From positions 1,859,001 to 1,923,000 of the forward strand of contig NZ_JAUFQI010000001.1 in assembly GCF_030409715.1 (NCBI RefSeq): a stretch of DNA of 64,000 nucleotides, given 5' to 3'. Position numbers and translations under genes: made by a program. The DNA comes from Reinekea marina. Lineage in GTDB: Bacteria > Pseudomonadota > Gammaproteobacteria > Pseudomonadales > Natronospirillaceae. The notes below the pieces were generated by a model that saw only the letters and a program-made list of their open reading frames with translations, was not told where the DNA came from and made no database searches. Every line of letters begins with the position of its first letter. The stretch's first letter is position 1. This document shows positions 1 through 64,000 of the stretch, piece after piece.

Positions 1-746
1 TGAAAGACCCTGATGACCCGGTGCGCCCACAAGCGTTAAACAGTTGGACGGTTTATGCGTTAATTGATGGTGAGCCAATTGGTGATCCGGATGCGTCATT
101 GCCGTTCCCTCAAAACATTGAGCCAACGCATGCATCATTTAAACTGCACTTTAATGCCGATGGCACCATCGATGAAGAAAACACGGGTGAGTTCTTAATC
201 TCGAATTGGGACCCTGTGGATTCTGAAGGAAATGGAAACGGTGCTTACACATCACTTAATGTGGCAGAAGGGGGTGTTTCACCCGTACCCGATCCGAACA
301 CGAACTCGAACTTTTCGATTTCATTTGGTGGAACGACACAATACGGTGGTCCTTTTGCTCGTTACGATTTTCAGCAAGATGGCTATTCAAGTGGCCGACT
401 CAAAGACTTAGAGATCAATGACGACGGAACCATATTCGCACGTTACACCAATGGTGAAGCACAAGTACTTGGGCAAGTCGCATTGGCCTCTTTTGCCAAC
501 ATGGAAGGGTTAACACCTGTTGGCCAAACGGAGTGGCAAGAAAGCTTTGAATCGGGCGATGCCACCATTGGTGAAGCCGGAACAGGCTTGCTTGGCACAC
601 TTCGATCGGCCGCACTCGAAGACTCGACTGTCGACTTATCGGAACAACTGGTTCATTTGATCATCGCACAACGGAACTACCAGGCCAGTGCGAAGACGAT
701 TGAGACAGCGAATGCCGTAACGCAAACGATTATTAATTTGAGGTAG
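1..746 (+). CDS. flgE: Flagellar hook protein FlgE, C-terminal part
   Basis: This is the C-terminal 247 residues of the flagellar hook protein; the frame is open to the first base, so the start lies outside the window. FlgE polymerises outside the cell into the hook that joins the rod to the filament. The C-terminus carries the typical axial-protein ending, with a GLLGTL segment followed by LIIAQRNYQASAKTIETAN and a short hydrophobic end. The next gene is flgF, as in the usual flgBCDEFGHIJKL order. A strong hairpin followed by a T run lies downstream at about 1061-1100. The assignment is secure; only the missing N-terminus limits it. Confidence 0.93.
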   Translation, partial: KDPDDPVRPQALNSWTVYALIDGEPIGDPDASLPFPQNIEPTHASFKLHFNADGTIDEENTGEFLISNWDPVDSEGNGNGAYTSLNVAEGGVSPVPDPNTNSNFSISFGGTTQYGGPFARYDFQQDGYSSGRLKDLEINDDGTIFARYTNGEAQVLGQVALASFANMEGLTPVGQTEWQESFESGDATIGEAGTGLLGTLRSAALEDSTVDLSEQLVHLIIAQRNYQASAKTIETANAVTQTIINLR

Positions 747-812
747 TAAAAAGATAGCTGCAAGTTTTTAACTGCAAGCTGCTAGTAAGGGCAAGGTTAA
801 AAGATAGTTATT

Positions 813-1025
813 GGCTGCGGGCTGCGGGTTTTAGGAAAAACCCATAAACCAAAGCGTTACCGTTGGTGGTTTAGCCATACTTGTAGGAGCCTTCGGAACG
901 CAGTGGAGAGGCGATGGAGTAGCACAAAGCAATCGCGTCTTCGCAAGCTTCGAACACTCCTACCAGGTGTGTGGCCGGTTTATGATGTTGAACAAACTCG
1001 CAGCACGCAGCTCGCAGCCCAAAAC
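813..1025. repeat. Middle GCTGCGG-type inverted arms
   Basis: The left arm (813-832) has two GGCTGCGG-like heptamers followed by GTTTT. The right arm (999-1025) reads as GCAGC-type heptamers ending CCCAAAAC. They are inverted relative to each other and enclose the REPIN-like element at 882-965. Confidence 0.65.
882..965. repeat. REPIN-like palindromic element, copy 1
   Basis: The element starts TGTAGGAGCCTTCGGAACGC and ends with an imperfect inverted copy finishing CACTCCTACC. It has a short variable centre flanked by GGCGAT and ATCGCG. Two further full copies lie at 3612-3694 and 9233-9316. The TGTAGGAGC end resembles REP sequences of pseudomonads. No RAYT transposase is present in the window. 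Confidence 0.8.
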
Positions 1026-1060
1026 GACCTTAGCCTCTTCACATGCACCTGAAATCGGGT

Positions 1061-1100
1061 GGTGATGCGGTTGCTCTATGGCAACCGTTCACCGCTTTTT
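1061..1100 (+). terminator. Probable rho-independent terminator downstream of flgE
   Basis: The stem pairs GGTGA-CGGTTGC with GCAACCG-TCACC around a TCTATG loop and is followed by GCTTTTTACT. It lies in the right place to end the transcript coming from flgE. Confidence 0.65.
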
Positions 1101-1259
1101 ACTGCTAATCCTTACCGCCAAAACCGTCTGCTTTCTTATATTTGAAATTCAATAAAAACAGTCACTTATCCAGTGATTTTCATAAAACTCCATATAAATC
1201 AGTAGCTTGCAGCTTATAGCTTGCAGCTAGTCGCTCTAAAAACCTCCTTCAGAGGTTGT

Positions 1260-1275
1260 TGGCACACCTTTCGCA
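1260..1275 (+). promoter_or_regulatory. Sigma-54-type promoter of flgF
   Basis: TGGCACACCTTTCGCA matches the -24/-12 consensus TGGCAC-N5-TTGCA except for one base in the -12 box. The GG and GC dinucleotides have the required spacing. It lies about 37 bp before the flgF ATG. Flagellar class II/III genes of polarly flagellated gammaproteobacteria are commonly RpoN-dependent, so it probably drives flgFGH and perhaps genes beyond. Confidence 0.75.
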
Positions 1276-1312
1276 TTACCAAACCTAAAGCAACACTATT
1301 AGGATTAAGAAA

Positions 1313-2056
1313 ATGGATCGTGCGATATATATTGCGATGACCGGTGCGAAGAACAACATGCTTTCGCAAACCTCTCATTCGAACAACATGGCGAATGCTC
1401 GTACCTATGGTTTTAAAGCCGACTGGGCGCAAGCGCGTGCTATTCCTGTTTGGGGTGAGCACCATCCTTCACGCGCCTTTGCTTTAACCGAACGTCCTGC
1501 TTCCGATTTTAACGATGGTGCATTGATAGAAACCGGCAACGAGCTAGATACCGCTATCACTGGCGATGGTTTCTTTGCCACTCTCGATGCCAACGGGCAA
1601 GAAGCTTATTCGCGTCGAGGTGATTTTTCCGTCACACCATTGGGTGAACTGATCAATGGCAGTGGTCAGCCTATTTTAGGCGAGGGCGGTCCTATTGTTT
1701 TACCTCCTTATCAAAAAGTAGAAATAGGGACCGATGGTGTTATTTCTATTCGCCCGCCAGGTGCAGGGCCTCAAGGCATGATTGCGGTTGATACCTTAAA
1801 AATAGTAAACCCTGATTTTCAAAATTTTGAAAAAGGCACAGACGGTTTATTCCGCCCTGTGCAAGGGCCAGCCGTCTTACCAGCCGATCCATTGATGACC
1901 GTGATCACGGGGTTTGTTGAAGGCAGTAACGTGAACTCCGTTGCTGAGCTGACCAATTTATTATCGCTCAATCGTCAATACGAAACACAAGTGAAGATGA
2001 TGAAAACCGCCGACGACATGTCACGTTCATCTGAACGTGTGTTGCAAATGAGTTAA
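1313..2056 (+). CDS. flgF: Flagellar proximal rod protein FlgF
   Basis: FlgF (247 residues) is a rod component exported by the flagellar type III system and assembled in the periplasm below FlgG. The N-terminus has the conserved axial-protein pattern, with NNMANARTYGFKAD near residue 25. The C-terminus ends with the paired heptad helix around VAELTNLLSLNRQYETQVKMM. Length is normal for the family. It follows a sigma-54-type promoter and precedes flgG by 27 bp with a good GAGGATAAC ribosome site between, so the two are co-transcribed. It is distinguished from FlgG by order, shorter length and weaker similarity to the FlgG N-terminus. Confidence 0.92.
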   Translation: MDRAIYIAMTGAKNNMLSQTSHSNNMANARTYGFKADWAQARAIPVWGEHHPSRAFALTERPASDFNDGALIETGNELDTAITGDGFFATLDANGQEAYSRRGDFSVTPLGELINGSGQPILGEGGPIVLPPYQKVEIGTDGVISIRPPGAGPQGMIAVDTLKIVNPDFQNFEKGTDGLFRPVQGPAVLPADPLMTVITGFVEGSNVNSVAELTNLLSLNRQYETQVKMMKTADDMSRSSERVLQMS

Positions 2057-2083
2057 TCACCAACCAATTAAGAGGATAACATT

Positions 2084-2869
2084 ATGCATAAGGCACTTTG
2101 GGTTGGTAAAACCGGCTTAGAAGCACAAGATATTTCACTCGCTACTATTTCAAATAATATGGCGAACGCTTCCACAACAGGCTTTAAAAAAGAGCGTGCG
2201 GTATTTGAAGATTTAATCTACCAGGTGCAGCGTCAGCCGGGTGCGCAAAGCTCGCAAAATACTCAGCTTCCTTCAGGCCTACAATTAGGTACGGGTGTGC
2301 GAACGGTTGGTACGCAAAAAGTATTTATGCAAGGTGATTTAAATATGACCGAGCAACCACTCGATATGGCAATAAATGGGCGGGGATTTTTTCAAATATT
2401 AATGCCAGATGGCACCATCAGCTACACCCGAGATGGTACTTTCCATTTAGATTCTGAAGGCAATGTGGTGACGGCAAACGGCTACCCACTAGAGCCAAAC
2501 ATTCAAGTACCCGAGCAAACCAAAACCATCACAGTAGGTACCGATGGCATCGTATCTGCAGTTTCAGAAGGCGATAACTTACCCGTAGAAATTGGCAACG
2601 TAGAAGTGGTCGATTTTGTAAACTCGGCTGGTTTGCAAGCTATTGGGAATAACCTTTATTTAGAAACGGCTGCCAGCGGTGCGCCAGCGGTTGGTGTACC
2701 AAGTTTGGATGGCTTTGGCTCTATTGTTCAAGGCGCATTGGAAAATTCGAACGTGACCATTGTAGAAGAAATGGTTGATATGATCGCAACGCAGCGCGCC
2801 TATGAAATGAACTCGAAAGTAGTGAGTACCGCCGACCAAATGCTCGGTTTCATTACGTCGAATTTGTAA
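2084..2869 (+). CDS. flgG: Flagellar distal rod protein FlgG
   Basis: FlgG (261 residues) forms the distal rod that crosses the outer membrane through the P and L rings. The family signatures are clear: ALWVGKTGLEAQ at the start, NNMANASTTGFKKERAVFEDL near residue 25, DMAINGRGFFQI in the middle, and the terminal IVEEMVDMIATQRAYEMNSK helix. The length matches the usual 260-262 residues. It lies between flgF and flgH in the standard order, with short spacers on each side. Confidence 0.95.
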   Translation: MHKALWVGKTGLEAQDISLATISNNMANASTTGFKKERAVFEDLIYQVQRQPGAQSSQNTQLPSGLQLGTGVRTVGTQKVFMQGDLNMTEQPLDMAINGRGFFQILMPDGTISYTRDGTFHLDSEGNVVTANGYPLEPNIQVPEQTKTITVGTDGIVSAVSEGDNLPVEIGNVEVVDFVNSAGLQAIGNNLYLETAASGAPAVGVPSLDGFGSIVQGALENSNVTIVEEMVDMIATQRAYEMNSKVVSTADQMLGFITSNL

Positions 2870-2897
2870 TAAATTAAAGTTAGAAGAGGCAATCGTG

Positions 2898-3587
2898 ATG
2901 ACTCATCTTAAAATTGTAATGGTAGTGATCGCCGCTTTGTTGGTATCGGCTTGTGGCGGGATGCAAATTTCTTCACTGCCGCAAGCGCCAAAGCCGGGTG
3001 ATCCAGAATTCGCGCCGGTACCGTCTGAATCTTTACGACCACCTCCGAATTCTGGCGGCTCTTTATTCGTCGATAATTATGGTATAAGCCTATACGGCGA
3101 TAAAAAAGCTCGCCGAGTCGGTGACATTATTACGGTTGTTTTATCTGAAAGTACGCAAGGTAAAAAGTCATCGCAATCTAAAACCAGTAAGTCATCAAAC
3201 GCTACTTTGACAGCGCCTGTATTAGGCGGAGGCGATCCAATAGAGGCGCTCAGTGGCACCATTGGAGGCGATCGTAGTTTTTCAGGTAAAGGCGATGCCG
3301 ATCAATCGAACTCTTTAAGCGGTAACATCACTGTGACCGTATCAGAAGTGTTACCCAACGGCGTCTTGCGAGTTAGGGGCGAGAAGTGGATCACCCTAAA
3401 TACCGGTGCTGAGTTTATTCGTATTCAAGGCATGTTGCGCCCTGACGACATTAACTTAGACAACACCGTAGAAAGCCAAAAGTTAGCCGACGCTCGCATT
3501 ACCTACAGTGGCGCAGGCGCTGTGGCCAGTGCAGCCAAACAAGGTTGGCTAACGGCCTTTGTTAATTCATCTTGGTTTCCATTTTAG
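2898..3587 (+). CDS. flgH: Flagellar L-ring lipoprotein FlgH
   Basis: FlgH forms the outer-membrane L ring, the bushing through which the rod turns. The N-terminus is a lipoprotein signal with the lipobox LVSAC, so the mature protein is anchored in the outer membrane. The family core is visible as GDIITVVLSESTQGKKSS and later ITVTVSEVLPNGVLRVRGEKWITLN. I chose the ATG at 2898 rather than the GTG three bases upstream because GAAGAGG then sits 8 nt before it. The resulting 229 residues are normal. It lies 28 bp after flgG and 193 bp before flgI. Confidence 0.93.
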   Translation: MTHLKIVMVVIAALLVSACGGMQISSLPQAPKPGDPEFAPVPSESLRPPPNSGGSLFVDNYGISLYGDKKARRVGDIITVVLSESTQGKKSSQSKTSKSSNATLTAPVLGGGDPIEALSGTIGGDRSFSGKGDADQSNSLSGNITVTVSEVLPNGVLRVRGEKWITLNTGAEFIRIQGMLRPDDINLDNTVESQKLADARITYSGAGAVASAAKQGWLTAFVNSSWFPF

Positions 3588-3611
3588 GCCAGGGGCTGTA
3601 AGTATTAATTC

Positions 3612-3694
3612 GTAGGAGCCTTCGGAACAAAGTGGAGAGGCGATTGACCGGCACCATGCTATCGCGTCTCCGCGTTGCTTCGGGCGCTCCTACC
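3612..3694. repeat. REPIN-like palindromic element, copy 2
   Basis: It starts GTAGGAGCCTTCGGAAC and ends CGGGCGCTCCTACC, the inverted partner. The inner boundary is GGCGATTG against CTATCGCGTC. It occupies most of the flgH-flgI spacer and closely resembles the elements at 882-965 and 9233-9316. Confidence 0.8.
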
Positions 3695-3780
3695 ATTGAG
3701 GTTTTTACAACGGCAGTTGTGCGGCATAAAGTTTGCAGAACAGAAGTATTAATTTAATTATCGTCAACGAGATGACACAT

Positions 3781-4866
3781 ATGAAACCAATCATTGCACT
3801 TGCATTAATACTGTTTACCAGCAGTGTTTGGGCTGACCGAATAAAAGATTTATCGGCTGTTCAAGGCGTTCGAAATAACCAGTTGGTGGGTTATGGTCTT
3901 GTTGTGGGGCTGGATGGTACCGGCGATAAAGCGCCGTTTACCAATCAAACGTTCACTAACATGATGGAGCAATTTGGCATTACCATTCCAGAAGGTGAAG
4001 ACCCAAAATTAAAGAACGTAGCCGCCGTGAGTATTCATGCAACCTTGCCTGCCTTTGCTAAGCCAGGGCAAGAAATTGACATTACAGTGTCGAGTTTGGG
4101 CAACGCTAAGAGCTTACGCGGGGGTAGCTTACTGCTTGCCCCATTAAGAGGGGCAGACGGTAATGTGTATGCGGTAGCCCAAGGTAATTTGGTGGTTGGC
4201 GGCTTTGGTGCCGAAGGTGAAGATGGCTCTTCCATTAAAGTGAACATCCAATCGGCTGGGCGTATTCCTAATGGAGCTATCGTCGAAAGAGCGGTGCCAA
4301 ATACTTTTTCACAAGGTGATTATCTAACCTTTAACTTGCACCGCCCCGATTTCACCACCGCTAAAAGAATGTCTGAAACAATTAATACCTTGCTTGGCCC
4401 AGACGCGGCTTATGCGGTAGATGCGGCCTCAGTTAGAGTTACCGCACCGCGCGATGCAAACCAGCGAGTGAGTTTTTTAAGTGTGCTCGAAAACCTAGAA
4501 GTTGATCCAGGTGAAGGCGCTGCAAAAGTAATCATCAATAGCCGCACTGGTACTATCGTGGTTGGCAAGCATGTAAAAATTGAATCCGTAGCCATCACGC
4601 ATGGTGACCTAACCGTAACCGTACAGAATGATATGGTGATCGATCAGCCAGAAGGATTATCGGCAGGTGAAACCGTAGTGGTACCGGACGCCAACTTAAA
4701 TGTAGAAGAAGAAAAAGGACCCATGTTCCTATTCGGACCAACTGTAACATTGAACGATCTGGTCAATGCCGTAAACGAAGTAGGCGCAGCCCCAGGTGAT
4801 TTAATGGCGATTTTAGAAGCGCTGAAAAGTGCCGGAGCGTTAAAAGCGGAATTGATAGTTATTTAG
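3781..4866 (+). CDS. flgI: Flagellar P-ring protein FlgI
   Basis: FlgI is exported by Sec and forms the periplasmic P ring around the rod. A cleavable signal peptide is visible ([17 protein letters not shown]), followed directly by the family start [21 protein letters not shown]. The C-terminus has [31 protein letters not shown], typical of the family. Two in-frame upstream starts exist at 3733 and 3772. I prefer the ATG at 3781 because it places the signal peptide at the N-terminus and gives 361 residues, the usual size. The ribosome site is weak for all three. Confidence 0.92.
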
Positions 4867-4869
4867 AAA

Positions 4870-5003
4870 AGCTACAAGTTTTGAGCTGCAAGCTTCAAGC
4901 AAGTACAAAAGAAAAGACTTGACGCCTGCCATTAGCCCACGCAAATTTTTTTGCTTGCAGCTTGCAGCTTGCAGCTTGCAGCTTGCAGCTTGCAGCTTGC
5001 AGC
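4870..5003. repeat. Heptamer-type inverted pair with 7-copy GCTTGCA array
   Basis: The left arm (4870-4903) carries degenerate AGCTGCAAG-type heptamers. The right arm (4953-5003) is seven perfect tandem copies of GCTTGCA plus GC. The array ends 16 bp before a sigma-54-type promoter. Perfect short tandem copies of this kind are prone to replication slippage. Confidence 0.9.
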
Positions 5004-5019
5004 CCAAAACCCACCATTC

Positions 5020-5035
5020 TGGCACACTTCTCGCA
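5020..5035 (+). promoter_or_regulatory. Sigma-54-type promoter of flgJ
   Basis: TGGCACACTTCTCGCA fits the -24/-12 consensus with one mismatch in the -12 element. It differs from the flgF promoter only inside the spacer. It lies about 60 bp upstream of the flgJ ATG and directly downstream of the heptamer array. It would drive flgJ and flgK, which are 12 bp apart. Confidence 0.75.
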
Positions 5036-5095
5036 TTAACTTTAACAATGACAACAAATTGATTAAAGCGGCAATTCCTTGCCGATGAGGCGATT

Positions 5096-6079
5096 ATGAC
5101 AGCGCAACTTGATGCAGCGTTTAACTACAACGATTTACAAGGTTTAAACACCTTAAAACGTGGTGCGCAGAAGGATGATCCTGAAGCGTTAAAGGCGGTT
5201 GCGCAGCAGTTTGAATCTATGTTTATGAACCTCATTATGAAAAGCATGCGCGATGCGACGGATGTGTTAGCTTCCGATCTAGAAAGTAGCTATCAAACCA
5301 AATTTTACCGAGACATGAGTGATCAACAAATGGCGTTGTCTATGTCGCGTGATGGTGGCTTTGGCTTAGCGGAAGTGCTTTACGAGCAATTGTTAAGTGA
5401 TAAAAACCCACAGCGTGAAAATTATTTTGACAACAACATAAAGCCATTAAATGAATCTATTCGCCCAATTTTAAATGCCTCGCCTTGGTCATTTGGTGAA
5501 GCTTCAATTCAATCAGTGCCAGAATCAAACCCAGAAAATCTTAAAAGTACAGAAGGCGACATTGAAGAGGTTTATAGCTCGCCTTCATACAAATCACTCG
5601 ATAAAGATTCCTTTTCGTCACCTGAAAGTTTTATTAAACAGATTATGCCCATTGCTGAACAAACTGCAAAACTCTTGGGCGTTCAGCCTCAGGTATTAGT
5701 TGCTCAGGCCGCGCTAGAAACAGGCTGGGGTAAAAAGTTAATTACAAACGAAAGCGGTGAAGTCGCTAATAATTTCTTTGGCATAAAAGCCGATCAACGC
5801 TGGAATGGGCAAGTGGCTATGACGACGACCCATGAATATATTGATGGCAACAAACTAACCGTTAAAGCACCATTTAGAGCGTATGGAAGCATTGAAGAAT
5901 CATTTAACGATTACGCACAGTTTTTAAAAAGCTCTTCTCGCTATCAGACTGCTTTAGAACAGGCGAAAGACCCAGAAGTCTACCTCAATGAATTGCAAAC
6001 GGCCGGTTACGCAACCGACCCGCAGTATGCAGAAAAAATTATTCGAATCGTTAACAGCGATTGGTTTAAACAGGCGTAA
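5096..6079 (+). CDS. flgJ: Peptidoglycan hydrolase and rod-capping protein FlgJ
   Basis: FlgJ (327 residues) has two jobs: its N-terminal half caps the growing rod and its C-terminal half cuts peptidoglycan so the rod can pass. The rod-binding domain is visible at about residues 30-100 (AVAQQFESMFMNLIMKSMRDA, then FYRDMSDQQMALSMS). A linker of low conservation follows. The glucosaminidase domain begins near residue 183 (FIKQIMPIAEQTAKLLG) with the catalytic-region motif AALETGWGKK. The start is supported by GAGGCGATT before the ATG. It has its own sigma-54-type promoter and is followed 12 bp later by flgK. Confidence 0.95.
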   Translation: MTAQLDAAFNYNDLQGLNTLKRGAQKDDPEALKAVAQQFESMFMNLIMKSMRDATDVLASDLESSYQTKFYRDMSDQQMALSMSRDGGFGLAEVLYEQLLSDKNPQRENYFDNNIKPLNESIRPILNASPWSFGEASIQSVPESNPENLKSTEGDIEEVYSSPSYKSLDKDSFSSPESFIKQIMPIAEQTAKLLGVQPQVLVAQAALETGWGKKLITNESGEVANNFFGIKADQRWNGQVAMTTTHEYIDGNKLTVKAPFRAYGSIEESFNDYAQFLKSSSRYQTALEQAKDPEVYLNELQTAGYATDPQYAEKIIRIVNSDWFKQA

Positions 6080-6091
6080 GGCAGCAATATT

Positions 6092-9000
6092 ATGAGCATA
6101 CTAGGCACAGCGATTACAGGTTTAAAAGCGCATCAAGAAGCTTTGAAAACGACAGGCCATAACATCAGTAATGCCAATACTCCTGGTTATTCACGCCAAG
6201 AAGTGGTGATGAGCAGTGCAACACCTTTATATAGAGGTTTTGGTTACGTTGGCCAAGGCGTTAATGTGGACACCGTTCGCCGCATTGAAAACCAGTTTTT
6301 ACAAGGGCAATTAAACTCCGATACTTCTGCTTTTAATCACCTACAAACTTACCGTGAGCAGATAGAACAGGTTGACCGAATTCTTGCCGACGATAGAACC
6401 GGACTACAGCCTCAGTTAGATAGATACTTTGCCGCCTTACAAGGCGCTGCCGATAATCCTGCGTATGTGCCTTCGCGTGATGTTGTATTAGGGGAAGCGC
6501 AAGGATTAGTTGATAGATTCGAAACCATTAGCCGCTATTTAGCCGATCAAGAAAGTGTCGTTAACAGTCAAATTGAAGCCGCCGTCGCGCAAGTAAACGC
6601 TATAGCGAATGGTATTGCTCAGTTGAATGAAAAAATAGTAACCGCGCAAGGCTCAGCAACATCGGCACCACCAAATGATTTGTACGATAAGCGAGAAGAG
6701 TTAGTTCGACAGTTAGCCGAATTTGTAGACATAGATGTAATCGACGTGGGTGCAACCGTTAACATTGCCATCGGCAATGGCAACCCATTGGTCATGAAGT
6801 ATGAGGCGGCGAAATTAGAAGCAGCGCCTGGGTTGCAAGACCCTTTTCGCGTGGGTATTAAATTTGTCAGTAAAGTGGAAAACGTTGAAATTACGGATTC
6901 TTTGAATAAGGGCTCTATCGCTGGCTTCTTAGACTTTAGAGAAGAGGGGTTATCAACGGCGATTAACAGCTTAGGCAGGCTTGCCGTTGCCTTTACTCAA
7001 GAAACCAATAAAACCCATAAATTGGGTGTTGATTTAGAAGGGCGATTTGGAAATGATTTTTTCCAAGACCTTAATGACCCTTCTTTAACAACGCGTCGAG
7101 TATTTGCGTTTGGTGATAATGCCTTACCCAACGACAACCTATTTAACGTTTACTTTAAAGACAGCGAACAGCTAACGACTTCCGACTACACCTTTCATGT
7201 GCCGGGCCCTGAAAACAGCCGCTATGAAATTACCCGAAACGATACGGGAGAGGTTATAAAGGAAGGCGGGTTAAGCAATGAGTATCCACAATCGTTTGAG
7301 TTTGATGGACTAGAACTTGTATTAGAAGCCGGAACCTTTTCAGAAGGAGACAGCTTTACCATCGCGCCTCTACGTGATGTTGCGCAACAAATGGAGCTGC
7401 TCATTCGTCAACCTTCGGAACTGGCATTAGCTTACCCAATTAAAGCCAATACAAGCCTCAGCAATCAAGGCAGTGGATTAATTAATCAAGGCGCAATGTT
7501 GAGCCGAGATTCCAATGCATTCGCAGTAGATGGCAAGTTAAGCCCGCCATTATTAGTGCAGTTTGAAAGTGAAAATCGATATTCTGTTTTAGATAATTCT
7601 GACCCAGGTAACCCAAGACCACTTAGACCGCCAATGGAAAATCTGATGTTCGTTCCTGGCGCTGTCAATACGATTTTTACTGATGACCCTGGCCAAACCA
7701 TGGTAAATAGCTGGCGCGCAAGGCTACCTTACCAGCCAACCATTGGTTATGGTGGCCCATCAACAGCATCACTTAATAATGGTATTAACCCAGAGCGTTT
7801 TACTTTTTATCAAACAGACCCTGTGACCGGCAAAGAAACGGCTTTACCAACCATATCGACACCCGGCAGTGCGAGCGCAAAAGATATTGTGCAGGAATTA
7901 AATTTGGTTGAGGGGGTAGAGGCGCGCGCCTATACCGAAGTGCAGTTGGCTAATTTCACCAATTCAGGTACACCCTACGACCCCGACAACCCTTTTGAAA
8001 TTTGGGTCAACGGCAAAGAGATCACACAAACGCTCACTAGTTTGAATCAAACAACATATATGGAAGGCTACCCTGAAGAAGTGCCTGAAGAAATGGGTCC
8101 TAACTTTTTAGCCGACCGTATTAATCATCATTACGAGCTGCAGCAAATGGGTATTCGTGCAAAAAGTGATGGTGAAACGCTGACCATTATTGATGAAAGC
8201 GGAAACGATATTTTAGTTGAGATGCGTGGTGACAAACCTCAGCCGGTGATCACCGGTGCGCCGATATTGCCGCCCGGCATTCCAGCCAATGTAAATGCCT
8301 ACATAGACCCTGGTGATACCTTCATGTTGTCTACGGGTGAGCAATGGTCCGTGGATGTTGTTCAAGGAGACACTCAAGGGAAAATAAGTAATTTAACGGG
8401 TTATGATTTTTCGAGTGATGGTCCTTATGAATTTAAAATGTACTTACCCGATGGCCGTACAGGCTATGTCGAGCTAACCGGTAATCACGAAACGGGTGAA
8501 GATGTAAAAGCTGAATTAGCCGCAAAAATTCAAGCGCAGTTAGATAGCCCGGGTTACGTTAAAGCTGAAATTGATGAGCGTGGAAATCTTAGTTATCAAA
8601 TTTTTATGAGTGTTGAAGGTACTGGTAATAACGATGTATCTCGGGTGAATGTTGGTGGGCAAGTTGATATCACCATGGCCGATGGCATTCGATTAAAAAC
8701 CGACCCAACCGTAGGTGGCATTTTTAATGGAACTCCAGAAGCTAAATCAACCTACATGGGGTTTCAATTTGAAATCAGTGGACGACCCGTCGCTGGAGAT
8801 GAATTCGCCATAGGCTGGAATGAAAACGGCGTGTCTGATAACCGAAACGCCCTAGACCTAGTTGCCATTGAAACAACCGATACTGTTAATGTAGAAGATG
8901 GCGGAATGACACTGACGGAAAGTTACAGTCAAACCGTAGAGCAAATAGGGACGCTGACCAGCCAAGCGCAAATTCGAAGCGATTCAGCAAAAGCCGTTTT

Positions 9001-9154
9001 AGACAAAACCACCGAAGAGCTTACCGATATTAAAGGCGTAAACCTAGATGAAGAAGCCGCAAGATTAATAGAGTTTCAAGCCGCCTATAACGCTAATGCG
9101 AAAGTAATTTCGATAGCGCAGGAATTGTTTGATTCATTGTTAGCGGCGTTTTAG
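6092..9154 (+). CDS. flgK: Hook-filament junction protein FlgK (HAP1), enlarged
   Basis: FlgK joins the hook to the filament and is exported by the flagellar apparatus. The N-terminal axial domain is canonical (NISNANTPGYSRQEV near residue 28). The C-terminal helix is also canonical (GVNLDEEAARLIEFQAAYNANAKVI, ending SLLAAF). At 1020 residues it is nearly twice the usual 550-650. The extra length lies in the middle (roughly residues 330-920), where the surface-exposed D2/D3 region is found. No frameshift is apparent. It is coupled to flgJ and followed by a repeat-filled spacer before flgL. Confidence 0.95.
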   Translation: MSILGTAITGLKAHQEALKTTGHNISNANTPGYSRQEVVMSSATPLYRGFGYVGQGVNVDTVRRIENQFLQGQLNSDTSAFNHLQTYREQIEQVDRILADDRTGLQPQLDRYFAALQGAADNPAYVPSRDVVLGEAQGLVDRFETISRYLADQESVVNSQIEAAVAQVNAIANGIAQLNEKIVTAQGSATSAPPNDLYDKREELVRQLAEFVDIDVIDVGATVNIAIGNGNPLVMKYEAAKLEAAPGLQDPFRVGIKFVSKVENVEITDSLNKGSIAGFLDFREEGLSTAINSLGRLAVAFTQETNKTHKLGVDLEGRFGNDFFQDLNDPSLTTRRVFAFGDNALPNDNLFNVYFKDSEQLTTSDYTFHVPGPENSRYEITRNDTGEVIKEGGLSNEYPQSFEFDGLELVLEAGTFSEGDSFTIAPLRDVAQQMELLIRQPSELALAYPIKANTSLSNQGSGLINQGAMLSRDSNAFAVDGKLSPPLLVQFESENRYSVLDNSDPGNPRPLRPPMENLMFVPGAVNTIFTDDPGQTMVNSWRARLPYQPTIGYGGPSTASLNNGINPERFTFYQTDPVTGKETALPTISTPGSASAKDIVQELNLVEGVEARAYTEVQLANFTNSGTPYDPDNPFEIWVNGKEITQTLTSLNQTTYMEGYPEEVPEEMGPNFLADRINHHYELQQMGIRAKSDGETLTIIDESGNDILVEMRGDKPQPVITGAPILPPGIPANVNAYIDPGDTFMLSTGEQWSVDVVQGDTQGKISNLTGYDFSSDGPYEFKMYLPDGRTGYVELTGNHETGEDVKAELAAKIQAQLDSPGYVKAEIDERGNLSYQIFMSVEGTGNNDVSRVNVGGQVDITMADGIRLKTDPTVGGIFNGTPEAKSTYMGFQFEISGRPVAGDEFAIGWNENGVSDNRNALDLVAIETTDTVNVEDGGMTLTESYSQTVEQIGTLTSQAQIRSDSAKAVLDKTTEELTDIKGVNLDEEAARLIEFQAAYNANAKVISIAQELFDSLLAAF

Positions 9155-9168
9155 GTGGGGCGGTTTTG

Positions 9169-9426
9169 GGTTTTAGGCTGCGGGCTACGGGTTAAGAGAT
9201 TAAAGGCCTAAGTGCGTTGGCCGAATAGTATTTGTAGGAGCGTACGAAACGCAGTGGAGACGCGAAAAGGGTGGCAACAAAGGTTCGCGTCTCCGCAAGC
9301 TCCGAGCGCTCCTACAAGAATGTTTAATGTAATGTATCAATTTGAAAAAATTGTTTTTTGCGTAAGGGCAACCATCGCGGTTTTAAATCATTCAAACCCG
9401 CAGCTCGAAGCCCGCAGCTTAAAACC
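9169..9426. repeat. GCTGCGG-type inverted arms enclosing a REPIN-like element
   Basis: The left arm (9169-9191) starts GGTTTTAGGCTGCGGGCT. The right arm (9397-9426) is an inverted, slightly degenerate copy ending GCAGCTTAAAACC. The REPIN-like copy at 9233-9316 lies between them. This repeats the nested order seen in the flgE-flgF spacer. Confidence 0.75.
9233..9316. repeat. REPIN-like palindromic element, copy 3
   Basis: It begins TGTAGGAGCGTACGAAACGC and ends GAGCGCTCCTACA. The inner flanks GGAGACGCGAA and TTCGCGTCTCC are perfectly inverted. It is the best-conserved palindrome of the three full copies. Confidence 0.82.
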
Positions 9427-9452
9427 AATCAAAACCATAAGGGTGACATAAA

Positions 9453-10709
9453 ATGGCCGATAGAGTTTCCAGTTACTGGATCTACCAACGCCCTGTAAAC
9501 GATATGATGACGCTGCAAGCGAATTTGAATCGTACACAGGAGCAGTTGAGCACAGGCAAAAAACTTTTATCGCCGTCGGATGATCCAGTTGGTGCTGCCC
9601 GTGTACTGCAACTCGATCAAGAAATAGCGTTGCTTAATCAGTACGAACGTAACATTACCCTGCTCGATTCTCGTTTAGAAGCCGAAGAAAGTGTGTTAAA
9701 CGGCATTACCAGCACCATTCAACGCGTGCGCGAGCTAACGGTGCAAGCCGGTAACGCTGCTGTTTACAGTACCTCTGAACGTATCGCCATTGGCGAAGAA
9801 ATTAGTCAACGCGTCAAAGAGATGTACGATCTCATGAATAGTAAAGATGGCGGTGGCGAATACATTTTCTCTGGCTTTGCGGGTGATCAACAGCCGTTTG
9901 TGAAAAACCCTGGGGGCGGATACAGCTATCAGGGCGATGAAGGCGTTCGGTTCTTACAAATCAGCCGCTCTATTACCATAGCATCGAGCGACAGCGGTAA
10001 AGACGCTTTTTTAGACGTCGATGCCAATGTGCCTTCTTTTTTTACGTCGGCCAGTTCTGAAAACCGAGGCAACCCGCCCGCTGTTATTTCTGCCGGTATC
10101 ACCGTAGATCAAGAAGCATTAAACGACTTCTTCCCAGAAAACGCGGTCATTACTTTTAACAATGAACTCGACGTAGATCCACCCGGCCCTAATTACACCA
10201 TTCGGCAAAAATCGGATGGTCGGCCAGTCGATACTTTCGAAAACGTCCCCTATACACCTGGTGCGGCCATTCAATTTAAAGGTATGAATGTCAATGTAAC
10301 TGGAAAGCCTTACCCTGGTGATAAATTCGTAATTGAAACATCACCGAAACAAGGCTTGTTAGTCACCACTGAAAAATTAGAATACGCACTGAATAACTTC
10401 AGCGATGCACCAGAATTCAGTGATGCCTATGACGAGGCCATATTCAATACACTCGAAAACTTAGACGCCGCCTTAGAAAAAGTAGCGCTTGTGCGCGCAA
10501 GAATTGGTTCAAGGCTGAATACCACCGAAACCACCATGAACCAGCACGCCGATAACAAATTGGCCGCACAAGATATTCGTTCAAGCATTCGAGATTTAGA
10601 TTACGCAGAAGCCATCAGCCGACTACAGCTGGAAGAATTTGTATTACAAGCCTCACAACAAACCTTCGCCAAAGTCACCTCGCAGAGTTTGTTTGACTTC
10701 ATCCGCTAA
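9453..10709 (+). CDS. flgL: Hook-filament junction protein FlgL (HAP3)
   Basis: FlgL (418 residues) forms the second junction layer between FlgK and flagellin. It has flagellin-like ends. Near the N-terminus are LNRTQEQLSTGKKLLSPSDD and ARVLQLDQEIALL. The C-terminal helices include VRARIGSRLNTTETT and ISRLQLEEFVLQASQQTF, ending SLFDFIR. The length is at the upper end of the usual range but not extreme. An AGGGTGA ribosome site precedes the ATG. Two compact hairpins with GAA loops sit at its 3' end. Confidence 0.93.
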   Translation: MADRVSSYWIYQRPVNDMMTLQANLNRTQEQLSTGKKLLSPSDDPVGAARVLQLDQEIALLNQYERNITLLDSRLEAEESVLNGITSTIQRVRELTVQAGNAAVYSTSERIAIGEEISQRVKEMYDLMNSKDGGGEYIFSGFAGDQQPFVKNPGGGYSYQGDEGVRFLQISRSITIASSDSGKDAFLDVDANVPSFFTSASSENRGNPPAVISAGITVDQEALNDFFPENAVITFNNELDVDPPGPNYTIRQKSDGRPVDTFENVPYTPGAAIQFKGMNVNVTGKPYPGDKFVIETSPKQGLLVTTEKLEYALNNFSDAPEFSDAYDEAIFNTLENLDAALEKVALVRARIGSRLNTTETTMNQHADNKLAAQDIRSSIRDLDYAEAISRLQLEEFVLQASQQTFAKVTSQSLFDFIR

Positions 10710-10747
10710 CCGAAGGTTAGTGGATAGAACTTTTGCCCGAAGGGCAA
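10706..10747 (+). other. Two tandem GAA-loop hairpins at the flgL stop
   Basis: CTAACC-GAA-GGTTAG (10706-10720) overlaps the flgL stop codon, and TTGCCC-GAA-GGGCAA (10733-10747) follows. Both are perfect 6-bp stems with the same loop. Neither has a proper T run, so they may stabilise the mRNA end rather than terminate transcription. Confidence 0.5.
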
Positions 10748-10753
10748 CAGCTG

Positions 10754-10837
10754 GCTGCAAGCTGCAAGTAAGGTCAAATCCCCAATACCTTGCTATACTT
10801 TGTCTCAATAACTTTTTACTTACTTGCAGCTTGCAGC
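10754..10837. repeat. Perfect 19-bp inverted repeat of GCTGCAA heptamers
   Basis: The arms at 10754-10772 and 10819-10837 are exact reverse complements built from two heptamers and a TAAG end. They are separated by 46 bp of unrelated sequence. This is the cleanest member of the heptamer-arm family in the window and serves as its reference form. Confidence 0.9.
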
Positions 10838-10867
10838 TATATACTTGCAGCTCAAAACGAGGTTCCA

Positions 10868-11161
10868 ATGCCCACCCTCAAACAACTCGACACCGCCTTT
10901 AACGACCTTTGGCTCAACACCGAACAACTTCCAACATTATTAGATAAATGGCAAGAAATGGTCAGTGAACACCTTTCAACCCTGGGCGACAATAAAGAAG
11001 ATTTAGACGCTTTCGAAGAACGCATGATTTTTTGGCACGCCGTACTAGAAGAAAACCGCAGCCTAATCCAAGCCCATCAAGCCACTTTGAAAGAAACCAT
11101 CAAAACGGGAGAGCCAAGCCCTAAGAAAGATGAGCAGACGCGGGCTTATAGGAAGAATTAG
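10868..11161 (+). CDS. Small charged protein of unknown function between flgL and fliC
   Basis: This is a 97-residue acidic, helix-rich protein with no signal peptide or membrane segment. Conserved-looking features are an N-terminal LKQLDTAFNDLWL and a central AFEERMIFWHAVLEENRSLIQ. The start is set at the ATG at 10868, preceded by GAGG. An upstream in-frame extension would run through repeat DNA and is not credible. I do not recognise a family. Its size, helical character and position suggest, by inference only, a flagellar chaperone or assembly factor of the FlgN/FliT kind. It is flanked by repeats on both sides. Confidence 0.6.
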   Translation: MPTLKQLDTAFNDLWLNTEQLPTLLDKWQEMVSEHLSTLGDNKEDLDAFEERMIFWHAVLEENRSLIQAHQATLKETIKTGEPSPKKDEQTRAYRKN

Positions 11162-11165
11162 AGAA

Positions 11166-11430
11166 AGCTGGAAGTTTTGAGCTGCAAGCTGCAAGTAAGT
11201 TCAAAAACCAATATACCCTGCTTCGTAACTCTTTTTGTAGGATTCTTCGGAATGCAGTGGAGAGGCGACAAGAGAGAAGATAGCTGCAAGTTTTGAGCTG
11301 CAAGCTGCGAGTAAGTTCGAAAACCAAAAAAACCTGCTTCGTAACTCTTTTTGTAGGAGTCATCGGAATGCAGTGGAGAGGCGACAAGAGAGAAGATAGC
11401 TGCAAGTTTTAAGCTGCAAGAAAAGTTTAA
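11166..11430. repeat. 116-bp tandem duplication with partial third copy
   Basis: Unit 1 (11166-11281) and unit 2 (11282-11397) are nearly identical, and a truncated third copy starts at 11398. Each unit contains a heptamer arm (GAGCTGCAAGCTGC), the sequence CTGCTTCGTAACTCTTTTTG, and a left half-REPIN starting TGTAGGA and ending GGCGAC. The right half of the REPIN is missing in both. Confidence 0.9.
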
Positions 11431-11634
11431 AGGAGGTTTTAGCAGCAAGTTGCAAGAAAAAGGAGTAAAACAAACCCAATTCAAAGGCTTACACTTAAAC
11501 CATTACATCTAACCCGCTGTTTGCCTTTTTACCTTTCACGAAGCATAAAACCCGTACCCACTCAAAATCCTTGACCCAACTTGCAGCTGTTTTTTTATAG
11601 TAATAAAAAACAACCCGATTATTCCAAAAAACTA

Positions 11635-11662
11635 TAAAAGATTCTCAAAACTCGGCCGCTAT
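11635..11662 (+). promoter_or_regulatory. Probable sigma-28 promoter of fliC
   Basis: TAAAAGAT, a 12-nt gap, then GCCGCTAT approximates the FliA consensus TAAAGTTT-N11-GCCGATAA. The gap is one base long and the match is partial. Its place about 75 bp before fliC supports it. Confidence 0.5.
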
Positions 11663-11738
11663 AGTAATTGTGAATGAGCAACGTCGCTAAACCATGTCGC
11701 AATAGGGCGGTACGGAAGAAAGCGAAGGAGAATTACTT

Positions 11739-13952
11739 ATGCCTCAAATTATTAATACTAACATCGCTTCGTTAACGGCTCAGCGTAACTTAAACAGTTC
11801 GCAGAGCGCTAACTCTACTGCCTTAGAGCGTTTGTCATCTGGTCTTCGTATTAACAGTGCGAAAGACGATGCGGCGGGCTTGGCAATTTCTACTAACTTC
11901 GAGTCTCAAGTTAAAGGCTTGAACGTCGCTATCCGTAACGCGGGTGACGGTATCTCTTTAGCGCAAACTGCTGAAGGTGCCCTAGGCGCAATGACTGAAA
12001 ACCTACAGCGTATTCGTGAGCTAGCGGTTCAGTCTTCTAACGCAACTAACTCAGACGATGACCGAGTTAAGCTACAAGCGGAAGTTAAGCAGTTGATGGC
12101 GGAAGTCACACGTACTGCCGATGAAACAAACTTCAACGGCCGTAACCTACTAGACGGTTCTTTCGAAGGTACCTTCCAGATTGGTGCGGATGCGGGTCAA
12201 ACCGTTGATGTGAAAATTTCAGAATTGACTGCAGAGAAGTTGGGTACCAGTTCTCAAGCGGGTGTGAGTTCTTATTCCACAGGTACTGCGATTGGTAACG
12301 GTGACTTAGTAATCAATGGCGAAACGATTCGTGCTTCGGTAGCTGGTGATGATCAGTTGTCTTTCGGAACTAAACGTTCGGCTAGTGCTATTGCAAAGGC
12401 AGCAGCAATTAATGAATCTAGTGATCAAACTAATGTTGTAGCTACCGCAAATGAAAACGTAATGTCAGGTAGTCAAATGGTTGCTGGTACTACTGCTACT
12501 GCTACAGCTGCTTCAGCAATCGTACTGAATGGTGTATCCATTTCACTCGAAGGTACAGCAAATGCCACTGAAGCAGACTTAGCCGCCACACGAGGCTCGG
12601 TTATTGAATCAATTAACGCTCAATCAGGAAAGACCGGCGTTATAGCAAGTGATGGTGGGAATAATGGTGGCGTTACATTAACCGCAGAAGATGGGCGAAA
12701 TATTACCATTACATCAACAGTAAACGATCTGGCTGCGTTTGGGTTGAAAGATAGTGATACAACGGCTGCTAGTGCAGAGGAGTCTTTTGCCTCGGTAACT
12801 CTTACAGCACAAGACTCTCAAACCAATATTGTCATAGACGGAGGAAATGGTACCGGAAATGGAGATATTTCAAACACCGGTTTTGCTGCCGGTGAGTACG
12901 GTGGTCAAATTAGTTCGACAACAACACAAGAAAGTAGTCAAGCATGGGATACAGATGCTGCTACTACCTTGGCGGCATCAACGACCAAGGCGTTACAGGA
13001 TGGTGATTTAGTAATAAATAATGTTGCCATAAGAGCCTCTTCGAGCCTTGACGATACCTCATCCTATGCTGATGCAGCTAATGCTGCCAGTTCATATACT
13101 GCTGCATCAGGTATTGCTATCGCTGCAGCGATTAATGACTCCACAGATCAAACTGGCGTTACTGCTACAGTAAATGCAACAACATACACTGGTGTAACAA
13201 CCGGTGCTGCGACCACTGGTGGTACTGCAGGTGATACTCTAGACTTAAGACTAAATGGAGTATCAATTACATTGACTGAAACAGGTGATTACGAAAAGAA
13301 TAAAGCGAATGCAATCACTGCAATTAATGAAAAGTCTGGTCAGACGGGAGTTGTGGCAGAAGATAACGGTAAGTCACTAACTTTAACGGCCGCTGATGGT
13401 CGTAACATAACAATGTTTGCTGTTACGCCTGCTGCAAATGCTGGTGATGAAAACGAATTTGGTCTCGAAGGAGTTGCATCTGGAGTTGTGGCAAACGTCG
13501 CGCAAACTTCTACCTACTACTCTACTGTATCGCTATCATCCGCTAGCGCGTTCGAAGTGAGTGTTGGGTCAAATGGTATTGCTGGATTGACAGACTCTGG
13601 ATTCCAAGCAGGTTCATTTGGTGGCGGTGAAGATGGTCAGTACTTAGCTGACGTCGATATCTCTACTTTTGAAGGTGCGCAGTCTGCTATAACCGCAATT
13701 GATAATGCTTTAAGCACCGTTGCTAGCCAACGTGCAGAACTCGGTGCATTGCAAAACCGATTCGAGTCTACCAGCTCAAACCTTCAGATTACGTCTGAAA
13801 ACTTGTCAGCGGCAAACTCTCGAATCCGTGATGCGGACTTCGCGGCCGAAACAGCCGAACTGTCTCGTACCCAGGTACTACAGCAGGCCGGTATTTCGAT
13901 CTTAGCTCAGGCTAACCAGCGTCCACAGCAGGTATTATCACTACTCGGTTAA
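11739..13952 (+). CDS. fliC: Flagellin FliC, enlarged with duplicated central module
   Basis: This is the major filament subunit. The N-terminal D0/D1 domain is canonical (INTNIASLTAQRNLNSSQ, then LERLSSGLRINSAKDDAAGLAI). The C-terminal helix is also canonical (AELSRTQVLQQAGISILAQANQ, ending VLSLLG). At 737 residues it is much longer than the usual 280-500. The extra length is a surface region holding two similar modules at about residues 180-390 and 410-620. Each has GDLVIN, IRAS, AAAIN-S-DQT, LNGVSI, AIN-KSGQTGV-A and LTA-DGRNIT motifs. The ribosome site AAGGAG is strong. flaG follows 105 bp downstream. Confidence 0.96.
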   Translation: MPQIINTNIASLTAQRNLNSSQSANSTALERLSSGLRINSAKDDAAGLAISTNFESQVKGLNVAIRNAGDGISLAQTAEGALGAMTENLQRIRELAVQSSNATNSDDDRVKLQAEVKQLMAEVTRTADETNFNGRNLLDGSFEGTFQIGADAGQTVDVKISELTAEKLGTSSQAGVSSYSTGTAIGNGDLVINGETIRASVAGDDQLSFGTKRSASAIAKAAAINESSDQTNVVATANENVMSGSQMVAGTTATATAASAIVLNGVSISLEGTANATEADLAATRGSVIESINAQSGKTGVIASDGGNNGGVTLTAEDGRNITITSTVNDLAAFGLKDSDTTAASAEESFASVTLTAQDSQTNIVIDGGNGTGNGDISNTGFAAGEYGGQISSTTTQESSQAWDTDAATTLAASTTKALQDGDLVINNVAIRASSSLDDTSSYADAANAASSYTAASGIAIAAAINDSTDQTGVTATVNATTYTGVTTGAATTGGTAGDTLDLRLNGVSITLTETGDYEKNKANAITAINEKSGQTGVVAEDNGKSLTLTAADGRNITMFAVTPAANAGDENEFGLEGVASGVVANVAQTSTYYSTVSLSSASAFEVSVGSNGIAGLTDSGFQAGSFGGGEDGQYLADVDISTFEGAQSAITAIDNALSTVASQRAELGALQNRFESTSSNLQITSENLSAANSRIRDADFAAETAELSRTQVLQQAGISILAQANQRPQQVLSLLG

Positions 13953-14057
13953 TAGCGAAACCATTGGGGAGGGTCGCTTAGCGGCCTAACCCAGCGCTAA
14001 AGCTCTTGAATAAAGTAGTTTTAAGAGTAATCGACAGGTGAACGGAGGTGTTAAAGT

Positions 14058-14468
14058 ATGAATGAAATTAGTATGCAGCCATCGCTAAATGCTAAGCCTT
14101 CCGCACCAACGCGCGACACTGGAAAGTCGGGGTTTAATGGAATAAAGCCCACGGTAGAGCAAGCGGAAGCACGCCAGGCCGAGAAAAGTGACTCAGTAAC
14201 TTCATATGCATCACAGCAAAAAGAAGCCGCCGAGAAACCTAAAGAAGAAAGCGTTGAGCAAGCTGTAGCGAAACTTAACGATTATGTTCAAAACACAGAG
14301 CGCAAGCTTGAGTTTCAGCTAGATGAAGATTCTGGCAAAACAGTGATAAGAGTTTACGATAAAGTATCAGATGAGTTGATTCGTCAGATGCCGAATGAAG
14401 AAGCCTTAGAACTGGCTCAACGCTTAAGTCAAGAAGAGCCGCTGATGTTGTTTAGTGCGCAGGTCTGA
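14058..14468 (+). CDS. flaG: FlaG family flagellar protein
   Basis: FlaG (136 residues) is a small protein next to flagellin genes in polarly flagellated bacteria; loss in other species changes filament length. The C-terminal half carries the family pattern, from VAKLNDYVQNTERKLEFQLD through KTVIRVYDKVSDELIRQMPNEEAL to a short end. The N-terminal half is low complexity and charged. A GGAGGTG ribosome site precedes the ATG. A strong terminator directly after the stop ends the unit, so fliD is transcribed separately. Confidence 0.9.
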   Translation: MNEISMQPSLNAKPSAPTRDTGKSGFNGIKPTVEQAEARQAEKSDSVTSYASQQKEAAEKPKEESVEQAVAKLNDYVQNTERKLEFQLDEDSGKTVIRVYDKVSDELIRQMPNEEALELAQRLSQEEPLMLFSAQV

Positions 14469-14470
14469 TA

Positions 14471-14497
14471 AAAAAACCGCCTTTGGCGGTTTTTTTT
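14471..14497 (+). terminator. Rho-independent terminator after flaG
   Basis: The perfect stem AAACCGCC-TTT-GGCGGTTT is followed by a T run. It starts 3 bp after the flaG stop codon. Confidence 0.92.
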
Positions 14498-15065
14498 GTT
14501 TTGGGCTTCGGGCTTCGAGCTTCGGGTTTGAACCTAAAACTTAAAACCTACAAGCTAATTATGTGCTCTCGGTGAGCGATCTTGAAAGGCCTGTTAACAT
14601 TCTTGATATAATATCTAATTGATTGATCCATTTCGTACCTAATTCTTTGTCTAAATAATTTACCTTCTGACCAATCCATATTTGTGTTTTAAGTTCAGCT
14701 GCTGAACTATAGGTAATGTTTAAAAATCGTTTCTTTTCTGAAGCACTCGTTCGGGACATGCCTTCGGCGATATTCGAAGGGATAGACAGGCCGGATCGGG
14801 TTGCTTGGTCTTTAAAGCCCCAGTCCCTTAAATCCTTTAATTCAATGTATAATTCGGCACTCAATTGAGCAGAAGCTTTCCAAACGTCTAGCTTTTCAAA
14901 ATTCATATAATCATCCTTGATTAGTTTTTCAGAATCTAAACGTTACAGGAGTTTTGAAACCTTGAACGTAAACTGAGTCACAGGGTGGGGATAGTTTTGA
15001 GCGGCGGGCTATGGGCTGCGGGTATCAATCTTTAAACCAGAAGCTCGCAGCCCGCAGCCAAAAAC
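14498..15065. repeat. 26-nt inverted repeats bracketing a four-helix-bundle gene
   Basis: The arms at 14498-14523 and 15040-15065 are reverse complements at 23 of 26 positions. They begin GTTTT and contain GGCT-CGGGCT-CGAGCTTC. The only gene between them is the reverse-strand gene at 14559-14906. A third, less similar arm (about 14995-15022) lies beside the right one, so a compact local pair is also possible. The arms belong to the same heptamer family as those in the other spacers. Confidence 0.7.
14559..14906 (-). CDS. Four helix bundle protein (S23 / intervening-sequence protein family)
   Basis: This 115-residue protein matches the four-helix-bundle family first known from 23S rRNA intervening sequences and related to the Avd proteins of diversity-generating retroelements. 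Recognisable pieces are FEKLDVWKASAQLS at the start, the central GFKDQATRSGLSIPSNIAEG and the later FLNITYSSAAELKTQIWIG. The biochemical role of stand-alone members is not established. The start is supported by AAGGATGATTAT before the ATG. It is read against the flagellar genes, sits inside 26-nt inverted repeats, and has no reverse transcriptase nearby, so it looks like an insertion. Confidence 0.88.
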   Translation of the reverse strand: MNFEKLDVWKASAQLSAELYIELKDLRDWGFKDQATRSGLSIPSNIAEGMSRTSASEKKRFLNITYSSAAELKTQIWIGQKVNYLDKELGTKWINQLDIISRMLTGLSRSLTEST

Positions 15066-15081
15066 TGCTCTCCAAAACCCC

Positions 15082-15108
15082 TAAAGTTTTAACCAAATCG
15101 GCCGATAC
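15082..15108 (+). promoter_or_regulatory. Sigma-28 (FliA) promoter of fliD
   Basis: TAAAGTTT, exactly 11 nt, then GCCGATAC matches the FliA consensus at 15 of 16 positions. It lies about 80 bp before the fliD start and past the repeat arms. Confidence 0.85.
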
Positions 15109-15190
15109 AATAATCAACCCATGGTCTATCCTAAAATCATGGTTTGGTTTTTGCATTAAGACACTGTTCAACGTTTAAAGGTTATCGGTT

Positions 15191-18100
15191 ATGGCGGGCA
15201 TACAATCACTGGGTATCGGTTCTGGGTTGCTAACTTCAGACTTAGTCGATCAATTAGTGGCTGCGGAAAGGGCGGCAAGTGATCTCCGTTTGGACGGTAA
15301 GACTGCTCGTGTAGAGGCGAAGATTTCCGCTTATGCCGAAGTCCGTAAGGTGATGGATGGTTTGCAATCGAGTATTGGCAGTCTTGCTCAAGCCAGTACT
15401 ATTCAAAGCAGCTCAGCCAGCTCTTCTGATGAATCTGTGCTTACTGCAACCACTACTAGCCTAGCTGAACCGGGTTCTTATCGTATCGAAGTAGATGAAA
15501 TCGCTAAAGCGCACTCTTTGGCGAGTATGCAATTCAGTTCCGTGGATGACACTGTGGGTACGGGCACGTTAACTTTTAAGTTTGGTACCACTACCTATGA
15601 CGGTTCTGATGAATATTTAGCGTTTGAGCAAGATGCCGACAGTGCAGTAACCTCTATTGATATTACTTCTGAAAATAACACCTTAGGCGGCATACGAGAT
15701 GCCATCAATAATGAAGATTTTGGTGTGTCGGCTTCAGTGGTGTACGACGGTACGGGATACCGTCTATTGCTCACCAGTGAGGAAACGGGTGAAGAAACCA
15801 GTATGGAGATTGAAGTCTCGGGTGATGCTGGCTTGCAATCTTTAGCATATAACAGCGCTCAGCATGATCCTGCCAGTAACATGACCGAAACACAATCGGG
15901 TTCGGATGCGCTGATACGAATCAACGGGCTAACCGTTACAAGTGCAACGAATAAATTGGATCAGGTTGTGCGCGGCGTGACCATTAACCTAAATGAAAGC
16001 AGTTTAACGGGTGTCATGCTAAACGTAACCCGTGATACCGATGAAATTGCCGATAAGCTTGAAGCGTTCGTCGAAAAATATAATGAGTACAAAACTATTT
16101 ACGATGAACTAACCAAATACAACCCAGATGATGAAATTGGCGGTATTTTGTTAGGTGATAACGTATTGCGTACCGTGCAATCACAATTGCGTGCGGGTAT
16201 CACTGAAATTATTTCTGGTGTTACAGGCTCTACCTATAAATCACTTATTGAAATTGGCATCAGTACCGACCAAACCGATAATTTTAATTTAAAATTTGAT
16301 CGAGCTGAATTCAAAAAAGCGATGGAAACCGACGCTCAAAGTTTGGTGGGGTTACTCGCTACCGATAACCAAACATCAGATGCTCAAGTTAAAGTAGTCA
16401 ACGTGGGTCCAAATACCAAGCCTGGCACCTATGATGTTAATGTTACTCAAGTTGCCACACAGGGCACTTTTAAAGGTCTAACAACACCGGCGTTAAGTTT
16501 TGCAAGCGATGTTGTGGTATCGGATGTAAACGATGAGTTCTCTATGACGGTAGACGGAAAAACGCAATCCGTAACGTTAGAGCAGGGAACTTACAGCACC
16601 GGTGAAGATTTAGCCTTGATGCTGCAAAACAGTATTAACAGTGCATTTAGTGGTCAAAGCGTGACGGTTACTTTTGATGATGCTAACGATCGCTTTGATA
16701 TAACTTCAAGCAAGTTTGGCAGCAGTTCAGAAGTTACCATTGGCTCGGGTGATGCGCTTGTAGCAAATACTTTTGGCTTTGCCAGTTCCGGCACCGGCCA
16801 ATTTGCAGGTAGCTTTTTTAATACCTTAAATGATGCGGCTTTTGCAGCGTCTACCAACCCAGGTACGCAAGCCTTTACCGGTGAATCGGGAGCCGATTTT
16901 TCGGCTAGTCCTGTAACGTTTGATTTAACACTGGCGGGTACAACGGCTGATGGAACCTATACAATATCATTGGATGAGAACTGGGCCGACGTAGTCGATA
17001 CCGATGGAAACATTACTACCGATAGAGATCGTTCTGATGTGTTAACTTACATTCAAAGCGAACTTAACAATGCTGGTTTAGCGGGAGTCGTGACCGCCGA
17101 ATTTAATAGCAGTGATCGTTTGGTCATGCGTACTGAGCCAACCGCAGGTATTAGTCAAACGATCACCGTTGCGAATACCAATGTGACCGGTTTTGATTAC
17201 TTAGGCATCACCGATGGGGCAAACAACTCAGGGTTTGCTATGTCTGGCGCCGACTTTGAATTGGCTTATTCCAATCGTCAGGGCAGTGTCAGTGGCGCAG
17301 CGCCGATTAGTGTACCTGCAGGTACCTATGAAACCGCAGAAGAATTAGCTACGGCAATAGAAACCGCTATTAATGCCGATGCAAACATTAGCGCTGGAGC
17401 AAAAGGTGCGGCTACAGAAGCAGGGTCTAGAAGCTTGGCCAGCGCAGTAGATTTTACCAGCGATCCTGCCCAGTTTGAATTTGATCTAAACGGGACTAAC
17501 TTCGTTGTAGATGTTAACGCCAACGGCGCCAATAACCTTGCCAGCATTCAAAGTGCACTGGATACCGCATTGGCCGCCGGTGGAGCGAGTGCAGGTGATG
17601 TTGTTGCGAGTTTAGACAGCAATGGGCTGGTACTCACAACCAATGCAACTGGGTCTGCACAAACGCTTGAAATTAAACGAGATGGCATTGGCGCAACCAC
17701 CAATGCGGGTACGGCCGATTTATCTACAGGTGTCGATTTTTCATTGACACCTTCGGCCTTTACCTTGGCTGTTGATGGCATCGATATAGAAGTAACCGTT
17801 GATGGTGATGGTACCGCTAACAGCAACGATGGTGAATCTAACCTTGCGGTGATACAAAGTGCCTTAGATACCGCCTTAACAGCGGCTGGCGGAGGCGGTG
17901 AATTCCAAGCTGGCGATGTAGTGGCTAAGCTCAATGCCAGTAATCAAGTGTACTTCGAAACCGTGTCAAAAAACGGTGTGCAAACTGAAGCGACATTTGG
18001 CGCGGATGCGACTATTCAAATCACAGCGGCAGATGCCAACGCAAACTCGACATTGGGTATTACTAACGGCGCACTCAATATTAATGGCTTAGACGGCTTT

Positions 18101-19096
18101 GGTTTAGATAAAGGTGTGTATAACGGTTTTGATTCGCAAAGTACCGTCAGCTACGAAAAAGATGAAGACGGCAAAGGCCGTTTTGTTATTGCATTCGATA
18201 ACAGCACTAATATCACTATCAGCAACCCATCGGTTTCTGCTATTGCTCAATTAGGCCTTTCTGCTACCAACCAAAGCACGGCCGACACAGCAACCGGAGT
18301 TGATGTTGAAGGTACAATTAACGGCGTAGCAGCCACTGGTCGCGGCCAATACTTAACCGCCTCTGAAGGCAACTCGGCTGCAACAAACGGCTATTTGCTG
18401 GGAGGAACAGGTTCCGATTTTTCAAGCGCTGAAATTATAGACGGTACTAATAACACCTTAAAGGTTGTGATTGATGGTACAGAATCGGGCACCATTACAT
18501 TAACCTCAGGTGCTTATGCCTTAGGTAATGAATTAGCCGCTGAGCTTAAAGCACAAATTAACGCCGATGCAACGCTTAAAGGCGCAAATAAAGCTGTAGA
18601 TGTGCAATATGATGCTGACACCAATACCTTTGGTATTTTTTCAGTGTCTAAGGGTTCCGAGTCGACCGTAAAAGTTAGTGAAATCGCTTCGGGTGCAATT
18701 GATATTTTTGGTTTTACTACAACGACACAAGGTGTCAAAGGTAAAGACACCCAAGGCTCAGTAGATGATGCCGCGGGACTCATGCTTAAAATCGGCGGCA
18801 CACGAACAGGCGACAGAGGCACCGTAACCTATGTGCAAGGGGTCATGTCAAAGTTAGATGAATTGTTTGACAGCATGTTGTCATCAAAAGGATTGTTAAC
18901 TGAAAAAGAAAGTAACCTAGTCGATGATCAGGAAGCAATAGAAGCCGAACGCAAAGAGATTGATGAAAAAACATCAGTGTTTGAAGCCAGGTTAAGAGCA
19001 AAGTTTTTATTTAACGATAAATTAATCAGCTCACTTAAAGTGACCGAGGATTTCTTGAAAAGCCAATTTGAAGCGATGAATGCTTCGAAAGAATAA
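15191..19096 (+). CDS. fliD: Flagellar filament cap protein FliD (HAP2), giant form
   Basis: FliD caps the filament tip and helps insert flagellin; it can also act as an adhesin in some bacteria. The N-terminus is canonical (GIQSLGIGSGLLTSDLVDQLVAAE). The C-terminal coiled coil is intact (VMSKLDELFDSMLSSKGLLTEKES, then SVFEARLRAKF). At 1301 residues it is about three times the usual 400-480. The middle is an array of beta-rich Ig-like segments. A clear pair begins at about residues 748 and 840, sharing DF-PA-F-(D), LA-IQSALDTAL-A-GG and GDVVA-L motifs. fliS does not follow; the next gene is on the other strand. Confidence 0.95.
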   Translation: MAGIQSLGIGSGLLTSDLVDQLVAAERAASDLRLDGKTARVEAKISAYAEVRKVMDGLQSSIGSLAQASTIQSSSASSSDESVLTATTTSLAEPGSYRIEVDEIAKAHSLASMQFSSVDDTVGTGTLTFKFGTTTYDGSDEYLAFEQDADSAVTSIDITSENNTLGGIRDAINNEDFGVSASVVYDGTGYRLLLTSEETGEETSMEIEVSGDAGLQSLAYNSAQHDPASNMTETQSGSDALIRINGLTVTSATNKLDQVVRGVTINLNESSLTGVMLNVTRDTDEIADKLEAFVEKYNEYKTIYDELTKYNPDDEIGGILLGDNVLRTVQSQLRAGITEIISGVTGSTYKSLIEIGISTDQTDNFNLKFDRAEFKKAMETDAQSLVGLLATDNQTSDAQVKVVNVGPNTKPGTYDVNVTQVATQGTFKGLTTPALSFASDVVVSDVNDEFSMTVDGKTQSVTLEQGTYSTGEDLALMLQNSINSAFSGQSVTVTFDDANDRFDITSSKFGSSSEVTIGSGDALVANTFGFASSGTGQFAGSFFNTLNDAAFAASTNPGTQAFTGESGADFSASPVTFDLTLAGTTADGTYTISLDENWADVVDTDGNITTDRDRSDVLTYIQSELNNAGLAGVVTAEFNSSDRLVMRTEPTAGISQTITVANTNVTGFDYLGITDGANNSGFAMSGADFELAYSNRQGSVSGAAPISVPAGTYETAEELATAIETAINADANISAGAKGAATEAGSRSLASAVDFTSDPAQFEFDLNGTNFVVDVNANGANNLASIQSALDTALAAGGASAGDVVASLDSNGLVLTTNATGSAQTLEIKRDGIGATTNAGTADLSTGVDFSLTPSAFTLAVDGIDIEVTVDGDGTANSNDGESNLAVIQSALDTALTAAGGGGEFQAGDVVAKLNASNQVYFETVSKNGVQTEATFGADATIQITAADANANSTLGITNGALNINGLDGFGLDKGVYNGFDSQSTVSYEKDEDGKGRFVIAFDNSTNITISNPSVSAIAQLGLSATNQSTADTATGVDVEGTINGVAATGRGQYLTASEGNSAATNGYLLGGTGSDFSSAEIIDGTNNTLKVVIDGTESGTITLTSGAYALGNELAAELKAQINADATLKGANKAVDVQYDADTNTFGIFSVSKGSESTVKVSEIASGAIDIFGFTTTTQGVKGKDTQGSVDDAAGLMLKIGGTRTGDRGTVTYVQGVMSKLDELFDSMLSSKGLLTEKESNLVDDQEAIEAERKEIDEKTSVFEARLRAKFLFNDKLISSLKVTEDFLKSQFEAMNASKE

Positions 19097-19100
19097 AAGA

Positions 19101-19219
19101 AGCTGCAAGTATTTAGCTGCAAGCTGCCAGTAAAAACCGAAGAAAACCCAAGTACTTTAAGTATTAGGTTGCTTCGGTTTTTTTATTGGAACTTACTTGC
19201 AGCTATTAACTTGCAGCCC
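19101..19219. repeat. Heptamer-type inverted arms around the fliD terminator
   Basis: The left arm (19101-19133) has AGCTGCAAG-type heptamers ending CAGTAA. The right arm (19193-19219) starts TTACTTGCAGC. They are inverted and flank the terminator hairpin. Confidence 0.75.
19133..19184 (+). terminator. Rho-independent terminator after fliD
   Basis: AAACCGAAG pairs with CTTCGGTTT, followed by a T run, with a further imperfect stem inside. It lies 36 bp after the fliD stop. Confidence 0.8.
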
Positions 19220-19221
19220 GC

Positions 19222-19240
19222 GGTTGCCCAGCGGGCAACC
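19222..19240 (-). terminator. Hairpin downstream of the nuclease gene
   Basis: GGTTGCCC-AGC-GGGCAACC is a perfect 8-bp stem lying just past the nuclease stop codon on the reverse strand. The T run is poor in that direction, so termination is only possible. Confidence 0.4.
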
Positions 19241-19251
19241 GTTCCGTTTTG

Positions 19252-21786
19252 TTACCTAAAACTCTCCGTCACGCTTACTTGAGCCCCTTCATCATCTTCT
19301 ACGGTTAGAGAGATTGAATCTAGGTGATTTTTATGGACGTAGCGTTTTGCTATGAAGAACCACGGCTTGGTGATTTCTAAGTTACCGAGTGTCCACGTAT
19401 GCGATGCAATGTAGCCATCGTTATCATGGCTATCGCTAACAAAGATATACCAAAATAGAAATCGGTAGGCTCTTATGTTTGCGTTAGGCGCTTCGTTTAG
19501 GGCGACATCAATAATAACAGGGTCGTGATCTGATGAGCGATAAGCATCAGGAGCATAGAGGCTGAGTACTTGAGCATCCGATTTATACTCAGTGTTGTAA
19601 TCCAAAATGAGTGGCTCATCGGTATTTATGTGCCAATCTTGAGTGTGAATTACTTTTTCGGCTAATGCATTTGAAGCCAACGCTTGATCAAGGCTGCCGG
19701 TTTCACCATCGAACACATAAGAATAATCGCCATCTTGTTTCAGTTGGTTAAAGCCTGCTGACTCAATTGCGCGAATAGGGTCTTCTTTGCTGTAAGCGTT
19801 TAAATCACCCATGATCAACACTTTATCGGTCTCAACACCAGTCGGGTTGCTTTCTAACCACTGAGTTAAGGCTAGTGCGGCATTCGTACGCGTTTGGTTG
19901 TATGCACCTTGGCCTTCGTCGCAATCGGCAATGTCGCCACAGTTTCGGCTACCTTTTGACTTAAAGTGATTCACAACCATGGTGATTGCTTCCGCACCGT
20001 CTAGCGATTTAAACGTTTGTGTTAATGCCGGGCGATTACGAGAGTCATCAAATAATGGCTCACCCAATTCATTTAATGGTGAGTTAGATGAATCCAGTAT
20101 GGCGGTCACACCAGCTGGTTGCACAACAGAAGGGCGGTAAATGATGCCAACGGCAATGGCATCGTCGCCAATCTGTGCCACGCCCGGGTTTATGTATTGA
20201 TATTGGTTTTCGGCGCTTTGCTGCACATTAATGGCGCGAACTAAATCGGCAATGGCGCTGGTATCGGCAAAACCATCGTTTTCAATTTCCATTAAACCAA
20301 TGACATCAGCATCAATGGCTGTCATGGCGGCAACGAGTTTGGCGGTTTGTCGCTCTAATTCGTATGCGTTATCGGCGCCACGAGGAGTAGGGAAACCACC
20401 ACCTAGGCCATCACCATTGAAGTAGTTTAAAACGTTAAAGCTAGCAATTCGCAAATCGCTTTCCGCCACTTGCGTAGGCTCTAACGTACGAGGGTTGTCG
20501 CCATTAAAAACCGGAGCGGTGGTTGGTATTAATTTAAACTTACCGAAATTAAAATTAATAACACCGGTGAGGTTAGTTACCGTGTTGCCAATGCGCAGCG
20601 TGTTGTTGGCATCTAAAGCCGGAGCCGGGAAGATAACCGGGTCAGGGTTTTGCGTTTTAAAACCATCATCCACAATGAGCATGTTAAGGTCGTTGGCGGC
20701 GTGTATCGCATCGGCATCGGGGCCAGGTAGGGCCACGTCGGTTGGGATGCGGCGACGGCCATTGGCAACCATAAATTCGCCATAGCGACCTAATGCATAT
20801 ACTTCATTCACCATTAAAGGCGAGCTAGCTGTCACTCTCATGCCTTCAAGTGCTTCTAAGTCATTCTCTGAGCTAAACGGCAGGTTGAGAGTAGCCGCCA
20901 TGGGCAAGCTGTTACCGCTGCTACATATAGTAATATCAGAAACACTGGTTAATTGCGTTAAGCCATAAAATTCATCGGCTTCGCCCCGCACGCGTACTTT
21001 ATCGCCAACAGCGACATCGGTACTGTAGTGGTAAATAAACAAGCCTTCAGAGGTTTGAGGATCGGCATCAACATCCGTATCTAAAGATTGTACGAAGAAG
21101 CCCTTGGCTTGATTACTGGCTTGTAAGTCAGCCACGACAATCGCTTCAATATCAACTACCTGGCCTAAAATTGGCGAAGCAGAGCCATTGCCTTGTACTT
21201 CAGAAATTTTAGTCGCTGGGTCGGCGCAATTAAACGCACTCGGTGGCTCTACAGGGTCTTCACCCGGTGCCCCATTGCCTAAATAAGTAAATGTATTACT
21301 GGGATGCTCATTCCAAGAAGTCGAATAGTCAAAAGAATCGCTTGGGTTGGCATCACCTAGGGTGTCGCTTTTGCGAGTTAACGTCACATTGGCTGCAAAG
21401 GTAGTGCTATTGCCGAGTTGCCCAATGCTGTCAACGACAATGCCATTTTTCTTTAGTAAAACAACATCATTGCCATTAAAGTTTGCTACGCCATCGGTAA
21501 TATCAGCAACGTTTAAAATTTGAGGCACGGCACGGCTATTGGCAACCACATAGGCCGAGTTAGGCGCTAATGCGCCCGAAAGCGTGAGAATATTAGTAGC
21601 TGTCGTTGCGCCATTGGAGTATAGCTCTATTGAATACGGGCTTAGATCTGCCGGATTAGAATCGAAATTAGTGAGCTCGAGTGCTTTATTATAACTTGAG
21701 CCCTCGATGTACTCAGTCAGCAACACATCGGCATAGGCTGCGTTTGCAAGCAGTATGCCGACTATTAACGGGGTGCGTAAGGTCAT
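19252..21786 (-). CDS. Exported ExeM/NucH-like endonuclease/exonuclease/phosphatase-fold nuclease
   Basis: This is an extracellular or cell-surface nuclease of about 844 residues, likely used to degrade environmental DNA for phosphate or in biofilm turnover. A signal peptide (LIVGILLANAAYA) is followed by a lamin-tail-type domain (DVLLTEYIEGSSYNKALELTN). An OB-like segment begins at ISEVQGNGSASPILGQ. The catalytic EEP domain runs from about residue 443 (RIASFNVLNYFN), with LMEIENDGF, VVNHFKSKG, LIMGDLNAY and SSDHDPVII. A short PKD-like tail ends the protein. I chose the ATG at 21786 because it starts the signal peptide and has AGGATT upstream. The C-terminal GlyGly-CTERM anchor of many ExeM proteins is absent. 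Confidence 0.88.
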   Translation of the reverse strand: MTLRTPLIVGILLANAAYADVLLTEYIEGSSYNKALELTNFDSNPADLSPYSIELYSNGATTATNILTLSGALAPNSAYVVANSRAVPQILNVADITDGVANFNGNDVVLLKKNGIVVDSIGQLGNSTTFAANVTLTRKSDTLGDANPSDSFDYSTSWNEHPSNTFTYLGNGAPGEDPVEPPSAFNCADPATKISEVQGNGSASPILGQVVDIEAIVVADLQASNQAKGFFVQSLDTDVDADPQTSEGLFIYHYSTDVAVGDKVRVRGEADEFYGLTQLTSVSDITICSSGNSLPMAATLNLPFSSENDLEALEGMRVTASSPLMVNEVYALGRYGEFMVANGRRRIPTDVALPGPDADAIHAANDLNMLIVDDGFKTQNPDPVIFPAPALDANNTLRIGNTVTNLTGVINFNFGKFKLIPTTAPVFNGDNPRTLEPTQVAESDLRIASFNVLNYFNGDGLGGGFPTPRGADNAYELERQTAKLVAAMTAIDADVIGLMEIENDGFADTSAIADLVRAINVQQSAENQYQYINPGVAQIGDDAIAVGIIYRPSVVQPAGVTAILDSSNSPLNELGEPLFDDSRNRPALTQTFKSLDGAEAITMVVNHFKSKGSRNCGDIADCDEGQGAYNQTRTNAALALTQWLESNPTGVETDKVLIMGDLNAYSKEDPIRAIESAGFNQLKQDGDYSYVFDGETGSLDQALASNALAEKVIHTQDWHINTDEPLILDYNTEYKSDAQVLSLYAPDAYRSSDHDPVIIDVALNEAPNANIRAYRFLFWYIFVSDSHDNDGYIASHTWTLGNLEITKPWFFIAKRYVHKNHLDSISLTVEDDEGAQVSVTESFR

Positions 21787-22057
21787 AGTGGTAATCCTAG
21801 TGTTATTTATATTTATTATTCTTGGTCTGGCCGAAGCCGACAACACCAAAAAGTTGTTTAGGTGGACAACTTATCATGCGAATATGACACTATTTTTACA
21901 TGAGATCAAACGAACTACACTATGATAATTGAAATAAATTGAGCGCTGACTGTATAGGGTTAACATTGCATTGCTCGATACAGCTGTGTACCATCGCGCG
22001 CGGTCTAAATAGGTAGCTTTCATAGGCTATTCCCTCTAAATAAAAGGTTATTGTTGA

Positions 22058-23542
22058 ATGTTGTTGGCTCAGAAAAAAGAAGATTGGTTTGGAAATATAC
22101 GCGGTGATGTTTTAGCCGGTCTCGTTGTAGCGCTTGCGTTGATCCCTGAAGCCATTGCCTTTTCTATTATTGCAGGTGTAGACCCGAAGGTCGGTTTGTA
22201 TGCTTCATTTTGTATTGCCGTGATTATTTCAGTGGTGGGCGGTCGTCCTGGTATGATCTCCGCTGCTACGGGTGCAATGGCATTGTTAATGGTCGATTTA
22301 GTGGCCGAACACGGCATTCAGTATTTATGGGCGGCCACACTTTTAACGGGTGTGATTCAAATAGTGGCGGGTTACCTCAAACTAGGCGAACTCATGCGGT
22401 TTGTCTCTCGCTCTGTAGTCACAGGCTTTGTAAACGCTTTGGCTATTCTAATTTTCATGGCCCAGTTGCCCGAGCTGACCAACGTCACTTGGGTCGTATA
22501 TGCCATGACAGCAGCTGGCTTAGGCATCATCTACTTGTTCCCTTATATCAATAAGACCATTCCATCGCCTTTGGTGACTATTGTGGTGTTGTCGGCGATT
22601 TCGATAATTTTTGATTTTGATATACGCACCGTCGGTGACATGGGCGATTTGCCAGATACATTGCCTAACTTCTTATTTCCGGATGTACCTCTTAACTTTG
22701 CAACTCTCGCGATTATTTTACCGTACTCTGCGCCTTTAGCCGTAGTAGGGCTGTTGGAATCGTTAATGACGGCAACCATAGTTGATGACCTTACCGATAC
22801 AAGTAGCGATAAAAACCGCGAGTGCAAAGGCCAAGGCATTGCCAATATTGGTGCGGGTTTAATGGGCGGGATGGCCGGTTGTGCAATGATTGGTCAGTCG
22901 GTAATTAACGTGAAGTCCGGCGGCCGTGGCCGATTATCGGCGTTTGTGGCGGGTACTGTTTTGTTGATCATGGTGGTGTTTAGCAGTGAGTGGGTAGCTA
23001 AAATCCCTATGGCAGCGTTGGTCTCTGTAATGATCATGGTCTCCATCGGAACGTTTAATTGGGGGTCTATTCGTGATCTCCGTCAATTCCCATTATCGAC
23101 AAATTTAGTCATGATAGTGACAGTCGTAGTGGTTGTCTGGACGCACAACCTTGCATATGGCGTGTTTGCGGGTGTGTTACTCGCGGCCTTGTTCTTTGCT
23201 AATAAAATCAGTCACTTCATGTATGTTGACTCAGATTTGAGTGAAGACGAAGATAAGCGCAGTTATAAAGTTGTTGGTCAGGTGTTTTTTAACTCTGCCG
23301 ACAAGTTCATTGCGGCTTTTGATTTCAAAGAAGCCATCAGCACCGTCGAAATCGATTTATCAAGGGCGCATTTTTGGGATATTACGGCCGTTGAATCGTT
23401 AGATAAGGTTGTGGTGAAATTTAAGCGCGAAGGCACCGATGTAAATGTTGTGGGTTTAAATGAAGCCAGTGAGACCATTGTGGATCGATTTGGTAAGCTA
23501 GGCAAACCAGAAGAAATCGATAAAGTACTAGGAGGCCACTAA
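22058..23542 (+). CDS. SulP family inorganic anion transporter with short STAS domain
   Basis: This inner-membrane transporter of the SulP (SLC26) family probably takes up bicarbonate or sulfate; the substrate cannot be told from sequence. The membrane domain shows the family start [35 protein letters not shown] and the [17 protein letters not shown] segment. A compact STAS domain occupies the last 90 or so residues, ending around [16 protein letters not shown]. At 494 residues it belongs to the short, BicA-like group. Its stop overlaps the start of the Usp gene by one base, so the two are translationally coupled. Confidence 0.9.
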
Positions 23543-24417
23543 TGGCTGATAATAATAACAAAGAACGTACCTGGACAATCGCCTGTATTGATGGCTCTAA
23601 GTTTAACGAGGCCGTGAGTGACTACGCAATTTGGCTCACGAAAACCATTGATGCTCCATTAAAGGCGCTGCATGCCATTGAACACAATGCCATTGCTGCG
23701 GTGTCTGATTTTTCTGGTGCCATTGGCATTGGCGCTCAGGAGCACTTACTCAGTGAGCTAACCGAAGTAGAGCAGCAAAGAAATAAACTGGAAATTCAGA
23801 AAGGCAAAGATATTCTCGATACGGTTAAAGCACGAGCTAATAAAGCCGGTGTCGAAAATGCCTTTAGTACGCAACGCCACGGGCCGTTAGTCGAGGCGTT
23901 AATCGATTTAGAGCATGAAACAAGAGTAATCGTGCTAGGAATTCGAGGTGAGGCCAACGTTGGTAATACGGAAAATTTAGGGGGTCACCTTGAGACCATT
24001 GTCCGATCCGTACAACGCCCTATATTCGTCGTTAACAGAGCTTTTGAAGCGCCAAAAGCCGCCATGTTGGCGTTTGATGGCAGTGATTGCAGTCTCAAAG
24101 CATTAGATATGGTCGTCAATAGTCCTTTATTTAATGATTTACCTGTACATATTGTGAACGTTTCTAAATCCGTCAGCGCAGGTGAAGCATTAATTGCACC
24201 GGCTCAAGTAAAATTGGAAACTGCCGGAAGATCTGTTTCTTCCGCGGTATTAACTGGCGATCCAGCGCAAGCCTTATGCCAGTATCAAAAGGATCATAAT
24301 ATTGGTTTAACCGTGATGGGCTCGTTTAGTCACAACCGGTTACGCGACATGGTATTTGGCAGTTTTACAGCGAAAATGCTGTTGAATACAGAGCAGCCAC
24401 TGTTATTGTTGCGATAA
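23542..24417 (+). CDS. Tandem universal stress protein (UspE-like)
   Basis: This cytoplasmic protein of 291 residues has two Usp domains. The first (about 10-160) begins TIACIDGSKFNEAVSDYA and ends with VRSVQRPIFVVNRA. The second (about 170-290) begins AAMLAFDGSDCSLKAL, with an ATP-binding-type GSFSHNRLRDMVFGSFTAKML near the end. Coupling to the SulP gene suggests it modulates transporter activity in response to energy or stress state; this is inference from context. A terminator follows. Confidence 0.87.
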   Translation: MADNNNKERTWTIACIDGSKFNEAVSDYAIWLTKTIDAPLKALHAIEHNAIAAVSDFSGAIGIGAQEHLLSELTEVEQQRNKLEIQKGKDILDTVKARANKAGVENAFSTQRHGPLVEALIDLEHETRVIVLGIRGEANVGNTENLGGHLETIVRSVQRPIFVVNRAFEAPKAAMLAFDGSDCSLKALDMVVNSPLFNDLPVHIVNVSKSVSAGEALIAPAQVKLETAGRSVSSAVLTGDPAQALCQYQKDHNIGLTVMGSFSHNRLRDMVFGSFTAKMLLNTEQPLLLLR

Positions 24418-24434
24418 TATCAAATAGCCACATT

Positions 24435-24460
24435 GGCCGCGTGTAAGCGGCCTTTTTATT
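24435..24460 (+). terminator. Rho-independent terminator after the Usp gene
   Basis: GGCCGC-GTGTAA-GCGGCC is followed by TTTTTATT. It separates the SulP-Usp unit from the iscR promoter. Confidence 0.88.
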
Positions 24461-24497
24461 GACTTGTAACTGTAGGCAATTTGCACGGAATGGCTCA

Positions 24498-24522
24498 ATA
24501 CTTGACTGTTTTAGTCAGGTAT
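24498..24522 (+). promoter_or_regulatory. Type-1 IscR binding site
   Basis: The inverted halves ATACTTGACT and AGTCAGGTAT are separated by GTTTT. Together they fit the E. coli type-1 IscR consensus (ATASYYGACTRwwwYAGTCRRSTAT) at every position. The site covers the -35 box and most of the spacer of the iscR promoter. This implies repression by [2Fe-2S]-IscR and feedback control of the whole iron-sulfur operon. Confidence 0.92.
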
Positions 24523-24529
24523 TTATAAT
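24502..24529 (+). promoter_or_regulatory. Sigma-70 promoter of the isc/suf operon
   Basis: TTGACT, 16 bp, then TATAAT. The -10 is perfect and the -35 has one mismatch. It lies about 35 bp before the iscR ATG and overlaps the IscR site. Confidence 0.85.
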
Positions 24530-24563
24530 GCACTCACTTTCAAGTCATCCTCAGGCTTAATGT

Positions 24564-25049
24564 ATGAGATTAACTACCAAAGGCCGCTACGCGGTGACAG
24601 CATTGCTAGATTTAGCGCTCAATGAACATAAAGGCCCTATCAATCTAGCGGATATTTCTGAAAGACAGGGTATATCGTTGTCTTACTTAGAACAGCTGTT
24701 CTCTAAATTGAGAAAAAAGTCGCTGGTTGCATCGGTACGTGGACCTGGTGGTGGTTATTTGCTGGGCCGTGAAAAATCCGACATCAGCATCGCTTCTGTT
24801 GTAGACGCTGTCTCTGAGTCTATTGATGCCACAAAATGCCAAGGTAAAACGGGGTGTCAGCAAGGTGATATATGCTTAACGCATCACCTTTGGCAAGACT
24901 TGAGTAATCAAATCCACGATTTTCTAGATGATATAACGTTGCAGACATTAGTCGAGCGTGGCGAAATTAAAGCCGTCAGTGCCCGTCAAAATGAAAAAAT
25001 GCTGCAAGCACACCCTGAAAAAACGATTCCAACAGCACAGGTTAGTTAA
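24564..25049 (+). CDS. iscR: Iron-sulfur cluster regulator IscR
   Basis: IscR (161 residues) is an Rrf2-family winged-helix regulator that senses iron-sulfur status. The DNA-binding domain occupies about residues 1-80 ([46 protein letters not shown]). The cluster ligands are all present at the E. coli positions: Cys92, Cys98, Cys104 and His107. With the perfect type-1 site upstream, autorepression in the cluster-bound form is well supported. Its stop overlaps the start of the next gene by one base (TAATG). Confidence 0.97.
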
Positions 25050-26200
25050 TGCGACCGCTTTATTTTGATTATGCTGCCACAACACCGGTTGATGACCGTG
25101 TCGCTAAGGCAATGACCGATTGTTTAACCTTTAATGGTAACTTTGCGAACCCGGCCTCCCGTTCACATGCGCTAGGGTGGTTAGCCGAAGAGGCTGTTGA
25201 AGAAGCTCGCAATGATGTTGCAGATCTTCTTGGAGCCGATTCACGAGAGATTGTTTGGACCAGTGGCGCAACTGAAAGTAATAATTTGGCCATAAAAGGT
25301 GTTGCCGATAATTATGCACCGGAAGCGTGTCATATAATTACCACCAGTATCGAGCATAAGGCGGTTATAGACCCTGTTAAACATTTGCACAGTAAAGGGT
25401 ATCAAACCACCTTTGTCGCACCAGGTTCAAACGGACAAGTCTCTGTCGAGAGTATTGCCGCCGAAATCACTGACAAAACTCGGTTGATCTCGGTAATGGC
25501 AGTAAACAATGAAACGGGTGTCATAAACCCTATCGCTGAAATTGGTAAACTGTGCGAACAAAAAGGCATATTTTTTCATGTTGATGCAGCACAAGCTGTC
25601 GGCAAAATAGCCGTAAACGTTGATGAGTGGAAAGTCACGTTATTGTCTTTATCGGCGCATAAATTCTATGGGCCAAAAGGTATTGGTGCTTTATACGTGC
25701 GTCGCCGAAGTCCACTTGAATTGTCTGCACAAATACATGGTGGCGGTCATGAACGTGGTATGCGTTCGGGCACTTTAGCGACCCATCAGATAGTCGGCAT
25801 TGGAACAGCTGCCGCAATTTTAAATGAAGGGTTTAGCGATGAGCACGATCGTATAGAAGCATTAAAAGAGCGTCTATGGAGCGGTATTGAAACGCTCGGC
25901 GATGTAATCATTAATGGCAAAGGTTCACCTATTTCTGCAGGGCATCTGAATGTCTGTTTTAAAGGCTTAGATGGAGAGGCTCTGATGATGGGTGTACGAA
26001 ACTTGGCTATTTCATCTGGATCCGCCTGTACATCAGCAACGGTAGAGCCTTCGTTTGTATTAAAAGCAATGGGCTGTAGCGATGAAGATGCTCACAGCTC
26101 ATTGAGAATTAGCTTGGGTCGTTTCACTACCGAGAGTGATGTCGATCAGGCGATTGCAAGTTTCTCGCAAGCGGTTAACGCCTTGCGATCTGCCAAATAA
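25049..26200 (+). CDS. iscS: Cysteine desulfurase, IscS/NifS class
   Basis: This PLP enzyme (383 residues) takes sulfur from cysteine for iron-sulfur cluster assembly. Visible motifs are YFDYAATTPVD at the start, ATESNNLAIKG, the PLP lysine in LSAHKFYGPKG, and the active-site cysteine loop SSGSACTSA near residue 325. These place it in group I with IscS. It is a little shorter than E. coli IscS (404). It is coupled to iscR and precedes sufB, while SufS is encoded later in the same operon. No iscU, hscA/B or fdx follows. Confidence 0.93.
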   Translation: MRPLYFDYAATTPVDDRVAKAMTDCLTFNGNFANPASRSHALGWLAEEAVEEARNDVADLLGADSREIVWTSGATESNNLAIKGVADNYAPEACHIITTSIEHKAVIDPVKHLHSKGYQTTFVAPGSNGQVSVESIAAEITDKTRLISVMAVNNETGVINPIAEIGKLCEQKGIFFHVDAAQAVGKIAVNVDEWKVTLLSLSAHKFYGPKGIGALYVRRRSPLELSAQIHGGGHERGMRSGTLATHQIVGIGTAAAILNEGFSDEHDRIEALKERLWSGIETLGDVIINGKGSPISAGHLNVCFKGLDGEALMMGVRNLAISSGSACTSATVEPSFVLKAMGCSDEDAHSSLRISLGRFTTESDVDQAIASFSQAVNALRSAK

Positions 26201-26248
26201 ATTTAGTTTAGCGTACGTATTTTGCGCGCAACCTATTAGGGTATCATT

Positions 26249-27688
26249 ATGAGTCAGGAAGTTGAGAAGTATATTAAAACTGAGTACGAGGCTGGGTTTA
26301 TCACTGATGTTGAATCGGCTACGATTCCACCAGGATTAAACGAAGATGTTATTCGGCTAATCTCTGCAAAGAAAAATGAGCCAGAGTGGATGACTGAATG
26401 GCGCTTAAAAGCGTTTCGTGCTTGGGAAGAAATGGAAGAGCCTGACTGGGCGCATGTAAGTTATCCTAAGCCTGATTTTCAATCGCTTTCTTATTATTCT
26501 TCACCAAAAAGTATTGAAGATGCTCGACCAAAATCGTTAGACGATGTTGATCCTGAGCTATTGGCGACATACGAAAAGCTAGGCATTCCGGTTCACGAAC
26601 ACGCTGCATTAGCCGGTGTCGCGGTAGATATGGTATTCGATTCCGTGTCTGTAGGAACCACTTTCCGTAAAAAGCTGGAAGAAGCCGGAATAATTTTCTG
26701 TCCAATTTCAGAGGCTGTTCATGAATACCCAGAGTTAGTGAAAAAATATTTAGGCTCTGTGGTACCGCAAAAAGACAATTACTACGCGGCGCTAAATTCG
26801 GCTGTATTCTCTGATGGTTCATTTGTTTATATTCCTAAAGGCGTTCGTAGCCCTATGGAATTATCGACCTATTTCAGAATTAACGAAGCCAACACGGGGC
26901 AGTTTGAACGTACCTTAATTATTGCCGATGTAGGTAGCCATGTTAGCTACTTAGAAGGATGCACGGCACCAATGCGCGATGAGAACCAACTACACGCTGC
27001 CGTTGTAGAGTTAGTGGTTTTAGATGATGCAGAAGTCAAGTATTCAACTGTGCAAAACTGGTACCCCGGTGATGCTGAAGGTAAAGGCGGCATTTATAAC
27101 TTTGTTACCAAACGTGGAATTGCACACGAGCGCGCTAAAATTTCTTGGACACAAGTTGAAACAGGTTCGGCCGTAACTTGGAAGTATCCATCCTGTGTCT
27201 TAAAAGGCGACGACAGCGTTGGTGAATTTTACTCGGTTGCATTAACCAGTAACATGCAGCAAGCCGATACCGGCACGAAGATGATTCACATCGGAAAAAA
27301 TACGCGCTCTACGATTATATCTAAAGGCATCAGCGCGATGAAAAGTGAAAACACTTATCGCGGCTTAGTCAAAATGAATCCTGGTGCCGTCGGTGCTCGT
27401 AACTTTACTCAGTGTGATTCTTTACTCATTGGTGATCAGTGTGGTGCTCATACGTTTCCTTATATAGAAAGCAAAAACCCAAGTGCCATTGTTGAGCACG
27501 AAGCCACCACCTCCAAAGTGAGCGATGATCAAATGTTTTTGTGCCAGCAACGCGGCATTGACCCTGAAAAAGCAGTCTCAATGATCGTAAATGGTTTTTG
27601 TAAAGAAGTTTTTAAAGAGCTGCCCATGGAGTTTGCCGTTGAAGCTGGCAAATTATTGGAAGTATCGCTCGAAGGCGCAGTCGGCTAA
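26249..27688 (+). CDS. sufB: Fe-S cluster scaffold subunit SufB
   Basis: SufB (479 residues) is the scaffold subunit of the SufBC2D complex on which new clusters are built in the cytoplasm. Family landmarks include [13 protein letters not shown] [46 protein letters not shown] and the C-terminal [35 protein letters not shown]. The length is close to the usual 470-495. It is 48 bp downstream of iscS, and sufC follows after 57 bp. Confidence 0.97.
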
Positions 27689-27745
27689 ACCCGGCCCTTG
27701 TTGAAACGAAGAATTTAAAACGAATTGTGAAAAGGTTGATAGTCG

Positions 27746-28495
27746 ATGTTAAGTATTAAGAATTTAGCCGCCAAAGTTGAAGAAAAAGACATTCTTAAAG
27801 GCTTGTCTATTGAAGTTAAGCCAGGCGAAGTGCATGCCATTATGGGGCCAAACGGTGCCGGTAAAAGTACCTTAGGTAATGTGTTGGCGGGTCGTGAAGG
27901 TTATGAAGTGACCGGCGGAAGTATTGAGTTTTTAGGCGAAAATATTCTAGATTTCGAAGCACATGAGCGTGCTTGCAAAGGCGTATTCTTAGCATTTCAA
28001 TACCCAGTTGAAATTCCCGGCGTTTCAAACATGGAATTTTTAAAAGCATCGGTAGATGCCGTGCGAGAATCTCGTGGGTTAGAACCTTATAGCTCGGTTG
28101 AATTTATTAAGTTGGCGCGTGAAAAGAGTAAGGCCGTTGACCTTCCAGCCGACTTTTTAAAACGTGGCGTGAATGAAGGCTTTTCTGGCGGTGAGAAAAA
28201 GCGTAACGAATTAATGCAAATGATGTTGCTTGAACCAACCTTATGTATTTTAGATGAAACCGATTCTGGTTTAGATATTGATGCCCTGCAGGTTGTCGCT
28301 GATGGTGTCAATAAACTGCGCGATCCTAATCGTTCTTTTATCGTGGTGACGCATTATCAGCGTTTACTTGATTACATTGTTCCTGATTTTGTTCATGTAT
28401 TGGCCGATGGAAAGATTGTTAAGTCCGGTGGTAAAGAGCTAGCACTTGAACTCGAAAAAGAAGGCTACGGTTGGATCGAGAAGGAGACAGTATAA
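27746..28495 (+). CDS. sufC: Suf complex ATPase SufC
   Basis: SufC (249 residues) is the ABC-type ATPase of SufBC2D and powers the conformational change needed for cluster assembly. The Walker A motif is GPNGAGKST, the signature region is NEGFSGGEKKRNE, and Walker B is LCILDETDSGLDIDA. The TDSGLDID variant is the SufC hallmark. The sufD start follows the stop codon with no gap, so translation is coupled. Confidence 0.97.
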   Translation: MLSIKNLAAKVEEKDILKGLSIEVKPGEVHAIMGPNGAGKSTLGNVLAGREGYEVTGGSIEFLGENILDFEAHERACKGVFLAFQYPVEIPGVSNMEFLKASVDAVRESRGLEPYSSVEFIKLAREKSKAVDLPADFLKRGVNEGFSGGEKKRNELMQMMLLEPTLCILDETDSGLDIDALQVVADGVNKLRDPNRSFIVVTHYQRLLDYIVPDFVHVLADGKIVKSGGKELALELEKEGYGWIEKETV

Positions 28496-29773
28496 GTGAG
28501 CAATCAACTTAACGTCGCTGCCGCAGCCGCGCAAGTTGCCAATGACAACAGCTATGCGAAAAGCTGGTCGCAATCGGCCGGTGAACGATTTGCGCTGCAG
28601 CCTTTGCCAACGCGAAAAACCGAACATTGGAAGTACACGCCGTTAAAATCGTTACTTGATGCTACATGGTCAAATGCTGTCAGCAGCACTAAAGCTAGCG
28701 GTGTAGCATTTGATGATTTTAACGAAGTGACTCTGACTATTGAAAATGGACAGCTAGTCGATACGCCAACTTTGCCGGAAGGTATAGTGCTTAAAAAATT
28801 ATCGCAATGCGATGAAGCACAAACGGCGGAATTTATCGAGAAAGTTCAGGCTCAACAGACCGATTTTATCTTTGATTCGCTTAATGCCGCCAAGTTAGAT
28901 GAAGGTTACTGGATTGTTGTTGAAGAAAATGCTCAGGTTGCTTCGCCTATCCATTTAAACTTTGTGAGCCATGGCGAGCATGTTATGGTGAATACCCAAG
29001 TACTGGTTGAAGCCAAACGCTCCTCTAACGCAGTGGTTGTTGAAACATTTACACATGATTCAGGTTCGGCATTTGTGAATCCAAACACTACCTTGTATGT
29101 AAATGAAAATGCGCAATTAACGCATTACCATTTATTGCTTGAAGAAGGTGATATTCGGCACATAGGGCGAGTAGCGGCTGTTTTAGAACGCAGCGCTAAG
29201 CTGTATTCATTTCATATGGCCGTTGGCGGTGTATTGAAACGAAAGGACATCGTTGTTCGGCATTGTGGCGAAGGCGGTGAGCTCACGTTAAATGGTGTGT
29301 ACTTACCTAAAGGTAAAGAGCACATTGATTATCACACCATCTTAGAGCATGAAGTTGCCCATTGTACGAGCCAAGAGGTCTTTCGTGGCATCATCGGTGA
29401 TTCTGCAACGGCCGTTTTTAATGGTCGAATTCATATTCATAAAGACGCGCAAAAATCGTTGGCAGAATTAAACAACCGAAACCTGTTATTGAATGACAAA
29501 GCAACCATCTATACAAAGCCTGAGCTTGAAATTTATGCAGACGATGTAAAGTGCGCTCACGGTGCTACGATTGCCCAGTTAGATGACAAGGAGCTTTTTT
29601 ACTTTCAAGCTCGTGGTATTTCTAAGGCAGAAGCTGAAGTTATGTTGAGTTTCGGTTTTATCAATGAGCTTTTAGATGCGTTACCTCATGAGCCAGTGCA
29701 ATTATTATTGCGCCCATTGTTAGCGCAAGTATTTGCAAGCAAGTCAGCGGAGCTCACGAGGCACTTGGTATGA
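28496..29773 (+). CDS. sufD: Fe-S cluster assembly protein SufD
   Basis: SufD (425 residues) pairs with SufB in the SufBC2D scaffold. The family core is seen as VYLPKGKEHIDYHTILEHEVAHCTSQEVFRGI and IHIHKDAQKS, followed by ELEIYADDVKCAHGAT and FYFQARGISKAEAEVMLSFGF. The start is a GTG directly after the sufC stop; an A/G-rich tract at the end of sufC (AAGGAGACAG) provides the ribosome site. The last codons overlap the first of sufS by four bases (ATGA). Confidence 0.96.
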   Translation: MSNQLNVAAAAAQVANDNSYAKSWSQSAGERFALQPLPTRKTEHWKYTPLKSLLDATWSNAVSSTKASGVAFDDFNEVTLTIENGQLVDTPTLPEGIVLKKLSQCDEAQTAEFIEKVQAQQTDFIFDSLNAAKLDEGYWIVVEENAQVASPIHLNFVSHGEHVMVNTQVLVEAKRSSNAVVVETFTHDSGSAFVNPNTTLYVNENAQLTHYHLLLEEGDIRHIGRVAAVLERSAKLYSFHMAVGGVLKRKDIVVRHCGEGGELTLNGVYLPKGKEHIDYHTILEHEVAHCTSQEVFRGIIGDSATAVFNGRIHIHKDAQKSLAELNNRNLLLNDKATIYTKPELEIYADDVKCAHGATIAQLDDKELFYFQARGISKAEAEVMLSFGFINELLDALPHEPVQLLLRPLLAQVFASKSAELTRHLV

Positions 29774-30987
29774 GTTTTGATGTCGATGCGATAAAAGCTG
29801 ACTTTCCAATTTTAGCGCAAGAAGTAAATGGTAAGCCTTTGGTTTATTTAGATAATGGCGCTACGACTCAAAAGCCTAATGCTGTAATCGACGCGATCAC
29901 GCATTTTTATAAAACTGACAACAGTAACGTACATCGAGGTGCTCATACGCTGAGTGATCGATCTACGTTAAGTTTTGAAAAAGCCCGTTCTACCGTTCAG
30001 ACTTTTCTAAATGCCGAGCAGTCGTGTGAAATCATTTGGACTAAAGGAACAACAGAAGCCGTAAACTTAGTTGCATTTAGCTGGGGGTTGCAAAACCTGA
30101 AGCAGGGCGATCAAGTGTTGGTTTCTTACATGGAACACCACGCTAATATTGTTCCTTGGCAAATGGTGTGTGAGAAAACAGGTGCGCAGCTGGTAGCGAT
30201 GCCGGTAACCGATTTAGGCGACATAGACTTAAATCAATTAGACGCACTCCTAACGGAAAAAGTTAAGTTTGTTTCAGTGGGGCATGTATCGAATGCGCTA
30301 GGAACAGTTAACCCCGTTGCTGATATTATTCAAAAAGCACATAAGATTGGCGCGAAGGTACTAGTAGACGGTGCTCAGGCGGTTGCTCATTGGCCTATCG
30401 ATGTTCAAGCGCTTGATTGTGATTTTTATGCCTTTTCTGGACATAAACTTTATGGCCCGACGGGCATCGGTGTTTTGTATGGGAAAGCAGATTTGCTCAA
30501 TAGCATGACACCTTTTATGGGTGGCGGTGAAATGATCGAGTCGGTCACTTTTGAAAAGACAACATACAACACGCTGCCATTTAAATTTGAACCCGGCACC
30601 CCAAACATAGCAGGAGCCATCGGTTTAAGTGCAGCTATTGAATACCTTAATAGCCTTGATCGAGATGCCGTTTTAAAGCATGAAGAAGCCGTGTTGAATT
30701 ATGCCGTCAGCAAAGCTAAGCAAACTGATGGATTAAAACTTGTCGGTGATGCTAGTCATCGAGCTGGTGTTTTAAGCTTTGTCATTGAAGGTACGCACCC
30801 AAACGATATCGGTACTTTGTTAGATCAACAAGGAGTCGCTGTTCGTACAGGCAGTCATTGCGCCATGCCAATTATGGAACGTATGGGTGTTCAAGGTACG
30901 GTTCGGGCGAGTTTTGCTATGTATAATAGTAAAGACGATGTTGATGCATTGTTTAATGCTATTGAAAAAATTCGAATGTTTTTTTAA
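29770..30987 (+). CDS. sufS: Cysteine desulfurase SufS
   Basis: SufS (405 residues) is the group II cysteine desulfurase that feeds sulfur to SufBCD through SufE. The N-terminus has VYLDNGATTQKP, the PLP lysine lies in FSGHKLYGPTGIG, and the active-site cysteine is in RTGSHCAMP near residue 362. The length matches E. coli SufS (406). It overlaps sufD by four bases. Its partner sufE is present three genes downstream. Confidence 0.97.
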   Translation: MSFDVDAIKADFPILAQEVNGKPLVYLDNGATTQKPNAVIDAITHFYKTDNSNVHRGAHTLSDRSTLSFEKARSTVQTFLNAEQSCEIIWTKGTTEAVNLVAFSWGLQNLKQGDQVLVSYMEHHANIVPWQMVCEKTGAQLVAMPVTDLGDIDLNQLDALLTEKVKFVSVGHVSNALGTVNPVADIIQKAHKIGAKVLVDGAQAVAHWPIDVQALDCDFYAFSGHKLYGPTGIGVLYGKADLLNSMTPFMGGGEMIESVTFEKTTYNTLPFKFEPGTPNIAGAIGLSAAIEYLNSLDRDAVLKHEEAVLNYAVSKAKQTDGLKLVGDASHRAGVLSFVIEGTHPNDIGTLLDQQGVAVRTGSHCAMPIMERMGVQGTVRASFAMYNSKDDVDALFNAIEKIRMFF

Positions 30988-31053
30988 TTCGCATTCACCA
31001 TTTTATATTTCAGGGCTGAGTATGGTCAGCTCTGAATGGAAGGAGGATTCAAT

Positions 31054-31428
31054 ATGACTGTTCAATCTTTTGATCCCAATAGTACAGCGGCCCCTAAAAT
31101 CACCTTGACAGATAAGGCGAAGGCGCACTTTGATCGACAATTAGCGAATTCAGAGGCACAAGGCGTTCGGCTATTTATCGAAGAGAGTGGATGCTCTGGG
31201 TATATGTACCGAGTCGATTTGGTGCAAAACGCAAATGAAACCGATGTTAAGGTAGAAATAGATACGCCTTGGCCGCTTTATATTGCACAAGACGCTATTG
31301 CCATTTTACAAGGTACCGAAATAGATTTTAAGCGAGACGGTTTAAATGAAATGGTGAAGTTTAATAACCCAAATGTAACAGCAGAATGCGGTTGCGGTGA
31401 GAGTTTTGTCGTGGAGGGTCAGAGTTAA
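31054..31428 (+). CDS. sufA: A-type Fe-S carrier SufA/IscA-like
   Basis: This 124-residue A-type carrier probably receives a cluster from SufBCD and delivers it to target proteins. The three conserved cysteines are present: one in EESGCSGYMY and two in the C-terminal ECGCGESF. I moved the start from an ATG at 31036 to 31054 because AAGGAGG lies at the right distance before the latter. The stop overlaps the next start (TAATG). SufA, IscA and ErpA cannot be fully separated on sequence alone; the name follows the operon. Confidence 0.9.
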   Translation: MTVQSFDPNSTAAPKITLTDKAKAHFDRQLANSEAQGVRLFIEESGCSGYMYRVDLVQNANETDVKVEIDTPWPLYIAQDAIAILQGTEIDFKRDGLNEMVKFNNPNVTAECGCGESFVVEGQS

Positions 31429-31955
31429 TGGAACGCCGCATGGTTGTAACGCAGCGCGAAGTCAACGCTCGGCTAGTACCGGTTGGAACGCCTATTACCA
31501 TCCCTTCAGATACCTTTGTAACTTTAACTCAATCGTTGGGTGGCAACTATACAGTGGTGCATAATGGTAATATGGCCAGGATTGATGGTACGGACGCAGA
31601 CGCGTTAGGGTTTGAGCCTCAAACTTTTGAATTTGAAGCACCTGCAAACGGTGAGGTATCAACCGACCAAATTTGGGAAGTGTTAGATACGGTGTTTGAC
31701 CCTGAAATACCGGTCAGTATTGTGGCGTTGGGGTTGGTGTACGATGTCACAGTTTCAGATCAAAAGGTCAGTATAACTATGACCTTAACAGCGCCTGGCT
31801 GTGGAATGGGACCCGTTTTAGTAGATGATGTTAAATATCGAGTGGCAAAAGTGCCTAATGTGAATGAAATATCTGTTGAGTTGGTGTTTGATCCGCCGTG
31901 GTCTCGAGATCGGATGAGCGAAGAAGCTCAACTTGAAACGGGAATGTTTTTTTAA
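31428..31955 (+). CDS. sufT: SufT-like MIP18/DUF59 family Fe-S assembly protein
   Basis: This 175-residue protein has a C-terminal MIP18 (DUF59) domain from about residue 80. Its hallmarks are the segment FDPEIPVSIVALGLVYDV and the conserved cysteine in LTAPGCGMGP. The N-terminal 75 residues (ARLVPVGTPITIPSDTFVTLTQSLGGNYTV) are the extension typical of proteins named SufT. Members help mature iron-sulfur proteins; the exact step is not settled. It is coupled to sufA and lies 23 bp before sufE. Confidence 0.9.
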   Translation: MERRMVVTQREVNARLVPVGTPITIPSDTFVTLTQSLGGNYTVVHNGNMARIDGTDADALGFEPQTFEFEAPANGEVSTDQIWEVLDTVFDPEIPVSIVALGLVYDVTVSDQKVSITMTLTAPGCGMGPVLVDDVKYRVAKVPNVNEISVELVFDPPWSRDRMSEEAQLETGMFF

Positions 31956-31978
31956 AAAATTAATCTTTAAGGTGCTAA

Positions 31979-32401
31979 ATGAGCCAGATTTTGGGTGTAG
32001 ATACCACTGCTGACGATATCATTGAGACATTATCATTTTTTGATAGCTGGGAAGATCGCTACAAATATATTATTGATTTAGGTAAAGAGTTGCCTAAGTT
32101 AGATGAAGCGAATAAGGTAGAAGACTATATTGTGAAAGGCTGTCAAAGCCAGGTTTGGCTAGTTCCTAATAAGCAAGGTGACCGCTTTTTCTTTGAAGTA
32201 GATTCAGACGCCCATATAGTAAAAGGGCTCTTAGCCGTTGTTTTAGCTGCTTTTAATGGAAAAACAGCCGAATCAATCCTAAACTTCGATGTAGACAGCT
32301 ATTTCGGGCAGCTAGATCTAGAGCGGCATTTAAGCCCCACCCGTGGTAACGGGCTTCGAGCAATGGTCCAGCGTATACGAGATTGTGCTGAAAATTGTTG
32401 A
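31979..32401 (+). CDS. sufE: Sulfur acceptor protein SufE
   Basis: SufE (140 residues) accepts persulfide sulfur from SufS and passes it to SufB. The fold markers are SWEDRYKYIIDLGKELPKL and the active-site cysteine in VKGCQSQVWL near residue 51. The length is normal. It is the last clear gene of the iscR operon; the next gene starts 28 bp later but is not related to clusters. Confidence 0.95.
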   Translation: MSQILGVDTTADDIIETLSFFDSWEDRYKYIIDLGKELPKLDEANKVEDYIVKGCQSQVWLVPNKQGDRFFFEVDSDAHIVKGLLAVVLAAFNGKTAESILNFDVDSYFGQLDLERHLSPTRGNGLRAMVQRIRDCAENC

Positions 32402-32429
32402 GATATTGAATTATTGAAAAAGGTTATAT

Positions 32430-33986
32430 GTGACGTTAACGCCCCTTAAACTGACCATCATAAACTTAGTCGTAATGCTTGGTGTTGCTACAGTTTTCTA
32501 TTTAAGTGGCATACAGGATATAACGTTATTGCTAATGCTACTGCCTGTCCTTGTTGTAGGTGAGCTAGCACGGCAGTGGAATAAAGCGAATCAACGCAAA
32601 TACAACGCCCTTCAAAGTGAATTAATTCAAACTCGATCAGAAGTAACTTCCATTCGGCAATCGGTAAACCAAGACGCGCTAACAGGCCTGCACAGCTTGT
32701 CGTTTATAAAAGAGCGCCTGACTAAGCGATTGGCTGTTTCTAAATCCCGCCACAGTAAATGCGCTGTGCTTTATATAGATCTTGATTTCTTTAAAGAAAT
32801 TAATGATGCACTAGGGCATGAGCTAGGAAATCAGCTATTGGTTTCTGTTGGGCACCGATTAAAAGGCCTTGTAAAGAAAGACGACTTACTCGGCTACATC
32901 CGTGGTGATGAGTTTATCGTTATTTTGCAAGAAATTGCCGACCCGATGGCTGCAGAGTTGGTGGCCAGGCGCATCCAAAATAGCATGTCGCAACCCTTTG
33001 AAATAGTCGATCATTCACTCACCGTTTCTACCAGTATTGGTATATCTATCGGCTTGAACGATGGGGTTGAGGGCGATGATTTAATTCAAAAAGCTGAGCG
33101 TGCCGTTATTCAAAGCAAGGCCAATGGGCGTAAAAGTTATACATTTTATAGTCAGGCGCTGAATCTTGTCGCGAAAGAGCGTTTAAAAATCGACCAAAAT
33201 CTTCGAGGAGCCTTACAACGCGGAGAGTTTAGAATTGTTTATCAAGTCATTGTTGATGAGAAAAGCCGCAGCGTTAAAGGGTTTGAGGCTCTCATTCGTT
33301 GGCATAATGCTGAATTGGGAGAGGTTTCGCCGGCTGAGTTTATTCCTGTGGCTGAGCAGATTGGCCTAATAACAGAAATAGGCACTTGGGTGATGCGAGA
33401 GTCTTTATTGCAGTTGCAGCAGTGGCAGGGCCGGTACGGTAAAGCTCTGTTGATGTCGGTTAATGTGTCGCCAAGGCAATTCCAAGATGAATCTATTTTG
33501 CCCGCCGTAAAAACCATTCTCAAGCAGGCGGGTATTGCTTCCAGTGCCTTGCAAATAGAAGTGACAGAAGGGCTGTTCTTGTCGGCTTCAGATAACGTGA
33601 TGTCTACAGTTGAAGCATTAAAATCGGCCGGCGTAAAATTAGCGTTGGATGATTTTGGTACAGGCTATTCATCATTGTCTTATCTAAATACTTTGCCTTT
33701 TGATGTACTTAAAATTGACAAATGTTTTGTTGATGGCATGCATACCAGTGAATCCGATCTCAATATGATCAAATCAATTATTTCAATTGCCCATGGTCTT
33801 AAAATGGTCACTGTTGTAGAAGGCGTAGAAACCGCCCAGCAAGCCCATATGCTACGTGAATTAGGCGCTGACTCCATTCAAGGCTTCTATTATTCGAAGC
33901 CGCTCTCCGCAAAAGAAGCGGAAATGCGCTTTTTAGCAAAAGACTCAATCACCTCGCTGGATGAGTCAATCTGGGATAATCTTTGA
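32430..33986 (+). CDS. Membrane GGDEF-EAL protein, degenerate GGDEF
   Basis: This 518-residue protein probably degrades cyclic di-GMP at the inner membrane. Two hydrophobic segments lie in residues 8-50. The GGDEF domain (about 75-235) has LTGLHSL and YIDLDFFKEINDALGHELGN, but its signature reads RGDEF and the I-site arginine is lysine. The EAL domain (about 250-500) looks complete: EALIRW, NVSPRQF, EVTEG, DDFGTGYSS, KIDK, EGVE and QGFYYSKP. The start is GTG with AAGG upstream. By inference it is mainly a phosphodiesterase with a regulatory GGDEF domain. Confidence 0.9.
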   Translation: MTLTPLKLTIINLVVMLGVATVFYLSGIQDITLLLMLLPVLVVGELARQWNKANQRKYNALQSELIQTRSEVTSIRQSVNQDALTGLHSLSFIKERLTKRLAVSKSRHSKCAVLYIDLDFFKEINDALGHELGNQLLVSVGHRLKGLVKKDDLLGYIRGDEFIVILQEIADPMAAELVARRIQNSMSQPFEIVDHSLTVSTSIGISIGLNDGVEGDDLIQKAERAVIQSKANGRKSYTFYSQALNLVAKERLKIDQNLRGALQRGEFRIVYQVIVDEKSRSVKGFEALIRWHNAELGEVSPAEFIPVAEQIGLITEIGTWVMRESLLQLQQWQGRYGKALLMSVNVSPRQFQDESILPAVKTILKQAGIASSALQIEVTEGLFLSASDNVMSTVEALKSAGVKLALDDFGTGYSSLSYLNTLPFDVLKIDKCFVDGMHTSESDLNMIKSIISIAHGLKMVTVVEGVETAQQAHMLRELGADSIQGFYYSKPLSAKEAEMRFLAKDSITSLDESIWDNL

Positions 33987-33990
33987 GGGT

Positions 33991-34157
33991 GTTTTAGGCT
34001 TAGAGCTTCAAGCGACGAGTTTGAAAAACTACCAACAACTTCTATCAATGACCCTCATTAATACACCGTCTAACTCGGTAAACTAATTGCTCAAACTAAG
34101 CCGATAAAACCATTCCTGTTTCTTTTGTATGCAGCCCACAGCCTGTAGCTCAAAACC
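33991..34157. repeat. Diverged heptamer-type inverted arms
   Basis: The left arm begins GTTTTAGGCTTAGAGCTTC at 33991. The right arm (34131-34157) reads GCAGCCCACAGCC and ends CTCAAAACC, its degenerate inverse. The rest of the 252-bp spacer before ndk holds the promoter and no gene. Confidence 0.5.
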
Positions 34158-34168
34158 GCTTTTTAACC

Positions 34169-34197
34169 TTTCATTCAAATCATTAACCCCGTATAAT
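34169..34197 (+). promoter_or_regulatory. Probable sigma-70 promoter of ndk
   Basis: A perfect TATAAT at 34192-34197 has a weak TTTCAT at 17-bp spacing upstream. It lies about 40 bp before the ndk start. Confidence 0.5.
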
Positions 34198-34238
34198 CCG
34201 CCGCCGTCCACACACTATTAACTTTCGGAGAGTGCCTA

Positions 34239-34664
34239 ATGGCGATCGAACGTACTTTTTCTATTATCAAGCCAGATGCCGTTGCTAAAAATGCAATTGG
34301 TGCAATTTACGCTCGTTTTGAAGCTGCAAACTTAAAAATTGTTGCTTCTAAAATGATTCATATGTCTAAAGAGCAAGCAGAAGGTTTTTATGCTGAGCAT
34401 AAAGAGCGTCCTTTCTTTGCTGCGCTTGTTGAGTTCATGACGTCTGGTCCTGTTACTGTTCAGGTTTTAGAAGGCGAAAACGCGATCGTTAAAAACCGTG
34501 AAATCATGGGTGCAACTAACCCAGCTGAAGCGGCTGCAGGCACTTTGCGTCATGACTTCGCAGAAAGCATCGATGCTAACGCTGTTCATGGTTCAGATGC
34601 TCCGGCTTCTGCAGCGCGTGAAATTGCATATTTCTTCGAAGATAGCGAAATCTTTTCTCGTTAA
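34239..34664 (+). CDS. ndk: Nucleoside diphosphate kinase
   Basis: Ndk (141 residues) balances nucleoside triphosphate pools by phosphate transfer through an active-site histidine. The family start [17 protein letters not shown] and the active-site segment [17 protein letters not shown] (His near 117) are present. The length is typical. A stem-loop lies downstream and rlmN follows 142 bp later, the common gammaproteobacterial order. Confidence 0.97.
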
Positions 34665-34729
34665 TTTGAAAAAATAGCGACAAAATCGCAGTTGTTTGGC
34701 CGACTTTTCGATAGAATAGACGGCCCGTT

Positions 34730-34761
34730 AAAAGGGAGCCCAGAGTACTGGTCTCCCTTTT
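34730..34761 (+). terminator. Probable terminator after ndk
   Basis: AAAAGGGAG pairs with CTCCCTTTT around a 14-nt loop. A second T stretch follows shortly after. Confidence 0.65.
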
Positions 34762-34806
34762 AAGTTTTCAGGTATATAAGTCTTACAGTGATAAAAAGGG
34801 TAGTTC

Positions 34807-35967
34807 ATGACAGATGCAGTTAAAAAGGTAAATTTGCTTGGTATGGGGTTAGAGTCCATGCAAGCCTTTTTTACGGAAACATTGGGCGAAAAACGTTTTC
34901 GTGCTGTCCAAGTCTTGAAATGGATCCATCACCGTGGGGTAGACAATTTCGATGATATGACGGATGTCAGTAAGGCGCTTCGTGATAAGCTCAAAGAAGT
35001 CGCTGAAATTGTTCCTCCTGAAGTTACCTTTAAAAAGTACTCTAAAGACGGGACTCGCAAGTGGGTAATGCAAATGCCTGGTGGCAGTGCCGTTGAAACC
35101 GTTTATATTCCAGAGGGCGATCGTGGAACCTTATGTGTTTCCTCACAAATTGGTTGTGCGTTAGATTGTTCGTTTTGTTCAACGGGCAAGCAAGGCTTTA
35201 ACCGTGACCTAAGCTCCGCTGAAATTATTGGTCAATTGTGGGTTGCGGCTCGCTCTTGGGATGAGCCTGGCAAAAAACGTGATCGACACGTTACCAATGT
35301 AGTCATGATGGGTATGGGTGAGCCATTACTCAATTATGATAACGTCGTAGAATCCATGAATCTTATGATGGAAGACAACGCCTACGGTTTATCTAAACGT
35401 CGGGTTACCCTAAGTACTTCCGGAGTAGTGCCCGCTATATATGAGCTAGCCAAAGTAACTGATGTCTCTCTCGCCTTGTCACTGCATGCCCCTAACGATG
35501 CGCTTCGAAACGAGCTGGTCCCAATTAATAAGAAGTATGGTATCAAAGAAACTTTGAATGCAGTGAATACCTACTTTGATCGCCTACCCGATAAACGTGT
35601 TTGCACCATTGAATATACGTTAATTGATCAGGTTAATGATCACCCTGAACATGCACAAGAGCTGGCCGAAGTATTAAAAGATACGCCGAATAAAATTAAC
35701 CTTATTCCGTTTAATCCGTTTCCAAATTCTGGCTACCAGCGCCCTAGCAATAATCGAATTCATCGCTTTAGGGACATATTGCACAAAGCTGGATACAATG
35801 TAACGATACGTAAAACCCGTGGCGACGATATTGATGCAGCCTGCGGGCAATTAATTGGTCAAGTAGCCGATAAAACTAAGCGTTCCGAACGGTTCATTGA
35901 TGCCGTTGAGCTTGGGCACACGGCTGCAACCGTTGCAAATAATCGTACTAATCGGACTGCAAAATGA
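34807..35967 (+). CDS. rlmN: Dual-specificity 23S rRNA/tRNA C2-methyladenosine methyltransferase RlmN
   Basis: RlmN (386 residues) is a radical SAM enzyme that methylates A2503 of 23S rRNA and A37 of some tRNAs. The radical SAM cluster motif is CALDCSFC, and the methyl-carrying cysteine lies in the C-terminal DIDAACGQL. Other landmarks are [15 protein letters not shown] and [17 protein letters not shown]. The stop overlaps the pilW start by four bases (ATGA). Confidence 0.97.
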
Positions 35968-36740
35968 ATCTAACGTCTATCACAAAAATTCTAGTATTAA
36001 TCACCGTGATTGGTTTGTCGGCTTGTGTCACTACCTCAACCGGACCCTTTGAGGGTAAGAAAGACCTCGCGAAGGCCGAAGCGACGCATGTACAAATTGG
36101 GTATAGGTTTTTTGAAAAAGAAGATTTCCAAAACGCTAAGAAATCGTTAATTACGGCGCTTGAAATCAACCCTAGATCGGCGGGTGCGCACCTAGGGTTA
36201 GCTCGTGTTTATGAACGTGAACTAGAATTTGACCTGGCCGAAAGCCACTTCAAAAAAGCCATTCGTTATAACCCAGAGTCGGAGTATCACTTCCAGTACG
36301 GTGCTTACTTGTACAATCGAGGTGAATACAAAGGTGCCTACAAGCAGTTTAATGAAGTGCTAGAAAACACCGTTTATGTTCGCAGAGCGCAAACTTTTGA
36401 GTTACAAGGCTTCGTTGCTCAACAGTTAGAAAAAGAAGATGTTGCGCTGAATATGTTTCACCGTGCGATTGCGGTAAACCCAATGTTGGCGAGTAGCTAT
36501 GTCGCCTTGGCTCGAATTTATTTTGAGCGCGAAGATTTTGTAACAGGGGCTATTCAATACAAAGGTTTCGTTGATCTTGTGCGTGCAAAAGTTACTCGCC
36601 AAAACGCATCGACGGTTTGGTTGGGCTTGCAGCTTGCGCGTGCAACAAATGATCAAGACAGCTTCGCTTCTCTAGAATTGCAAATGAAAAATCAATTTGC
36701 GGATTCACCAGAATATCAAGAATACATCGCTTGGAAATAA
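35964..36740 (+). CDS. pilW: Type IV pilus biogenesis lipoprotein PilW/PilF
   Basis: This 258-residue lipoprotein is the pilotin needed for outer-membrane assembly of the type IV pilus secretin. The signal peptide ends in the lipobox GLSAC, and the rest is TPR repeats ([67 protein letters not shown]). It lies in the conserved rlmN-pilW-ispG position. The rodZ gene usually found between it and ispG is absent here. Confidence 0.92.
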
Positions 36741-36752
36741 ACAAGGATAGGC

Positions 36753-37868
36753 ATGAATAAACAACACGAGAGTCCCATTAAACGACGAGTTTCTCGGAAA
36801 ATTTGGGTAGGCGATGTACCTGTTGGCGGTGATGCGCCTATCGCTGTACAATCTATGACCAATACAGAAACGACCGATGTTGCTGCAACTGTCGCCCAAA
36901 TTAAGGCGCTCGAAGATGCGGGTGCTGACATCGTTCGAGTGTCTGTACCCACTATGGATGCAGCCGAAGCTTTTGGCAAAATACGCCAACAAGTGTCTGT
37001 ACCGTTAATTTCTGATATCCATTTCGATCATAAAATTGCGTTGCGTGTTGCTGAGTTAGGTGTCGATTGTTTGCGCATTAACCCTGGGAATATTGGTCGT
37101 GAAGATCGTGTTCGAGAGGTGATAGCCGCAGCCCGAGATAAAAATATCCCAATCCGTATTGGTGTAAATGCTGGATCGTTAGAAAAAGATCTACAGAAAA
37201 AATACGGCGAACCTACGCCAGAAGCATTGGTTGAATCGGCCATGCGACATATCGATATTTTGGATCGATTAAACTTTCCTGATTTTAAACTAAGCCTTAA
37301 AGCGTCTGATGTGTTTATGACGGTTGCGGCTTATAGGCAAATCGCCAATCAAATTGAGCAGCCTTTACATTTAGGCATTACCGAAGCCGGTGGACTAAGA
37401 AGCGGAACCGTGAAATCAGCGGTCGGTTTAGGCATGCTACTGATGGATGGAATCGGTGATACCTTAAGAGTTTCACTCGCAGCTGATCCAGTCGAAGAGA
37501 TTAAAGTAGGTTTCGATATTTTACGCAGCTTACGTTTACGTAATAAAGGCATTAATTTCATTGCATGCCCTAGCTGTTCACGTCAAAATTTTGATGTGAT
37601 TGGTACGATGAATGAGCTGGAATCTCGCTTAGAAGATGTCTTGACGCCTGTAGACGTGGCCGTTATTGGTTGTGTAGTCAATGGTCCAGGAGAAGCCAAA
37701 GAAGTCGATGTCGGTGTTACCGGTGGTACGCCAAACCTAATTTATTTAAATGGTAAGCCCGATCACAAAATCACGAATGACTCCTTAGTTGATCATTTCG
37801 AATCATTAATTCGTCAAAAAGTTGCTGAAAAACAAGCGCTCGAAGACAGTATAATTGCCAAAAAATAG
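36753..37868 (+). CDS. ispG: 4-hydroxy-3-methylbut-2-enyl diphosphate synthase (flavodoxin)
   Basis: IspG (371 residues) is a [4Fe-4S] enzyme of the MEP isoprenoid pathway, converting MEcPP to HMBPP. The N-terminal TIM-barrel has [14 protein letters not shown]. The cluster ligands are in CPSCSR and [10 protein letters not shown]. The length matches the short bacterial form. hisS follows directly, its start 14 bp past the stop. Confidence 0.97.
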
Positions 37869-37881
37869 TAAGGAGTCTCCA

Positions 37882-39159
37882 TTGTCTGGTTTGCAATCGT
37901 TGCGAGGCATGAATGATGTTTTGCCAAGTGAAAGTCCACTTTGGCAGTATTTAGAATCTCAAGTAAAGTCTGTTTTAGATCAATACAGCTATCGCGAAAT
38001 GCGCATGCCGATCGTAGAAAGCACAGAGCTGTTTGCACGTGGTGTGGGTGAGCACACCGATGTGGTCGAAAAGGAAATGTATACCTTTTTAGATCGTAAC
38101 GAAGACAGTTTAACCTTGCGTCCAGAAGGAACCGCTGGTTGCGTGCGTGCCGCATTGCAACATGGGCTCACGCACAATCAAATTCAGCGTCTTTGGTATC
38201 AAGGACCCATGTTTCGTTATGAACGACCTCAGAAAGGCCGCTACCGTCAGTTCTTTCAAATAGGTGCAGAAACTTTTGGCATAGCCAGCCCTGACATTGA
38301 TGCAGAATTGATTGTCATGACGCATCGATTATTCAAAAAGCTTGGTATTTCTGATTCGTTAACGCTTCACCTAAATACGTTGGGCAGTAGCGAAGCCAGA
38401 GCGCGCTATCGCAAAGCCTTGGTTGATTATTTAGAAGGCGTAAAAGATAAGCTCGATGAAGACAGTCAGCGTCGTTTGTATGTAAACCCGATGCGAATTT
38501 TAGACAGCAAGTCTAAATCAACCCAAGCCTTGCTCGATGGTGCACCGCAATTTAAAGATTACATCGATGAAGAATCGGTTGAACATTTCGATCAATTGCG
38601 GAAACTTCTCGATGCCGCTGGCGTTGATTACGTTGTGAATCCACGCTTGGTTCGAGGGTTAGACTATTACACAAAGACAGTGTTTGAGTGGATGACCGAT
38701 GCTCTTGGTGCGCAAGGAACCGTTTGCGGCGGTGGTCGTTACGATGGCTTAATTCCTTTGCTCGGCGGTAAGCCAACGCCTGGTTCTGGTTTTGCTATGG
38801 GCGTTGAGCGTTTATTGTTGTTGCTTGAAACCTTAAACGTTGTACCAGACTCTATTTACAATACTGTGGATGTTTTTATGGTGGTTGCAGGTGAACAAGC
38901 GCAATTATCGGCATTTGAATTGGCTGAGTCGGTCCGTTCATTGCCAAGTAAACCACGGTTACAAATGAATTGCGGTGGTGGCAGTTTTAAAAGTCAAATG
39001 AAAAAAGCCGATAAATCGGGCGCACAAATCGCTCTGATTCTCGGTGATGACGAAGCCAATCAAAAAATTGTTCAAGTAAAAGATTTGCGTGGCGATATGC
39101 AGCAAGAGACAGCCGCTTGGTCGGATTTAGCTGAAATCTTCGCTAAGTTCAGTATATAA
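37882..39159 (+). CDS. hisS: Histidyl-tRNA synthetase
   Basis: HisS charges tRNA-His. Class II motifs are present: motif 2 in [19 protein letters not shown], the histidine-A sequence [15 protein letters not shown], and motif 3 in [11 protein letters not shown] place the start at the TTG at 37882, giving 425 residues. AAGGAG lies just upstream and the protein then begins [14 protein letters not shown], as in its homologues. An ATG further upstream would overlap ispG and lacks a ribosome site. Confidence 0.95.
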
Positions 39160-39201
39160 TCGCGGTCTTTGAATTTTTACCACAAGATCAAACATAATAA
39201 T

Positions 39202-39224
39202 GTAAGTCAGCATGGCTGGCTTAC
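39202..39224 (+). other. Hairpin between hisS and yfgM
   Basis: GTAAGTCAGC-ATG-GCTGGCTTAC forms a 10-bp stem with one G-T pair. No T run follows, so it may be an mRNA processing or stability element. Confidence 0.45.
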
Positions 39225-39273
39225 GCATAAAGATAGCTAATAACCGATAAACTCGGTGAAATGGAGTAGAAGC

Positions 39274-39906
39274 GTGTACGATACCGATCAAGAACAAATA
39301 GAAGCGATTAAAGCCTGGTGGAGCGCCAATGCGAATTGGGTTATTGCCAGTGTATTAGTGTTTATTTTTGCATTCGCAGGCTGGAATTGGTACCAAGTGG
39401 ATCAGCTAAACCATAAAGAAGAAGCATCTCGTTTATATGACCGCTTATTGGTGAATGTCTCAGCATCTGAGGCAGACTTAGACGAGCGCGCCAGTATGAT
39501 AAGTGCGCTTAAAACAGACTATGCCGATTTAGGTTATGCTGTTATGGCAGCGCTGTTCGAAGCTAAAGATTCAGTCGAAGCCAAAGAATATAGCGCGGCG
39601 CTTAGTAGTTTAGAGTTTGCCTACGATCACGCTGACGAGTCTCTTCATGGTGTTATTTTGTATCGTAAAGCATTGGTGCAATTTGGTATGGGTGAACTCG
39701 ACGCGGCATTGGCTACATTAGATGCTATAACTGGGGAAGGGCACCAAGCACTTACCTTTGAGCTTAAAGGCGATATATACCTAGCTCAAGGCAATGAAAG
39801 TGCCGCTCGCGATGCTTATCAATCAGCTGTCGATTTGAGCTCAGATCAAGGCATTAACAACCCTTACTTAGCCGTAAAATTAAATGATTTGGCTGTTGCT
39901 GAGTAA
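39274..39906 (+). CDS. yfgM: YfgM family membrane-anchored TPR chaperone
   Basis: YfgM (210 residues) is an inner-membrane protein with a large periplasmic TPR domain that works with the SecYEG-PpiD machinery. One membrane helix lies near residues 20-38 (WVIASVLVFIFAFAGWNWYQV), after the cytoplasmic DTDQEQIEAIKAWWSANA. The TPR region includes ALVQFGMGELDAALATLDAI and AQGNESAARDAYQSAV. The GTG at 39274 has GGAG at the right distance; a GTG at 39256 is in frame but unsupported. The stop overlaps bamB (TAATG). Confidence 0.9.
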   Translation: MYDTDQEQIEAIKAWWSANANWVIASVLVFIFAFAGWNWYQVDQLNHKEEASRLYDRLLVNVSASEADLDERASMISALKTDYADLGYAVMAALFEAKDSVEAKEYSAALSSLEFAYDHADESLHGVILYRKALVQFGMGELDAALATLDAITGEGHQALTFELKGDIYLAQGNESAARDAYQSAVDLSSDQGINNPYLAVKLNDLAVAE

Positions 39907-41057
39907 TGAAAGTCCTTCAACTTTTTATCGCGGTCGGCTTTGTCGCGTTATTTGCTTCTTGCTCTTCGAGTTCTATTAAAGAGCAAGCCGCAGTCTTGCC
40001 AGAAACATTACCCAGCGAAGTAGATGTTGAGGTGCAGTGGTGGCAGGTTTTAGGTGATGAGACGGCAGATGATCGCTTTGGTAAATTAGCACCAACGGTT
40101 TTTAATAACCATGTGTTCGTACCGTTAGCCAATGGTGAAATCGTTGAGCTGAATGAGCAAGGTAAAGAGCTTAAGCGCATTAATGTAGGTGTGCCTATTA
40201 GCGCACCCATTGCTATGAGTGAAGACTTTAGCATTGCCTTAGATTTAAAAGGCAATGTAAGCGCCTTTGATAAAGAATTCAGTTTGCTTTGGAAAACACC
40301 CTTAAAAGCCATTGCAACTCGCTCGGCGGTGTTTTCAGGCGATCGAGTATTTATCCAAACAATTGATGGCCGTGTTACCGCATTAGAGCGTTTAACTGGG
40401 CGCTTACTTTGGAGTTATCAAGACGCCGAACCGTCGCTAACTTTGACAGGAACGGCTCAGCCGATTTTAGTACCCACAGCTCAAGGTGAAATATTAGCAA
40501 CAGGGTTGGCAAACGGTAAGTTTATTGCGATAGAAACGCTCACCGGTAATCTTGCTTGGGAATATAGAATTGCAAAAGCCAGCGGAAAGACAGAAATGAG
40601 CCGTTTGGTCGATGTGGATTCGACCGTCGCTATAATCGATGGCTTGATAGTCGTGACAGGGTATCAAGGTGGGCTCGTCATCATAAACCCAGAAAATGGA
40701 CAAATGATTGCTAATAAGCCTTTTTCCTCTTACCGTGGTGTCGCCATTGATGGCCCATTAGTATTCGGAGTGCTAGATAACAGCCACATCGTTGCCTTAG
40801 AGACAAACACCTTGGCTGAGGCTTGGGTGAACCATGATTTTGAATATCGACAAGTAAGTGAGGTTGTAGTGCTTGGTCAGTATCTGGTTATGTCCGATAT
40901 AGAAGGCTACTTACACGTGCTTGATAAGAAAACGGGTCAATGGCTGGGTTCTCGTCACATCGATTGGCAAGGTTCAAATAGTTTTCCTGTACGTTTTAAC
41001 GATGGAGTTCTCTTGCAGGGCTACAGTAGCCGCATAAAATACGTTACAATCCCCTAG
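39906..41057 (+). CDS. bamB: Outer membrane protein assembly factor BamB
   Basis: BamB (383 residues) is a lipoprotein of the BAM complex that inserts beta-barrel proteins. The signal peptide ends in the lipobox LFASC. The mature part is an eight-bladed propeller with PQQ-type repeats, such as VTALERLTGRLLWSYQ and IAIETLTGNLAWEYRI. The start overlaps the yfgM stop, and der follows after a hairpin, the standard order. Confidence 0.95.
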   Translation: MKVLQLFIAVGFVALFASCSSSSIKEQAAVLPETLPSEVDVEVQWWQVLGDETADDRFGKLAPTVFNNHVFVPLANGEIVELNEQGKELKRINVGVPISAPIAMSEDFSIALDLKGNVSAFDKEFSLLWKTPLKAIATRSAVFSGDRVFIQTIDGRVTALERLTGRLLWSYQDAEPSLTLTGTAQPILVPTAQGEILATGLANGKFIAIETLTGNLAWEYRIAKASGKTEMSRLVDVDSTVAIIDGLIVVTGYQGGLVIINPENGQMIANKPFSSYRGVAIDGPLVFGVLDNSHIVALETNTLAEAWVNHDFEYRQVSEVVVLGQYLVMSDIEGYLHVLDKKTGQWLGSRHIDWQGSNSFPVRFNDGVLLQGYSSRIKYVTIP

Positions 41058-41060
41058 TTC

Positions 41061-41090
41061 ATGACGGAGGGTTCTCTCCGTCATTTATTG
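41061..41090 (+). terminator. Terminator or attenuator between bamB and der
   Basis: ATGACGGAG-GGTTCT-CTCCGTCAT is followed by TTATTG. The 9-bp stem is perfect but the T run is short, so read-through into der is likely. Confidence 0.65.
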
Positions 41091-41152
41091 CTTGATTCAA
41101 ATCTTCAACTAAAGTTAGCCTATATTTACTTCCACTGAGACTGTTCAAAAAG

Positions 41153-42544
41153 ATGACACCTGTAATTGCATTAGTTGGTCGCCCCAACGTTGGAAAATCG
41201 ACACTGTTTAATCGTTTCACTCGTTCAAGAGACGCATTAGTCGCCGACTTTTCCGGATTGACCCGTGACCGCAAATACGGTGATGGAAAGTTAGAAGACC
41301 GCCCATTTATTGTAATTGACACCGGTGGCGTCAGTGGCTTTGAAGAAGGCTTAGATGCCGCCATGGCCGAACAAAGCTTTGCGGCTATTGACGAAGCCGA
41401 TGCGGTTTTGTTTCTAGTAGATGGTGTTACTGGCTTAACCGGCGCAGATGCCTTTTTAGCGGAACATTTGCGTAAGCAAAATAAGAAAATTTGGTTGGTT
41501 GTTAATAAAACCGATGGTCGTGACCCCGATGTTGCCATGGCAGACTTCCACGAAATGGGGTTAGGCGAACCGATTCCTATCGCGGCCACGCACAATAGAG
41601 GCGTGTTATCGCTGCTGGAGAGCGTTTTAGAAGCGTTCCCTGATGACGAAGAACGCATTGACCCAATGACCGATGACTCCATCCGAATGGCGATCATCGG
41701 TCGACCTAATGTAGGAAAATCTACATTAGTGAACAGAATGCTCGGGGAAGATAGAGTCGTTGTGTACGATCAGCCAGGCACCACCATGGATTCTATTTAT
41801 ATTCCATTTGAGCGCTTTGAAAAGAAGTACACCATCATCGATACAGCGGGTGTGCGTCGCCGGAAAAACATTAAAGAGGCCGTTGAGAAATTTTCGATTG
41901 TGAAGACCTTGCAGGCAATTCAAGACGCTAACGTGGTAGTGCTGGTGGTAGATGCACAAACTGGGTTAGTCGATCAAGATATGCATATGTTAGGTTTTGC
42001 CCTTGATTCTGGACGTGCGATGGTTATAGCGATCAACAAATGGGATGGCTTAGATCCATACATGAAAGACCAAGTAAAAGAAGCCATTGATCGTAAAATG
42101 CCTTTTATGGACTGGGCCGATATGCACTTTATTTCGGCAAAGCATGGCACCAACGTTGGTCATCTGTACGAATCTATTGATACGGCTTACAGTGGTGCGC
42201 GATCAAAATGGAGTACTAACCAGCTCACCAACATTATGCAAGGTGTTGTAGAAATGCATCAACCGCCGATGATTGGCGGACGCCGTATTAAACTGCGCTA
42301 TGCCCACCAAGGCGGTTCAAACCCACCTGTTGTTGTTATTCACGGCAATAAGCTCGATAAGTTACCTGGCAGTTATAAGCGCTACTTAGAAAATGCTTTC
42401 CGAAAAGCGCTTAAAGTTAGAGGCACACCAATACGATTCGAATTCAAAGTAGGGGATAACCCTTACGATGACGAAGCGAAAGGTCGTCGCGCAATTAAAC
42501 GGACCGATAAAGAGCGCAAGAAAAAAGGCCGTTACAGCAAATAA
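41153..42544 (+). CDS. der: Ribosome assembly GTPase Der (EngA)
   Basis: Der (463 residues) is an essential GTPase for 50S subunit maturation, with two tandem G domains. The P loops are [12 protein letters not shown] (near residue 8) and [12 protein letters not shown] (near 183). Base-recognition motifs NKTD and NKWD are present, and the C-terminal KH-like domain ends in a basic tail ([15 protein letters not shown]). A strong bidirectional terminator separates it from the convergent xseA. Confidence 0.97.
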
Positions 42545-42551
42545 GCGTATT

Positions 42552-42582
42552 AAAAAAGCACCTCTAATTAGGTGCTTTTTTT
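42552..42582. terminator. Bidirectional terminator between der and xseA
   Basis: AAAAAAGCACCT-CTAATT-AGGTGCTTTTTTT is a perfect stem with A and T runs on both sides. It lies between convergent genes and suits both. Confidence 0.9.
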
Positions 42583-42594
42583 ATGCCTATCAGA

Positions 42595-43935
42595 TTAAGA
42601 GCGGTCGGTTGTGTTAGATACGGTAGAATGAACAATGCCATTTTGTAATCGAGTTTCCAGCGTATCGCCTATGTTTAATTGCTTGGCATTGGTCACTACG
42701 TGGTTGTTTGCGAGGGTAATAGAGTAGCCGCGTTCCAATGTTGAGAGAGGTGAAAGTACATTGAGTTTAGCGATGGCTTCGGCAAAACGGGCTTGTTTTG
42801 GTTGAAGACTGGCTTGAATGGCTTTGTTAAGTCTTAAGGTGGTCTGCTTTAATTGTTTTTGATCTGAGGCAATTTGCACCATTGGGCTGGCACGGTGCAA
42901 GCGTTTTTCTAATGCCGTTAAACGCTCAGACTTTTGAGTAATAACAGAAACAGCTGCTTTGGTATTCTGACTCGAAAGCTTGACCAATGATTTGCGCCAC
43001 TCTAACACTATGTTTAGAGGGCTGCGCAGCCGCTTCTTTATATGATCCAAAGAAGATTTGTGGTGGTTAATGATCATTGGCATTAATTGTTTTAAGCGAA
43101 CATCGATCGCATCAAATCGTTGAATCAGTTCATACTGGTCAGGGCTCACTAGTTCAGCAGCCTGGGAGGGCGTTGCGGCACGAACATCGGCCACAAAATC
43201 TGAAATCGAGGTGTCCACTTCATGCCCAACCGCGGAAATTATCGGTAACGACGATTGGTAGATGGCACGAGCAACCGCTTCAGTATTAAAGCACCATAAG
43301 TCTTCTAATGAACCTCCGCCTCGGCCAACAATTAGAACATCGACCTCATTGCGTCGATTCGCCGTTGCAATGGCTTCAACGATCGTCGCCGTGGCTTCTT
43401 TACCTTGTACCTGAGAAGGGTAAAGCACCAACTCAATGAGGGGGTATCTGCGCTTTAAAACACTAATAACATCATGAAGGGCGGCACCCGTAGACGAAGT
43501 CACTAAGCCTACAGTTTTGATGGCCTTAGGTAATGGCTGTTTATTTGTTTCATCAAATAGGCCTTCTTGGCTGAGCTTTTCCTTTAATTGGAAAAATGCG
43601 GCTTGCAAAGCCCCTTCACCACGGGGTTGCATAGAGCTTACGATGAGCTGGTAATCACCTCGGCCTTCATAGAGGCTTAAGCGCCCGTACACTAGCACTT
43701 CATCACCAACTTTCGGCTTGTAAGTGTTTTTCGCCAACGAACCTTTAAACATAGCGCAGCGAATTTGGGCCTGGCTGTCTTTTAGTGTGAAATAAATATG
43801 TCCCGATGCTGGCTTGCTCAGAGTTGATATTTCACCTTGGACAGGAACCATTGGGTATTGGCTTTCGAGCAATTGTTTAACTTGACGGTTGAGGGCAAAA
43901 ACCGTGAGTGGTGCGCTAGGTTGGTACTGGCTCAT
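42595..43935 (-). CDS. xseA: Exodeoxyribonuclease VII large subunit
   Basis: XseA (446 residues) is the catalytic subunit of exonuclease VII, which degrades single-stranded DNA. An N-terminal OB domain (about 1-100) carries VPVQGEISTLSKPASGHIYFTLKD. The catalytic domain has GLVTSSTGAALHDV, VDVLIVGRGGGSLEDLWCFN and ISAVGHEVDTSISDFVAD. A long coiled coil and a C-terminal LERGYSI segment follow. It diverges from guaB with 183 bp between. Confidence 0.96.
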   Translation of the reverse strand: MSQYQPSAPLTVFALNRQVKQLLESQYPMVPVQGEISTLSKPASGHIYFTLKDSQAQIRCAMFKGSLAKNTYKPKVGDEVLVYGRLSLYEGRGDYQLIVSSMQPRGEGALQAAFFQLKEKLSQEGLFDETNKQPLPKAIKTVGLVTSSTGAALHDVISVLKRRYPLIELVLYPSQVQGKEATATIVEAIATANRRNEVDVLIVGRGGGSLEDLWCFNTEAVARAIYQSSLPIISAVGHEVDTSISDFVADVRAATPSQAAELVSPDQYELIQRFDAIDVRLKQLMPMIINHHKSSLDHIKKRLRSPLNIVLEWRKSLVKLSSQNTKAAVSVITQKSERLTALEKRLHRASPMVQIASDQKQLKQTTLRLNKAIQASLQPKQARFAEAIAKLNVLSPLSTLERGYSITLANNHVVTNAKQLNIGDTLETRLQNGIVHSTVSNTTDRS

Positions 43936-44020
43936 AGCAAGATGTCAGGTTTGTAGGTGTTGGTTTTATTTGACCCGCGAAAAGGCACGGTATAGAAGTA
44001 CATAATAGTGCCATAAAACT

Positions 44021-44047
44021 TTGCGTTTTGCCAAAAATAGTTATAAT
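44021..44047 (+). promoter_or_regulatory. Probable sigma-70 promoter of guaBA
   Basis: TTGCGT, 15 bp, then a perfect TATAAT at 44042-44047. A hairpin in the leader (GATTCAGA at 44061 with TCTGAATC at 44075-44082) precedes guaB. Confidence 0.6.
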
Positions 44048-44118
44048 GCGCCGCCAACTTGATTCAGAGATCTTTCTGAATCCCAACTGTTCCACTCCAC
44101 CTTTGAGGGAAACTAAAG

Positions 44119-45588
44119 ATGTTGCGCATTGCCCAAACCGCTTTAACCTACGATGATGTATTACTTGTCCCTGGCTATTCAGAAGTCCTACCAAAAGAAG
44201 TCTCACTAAAAACACGTTTAAGCCGCAACATTTCGTTGAATATGCCATTGGTTTCGGCCGCGATGGATACGGTAACCGAAGCTCGTCTGGCCATTGCCAT
44301 GGCGCAAGAAGGCGGTATCGGTATTATTCATAAGAATATGACGCCTGAACAACAAGCACACCAAGTGCGCTTAGTGAAAAAATTTGAATCAGGTGTTGTC
44401 CGCGATCCAGTTACTATTTCGCCAAATGCAACCATTCGAGAATTGCTTGCATTGATATCTGAACACAGCTTCTCGGGTGTGCCGGTAACGTCTGGTGATG
44501 ATCTTGTTGGTATCGTTACGAGCCGTGACGTGCGATTCGAGAAGAATTTGGATGCTGTAGTTTCCAGTATTATGACGGGCAAAGATAAGCTGGTGACTGT
44601 AAAAGAAGGTGAGAGCCAAGAAAAAGTTCGTGAGCTGTTGCATGAGCATCGAATCGAAAAAGTTTTGGTGGTAGATGATGCCTTTAAATTAACGGGTATG
44701 ATGACCGTTAAAGATATCAATAAAGCTAAATCTTACCCACTTGCCAGTAAAGATGAATTTGGCCGACTGCGTTGCGGCGCTGCCGTTGGCACGGGTGCAG
44801 ACACAGCCGACCGGGTTGAAGCTCTCGTGAATGCTGGGGTTGATGTCGTTATTGTTGATACAGCCCATGGACACAGTAAAGGCGTTATTGATCGGGTACG
44901 TTGGGTTAAAGAGAACTTCCCACAGGTAGACGTTATTGGTGGAAACATCGCCACGGCTGATGCCGCCATTGCACTTGTCGAGGCAGGCGCCGATGGCGTT
45001 AAAGTAGGAATTGGTCCTGGCTCAATCTGCACTACTCGAATCGTTGCTGGCGTAGGGGTTCCTCAAATCAGCGCCATTGCAAATGTATCCGCGGCACTAG
45101 AATCTTATGATGTGCCTCTTATAGCCGACGGCGGCATCCGTTACTCAGGCGATATTTCAAAGGCGATCGTTGCCGGAGCATCGTCAATTATGGCGGGTGG
45201 TATGTTTGCAGGTACCGATGAATCACCCGGTGAAGTCGAATTGTTCCAAGGGCGAGCTTATAAGAGCTATCGTGGAATGGGTTCAATGGGAGCGATGTCT
45301 CAATCTCAAGGTTCAAGCGATCGATACTTTCAGACAGTCGAAAGCGGCGTAGAAAAACTGGTACCAGAAGGTGTAGAAGGGCGTATAGCCGTTAAAGGGC
45401 CTATCTCATCAGTGATACACCAAATGATGGGTGGTTTGCGAGCATCGATGGGCTACACGGGCTGTAAAACAATCGAAGAGATGAGAACGAAGCCTGAGTT
45501 TGTTCAAATTACAGGTGCTGGCATGACGGAATCGCATGTTCACGATATTCAGGTTACAAAAGAAGCACCTAATTACCGCATGGGTTAA
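44119..45588 (+). CDS. guaB: Inosine-5'-monophosphate dehydrogenase
   Basis: GuaB (489 residues) oxidises IMP to XMP, the first step to GMP. The catalytic loop GPGSICTTR contains the active-site cysteine, and the barrel shows [15 protein letters not shown]. Two CBS domains occupy about residues 93-205 ([23 protein letters not shown]). The length matches E. coli. guaA follows 87 bp downstream, forming the usual guaBA unit. Confidence 0.97.
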
Positions 45589-45622
45589 GTGCATCATCTA
45601 TAGTTATTCTTATCAATAAATA

Positions 45623-45650
45623 CCGCGCTGAAATGGCGCGGTTAATTATT
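45623..45650 (+). terminator. Hairpin between guaB and guaA
   Basis: CCGCGC-TGAAATG-GCGCGG is followed by TTAATTATT. The tract is weak, so partial termination or mRNA processing is likely. Confidence 0.5.
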
Positions 45651-45675
45651 TAGCCCTCTATTAAAAGGTTAGGTT

Positions 45676-47253
45676 ATGAGCCAGGTTAATATTCATCAGC
45701 ACAAAATACTGATTTTGGATTTCGGTTCGCAATACACGCAGCTGATAGCACGCCGTGTACGTGAACTAGGCGTATTTTGTGAAATTCGTGCTTATGATAT
45801 GTCCGATGAAGACATTAAAGCGTTCGCGCCTAAAGGTATTATCTTATCAGGTGGACCAGAGTCTGTCGGCGCGGCTGACAGCCCACGCGCTCCAGAAATT
45901 GTTTTTAACTTAGGGTTGCCGGTATTGGGGATATGCTACGGCATGCAAACCATGGCTGAGCAACTTGGTGGTGCAGTAAGCACTTCTAACGAGCAAGAAT
46001 TTGGATACGCTGAAGTTAAGGTAGAGCCCGCTGGCAAATTGTTAGCCGATCTTAAAGATCGCGAAACCTTGGGTGATTCGTTCTTAGATGTTTGGATGAG
46101 TCACGGAGATAAAGTTTCTGTGATGCCTGAAGGATTTGAATTAATGGCATCGACGCCTAGTTGCCCGATAGCCGCGATGGCAAATGATGAAAAGCAATTT
46201 TATGGCGTTCAATTTCATCCAGAAGTTACGCATACGTTGCAAGGATTAGAAATTCTTGAGCGTTTTGTGCGTACCTTGGCCGATTGCGATGCATTGTGGA
46301 CTCCAGCGAATATTATTGAAGATCAAATAGAAACAGTTCGACAGCAAGTGGGCGACCGAAAGGTATTGCTGGGTCTTTCTGGTGGCGTCGATTCTTCAGT
46401 GGTTGCGGCTTTGTTGCACAAGGCCATAGGCGATCAATTAACCTGTGTGTTTGTAGATAATGGTTTGCTTCGACTCAATGAAGGCGACCAAGTCATGAAG
46501 CTTTTTGCCGATAACATGGGCGTGAAGGTTATTAGAGCCAATGCTCAATCGCGTTTTTTAAATGCGTTAAAAGGTGAATCTGATCCAGAGGCAAAACGTA
46601 AAATCATTGGTCGTGAATTTATCAGTGTATTTGATGAAGAAGCCAGCAAAATTAAAGATGTAGACTTTTTGGCACAGGGTACTATTTACCCTGATGTTAT
46701 TGAATCGGCTGCCTCTAAAACCGGGAAAGCGCATGTTATTAAGTCGCACCATAATGTGGGCGGTTTACCCGATGATATGAAAATGGATTTGGTTGAACCC
46801 TTGCGTGAGTTATTCAAAGACGAAGTTCGCAAAATTGGGTTAGAGTTGGGCTTACCTTACGATATGGTTTATCGTCATCCGTTCCCAGGGCCTGGCCTAG
46901 GGGTTCGTATTTTAGGCGAGGTAAAAGAAGAGTACGCTGATATTCTTCGATTGGCGGATGCTATTTTCATGGAAGAGTTGCATAAAGCCGATTGGTACCA
47001 TAAAACTTCTCAGGCCTTTGCTGTATTTATGCCAGTGAAATCGGTCGGGGTTGTCGGAGATGCACGTCGTTATGAGTGGGTGATTGGAATTAGAGCGGTT
47101 GAGACAGTCGACTTTATGACGGCACATTGGGCGCACCTTCCTTATGAATTATTAGGCCGAGTCAGTAATCGAATCATTAACGAGATTAAAGGCGTGTCAC
47201 GCGTGGTTTATGATATCTCCGGGAAGCCGCCTGCAACCATTGAATGGGAATAA
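45676..47253 (+). CDS. guaA: GMP synthase (glutamine-hydrolysing)
   Basis: GuaA (525 residues) converts XMP to GMP using glutamine and ATP. The class I amidotransferase domain has [10 protein letters not shown] with the nucleophilic cysteine and the FHPEVTHT histidine-glutamate pair. The ATP pyrophosphatase domain has the P loop [10 protein letters not shown]. The C-terminus ends KPPATIEWE, as in the family. The length equals E. coli GuaA. Confidence 0.98.
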
Positions 47254-47276
47254 CGATCTTCATTGTTTAATGCCCA

Positions 47277-47309
47277 GGGCCTGCATAAAGACTTGTAGGC
47301 CCATTTTTA
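47277..47309 (+). terminator. Terminator after guaA
   Basis: GGGCCT pairs with AGGCCC around a 14-nt loop and is followed by ATTTTTAA. Confidence 0.7.
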
Positions 47310-47334
47310 ACTCTAAACCCTAAGTTGAGCTCTT

Positions 47335-47823
47335 GTGAACAGTAAGCACGAACTTTACATGCAACGCGCGTTGGCATTGGCGCAACAAGCCGCCAGCGAA
47401 GGCGAAATTCCTATTGGTGCCGTTGTTGTTATAGAAGATCGTATCGTCGGCGAAGGCTATAATCAAACCATTCAACGCAGTGACCCAAGTGCTCATGCTG
47501 AGATGGTCGCTATTCGTGCTGCGGCGACACATATAAATAATCACCGATTGGTCAATTCTACGCTGTATGTCACCATTGAACCCTGTACAATGTGCGCCGG
47601 ATTGTTGGTTCATAGTCGAATTGAACAGCTAGTTTTTGGGGCGAGAGAACCTAAGGCTGGTGCCGTTTGTTCTGCGATGAATGTTAACGACCAGACTCAC
47701 TTCAATCACAATTTTCAAGTGATCGAAGGTGTTCTCGCTCAAGATTGCGCCCATGTTATGTCGAGCTTTTTTAAAGCCCGACGTCAACAGAAAAAAGCCT
47801 TAAAACAAAAGGGCACACTTTAA
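47335..47823 (+). CDS. tadA: tRNA(adenine34) deaminase TadA
   Basis: TadA (162 residues) makes inosine at the wobble base of tRNA-Arg. The zinc and catalytic motifs are present: HAEMVAIR with the catalytic glutamate, and PCTMCAG with two zinc cysteines. The length is normal. The start is GTG at 47335, with a weak ribosome site (GAG). Its position after guaA is not a fixed partnership. Confidence 0.95.
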   Translation: MNSKHELYMQRALALAQQAASEGEIPIGAVVVIEDRIVGEGYNQTIQRSDPSAHAEMVAIRAAATHINNHRLVNSTLYVTIEPCTMCAGLLVHSRIEQLVFGAREPKAGAVCSAMNVNDQTHFNHNFQVIEGVLAQDCAHVMSSFFKARRQQKKALKQKGTL

Positions 47824-47880
47824 GCGCATTTCTTGTTGGGCGAGCCAAATTAACGATCTTTATGATGAAATGAGGTTTTC

Positions 47881-49056
47881 TTGAGCACGCATACACTGAC
47901 GTTTAAGCAAAAATCGTTGCGCCTTTCTCCAATGTATTTGTTCTTTTTTACATTGTGGGGGGTATTTTTACCTTACTTGGGTCGATTTTTGTTGGCCCAA
48001 GGTCTATCAGAACAAGAAGTGAGCATTATCGCCGCCGTCGTGACGGGCGTGAACATGTTTGCCCCGTTCATGTTCAGTTACTTTTCTGACATGCTAGGCC
48101 GGCGTATGATTTTTATCCGGGCCGGTTATGTTATTTCCGGTGTTATGTATGCCGCAACGCTTTATGGCGAAGGTTTTTGGTATTTTTTAACGGTATTTGG
48201 CTTGTTAGCGACATTCTTAAGTGCCGTATTACCTCAAATGGAGGCCATTGCTTTAGATGTTTTAGGCTCTGAGAAAAGCCGTTATGGTCAAGTTAGGTTA
48301 TGGGGGAGTGCGGGTTTTGTCATCATTGTTTGGTTACTGGGAATTCTGTTAACTACCTATTCTGTGCGTATCTTACCGATCATTGGATGCAGCTTAACGG
48401 TGTTGATGTTTGCCTCCACCTTTTTTATCAAAGAAAAGCCTCGTAAAACCAAAGAGCAGCAAGCCGAAGATGCTACTTCTAACAGGGCTTTCAAAGTCGA
48501 TTGGTGGCAAGTGGTTGTATTATTGTTGGTGCTGATTTTTTGGCAGTTTGGCATGGCTCCTTACAATACGTTTTTCGATATTTATTTACAGCAGTTTGGT
48601 TATCCTGCCAGTACAATCGGGTTTCTGATGAGTTTTGGTGCCTTATGTGAAATTGCCGTGTTCTTTTTTATTGCCTCTTTCTTTAGGCGTTTCAGTGAAC
48701 GCAGCCTAATGACAGTCGCTTTGGCATTAACGGTTATCAGATGGCTAATGACCTATGCGTTGCCTGAATCTTTTATCGCATTAGTGTTCGCCCAGACGTT
48801 GCACGCGGCCACTTTTGGCGTGGTTCATTCTGTTGCTATTCATCGAATTGGGCATTTGTTTCCTGATAGCAAGGCTGGTTTAGGGCAGGGGCTATATGTT
48901 GCCATTGGCACAGGTTTTGGGTTATCAGTTGGTAATGTCTTAGCTGGGCTTATTTGGACAGGCAGTGGGGTTGTCTTTATTCAAGGCGCGATATGGGCGG
49001 TACTGGCTACATTGCTGACTTGGTTTGGGTTTAAAGACAATGAGCGCGCCAATTAA
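47881..49056 (+). CDS. MFS transporter, HcaT/PPP-like
   Basis: This 391-residue inner-membrane protein has about 12 predicted membrane segments and resembles the phenylpropionate-permease-like branch of the major facilitator superfamily. The start is MYLFFFTLWGVFLPYLGRFLLAQGLSEQEV. An MFS loop motif SDMLGRRMIF lies near residue 72. The second half contains FFDIYLQQFGYPASTIGFLMSFG. The substrate is unknown. The start is a TTG preceded by TGAGG. A bidirectional-looking hairpin overlaps its stop codon. Confidence 0.8.
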   Translation: MSTHTLTFKQKSLRLSPMYLFFFTLWGVFLPYLGRFLLAQGLSEQEVSIIAAVVTGVNMFAPFMFSYFSDMLGRRMIFIRAGYVISGVMYAATLYGEGFWYFLTVFGLLATFLSAVLPQMEAIALDVLGSEKSRYGQVRLWGSAGFVIIVWLLGILLTTYSVRILPIIGCSLTVLMFASTFFIKEKPRKTKEQQAEDATSNRAFKVDWWQVVVLLLVLIFWQFGMAPYNTFFDIYLQQFGYPASTIGFLMSFGALCEIAVFFFIASFFRRFSERSLMTVALALTVIRWLMTYALPESFIALVFAQTLHAATFGVVHSVAIHRIGHLFPDSKAGLGQGLYVAIGTGFGLSVGNVLAGLIWTGSGVVFIQGAIWAVLATLLTWFGFKDNERAN

Positions 49057-49069
49057 GTCGCGCTTTTTT
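49043..49069. terminator. Terminator overlapping the MFS stop, between convergent genes
   Basis: AGCGCG pairs with CGCGCT across a 10-nt loop containing the MFS stop codon, followed by TTTTTG on the forward strand. glgA ends 3 bp away on the other strand. Confidence 0.75.
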
Positions 49070-49071
49070 GT

Positions 49072-50568
49072 TTAAATCAATGGATGGCTACGCTTAGGTT
49101 TAGCCAAAGTATCACAATACATTTTTATATAGTGTTTTACTGATTTACTCCAAAGAAAACGTTGAGCCATGGCATTTGTTTGCATTTGCTGCCATAACAT
49201 AGGCTTCTCATGATATACATTCAAAAGCCTCATCGTTTCTTTCAGTAAGGCTTGCTCTGTGGGTTCTTCAAAGCAAAAGCCTGTTGCCGATTTAACATTG
49301 CGTTGTGCAGCCGACAACGGTGTTACCGAGTCTTTTAGACCGCCTGTGCTTCGTACTAGTGGCAATGTGCCATATCGCAGGCTATAAATTTGATTCAGTC
49401 CGCACGGTTCAAAAATAGAAGGCATCAAAAAAGCATCACCGCCAGCTTCCATTCGATGCGAAAGACCCACGTTATAGCCGTTTATAAATCGAACTTGATC
49501 GGGATATCGATGCTGGAGACGGTCGAGCTCATCGGCCAATTTTTTATCACCTGACCCAAGAATTGCGACTTGGCATTTGGAGAATTGAAGTAAATTCCAA
49601 AGCATGGGTATAAGAAGGTGAATGCCTTTTTGGTCGGTTAAACGGCATATAGCGACCAATAATGGCGTTTCTGAACTTTCTTCTAGCCCTAATTCCTTTT
49701 GCAAATTCGCTTTGTTAGCGCTTTTACCTGGGTCAGTCGGGGTGGCGTAATGATGATTCAAATGAGAGTCTTGTTCTGGATCCCATTGACTGTAATCGCA
49801 CCCGTTTAAAATGCCCGTTAACTGAGGTAACGCAGAAAACTTGAAATGAAGCCCATGGCCGCCTTCGGGAGTTATCAACTCAGCCGCATAGCCTGGACTG
49901 ACAGTGCTTACTGTGTCGGCAAAGCTTAACGCGCCTTTCAGCAGGTTAATTTGGCCGTGATCTTCAAAATCTTCTTGTTGGTAAAAACGCTCATGAATGC
50001 CCACCGTCTGATGCCAATGTGCTTGAGCATGGCCCTGATAGGCTGCATTGTGCAGTGTTAACACAGATCGGGTGTCTTTAAAAAAGTCGTCTCCTTTAAA
50101 GTGCTCCGCGAGATAAAACATAGCCATGGCAGATTGCCAATCATTGCCATGAACAATATCGGGTTGCCATTGTTCTGATTTAGCATAATGTAACGCGGCT
50201 TTTGATAAGATTGAAAACCTTAAAATGTTGTCATCATAGCCATGTTGGCCATCGTCATAGATGCCTAGGCGTTTAAAAGTAGGGTGCTCAATGGCAATGG
50301 TCGGTATAGAGTCGTGCTGACCCGCTCGGAAACTTATTTCACAGTCGTAAAAGGCGCTGAGTTCTAAATGGAGTTGAGTGCTTGGCCAAGATTCCCAATG
50401 CGTTTTAGTTGTTTCATAGGCGGGCATAACAATGCGGACATCGTGACCTAATGAAATAAGCGTTTTTGGCAACGCATAGGCAACATCGGCTAACCCACCG
50501 GTTTTAATTAAACCTTCAACTTCAGAAGCAATAAATAAAATCTTTAACGGTTGGCTAGATTTACTCAC
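49072..50568 (-). CDS. glgA: Glycogen synthase (ADP-glucose type)
   Basis: GlgA (498 residues) extends alpha-1,4-glucan chains from ADP-glucose. The N-terminal substrate loop KTGGLADVAYALP is present, followed by the GT5 fold with HGNDWQSAMA. The C-terminal half has ICRLTDQKGIHLL and the catalytic region EPCGLNQIYSLRYGTLPLVRSTGGLKDSV. The start is GTG with AGGAG upstream. It stands alone: no other glg gene is in the window. Confidence 0.94.
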   Translation of the reverse strand: MSKSSQPLKILFIASEVEGLIKTGGLADVAYALPKTLISLGHDVRIVMPAYETTKTHWESWPSTQLHLELSAFYDCEISFRAGQHDSIPTIAIEHPTFKRLGIYDDGQHGYDDNILRFSILSKAALHYAKSEQWQPDIVHGNDWQSAMAMFYLAEHFKGDDFFKDTRSVLTLHNAAYQGHAQAHWHQTVGIHERFYQQEDFEDHGQINLLKGALSFADTVSTVSPGYAAELITPEGGHGLHFKFSALPQLTGILNGCDYSQWDPEQDSHLNHHYATPTDPGKSANKANLQKELGLEESSETPLLVAICRLTDQKGIHLLIPMLWNLLQFSKCQVAILGSGDKKLADELDRLQHRYPDQVRFINGYNVGLSHRMEAGGDAFLMPSIFEPCGLNQIYSLRYGTLPLVRSTGGLKDSVTPLSAAQRNVKSATGFCFEEPTEQALLKETMRLLNVYHEKPMLWQQMQTNAMAQRFLWSKSVKHYIKMYCDTLAKPKRSHPLI

Positions 50569-50608
50569 GGTAACTCCTAGTGTCGAGCTGCAATAGGTAA
50601 GTGAAAAT

Positions 50609-50782
50609 TTATAAAATAATGGTGTCGGTGTGTGAAACAGTGATGCTTGTTAGAGCGTTTGGGTCTACGGCACTAAAGAATACGCCAGAATCCCATGGCT
50701 GGTCACGATTCATGTCATACATTACCGCCATGATGACTAATAAAATTACAATGGTCAGAAATAGAAAAAGTTTTAACTTCAT
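50609..50782 (-). CDS. Small single-span membrane protein of unknown function
   Basis: This 57-residue frame starts with a basic MKLK and a long hydrophobic helix (FLFLTIVILLVIMAVMY), then a short periplasmic-looking tail. I set the start at the ATG at 50782 because AAAGAG precedes it and the hydrophobic segment is then N-terminal. The forward-strand frame over the same DNA has no such features. The family is not recognised, and it may not be a gene. Confidence 0.45.
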   Translation of the reverse strand: MKLKLFLFLTIVILLVIMAVMYDMNRDQPWDSGVFFSAVDPNALTSITVSHTDTIIL

Positions 50783-50923
50783 AACTCTTTTTAAAATAAT
50801 TAATGAACCTGAAAGGATACGCAACTCAGGCGTTAAATCAAAGCAGTAATTTTTATACTTAAATGGGCGCTCAAAGTGCGAATTTACTTAAAAACGATGG
50901 TTAAATCGGTAATAAATTCTATA

Positions 50924-50937
50924 ACCCATTAATGGGT
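50924..50937. promoter_or_regulatory. Perfect 14-bp palindrome, possible operator
   Basis: ACCCATTAATGGGT is an exact palindrome 45 bp upstream of the gene at 50983, next to a TATTAT that could be its -10 box. A role as a repressor or activator site is inference. Confidence 0.4.
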
Positions 50938-50982
50938 GTCTGGTATTATATAGACTGTTTTTATTAGGGTAGAGGGTTTGTA

Positions 50983-51429
50983 ATGTCTAGCAGAAGTTTA
51001 ACGGCTGTTGTACTGGGTTTAGGGTTGTGTTCGGTGGTTGCAGCAGAGAATATCGTCTATTCAGCAACGGTTAAACAATTAAACGCACACGTATTATTTG
51101 ATCAAACTCTCGAAGGTTCTGGTCTGGTAACGGTCAAGCCAGACTCATTTACGCAGGCATCGGGCGATGTCGATGCGCTCAAACAGTGTTTATGGTCTGT
51201 TAATGTTAATCTCGAAGCTGAAAAGCCAGTGTTTAGCCCCGGAAAAATGATCTGTATTGGTCCCAAGCAAGAGGTTTTAGAAGCCATTCCTCAAGGAACC
51301 GTTGAAATGGAAGGCCAATGCCTTACGGATTCATGCAGTCAGTTTGAAGTTGCTGAAAATACCGCGGTCAGGTTAACTTTTAGCGCGCCTTTAGGCTTAT
51401 CACTCCAACCCAGAAACGAACGTAAATAG
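50983..51429 (+). CDS. Hypothetical secreted protein
   Basis: This 148-residue protein has an N-terminal signal peptide (SLTAVVLGLGLCSVVAAEN), so the mature chain is probably periplasmic. The mature part has four cysteines (in LKQCLWS, KMICIGP and CLTDSC) that could make two disulfides, and is predicted to be beta-rich. It ends in a basic NERK. I do not recognise a family. A 14-bp palindrome lies upstream and a perfect hairpin downstream. Confidence 0.65.
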   Translation: MSSRSLTAVVLGLGLCSVVAAENIVYSATVKQLNAHVLFDQTLEGSGLVTVKPDSFTQASGDVDALKQCLWSVNVNLEAEKPVFSPGKMICIGPKQEVLEAIPQGTVEMEGQCLTDSCSQFEVAENTAVRLTFSAPLGLSLQPRNERK

Positions 51430-51441
51430 TTTCCTGTTTAC

Positions 51442-51477
51442 TAACAAGCACTTTGAGTGTCACTTAAGTGCTTGTTA
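51442..51477. terminator. 12-bp stem hairpin between convergent genes
   Basis: TAACAAGCACTT pairs exactly with AAGTGCTTGTTA across a 12-nt loop, and its right arm includes the stop codon of the reverse-strand gene. There is no long T run, so it may act as a two-way transcript end. Confidence 0.6.
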
Positions 51478-52257
51478 ATCGTAAGATTGCTTCTTTTTCC
51501 AACTGTCTTGATCATCCACCATATGTTCCATTTGATCGGCCAGTTTTGCCGTACTTTGTTTAGAGGACTCTTCTCTGGATTCTCGCCAATCTTCTATTAA
51601 TTTATTTTGGCTGCTTTGAATGACTACCTGTTGCTGCTTAAATTGGTCTTTATGTTTAGATTCATCAATAGTTGAAAGGGCCTTTTGATAAGCGTTCTTT
51701 GCTTCGCGATACCTTTTTTCTTTAAGAAACGCTTTGGCGCTGAGTTCAAAAAACTCAACCGCCGTTTCATCCAGTTTAATTTCAACTTGCTGAAGCATTT
51801 TTTCAGCGTGGGCTTTATTTAATCGGCCGGTTTGGTAATTGCCCTTTACAAATTGATATAAAGATTTTAATAAACCTCGATAAATACTGGTTTGATCCGG
51901 CGTCAATAACACACTGGGAGCCTTTACCGGTCGGCTTTTTACTTGTTGTCGTTCAGTCGTAAGCTCATCAATTTCAAGCTGCAATTCTTCAGTTTTATAA
52001 GTTGAAATTGTCAGTTGGGTTTTTAAATTCTGAATAATAGCTTGGTAGAGGAAATCGCGTAATTCAGCTGAAAGGTAGTTGCCAGGCAATGTTCGCAATA
52101 GGTTGTTCAGGCGCTTCTTTTGAAGCACCAAAGAGCGAGCCCGATTATTTTTAGATTCCAAGGCACGATGACGTGCTTGAGATACCATCATTGCGATAAT
52201 GATCATTGAAAATACGGCAATAATGCCTACGGCAATGATGGTTGTTGTACTGTCCAT
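51475..52257 (-). CDS. Membrane-anchored coiled-coil protein of unknown function
   Basis: This 260-residue protein has one N-terminal membrane helix (TIIAVGIIAVFSMIIIAMMV). A coiled coil follows at about residues 78-110 (TYKTEELQLEIDELTTERQQV). Then comes a helical region with a TPR-like segment (FFELSAKAFLKEKRYREAKNAYQKAL). The C-terminus is charged and low complexity. I recognise no family. It is followed on the same strand, upstream, by another coiled-coil gene at 52368-52718, which could be a partner. Confidence 0.6.
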   Translation of the reverse strand: MDSTTTIIAVGIIAVFSMIIIAMMVSQARHRALESKNNRARSLVLQKKRLNNLLRTLPGNYLSAELRDFLYQAIIQNLKTQLTISTYKTEELQLEIDELTTERQQVKSRPVKAPSVLLTPDQTSIYRGLLKSLYQFVKGNYQTGRLNKAHAEKMLQQVEIKLDETAVEFFELSAKAFLKEKRYREAKNAYQKALSTIDESKHKDQFKQQQVVIQSSQNKLIEDWRESREESSKQSTAKLADQMEHMVDDQDSWKKKQSYD

Positions 52258-52367
52258 GCGTTTGCATTGCTCTTTATGTTAATACATAAGAGTTTAGCGG
52301 CTGATACTACGTAAAGTGAACAGTGAAAGGCAAAAAAAAGAAAATAACCGTTTAAAATGCTCGAAAT

Positions 52368-52718
52368 TTATTCATTCACCACGTTTAAATGCGGCGTAGC
52401 CTCCGTATTATCTTCAGATTGAGGACCATTTTGAGTTAGGTCGATCATAGTTTGACGTAATGCATCGAGTGCTTCACGTAATGACGACTCCTCTAATGTG
52501 AGCTTTTGGTGTTTTTCAGAGAGCTTGGATCCTTCCGTAACCTTAAGCTTAGCTTCCTCCCAATTGTCTTGCTCTAATAATTCAATGACTGAACTTTTAA
52601 GGTCTTCTAAAGACTCAGTTTCAACCAGTTTATCGAGTACGGCATCTAATTTTGAATTGAGCTTGAGCATTTCTTTGGATGCGTTAGCCATTTGCTCTCC
52701 TAGTGCTTTATAATTCAT
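52368..52718 (-). CDS. Small acidic coiled-coil protein of unknown function
   Basis: This 116-residue protein is acidic and almost wholly helical, with heptads (ALGEQMANASKEMLKLNSKLDAVLDKLV) and a short unstructured C-terminus. I chose the second ATG (52718) because GAGAG then lies 6 nt upstream; the first ATG has no spacing. There is no signal peptide. It lies 110 bp upstream of the coiled-coil gene at 51475-52257 on the same strand. The function is unknown. Confidence 0.55.
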   Translation of the reverse strand: MNYKALGEQMANASKEMLKLNSKLDAVLDKLVETESLEDLKSSVIELLEQDNWEEAKLKVTEGSKLSEKHQKLTLEESSLREALDALRQTMIDLTQNGPQSEDNTEATPHLNVVNE

Positions 52719-52816
52719 TGTCATCTCTCGCGTTATTGAGTGGTAAATTATACTGTATATTCATACAGCTAATTTCGCAAGCGCTAATATTTTTTTGTCT
52801 TCTGGGTGGTAAATTT

Positions 52817-53713
52817 ATGCGATTAAGCCAATTAAAAGCCCCCAGTCTTTCAGTTCGAATGTCTTTATGGCTATGGCTTCTCGCCGAAATATCCATTATT
52901 TACTTAATAACAAATCAAATTATTTGGGTTGTGATTGTTTTTTTCATGGGACCGCTAATAGCGATTGGCGCTTTGTCTATTGTTTCTGGCTTTATCATTA
53001 ACCCGATAAAACTTAATCTTAAATCGTTTCTGATGATGTGGTTTGGCGAATGGCTGAGCTTTATGGTGCTGTTTCGTGGGTTACAATTACTGCCTAAAAG
53101 GTGTCATATAAAGTCTAACGAAGTGGCGCATCGGCACGTTATTTTTGTGCACGGTTTTTTTTGTAATGCAGGCATGTGGGCTCCATTGGCGAGAAAATGT
53201 GAACGACTCCAATTCTCAACTTCGTTTGTCGAGATGACACAATTAACAGGCTCACTTGAAATGCTGGCCGATGAGTTACAAGTTGAAGTTAAGCGACTAA
53301 AAGATAAACATCCAAATACTGAAGTTTCCGTCGTTGCTTTCAGTATGGGTGGGCTTGCCGCTCGAGCTTGCCTGTTACGGTTTGAGCATATCCCATTCAG
53401 GCTTATTACGGTTCATTCCCCCCACAAAGGGACTCATTTAGCTTGGTTTTTCGCCCTGTTAGGCGCAAAAAATGCTCAGCAAATGGTACCGGGGTCAAAA
53501 TGGCTAACGCAGTTAGAAAGTAAAGATGCAGCGCGAGGCTACCCCTTTAATGTACTATGGTCAAAGCATGACACGATTGTGATGCCGGCGAAGTTAGCAG
53601 ATTATGGGCTTTCTAAAGATGAAGAAGAGGGCAAAGGGCATTTATTTGCGGCTATAGACTCTGAGTGTCATCAAATAATAGTTGAGACATTGTTAACCGG
53701 TTCAACTTACTAA
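52817..53713 (+). CDS. Membrane-anchored alpha/beta hydrolase (lipase-like)
   Basis: This 298-residue protein starts with two hydrophobic segments (about 15-70), followed by an alpha/beta-hydrolase domain. The oxyanion region is HVIFVHGFFCNAGMW, the nucleophile elbow is AFSMGGLAA, and the aspartate-histidine part is suggested by the later SKHDTIVMP and GHLFAA. The HSPHKGTHLAW loop resembles triacylglycerol-lipase families. The start at 52817 has GGTGG upstream; an upstream start would add a second hydrophobic extension without a ribosome site. The substrate is unknown. Confidence 0.75.
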   Translation: MRLSQLKAPSLSVRMSLWLWLLAEISIIYLITNQIIWVVIVFFMGPLIAIGALSIVSGFIINPIKLNLKSFLMMWFGEWLSFMVLFRGLQLLPKRCHIKSNEVAHRHVIFVHGFFCNAGMWAPLARKCERLQFSTSFVEMTQLTGSLEMLADELQVEVKRLKDKHPNTEVSVVAFSMGGLAARACLLRFEHIPFRLITVHSPHKGTHLAWFFALLGAKNAQQMVPGSKWLTQLESKDAARGYPFNVLWSKHDTIVMPAKLADYGLSKDEEEGKGHLFAAIDSECHQIIVETLLTGSTY

Positions 53714-53750
53714 AATCATTTTATTTACCGAAGTAACCAAGCCATAAATC

Positions 53751-54359
53751 ATGACAAGCGACGATTTTGATCAAAAAGTTAAAAAACAAATGGCAGGCCA
53801 TAAGCCAACGCTCCTAGAAACTGAAAAAAAGCATGCCGCTGTGTTATTGCCCGTGTCATTAAGTGGTGAGCCTTCCGTTATCTTAACGATTCGAGCCGCG
53901 CATTTAAAAAGCCACCCTGGTGATGTTTCTTTTCCTGGCGGTATGGTCGAATCGTTTGATGGCAGTATTGAGGCCGCTGCCTTACGAGAAACTCACGAAG
54001 AAATAAACTTAAAGCCTGATGATTTTCAAGTTCATGGCCGGCTATCATCCGCGTTATCTAAAAATGGAGTGGTTGTTCACCCTGTGGTTGGCACTATTAA
54101 AGATGCCAGCAGCTATTTAGCGAGTCCTGATGAAATTGCGAAAATATTTGAGGTACCTTGGCAGTTTTTTGCTGAAACGACGCCTGAGTTAACGCCTTTT
54201 AATCGTCACGGAATAGAAATTCAAGTGCCTCATTTTTATTATGAAGGTCATCACATCTGGGGGCTAACGGCGATGATTTTACTGGAATTTATTAATATTG
54301 TAGAAGGAACGCAATGGCCACTCCCGCCTTTTCATCAGTCAAAAGTGTATAGTCGCTAG
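53751..54359 (+). CDS. Nudix hydrolase, NudL-like (CoA pyrophosphatase)
   Basis: This 202-residue protein is a Nudix hydrolase of the NudL/YeaB group, which splits coenzyme A and its derivatives. The group signature LKSHPGDVSFPGGMVE precedes the Nudix helix ALRETHEEINL, where the catalytic glutamates lie. The rest (EIAKIFEVPWQFFAE) fits the family. It lies 37 bp after the hydrolase gene and may be co-transcribed. Confidence 0.85.
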   Translation: MTSDDFDQKVKKQMAGHKPTLLETEKKHAAVLLPVSLSGEPSVILTIRAAHLKSHPGDVSFPGGMVESFDGSIEAAALRETHEEINLKPDDFQVHGRLSSALSKNGVVVHPVVGTIKDASSYLASPDEIAKIFEVPWQFFAETTPELTPFNRHGIEIQVPHFYYEGHHIWGLTAMILLEFINIVEGTQWPLPPFHQSKVYSR

Positions 54360-54425
54360 TGGTTGAATTGACCCTATGTTAAGATTTATTGACGAAAGGA
54401 TTGTGGCAATGGCAATAGAGAGTTT

Positions 54426-55421
54426 ATGCAAACGAATCGCGTAATGGTCATGGTCGCTTCATTTGAGCGACATCTCGAAGCAGAAAGAAAAGTAATATAC
54501 GAAGCTATAGTAGGCCAAAGAGGGCTTCCTGTTGGTTTGTCTTTTCCTTCTATGCCCGCTAATTACTTATTAAAGCTGAATGCACAATGCCTTGCCGATG
54601 CTGACTACTTATTTCTCCTTTTAGGTAAAGAATACGGTCCAGTCACTGAAAAAGGTACCAGCCATTTACATCAAATCTATGCCGCTGCTCAGGCCGCTCG
54701 TAAGCCCATCATCAGCTTTGTTTATCAAGGCGAACATATCATGGGTGTTGACCCATTTGATCAAAAGCGCCGTGAGGGGTTTATTGCTTCCTTGCAAAAA
54801 GGCGATGTATTTTATTGGTCCAATAACGATGAACTTCGTGATGCAATAGAGCGAGGGCTCGAGCTGGTGCAAGAAAACCACCCGTCTCCAGGTTGGTCAA
54901 AAGCCGCGGAGGTGGCTCAAACCGAACCCAATAGAAAAGTCGATCAAGATATTATTGGTAAGCTTAAAGCGCAAATAGATCATTTAAAGCATAAAATAGA
55001 AAAAGCGACCAGCCCGTTTCAACACAAAGCCCTAGATTTCGATGTTGATCGTACGCCTTGGCTTGCCGAATACAGTTGTAATGCCTTTCGCGAAGGGCGA
55101 TTAAAACAATTTAACGGTACCTTAAGATACGATATTACCGAAGTGTTTGATTGGCTATCGGCTGCGCTGTTATCGCCTATCTCCGAGGTTCGTGTTCAAG
55201 CTTTACTGGCGCGCAACATTCACTCGGATGTATTAAACGAGGCGAAAAGCACGTGGCGAGGGTGTCATGCCGTTTCCGATGTGAAAGTAGACCAAGTTTG
55301 CGTAGATAAATTAAAGAAGCGGTTAAGGCTAATGGGTATTGTTGTGTTCGATGATAATGGTCGTTGGCGCTTAACCCAAGCCGCCGAAACCTATGCATTG
55401 ATGCAATCTGAAAGCCGATAA
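54426..55421 (+). CDS. DUF4062-domain protein with coiled coil and C-terminal helical domain
   Basis: This 331-residue cytoplasmic protein starts with a DUF4062-like domain (about 1-120), recognisable as VMVASFERHLEAERKVIYEAI and ADYLFLLLGKEYGP, followed by GTSHLHQIYAAAQAARKPIISFVY. A coiled coil lies near residues 178-195 (IGKLKAQIDHLKHKIEKA), and the last 120 residues could include a winged helix. DUF4062 proteins often occur in signalling or defence-like multi-domain proteins; no NTPase or other effector is attached here. The function is unknown. Confidence 0.7.
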   Translation: MQTNRVMVMVASFERHLEAERKVIYEAIVGQRGLPVGLSFPSMPANYLLKLNAQCLADADYLFLLLGKEYGPVTEKGTSHLHQIYAAAQAARKPIISFVYQGEHIMGVDPFDQKRREGFIASLQKGDVFYWSNNDELRDAIERGLELVQENHPSPGWSKAAEVAQTEPNRKVDQDIIGKLKAQIDHLKHKIEKATSPFQHKALDFDVDRTPWLAEYSCNAFREGRLKQFNGTLRYDITEVFDWLSAALLSPISEVRVQALLARNIHSDVLNEAKSTWRGCHAVSDVKVDQVCVDKLKKRLRLMGIVVFDDNGRWRLTQAAETYALMQSESR

Positions 55422-55433
55422 CGGGCAAGAATT

Positions 55434-56363
55434 CTAATAGATAGTACGCTTTGGTTCACAGGCAAAACTGACGCTCACTGCACCTTTTCCAAGGTTGAAG
55501 GCCGCCGTTTGGCTCATCATTGAATGCACTAGCTTTCCCCCACGATCTTTCACTTCCTGATGAAAGTTATCAAACCCTTGTAATATTCTTAATTGCGATA
55601 AAGAGCCCGCATAGCTGATGTTCACGATATGATTGGTTAGCTTCGTGTGGCTCAGTTGCTCAAATAGAAAATCGAAGTAATCATGGTGGCGATCTTTTAT
55701 ATCGACCATTCGACCAATGGTGACTTCTTCGGGGTGGAAATATAACACGGGGTGCTTACCCGATATTTTCAGTTTCTTGAGTTCTAACCAGCTGAGGCGG
55801 AAAGGGGCTCGCACAAGCTCTGGGTGTTTCTTCCCAGGCAGCATAAAGGTTTTAATATTTGTTTTGAATTCATCTAGATGTTGTTTAACTTGGTCTGCAC
55901 TTTGAGCTTTTTCATGCCTTAATCTTAATGCTTCATATAAGCTCACACCATAGCCCGTGAGTACCTGCTTTGATTCGACAACCCTAACTTTAAAAGGCGT
56001 ATAAATGCTGGCCTTTTCTCGACGCTGTTTAATTTCATGGTGAAACTCAAAAAGCGATTCTCTAATGATGTGTAAGCTATCGCTAAAGCTTTCATCTGGA
56101 GCAATGATTATTAAATGGTCAAACTCGTAAATAAGCTTGTTGCAGACGACGTCGATAAAATTTTGTCGAGAGATGCCAATTTTCTCACAGTAAAATGGCT
56201 GTTGTTCCGTATAAAAATGAGAAAGCTCTAAGATTGAGCGATTAACAAGTTTCACCCCGCTAGAGTCTGAAACCTCTACCGGCAAAACGGTTACTTTATA
56301 GTTTTCCAGCATGGAAGCTGGTAGATCGCAACTGGCCGTTACTACGAAGCCAACGTTTTTCAT
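55434..56363 (-). CDS. DegV family fatty-acid-binding-like protein
   Basis: This 309-residue protein resembles the DegV family, which binds fatty acids and can supply fatty-acid kinases. The family-like parts are the start VTASCDLPASMLENYKVTVLPVEV, a central HLIIIAPDESFSDSLHIIRES and VVESKQVLTGYGVSLYEA. The C-terminal half is more divergent. No fakA-like kinase is in the window. It is convergent with the DUF4062 gene, only 12 bp apart, and follows nth on the same strand. Confidence 0.72.
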   Translation of the reverse strand: MKNVGFVVTASCDLPASMLENYKVTVLPVEVSDSSGVKLVNRSILELSHFYTEQQPFYCEKIGISRQNFIDVVCNKLIYEFDHLIIIAPDESFSDSLHIIRESLFEFHHEIKQRREKASIYTPFKVRVVESKQVLTGYGVSLYEALRLRHEKAQSADQVKQHLDEFKTNIKTFMLPGKKHPELVRAPFRLSWLELKKLKISGKHPVLYFHPEEVTIGRMVDIKDRHHDYFDFLFEQLSHTKLTNHIVNISYAGSLSQLRILQGFDNFHQEVKDRGGKLVHSMMSQTAAFNLGKGAVSVSFACEPKRTIY

Positions 56364-56447
56364 AAAGCTCTCTAAATATGGGTATAAATGATGTTGAGAG
56401 AATCATACCACTAAGTTAAGAAAAGTGTGAATGAGCGAAGCAGGGGG

Positions 56448-57083
56448 CTAATCGGTAGTCTTTTGAGAGTATTCACATAAGTCTTCAATGATGCAGCTTC
56501 CGCATTTAGGTTTGCGGGCAACACAGGTATAGCGCCCATGTAGAATGAGCCAATGGTGGGCATCTAGTAGAAATTCTTTCGGTATTAGCCGTATAAGTCG
56601 TTTTTCAACTTCAACAACGTTTTTACCCGGCGCTATTTTTGTTCGGTTACTGACTCTAAAAATATGGGTGTCTACGGCCATGGTAAGTTGACCAAAGGCG
56701 GTATTGAGAACCACATTGGCCGTTTTTCGACCAACACCAGGCAGTGCTTCTAAAGCCTCTCTTGTTTGCGGTACCTCACTGTTGTGCTGCTCAATCAGCA
56801 TTTTGCACAGCTTATGAACGTTTTCCGCTTTTGCATTATAAAGACCAATGGTTTTTATGTACTCTTTCAATCCATCGACACCCAGCGCATAAATAGCTTC
56901 AGGGGTATTGGCGACAGGGAAAAGTTTATCCGTGGCTTTGTTCACGCCTTTGTCCGTTGATTGAGCCGACAATACAACAGCAACTAGCAATTCAAATGGA
57001 TTTCTGTAATTAAGCTCAGTTTCAGGGTTCGGGTTTTGTGCTTTTAACCGAGTAAATATCTCGGTGCGTTTTAACTTATTCAT
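56448..57083 (-). CDS. nth: Endonuclease III
   Basis: Nth (211 residues) is a DNA glycosylase/AP lyase that removes oxidised pyrimidines. The helix-hairpin-helix is LEALPGVGRKTANVVL, with the catalytic lysine inside it and the aspartate in VDTHIFRVSNR. The [4Fe-4S] ligands have the exact C-x6-C-x2-C-x5-C spacing near the C-terminus. It lies 2 bp downstream of rsxE, the common order. Confidence 0.97.
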   Translation of the reverse strand: MNKLKRTEIFTRLKAQNPNPETELNYRNPFELLVAVVLSAQSTDKGVNKATDKLFPVANTPEAIYALGVDGLKEYIKTIGLYNAKAENVHKLCKMLIEQHNSEVPQTREALEALPGVGRKTANVVLNTAFGQLTMAVDTHIFRVSNRTKIAPGKNVVEVEKRLIRLIPKEFLLDAHHWLILHGRYTCVARKPKCGSCIIEDLCEYSQKTTD

Positions 57084-57085
57084 AA

Positions 57086-57796
57086 CTAGGCAATGGTACC
57101 TGTCACTCTAACTCGTTTACTGCCCGCAACAATGGCATCGGCTTGCGCAGCACGTTTCTTTTCACGCCTATCATCAATGTAATTTTTGACCGCGATTATG
57201 AGCCCTAAGCCAACAAAAGCGCCAGGCGGAAGCACAGCAAATAAGAAATCGGTGTAACCTGGAAATAATTCAATTTGCCAGCTTCGAGCGGTTTCACCAA
57301 ATATGAGGTGCATATTAGTGAACAAAGTTCCCTGGCCGATAATTTCTCGCATGGCGCCCAATACAAGTAACACGGCTAAAAAACCGAGTGACATAAACAA
57401 CCCATCTAGGAACGAGGGTAGCAGAGGGTTTTTTCTTGCAAAGGCTTCAGCTCGGCCCAAAATAGTGCAATTTGTCACAATCAGCGGAATAAATATGCCC
57501 AAAACCTGGTAGAGCTCGTAGGTATAAGCCTGCATTAGAAGCTCTGCGCAGGTGGTAAACGAGGCAATGATCATTACGAATGCGGGCAACCGAATGGCGT
57601 CAGAAACGTAGTTGCGAATGAGCGAAACTGCGATATTAGAACCTATTAAAACCACCATTGTCGCTAGGCCTAAGCCAAGGGCATTCACAACCGTACCCGT
57701 TACGGCCAGCAGTGGGCATAAGCCAAGAATTTGTACTAACGCAGCGTTATTGGACCAAAGCCCATTTTCGGCAATGGTTTTTACAGAGACTGTCAT
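57086..57796 (-). CDS. rsxE: Electron transport complex subunit RsxE/RnfE
   Basis: RsxE (236 residues) is an integral membrane subunit of the Rnf/Rsx complex, which couples electron transfer between ferredoxin-type carriers and NADH to ion movement. The protein has six or so membrane segments and family motifs [18 protein letters not shown] and [17 protein letters not shown]. It overlaps the rsxG start by one base and is followed by nth. Confidence 0.95.
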
Positions 57797-58479
57797 TATT
57801 TAGACTCCGATGAATCGGGTTGCATGGCGAGCAATGAGTCTTTGTTTTGTTCAAAAAATAAAAGGGCTTTATAAACAGCTTTAACAATCGCTCGCGGTGT
57901 TATTGTAGCTCCCGTCATTTGATCAAACGCGCCACCATCTTTTTTAACTTTCCAACCAGTTTCCATCGGGTTCATTAAACTGGTTTGCTCGAAGTTGAGA
58001 ATCCACTGCGATTTTTCAATCTCAATTTGATCGCCTAAGCCGGGCGTTTCTTTGTGTTTGGTTACTCGAACACCTGTAATAACGCCTTTTTTATCGATTC
58101 CTACAATAAGACGGATACCTTCAGTGTACCCGTCAGGGGCGATAACAGGAATAATAATGCTTTGAACTTCGTTATTGGCCTTCACTTGATAAAACGACTG
58201 CTCGTTTTCAACATTTAATAATAAAGTATCGCTAATGCCTGCTTGTTGAAATGACTGTGCGCTCTCCAAAAGATTGTCAGCATCGATTCCATCAGGGAGT
58301 AGCGATAACAGTAAGCGAGCTTCGAAAGCCTTTTCGTTTTCTACAATAGTGGTTTTAGTCAACGTTTGCGTTACGGCAATTATACCCGCGGTGAAAAGTG
58401 CAAATATCGCTAAGCCAATGGCCGCTTTTCGAATCGATTGAGAAAGCGTAATTTTAGTTTCTAATTCGGTGTCGCTCAT
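57796..58479 (-). CDS. rsxG: Electron transport complex subunit RsxG/RnfG
   Basis: RsxG (227 residues) is a periplasmic, membrane-anchored flavoprotein. One N-terminal membrane helix (residues about 16-35) is followed by the FMN-binding domain. The flavin-linking threonine lies in [15 protein letters not shown], with [15 protein letters not shown] upstream. The start overlaps the rsxD stop by four bases. Confidence 0.95.
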
Positions 58480-59498
58480 TTTTTGTATCCTTTTACAGCA
58501 TCGGAATGGCCGTAAACGCGTGGTCGAGAGTAGTGATCAATCAACGGGGCTGCAAAATTCATAATTAATATCGCAAAAGCGGTGGCATCAGGGTAGTTAC
58601 CCCAAGTTCGAATCGTGTAAATGAGAACGCCAATGCCCGCGCCATATATTAGCTTCCCTTTGTTGCTGGTAGCCGCGCTGACTGGGTCTGTGGCAATAAA
58701 GAATGCCGCTAACATTGTTGAGCCGGCCAACAAATGTAAGTGGAAAGGCACTCTTAAATCGGCGTCGGTGCTAAATAAAACGGCCATTAGCGCGAGCGCA
58801 CCTAAAACACCGAGGGGGATATGCCAAGTGATAATTTTTCGGTACCAAAGCCAAACGCCCCCCAGTAAAAAAACGATATTGACGGGTGTCCAGCCTGGAG
58901 CACCAAAGCTTGATAATAATGGGCTTGATAAAACTTCACTGGCGGTCAGTCTTTCAATGTTGAGTTTGTAGTAATCCAGAGGCGTCGCGCCGGTAAACCC
59001 ATCGACTGACTCTAAATTAATTCCAAAAATAATCGACATACTTTCAAGGAACCCGCTTGGGCTTTCAATGCTAGCCCAGCGCGTAGTCATAAATACTGGA
59101 AGAGAGATTAACACCATGGCGTATGCAACCATTGCAGGGTTAAATGGATTCTGACCCAGCCCGCCAAACAGGTGTTTACCAAAAATTGCTGCTACCGCAC
59201 CGGCAATGACTGTCACCCACCAAGGGGCTAACGGGGGCAGTGCAACTGCCAATAAAGCGGCGGTGACAATGATTGAACCATCTTTAAGAAAGAATAGTAC
59301 CGGTCGTTTGCGCAGCGCTAGAATGACAGCTTCAACACTCAAAGACGTGATTAGTAGAAGTAGCAGGTTAATGGCGTAGCCAGCGCTGAAGTAATAAACC
59401 AAACACGCAAGGCCCGGAATAATAGCGATAAAAACAGAGAGCATAACTTTGCTGACGCTGTTTTGGCCTACAGTGTGTGGTGAAGATAGTGACATCAT
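58476..59498 (-). CDS. rsxD: Electron transport complex subunit RsxD/RnfD
   Basis: RsxD (340 residues) is a membrane subunit with a covalently bound FMN. The family start is SSPHTVGQNSVSKVM. The HLFGGLGQNPFNPAMVAYA segment is present, and the flavin-threonine motif lies in GFTGATPLDYYK. ATDPVSAATSNKGKLIYG is another conserved segment. It overlaps the rsxC stop and rsxG start. Confidence 0.96.
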   Translation of the reverse strand: MMSLSSPHTVGQNSVSKVMLSVFIAIIPGLACLVYYFSAGYAINLLLLLITSLSVEAVILALRKRPVLFFLKDGSIIVTAALLAVALPPLAPWWVTVIAGAVAAIFGKHLFGGLGQNPFNPAMVAYAMVLISLPVFMTTRWASIESPSGFLESMSIIFGINLESVDGFTGATPLDYYKLNIERLTASEVLSSPLLSSFGAPGWTPVNIVFLLGGVWLWYRKIITWHIPLGVLGALALMAVLFSTDADLRVPFHLHLLAGSTMLAAFFIATDPVSAATSNKGKLIYGAGIGVLIYTIRTWGNYPDATAFAILIMNFAAPLIDHYSRPRVYGHSDAVKGYKK

Positions 59499-61117
59499 GA
59501 TTCATTATCCTTTGCTTGCGCCGCTTCTTTTGCTTTACGTTTAGCGGCCGCACGCTCAAGCGCGGCTTTAATTGGGTCGTCTTTTGCTGTTTTGGCGCTA
59601 GCGTCCGCTACTTCAGGTGCTTTTTCTTGTGCCGCTTTTTTTGCAGCCAGTGCTTTTGCCGCGGCTTCAGCACGTGCTTTTCGGCGCACTTCTTTTTCAA
59701 GCTTCTCGCGTTCAAGACGAGCTTGTCGTGCTTCAAAGCGCATGCGAGCACGTTCACTTTGGGCATGATCTGCGGCTTCTTGGCGAATCTCGCCTTTGGC
59801 ATAACGGTAATATTGCACCAAAGGAATCCGGCTTGGGCAAACATAAGCGCAAGCTCCACATTCTATGCAATCATTAATATTGTGAAGCTCGGCGGATTCT
59901 AATTCTCGATTCTTGGCCGCCCATAAAAGTTGCTGCGGTAATAACCCAGCAGGGCAGGCTTGTTCACACATTCCGCATCGAATGCAGGGGTTATCTGGCA
60001 TCGGCGCAGGCAATTCTTTAGCAGTTGGTGCGAGCAAGCAGTTAGTCGTTTTAATCACCGGAGCTTTTGTGCTTGGTACGGCAAAACCCATCATAGGACC
60101 ACCCATGATAATGCGATCAGCCTGTTTTAGGTTTACACCGGCATAAGATAATACATCGTCAATAGAGGTGCCGATGAGTACTTCATAATTGCCTGGTCGT
60201 TTTGCAGCTTGGCCTGTAACCGTCGTGATGCGAGAAATCAGAGGTTCGTCTAAAACGACTGCTTTATAGAGTTGATAAAGTGTTCCCACGTTTTGACACA
60301 AAAGACCAAGGTCACTGGGTAGGCCGCCGTGAGGGACTTCTTGGCCTGTTGTTAACTGAATCAGTTGTTTTTCACCACCTGAGGGATATTTAGTGGGGAC
60401 GACAGCAATAGCTATAGTTAAGTTTAAGTCGTTAGCGGCTTGTTCAAGTGCTTTAATGGCCTCGGGCTTGTTGTCTTCGATACCAACAATGATGTTGTCG
60501 GCTTCGAGTAGCCATGCTGAAATTTGTGCACCCCTTAGAATGTCGATGGCTCTTTCTTGCATTAAGCGGTCATCGGAAGTGATATAGGGCTCACATTCAG
60601 CCGCGTTCACTAAGAGCGTATGGATAGGCGTATGTTTATTGCGGTATTTGATATCCGTAGGGAAACCGGCGCCACCCATGCCCGCCAAACCGGCTTCACG
60701 AACCCGAACCAGAACTTCATCAATGGATCTCTCTTGCCAGTTAGGCCATGGGTCTTGGTCTCGCCAAGCGTCTAAACCATCGGCCTCTATTTGAATGGTC
60801 AACCTTGGTAAACCGGATTCATGGGCAAAATCATGGTCTTTAATAGAGGTAATTCGTCCAGAAGTTGGGGCGTGTACATTGGCAGAAACGCCTGATTGTG
60901 CCTTGGCGATGAGTTGGCCTTTGCGCACGGTATCGCCTAGTTTCACAATGGGTTCAGCTTCTGCACCAATGTGCATACTTACCGGAACCCACAGTTGTGA
61001 TGGAACCGGCATGACCTCTATAGGTGTCTGATTCGATTCATTTTTGTGCTGTTCTGGGTGAATGCCGCCCGGAATAGCCCAAACGCTGCTGCGCGCAATG
61101 ATTGCCGACTGGGTCAT
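59495..61117 (-). CDS. rsxC: Electron transport complex subunit RsxC/RnfC
   Basis: RsxC (540 residues) is the NADH-binding, membrane-associated subunit. An NADH/FMN-binding region carries [16 protein letters not shown] and [16 protein letters not shown]. Two [4Fe-4S] motifs follow, [12 protein letters not shown] and [12 protein letters not shown]. The C-terminus is an Ala/Lys/Glu-rich coiled coil, shorter than the E. coli version (740 residues). It overlaps both neighbouring rsx genes. Confidence 0.96.
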
Positions 61118-61716
61118 GCTGCTTCACCTGTGTTGGTTTGTTGTGCGGATGGCGATGTTTTATCGGTGGCAATAATTTCCAGTGAGCTGAACGGTTTTTC
61201 AATATGCCAGTTATTAGGCGTAACAGCGACCGGAACCATATCAATACAATCGACCGGACAAGGCTCAACACAAAGGTCACAGCCGGTGCATTCACTTTCT
61301 ATGACCGAATGCATTTGCTTGGCCGCGCCCAAAATGGCATCAACAGGGCAGGCTTGTATGCATTTTGTGCAGCCAATACATTCCAGCTCGCGAATAACGG
61401 CGACCATTTTCGTTTTTTCTTCACCATGCTCTGCATCTAATGGCATGGGCTCAACATCGAGTAAATCGGCTAATGCGTGGATGGTGGCTTCACCACCCGG
61501 CGGACATTTGTTGATGTCTTCTCCGTTGGCTATGCCTTCTGCATAGGGTCGGCACCCGGGGTGTCCACATTGGCCACACTGAGTTTGCGGCAATATGTTG
61601 TCTATTTCGTCAACAATTGGATTGCCTTCAGGCTTAAATTTAACCGCGGCAAAGCCTAACAATGCGCCAAATATGGCCGCCAAAATAAGTAGCGTTAAAA
61701 CTGCAGTAATCATCAT
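61114..61716 (-). CDS. rsxB: Electron transport complex subunit RsxB/RnfB
   Basis: RsxB (200 residues) is an iron-sulfur ferredoxin-like subunit anchored by an N-terminal membrane helix ([20 protein letters not shown]). A four-cysteine cluster (CGQCGHPGC with the later CPPGG) is followed by two [4Fe-4S] motifs, [12 protein letters not shown] and [12 protein letters not shown]. The length is normal. It overlaps rsxA and rsxC. Confidence 0.97.
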
Positions 61717-62300
61717 TAGCTAGCCACCAACCCGGCAAAGCCCATAAATGCGAGCGACATAATGCCAGCTGAAATCAAACCTATGGCGGCACCTTTAAAC
61801 GGAGTGGGAACATCCGCAAGATTGATTCGTTCTCTCATGGCCGCAAATAAAACTAATACCAGCGAAAAGCCTAATGCAGCACCAAAGCCGTATAAAAAGC
61901 TCTCGATTAACGAATTTTGTTTGCTGATGTTCAACAGTGCAACGCCTAGAACCGCGCAGTTAGTAGTAATTAAAGGTAGGAAAATACCCAATACTCGGTA
62001 CAGCAACGGGCTGGTTTTTCGTACCAGCATTTCGGTGAACTGCACCATAAACGCTATGACCAAAATAAAACTGATGGTTTTTAGATAAGTTAATTCAAGG
62101 GGTAGCAGCAGGTAGGTGTAGACCACGTAGCTCGCAACACTCGACAAGGTTAAAACAAAAGTAGTGGCCGCAGACATACCAACCGCTGTTTCAAGTTTAT
62201 TTGAGACACCCATAAAAGGGCATAAACCCAAAAATTGCACTAGTACAAAATTATTGACCAGTACGGTACCTACTAATAACAGAATGTAATCGCTCATCAA
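61716..62300 (-). CDS. rsxA: Electron transport complex subunit RsxA/RnfA
   Basis: RsxA (194 residues) is an integral membrane subunit related to RsxE, with about six membrane helices. The family parts are [20 protein letters not shown] and [16 protein letters not shown]. It is the first gene of the rsx operon on this strand and overlaps rsxB by one base. The 345-bp spacer upstream holds repeats and any promoter. Confidence 0.96.
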
Positions 62301-62645
62301 GACAGGCTACGTATAAAAAGACGGCGCTATTATCGTGAGTTTTGATATGTCAAACAAGGGGTTAAGTCAAATGTTTATATGGTTTTTTGGAATAAGGACA
62401 GGTTAAAAGAACGGCTGCCCGAAAGGGCAGTCCGTTAACTTCTAGTTTTGAGCTGCAAGCTGCAAGCTACAAGTGAACAGAAGGAGTTTAAGCCTAAGCT
62501 TTCAGTAGTGACCCATGGAGAAAGCTCCTAATACTGATTCTGCTTGCAGCTTGCAGCTTGCAGCTTGCAGCTTGCAGCTTGCAGCTTGCAGCTTGCAGCT
62601 TGCAGCTTGCAGCTTGCAGCTTGCAGCTACTAACTTCTAACTTTA
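62301..62645. other. Repeat-filled spacer between metG and rsxA
   Basis: This spacer has a hairpin (CGGCTGCCC-GAAA-GGGCAGTCCG, about 62412-62434), a heptamer-type left arm (62445-62473) and a long heptamer array (62542-62628). The short frame read through the array is not a gene. No promoter for rsxA could be named with confidence. Confidence 0.75.
62445..62628. repeat. Heptamer-type inverted pair with 12-copy GCTTGCA array
   Basis: The left arm (62445-62473) starts GTTTTGAGCTGCAAGC. The right arm (62542-62628) is 12 perfect tandem GCTTGCA copies plus GCT. The array ends 17 bp from the metG stop codon. It is the longest tandem run in the window. Confidence 0.92.
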
Positions 62646-64000
62646 TTAAGAAACTTTCGTTCCTGGTGGAATTTCGCTATTGCCTTCTAGTATCCACAAG
62701 TCCTTGCCTTCGCCTGCCGCTAGAACCATGCCTTCACTCATGCCAAAGCGCATTTTTCTTGGTTTTAGGTTGTACACGAGAACTAGGTTTTTGCCGACTA
62801 GGTCTTCAGGTTGGTAGTGACTTTTAATGCCACTGAACACCTGACGGGTTTCACCGTTGCCAACATCGAGCTGTAATTGCAGCAGTTTATCAGCGCCTTC
62901 AACATGATCGGCTGCGATCACTTTAGCAACGCGCAGATCTACTGTGGCAAAATCATCGAATTCAATTGTACCGTCATTAGTGGATGGCTTATCTGCTTTT
63001 TTAGCTTTAGGCTCTGGTTTTTTCTCCGCTTTAGCTTCTGGCTTTTTGCCTGATTCAATAGCGGCATCAGCTTTGCTGGCATCAATAAGCTGCTCAATTT
63101 GCGTCATTTCAATACGGGTCAATAGTGGTTTGAACTTGTTGATGCTGTGTTCGGTTAACACCGTTTCTCGATCGGTAAAGTTTAGGCTGTTTACGTTTAA
63201 GAATGAGCAAACTTTGCCATTCAGTTCCGGCAAAATAGGACCTAAGTAGATCGCAATTAAGCGGAATAGATGAATGCCCATTGAACAAACATCAAGTACT
63301 TCTTGTGCTTTGCCTTCTTCTTTAGCCATGGCCCACGGTGCTTTGGCTTGAATATATTCATTGGCTTTATCAGCCAAAGCGATAGTCTCACGCACCGCTT
63401 TACTGTATTCACGTTTTTCGAATAAATTCGAAATGGTGCTGCCAGCGGCGATAAATTCTTTTAGCATTTCGGGTTCGGCGACATTGGCCGATAACTGACC
63501 GCCTGCTTTTTTTACAAAGCCGGCACAGCGGCTGGCAATGTTGACGACTTTGTTTACTAGATCGGTATTTACCCGTTGGGCAAAGTCTTCAAGGTTTAAA
63601 TCAATATCTTCCACACCAGAGCCTAATTTAGCAGCGTAATAATAACGAAGGTATTCTGGGTTTAAATGCTTTAAATAGCTGCTAGCCTGAATGAAGGTAC
63701 CGCGCGACTTCGACATTTTTTCACCATTAACGGTGATATAGCCGTGAGCGAACACGCCATCAGGTGTTTTGAAGTTTGCACTTGAAAGTGTTGCCGGCCA
63801 AAACAACGCGTGGAAATTGATAATGTCTTTACCAATAAAGTGATAAAGCTCGGCTTTGCTGTCTTTAGCCCAGTAGTCATCGAACTTTAAGCCTTCGGTG
63901 CGGTCACACAGGTTTTTAAAGCTGGCCATATAGCCGATAGGTGCATCGAGCCACACGTAAAAATACTTGCCCGTAGTACCAGGAATTTCGAAGCCAAAGT
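62646..64000 (-). CDS. metG: Methionyl-tRNA synthetase, C-terminal part
   Basis: This is the C-terminal part of MetG; the frame is open to the window edge, so the N-terminus is missing. It charges tRNA-Met. The visible part starts in [17 protein letters not shown]. It contains the KMSKS loop ([10 protein letters not shown]), an anticodon-binding helical domain, a Lys/Ala/Glu-rich linker, and a C-terminal tRNA-binding (EMAP-like) domain ([27 protein letters not shown]). The long form with this extra domain is common in proteobacteria. A 12-copy heptamer array lies just past its stop. Confidence 0.96.

What the first reader, a model, noticed from the sequence alone, without database searches (positions are those of the whole stretch)
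14498..15065. Four-helix-bundle gene bracketed by 26-nt inverted repeats inside the flagellar cluster
The arms at 14498-14523 and 15040-15065 match at 23 of 26 positions as inverted repeats. The only gene between them is a reverse-strand S23/IVP-type gene. It sits between flaG, which has its own terminator, and fliD, which has its own sigma-28 promoter, so it has been placed in a neutral gap. The arms belong to the heptamer palindrome family seen in neighbouring spacers. This suggests, by inference, a palindromic element carrying a small gene as cargo, or a gene captured between two elements. A nearby third arm allows a simpler reading.
Basis: partly seen in the sequence, partly recalled or inferred. 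Interest (0 to 1): 0.72.

Follow-up and report, generated by a model that had tools for sequence, protein, structure and literature searches.

The report
Heptamer-armed S23 gene: a mobile element
A small gene of unknown function sits between mirror-image rows of seven-letter repeats in a marine bacterium's flagellar cluster; the same gene-plus-repeats unit recurs in many bacterial groups and is present or absent as a block at several plasmid sites, which may help explain why bacteria carry so many seven-letter repeats.

Summary
In detail: arms matching at 23 of 26 positions (0 of 200 shuffles reach that) bracket one intact S23/IVP gene (PF05635) in a Reinekea flaG–fliD spacer. The block is absent there in two congeners, seems frame-broken in R. 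blandensis and is decayed in G005.

The larger result is a general architecture. In 110 S23 loci of many phyla the 5' flank pairs with the reverse complement of its own 3' flank (median score 16.5; mismatched loci 8.5). The best repeat period is 7 in 80 of 110, against 7 of 99 controls. Heptamers read AGNNNNN in the 5' arm. They differ between genomes, and gene-less arrays of the same heptamer are dispersed in four genome groups tested. Fifteen cyanobacterial plasmid loci gave 12 of 15.

Six plasmid sites have filled and unfilled states between similar flanks, so the unit moves. A 182-nt gene-less heptamer palindrome interrupts one S23 gene.

It works like the 23S rRNA intervening sequence but lies outside rRNA. 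How it moves, and whether S23 acts on the arms, is inferred: no shared target duplication was seen, and family searches found neither RVT_1 nor Y1 transposase in this genome.

The parts
14058..14468 (+). flaG, upstream neighbour
14470..14496 (+). intrinsic terminator of flaG; element begins just after it
   Evidence: similar hairpin in G001, G005, G004
14498..14530 (.). left arm: imperfect heptamers GGCTTCG GGCTTCG AGCTTCG; this is the 3' arm on the S23 coding strand
14559..14906 (-). S23/IVP four-helix-bundle gene, 115 aa, intact
   Evidence: PF05635 8.6e-27, NF008912 2.2e-43; protein kept against G001
14995..15022 (.). third arm; local palindrome partner of the right arm
   Evidence: folds locally on the S23 strand
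15040..15065 (.). right arm: heptamers, inverted partner of the left arm (23/26); this is the 5' arm on the S23 coding strand
   Evidence: shuffle test
15082..15108 (+). sigma-28-like promoter of fliD (TAAAGTTT ... GCCGATAC); right border of the element
   Evidence: conserved in G000, G001, G005, G004, G002; motif identity recalled
15191..19096 (+). fliD, downstream neighbour
   Evidence: ORF
4869..5003 (.). gene-less heptamer palindrome; array is longer by a 78-nt insertion in strain G299
10754..11420 (.). cluster of heptamer palindromes without an S23 gene (19/19 pair at 10754-10772/10819-10837)
   Evidence: 7-nt and 116-nt differences in G299
62436..62635 (.). gene-less heptamer palindrome; array shorter by 56 nt in strain G299
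755..1229. inverted heptamer arms, 417 nt apart; gene content of the gap not examined (no PF05635)

Best explanation
The block is a heptamer-armed S23 element: a mobile unit made of an array of AGNNNNN heptamers, an S23 four-helix-bundle gene, and the inverted array. It inserts as one block of about 0.4-0.6 kb into transcribed but dispensable gaps, often between co-directional genes and in some genomes inside 23S rRNA (the classical intervening sequences). SHOWN: the architecture across phyla, the strand polarity of the heptamers, the match between the arms and that genome's dispersed gene-less arrays for four heptamers tested, and filled/unfilled sites. INFERRED: the paired arms make the insertion tolerable (a hairpin, or an RNase III substrate as in 23S IVSs); the S23 protein, recorded as a homopentamer in Xanthomonas, binds the paired heptamers and promotes insertion of its own unit and of gene-less units in trans; host repair or replication joins the DNA. 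In the window, one such unit entered the flaG-fliD gap before G000, G001 and G005 separated. It stays intact in G000/G299 and is decaying in the other two.
For: Matched versus mismatched flanks: median 16.5 versus 8.5; score of at least 14 in 73 of 110 versus 1.5%. Best lag 7 in 80 of 110 versus 7 of 99 controls. Independent plasmid set: 12 of 15 versus 1 of 15 (L346/L347 and L341/L342 are near-duplicates). Polarity, in 96 non-redundant loci: 5' arm AG run longer in 50, CT in 9; 3' arm AG 14, CT 43 (ties and runs under 3 left out). Code match: AGCTKCN arrays only in G000, G299, G001 of 7 genus genomes; AGATNCN 135 hits, all in G003; AGTAGGC in 8 of 55 and AGGNGTG in 4 of 55 genomes. Filled/unfilled sites A-F, flank identity 80-97% per 400 nt. 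Gene-less 182-nt heptamer insertion inside an S23 gene, and a gene-less palindrome at the same site as an S23 unit (L358). G000 versus G001 S23: pS 0.94, pN 0.13. Two loci lie in 23S rRNA by Rfam with the same kind of arms.
Against: No target duplication common to the sites. No movement seen between G000 and G299 in the stretches compared. 18 of 110 loci have no best lag at a multiple of 7; site C has heptamer-poor arms. Arm mismatches show no excess of G-U on the S23 strand (65 versus 81, p 0.21), so no support for an RNA stem. On the S23 strand the right arm prefers its local partner. S23 points with co-directional neighbours in 63 and against them in 8, but ordinary neighbouring genes do much the same (57 versus 10). 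No test shows that S23 touches the arms. The window copy is antisense to both neighbours, a minority state (8 of 103). One S23-negative genome (G017) has one AGGNGTG array.
Confidence: 0.72

Rival explanations
1. Heptamer arrays are ordinary slippage repeats that each genome grows on its own; S23 genes happen to be tolerated or captured between two of them.
For: Arrays change length between strains by 56 and 7 nt, and by 78 nt (77+1). Heptamer pattern hits far outnumber S23 copies in G000 (121 hits versus 1 gene). Inverted repeats of 22/26 and 24/26 occur elsewhere in the window.
Against: Unfilled junctions A, B, C, E, F have no heptamers, so arms and gene appear together there. The association holds in 80 of 110 loci against 2 arrays per 400 kb of sampled G000. 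Fixed AG polarity relative to the gene.
Confidence: 0.15
2. The arms act at RNA level as in 23S intervening sequences: the transcript folds, RNase III cuts the unit out, and the S23 gene is neutral or nearly so.
For: Two loci (L011, L012) lie inside 23S rRNA (Rfam RF02541) and have the same kind of heptamer arms. [quoted passage not shown]
Against: G-U asymmetry absent. The S23 protein is kept between G000 and G001, so it is not simply neutral filler. S23-strand fold of the window copy z -1.5, other strand -3.2.
Confidence: 0.35
3. The arms are REP-type palindromes spread by a RAYT (Y1) transposase, with S23 as passenger.
For: Dispersed palindromic intergenic repeats without an obvious target duplication; Y1 matches in 78 of 115 relatives.
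Against: G000 itself has no PF01797 match. Arms are 7-nt periodic arrays with a genome-specific unit.
Confidence: 0.05
4. Reverse-transcribed insertion in trans: S23, a relative of the Avd helper of diversity-generating retroelements (relationship recalled), hands its RNA to a resident reverse transcriptase.
For: Weak PF05635 matches in G081, G100 and G016 lie within about 1 kb of RVT_1 matches. RVT_1 present in 10 of 15 S23 genomes versus 36 of 97 without (p 0.047; counts made by hand).
Against: G000 has no RVT_1 match. The p value is marginal and uncorrected for genome size.
Confidence: 0.15

Closest known systems
Intervening sequences (IVS) of 23S rRNA with an S23p ORF (Coxiella, Leptospira; PMC4990558)
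   Same: Terminal inverted repeats around one S23/IVP gene; heptameric repeats recorded upstream of the Coxiella S23p ORF; called a selfish element, and an ORF role in mobility was proposed earlier (cited there).
   Different: This copy lies in a flagellar intergenic gap, antisense to its neighbours, not in rRNA; RNase III excision untested. Only L011 and L012 of the sampled loci were recognised as 23S (the screen used their own flanks, so others could be missed).
Dispersed heptamer repeats: Xanthomonas GGGAATC, Nostoc GGGGATT (PMC4692102), Beggiatoaceae TAACTGA (PMC4679880)
   Same: Genome-specific heptamers in intergenic arrays, in Xanthomonas often as facing pairs (70 cases in one genome).
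   Different: Neither main text contains the word S23; whether those heptamers match local S23 arms was not tested.
Avd of diversity-generating retroelements
   Same: The same Pfam family gives weak matches next to RVT_1 genes.
   Different: No RVT_1 match in this genome; template/variable repeat pairs were not searched for.
REP/BIME palindromes and RAYT transposases; MITEs
   Same: Short palindromic dispersed units with gene-bearing and gene-less forms.
   Different: 7-nt periodic arms, no Y1 match, no common target duplication, gene matches no transposase family in Pfam or NCBIfam.

Membership tests
23S rRNA intervening sequence (IVS) | inserted in a 23S rRNA gene | tested here: not met
   lies between flaG and fliD; no Rfam match in 9000-20000
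23S rRNA intervening sequence (IVS) | terminal inverted repeats | tested here: met
   23 of 26
23S rRNA intervening sequence (IVS) | S23/IVP gene inside | tested here: met
   PF05635 8.6e-27
23S rRNA intervening sequence (IVS) | excision from RNA by RNase III | not testable with these tools
   no RNA data
Heptamer-armed S23 element (defined here) | 7-nt periodic inverted arms with one heptamer type | tested here: met
Heptamer-armed S23 element (defined here) | block absent at the same site in relatives | tested here: met
   G002 and G004
Heptamer-armed S23 element (defined here) | gene-less arrays of the same heptamer elsewhere in the genome | tested here: met
DGR / Avd | reverse transcriptase nearby or in genome | tested here: not met
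   no RVT_1 match in G000
REP/RAYT | Y1 (RAYT) transposase | tested here: not met
   no PF01797 match in G000
MITE / IS derivative | target-site duplication | tested here: inconclusive
   short matches at sites A (TTCTA) and B (ATG) only

The most novel reading that the evidence does not exclude
S23/IVP proteins are the mobility factors of a widespread class of minimal mobile element with no known transposase. Its ends are arrays of a heptamer that differs from genome to genome, and trans-action on gene-less units has seeded many of the dispersed heptamer repeats of bacteria; the 23S rRNA intervening sequences are the subset that landed in rRNA.
Probability: 0.4. Interest if true: 0.9.

Novelty: new variant of a known kind. 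Interest (0 to 1): 0.76.

Why it matters
Two old puzzles meet here: why heptamers are the commonest longer simple repeats in many bacterial genomes (attributed to polymerase slippage in the work summarised in PMC4679880, section 3), and what the S23 gene of rRNA intervening sequences does. A single protein family tied to both makes each testable: a small soluble protein, a defined hairpin substrate that differs between genomes, and filled/unfilled site pairs with near-base precision.

Tried and rejected
Chance: rejected. RNA-stem selection on the S23 strand: tested by G-U asymmetry, negative. Orientation preference as evidence of RNA-level insertion: 63 versus 8 (p 1e-11), but control triplets give 57 versus 10, so not used (neighbours from my own simple ORF caller). 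RAYT and reverse transcriptase as required partners: no match in G000. Strain comparison G000/G299 for new insertions: none recognised in the stretches compared, only length changes of 78 (77+1), 56 and 7 nt, a 116-nt gain, a 19-nt gain and small differences at fragment ends or in flagellin. Rfam: no match in 9000-20000. Phage records: no S23 match. De novo lag-7 scan of 400-kb samples could not separate S23-positive from S23-negative congeners (0-2 arrays each); the pattern searches could. Literature: the ten searches cover open-access papers only; no listing or passage seen links S23 to dispersed heptamers or to movement outside rRNA. No structure was predicted, since solved relatives exist (2gsc, 2rld). 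Rows dropped: of 127 S23 loci fetched (21, 80, 26), 2 were skipped because they reach contig ends (L171, L172), 7 removed (4 weak Avd-like L016-L018 and L021, 2 with broken frames L006 and L020, 1 duplicate L013) and 8 had short flanks or N, leaving 110.

Full report
OBSERVATION. The arms at 14498-14523 and 15040-15065 match at 23 of 26 positions in inverted orientation. In 200 dinucleotide shuffles of 14469-15190 none reaches 23 (maximum 20). The gene between them (14559-14906, minus strand, 115 aa) is PF05635, 23S_rRNA_IVP, E 8.6e-27, and NF008912, E 2.2e-43. It is the only PF05635 match in this genome. A third arm, 14995-15022, pairs with the right arm locally, and on the S23 strand this local hairpin is favoured in the minimum-energy fold. 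Equal or better inverted repeats occur in the window without an S23 gene: 22/26 and 24/26 in the steps that start at 721 and 10801, and 20/26 at 23041, of 86 steps; the first two coincide with heptamer arrays.

THE LOCUS IN RELATIVES. The window genome belongs to Reinekea by inference: its congener G001 has the contig length and locus of R. blandensis MED297. G299 (same species) has the whole 1501-base block at 97% identity. G001 has arms and an S23 gene that appears to leave frame near the C-terminus. G005 has a spacer of 570 bases with an S23 remnant holding two stops (tblastn E 4e-7 against four loci) and a heptamer stretch at the right border. G002 and G004 have spacers of 308 and 291 bases without block or arms. 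G003 has no fliD start beside flaG in the fetched stretch. Between G000 and G001 the first 84 codons show pS 0.94 and pN 0.13: synonymous sites are saturated while the protein is kept. Between G000 and G299 there are 3 differences in the S23 gene and none in the 374 bases of arms, spacers and fliD promoter, while fliD differs by 2.6%.

A GENERAL ARCHITECTURE. I collected 127 S23 loci and used 110 after the exclusions listed under Tried and rejected. Local alignment of each 5' flank with the reverse complement of the 3' flank gives a median score of 16.5 for the same locus and 8.5 for mismatched loci. 73 of 110 reach 14, against 1.5% of mismatched pairs. The same-orientation control has a median of 9.25, with 13 of 110 at 14 or more. 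The best repeat period in the flanks is 7 in 80 of 110 loci and 7 of 99 control stretches 1.2 kb away; at least 20 of 28 matches at lag 7 occur in 61% versus 3%. Best lag 7, 14 or 21 by group: Gammaproteobacteria 25 of 29, Verrucomicrobiota 11 of 12, Bacteroidota 10 of 16, and small groups such as Bacillota 2 of 2, Chloroflexota 1 of 1, Planctomycetota 1 of 1, Campylobacteraceae 0 of 1 and Caldiserica 0 of 1 (group labels assigned by me from record titles). 18 of 110 have no such lag. L011 and L012 lie inside 23S rRNA (RF02541) and have heptamer arms as well.

POLARITY AND CODE. Read on the coding strand, the 5' arm tends to carry AG at every seventh base and the 3' arm CT. In 96 non-redundant loci the longer run in the 5' arm is AG in 50 and CT in 9 (p 5e-8); in the 3' arm it is AG in 14 and CT in 43 (p 1.5e-4); the rest were ties or short runs. 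The other five letters differ between loci. Four heptamers were tested for dispersal. AGCTKCN arrays: 66 hits in G000, 42 in G299, 13 in G001, none in G002-G005. AGATNCN, the arm type of one of two G003 copies (L019): 135 hits in G003 and none in the six others. AGTAGGC tripled: 8 of 55 genomes. Three of them (G164, G178, G273) have it in the arms of the fetched S23 copy; in G161 it lies beside an S23 copy that was not fetched; G293 and G296 (same genus) and G133 have one hit each, G236 two, with other or related arms; G228 of the same genus has none. AGGNGTG tripled: G091 12 and G262 8, both with such arms, G241 1, and one hit in an S23-negative genome, G017. G130 and G137, whose arms are imperfect forms of this heptamer, gave none. 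The reversed control pattern gave 14 hits in G075 (S23-positive; the reversed pattern is itself a tripled heptamer), 3 in G003, 1 in G000 and 0 elsewhere in these calls. Part of the hits are the S23 arms themselves, for instance 9 of 14 in G178.

INDEPENDENT SET. A protein search of plasmids gave 15 records, all cyanobacterial. In 12 of 15 the best lag is 7, against 1 of 15 controls; matched flank score median 26, mismatched 9.5. L346/L347 and L341/L342 are near-duplicates, and L348 has periodic but poorly inverted flanks.

FILLED AND UNFILLED SITES. Six plasmid sites show the unit present or absent between related flanks. A: Nostoc, between two genes that are 3 nt apart when empty (L339, L354) and separated by an S23 unit in L350, L355 and L363; a further record, L364, has another short ORF there. 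B: the next gene junction, empty with 0-3 nt in L350 and L354, filled in L339. L339 and L350 are thus each other's empty site. C: Picosynechococcus, between cas10 and cmr3, filled in PCC 7003 (L343), empty in PCC 7002 (L356); its arms do not have best lag 7. D: behind a TraM-like gene, filled in L341 and L342, empty in L357, and in L358 occupied by a gene-less AGGGAAC palindrome. E: Calothrix, after an integrase gene (L346) versus L359 and L360. F: Aulosira (L351), inserted near the 3' end of the upstream gene by my reading, versus L361 and L362. Flank identity over 400 nt ranges from 80 to 97%. Precise insertion is more economical than precise loss where the genes are 0-3 nt apart. L363 carries a 182-nt gene-less heptamer palindrome inside the S23 gene, at a point where L355 is uninterrupted. 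There is no target duplication common to the sites; A repeats TTCTA and B repeats ATG.

CONTEXT CHANGE. Pairs of S23 proteins of 80% identity or more share flanks (9 of 10 on both sides, 1 on one side). Among the 10 pairs at 70-80%, 7 share none, 2 share one side and 1 both; in 4 of those 7, one member (L082 or L085) has almost no downstream flank, so only 3 are full comparisons. At 60-70%, 91 share none, 5 one side and 26 both. Units therefore seem to stay put for a while and change place over longer times.

MECHANISM. Shown: the unit, its polarity, its code for the heptamers tested, and its presence/absence as a block. Inferred: S23 recognises paired heptamers and promotes insertion. The Xanthomonas protein is recorded as a homopentamer in PMC4990558 (passage). 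The movement route is open. G000 has neither RVT_1 nor Y1_Tnp matches. RVT_1 is somewhat commoner with S23 (10 of 15 versus 36 of 97, 3 Avd-only genomes left out, p 0.047), which I regard as inconclusive. Arm mismatches in 63 loci show no G-U bias on the S23 strand (65 versus 81), so an RNA-level role of the arms is neither shown nor excluded.

COMPARISON WITH PRINT. PMC4990558 (passages seen) describes the Coxiella 23S intervening sequence with terminal repeats, RNase III excision, an S23p gene and GACAGAT heptamers upstream of it, and cites earlier proposals that the ORF serves mobility. PMC4679880 (outline with abstract, sections 3 and 24, and passages) and PMC4692102 (section 10 and passages) describe dispersed heptamers; neither main text contains S23. 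The former suggests that a repeat-binding protein might be the mobile part. PMC4476775 (passages) describes two 7-nt repeat classes in the stem of the Nostoc trnL intron, of unknown origin. In the ten paper searches run (listed under Tried and rejected) I saw no statement joining S23 genes with dispersed heptamers.

VERDICT. A real, general and mobile architecture of which the window holds one intact member. It works like an intervening sequence but is not one by location.

Noticed in passing
L343; L345 and L352: S23 units sit inside CRISPR-Cas operons on cyanobacterial plasmids (cas10|cmr3; cas6|cas4).
   Followed up: partly
L003, L004, L006, L007: In four genomes of three families the S23 gene lies between what read as metK and ahcY (gene names recalled from the translated ends), with differing heptamers: a repeated target or an old insertion with fast-changing arms.
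   Followed up: partly
L313, G000 C1 939-940.7 kb: Heptamer arrays recur at a spacing of 354 bases, as in tandem units each bordered by the same array.
   Followed up: no
L306, G000 C1 74.8-77.3 kb: An insertion-sequence-like coding region appears to interrupt a heptamer-bordered repeat; family not searched.
   Followed up: no
window 14201-15200: Only 6 differences per 1000 bases between two strains that differ by about 3% in most compared stretches and by about 9% in the first 400 bases of fliD.
   Followed up: no
L020 (G020): A second S23 copy is interrupted by an insert of roughly 100 bases with its own inverted ends.
   Followed up: no
G075 (S23-positive): The reversed control pattern, itself a tripled heptamer, has 14 hits in this genome, perhaps its own heptamer family.
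   Followed up: no
window 23041-23762: An inverted repeat of 20/26 away from the heptamer arrays already examined.
   Followed up: no
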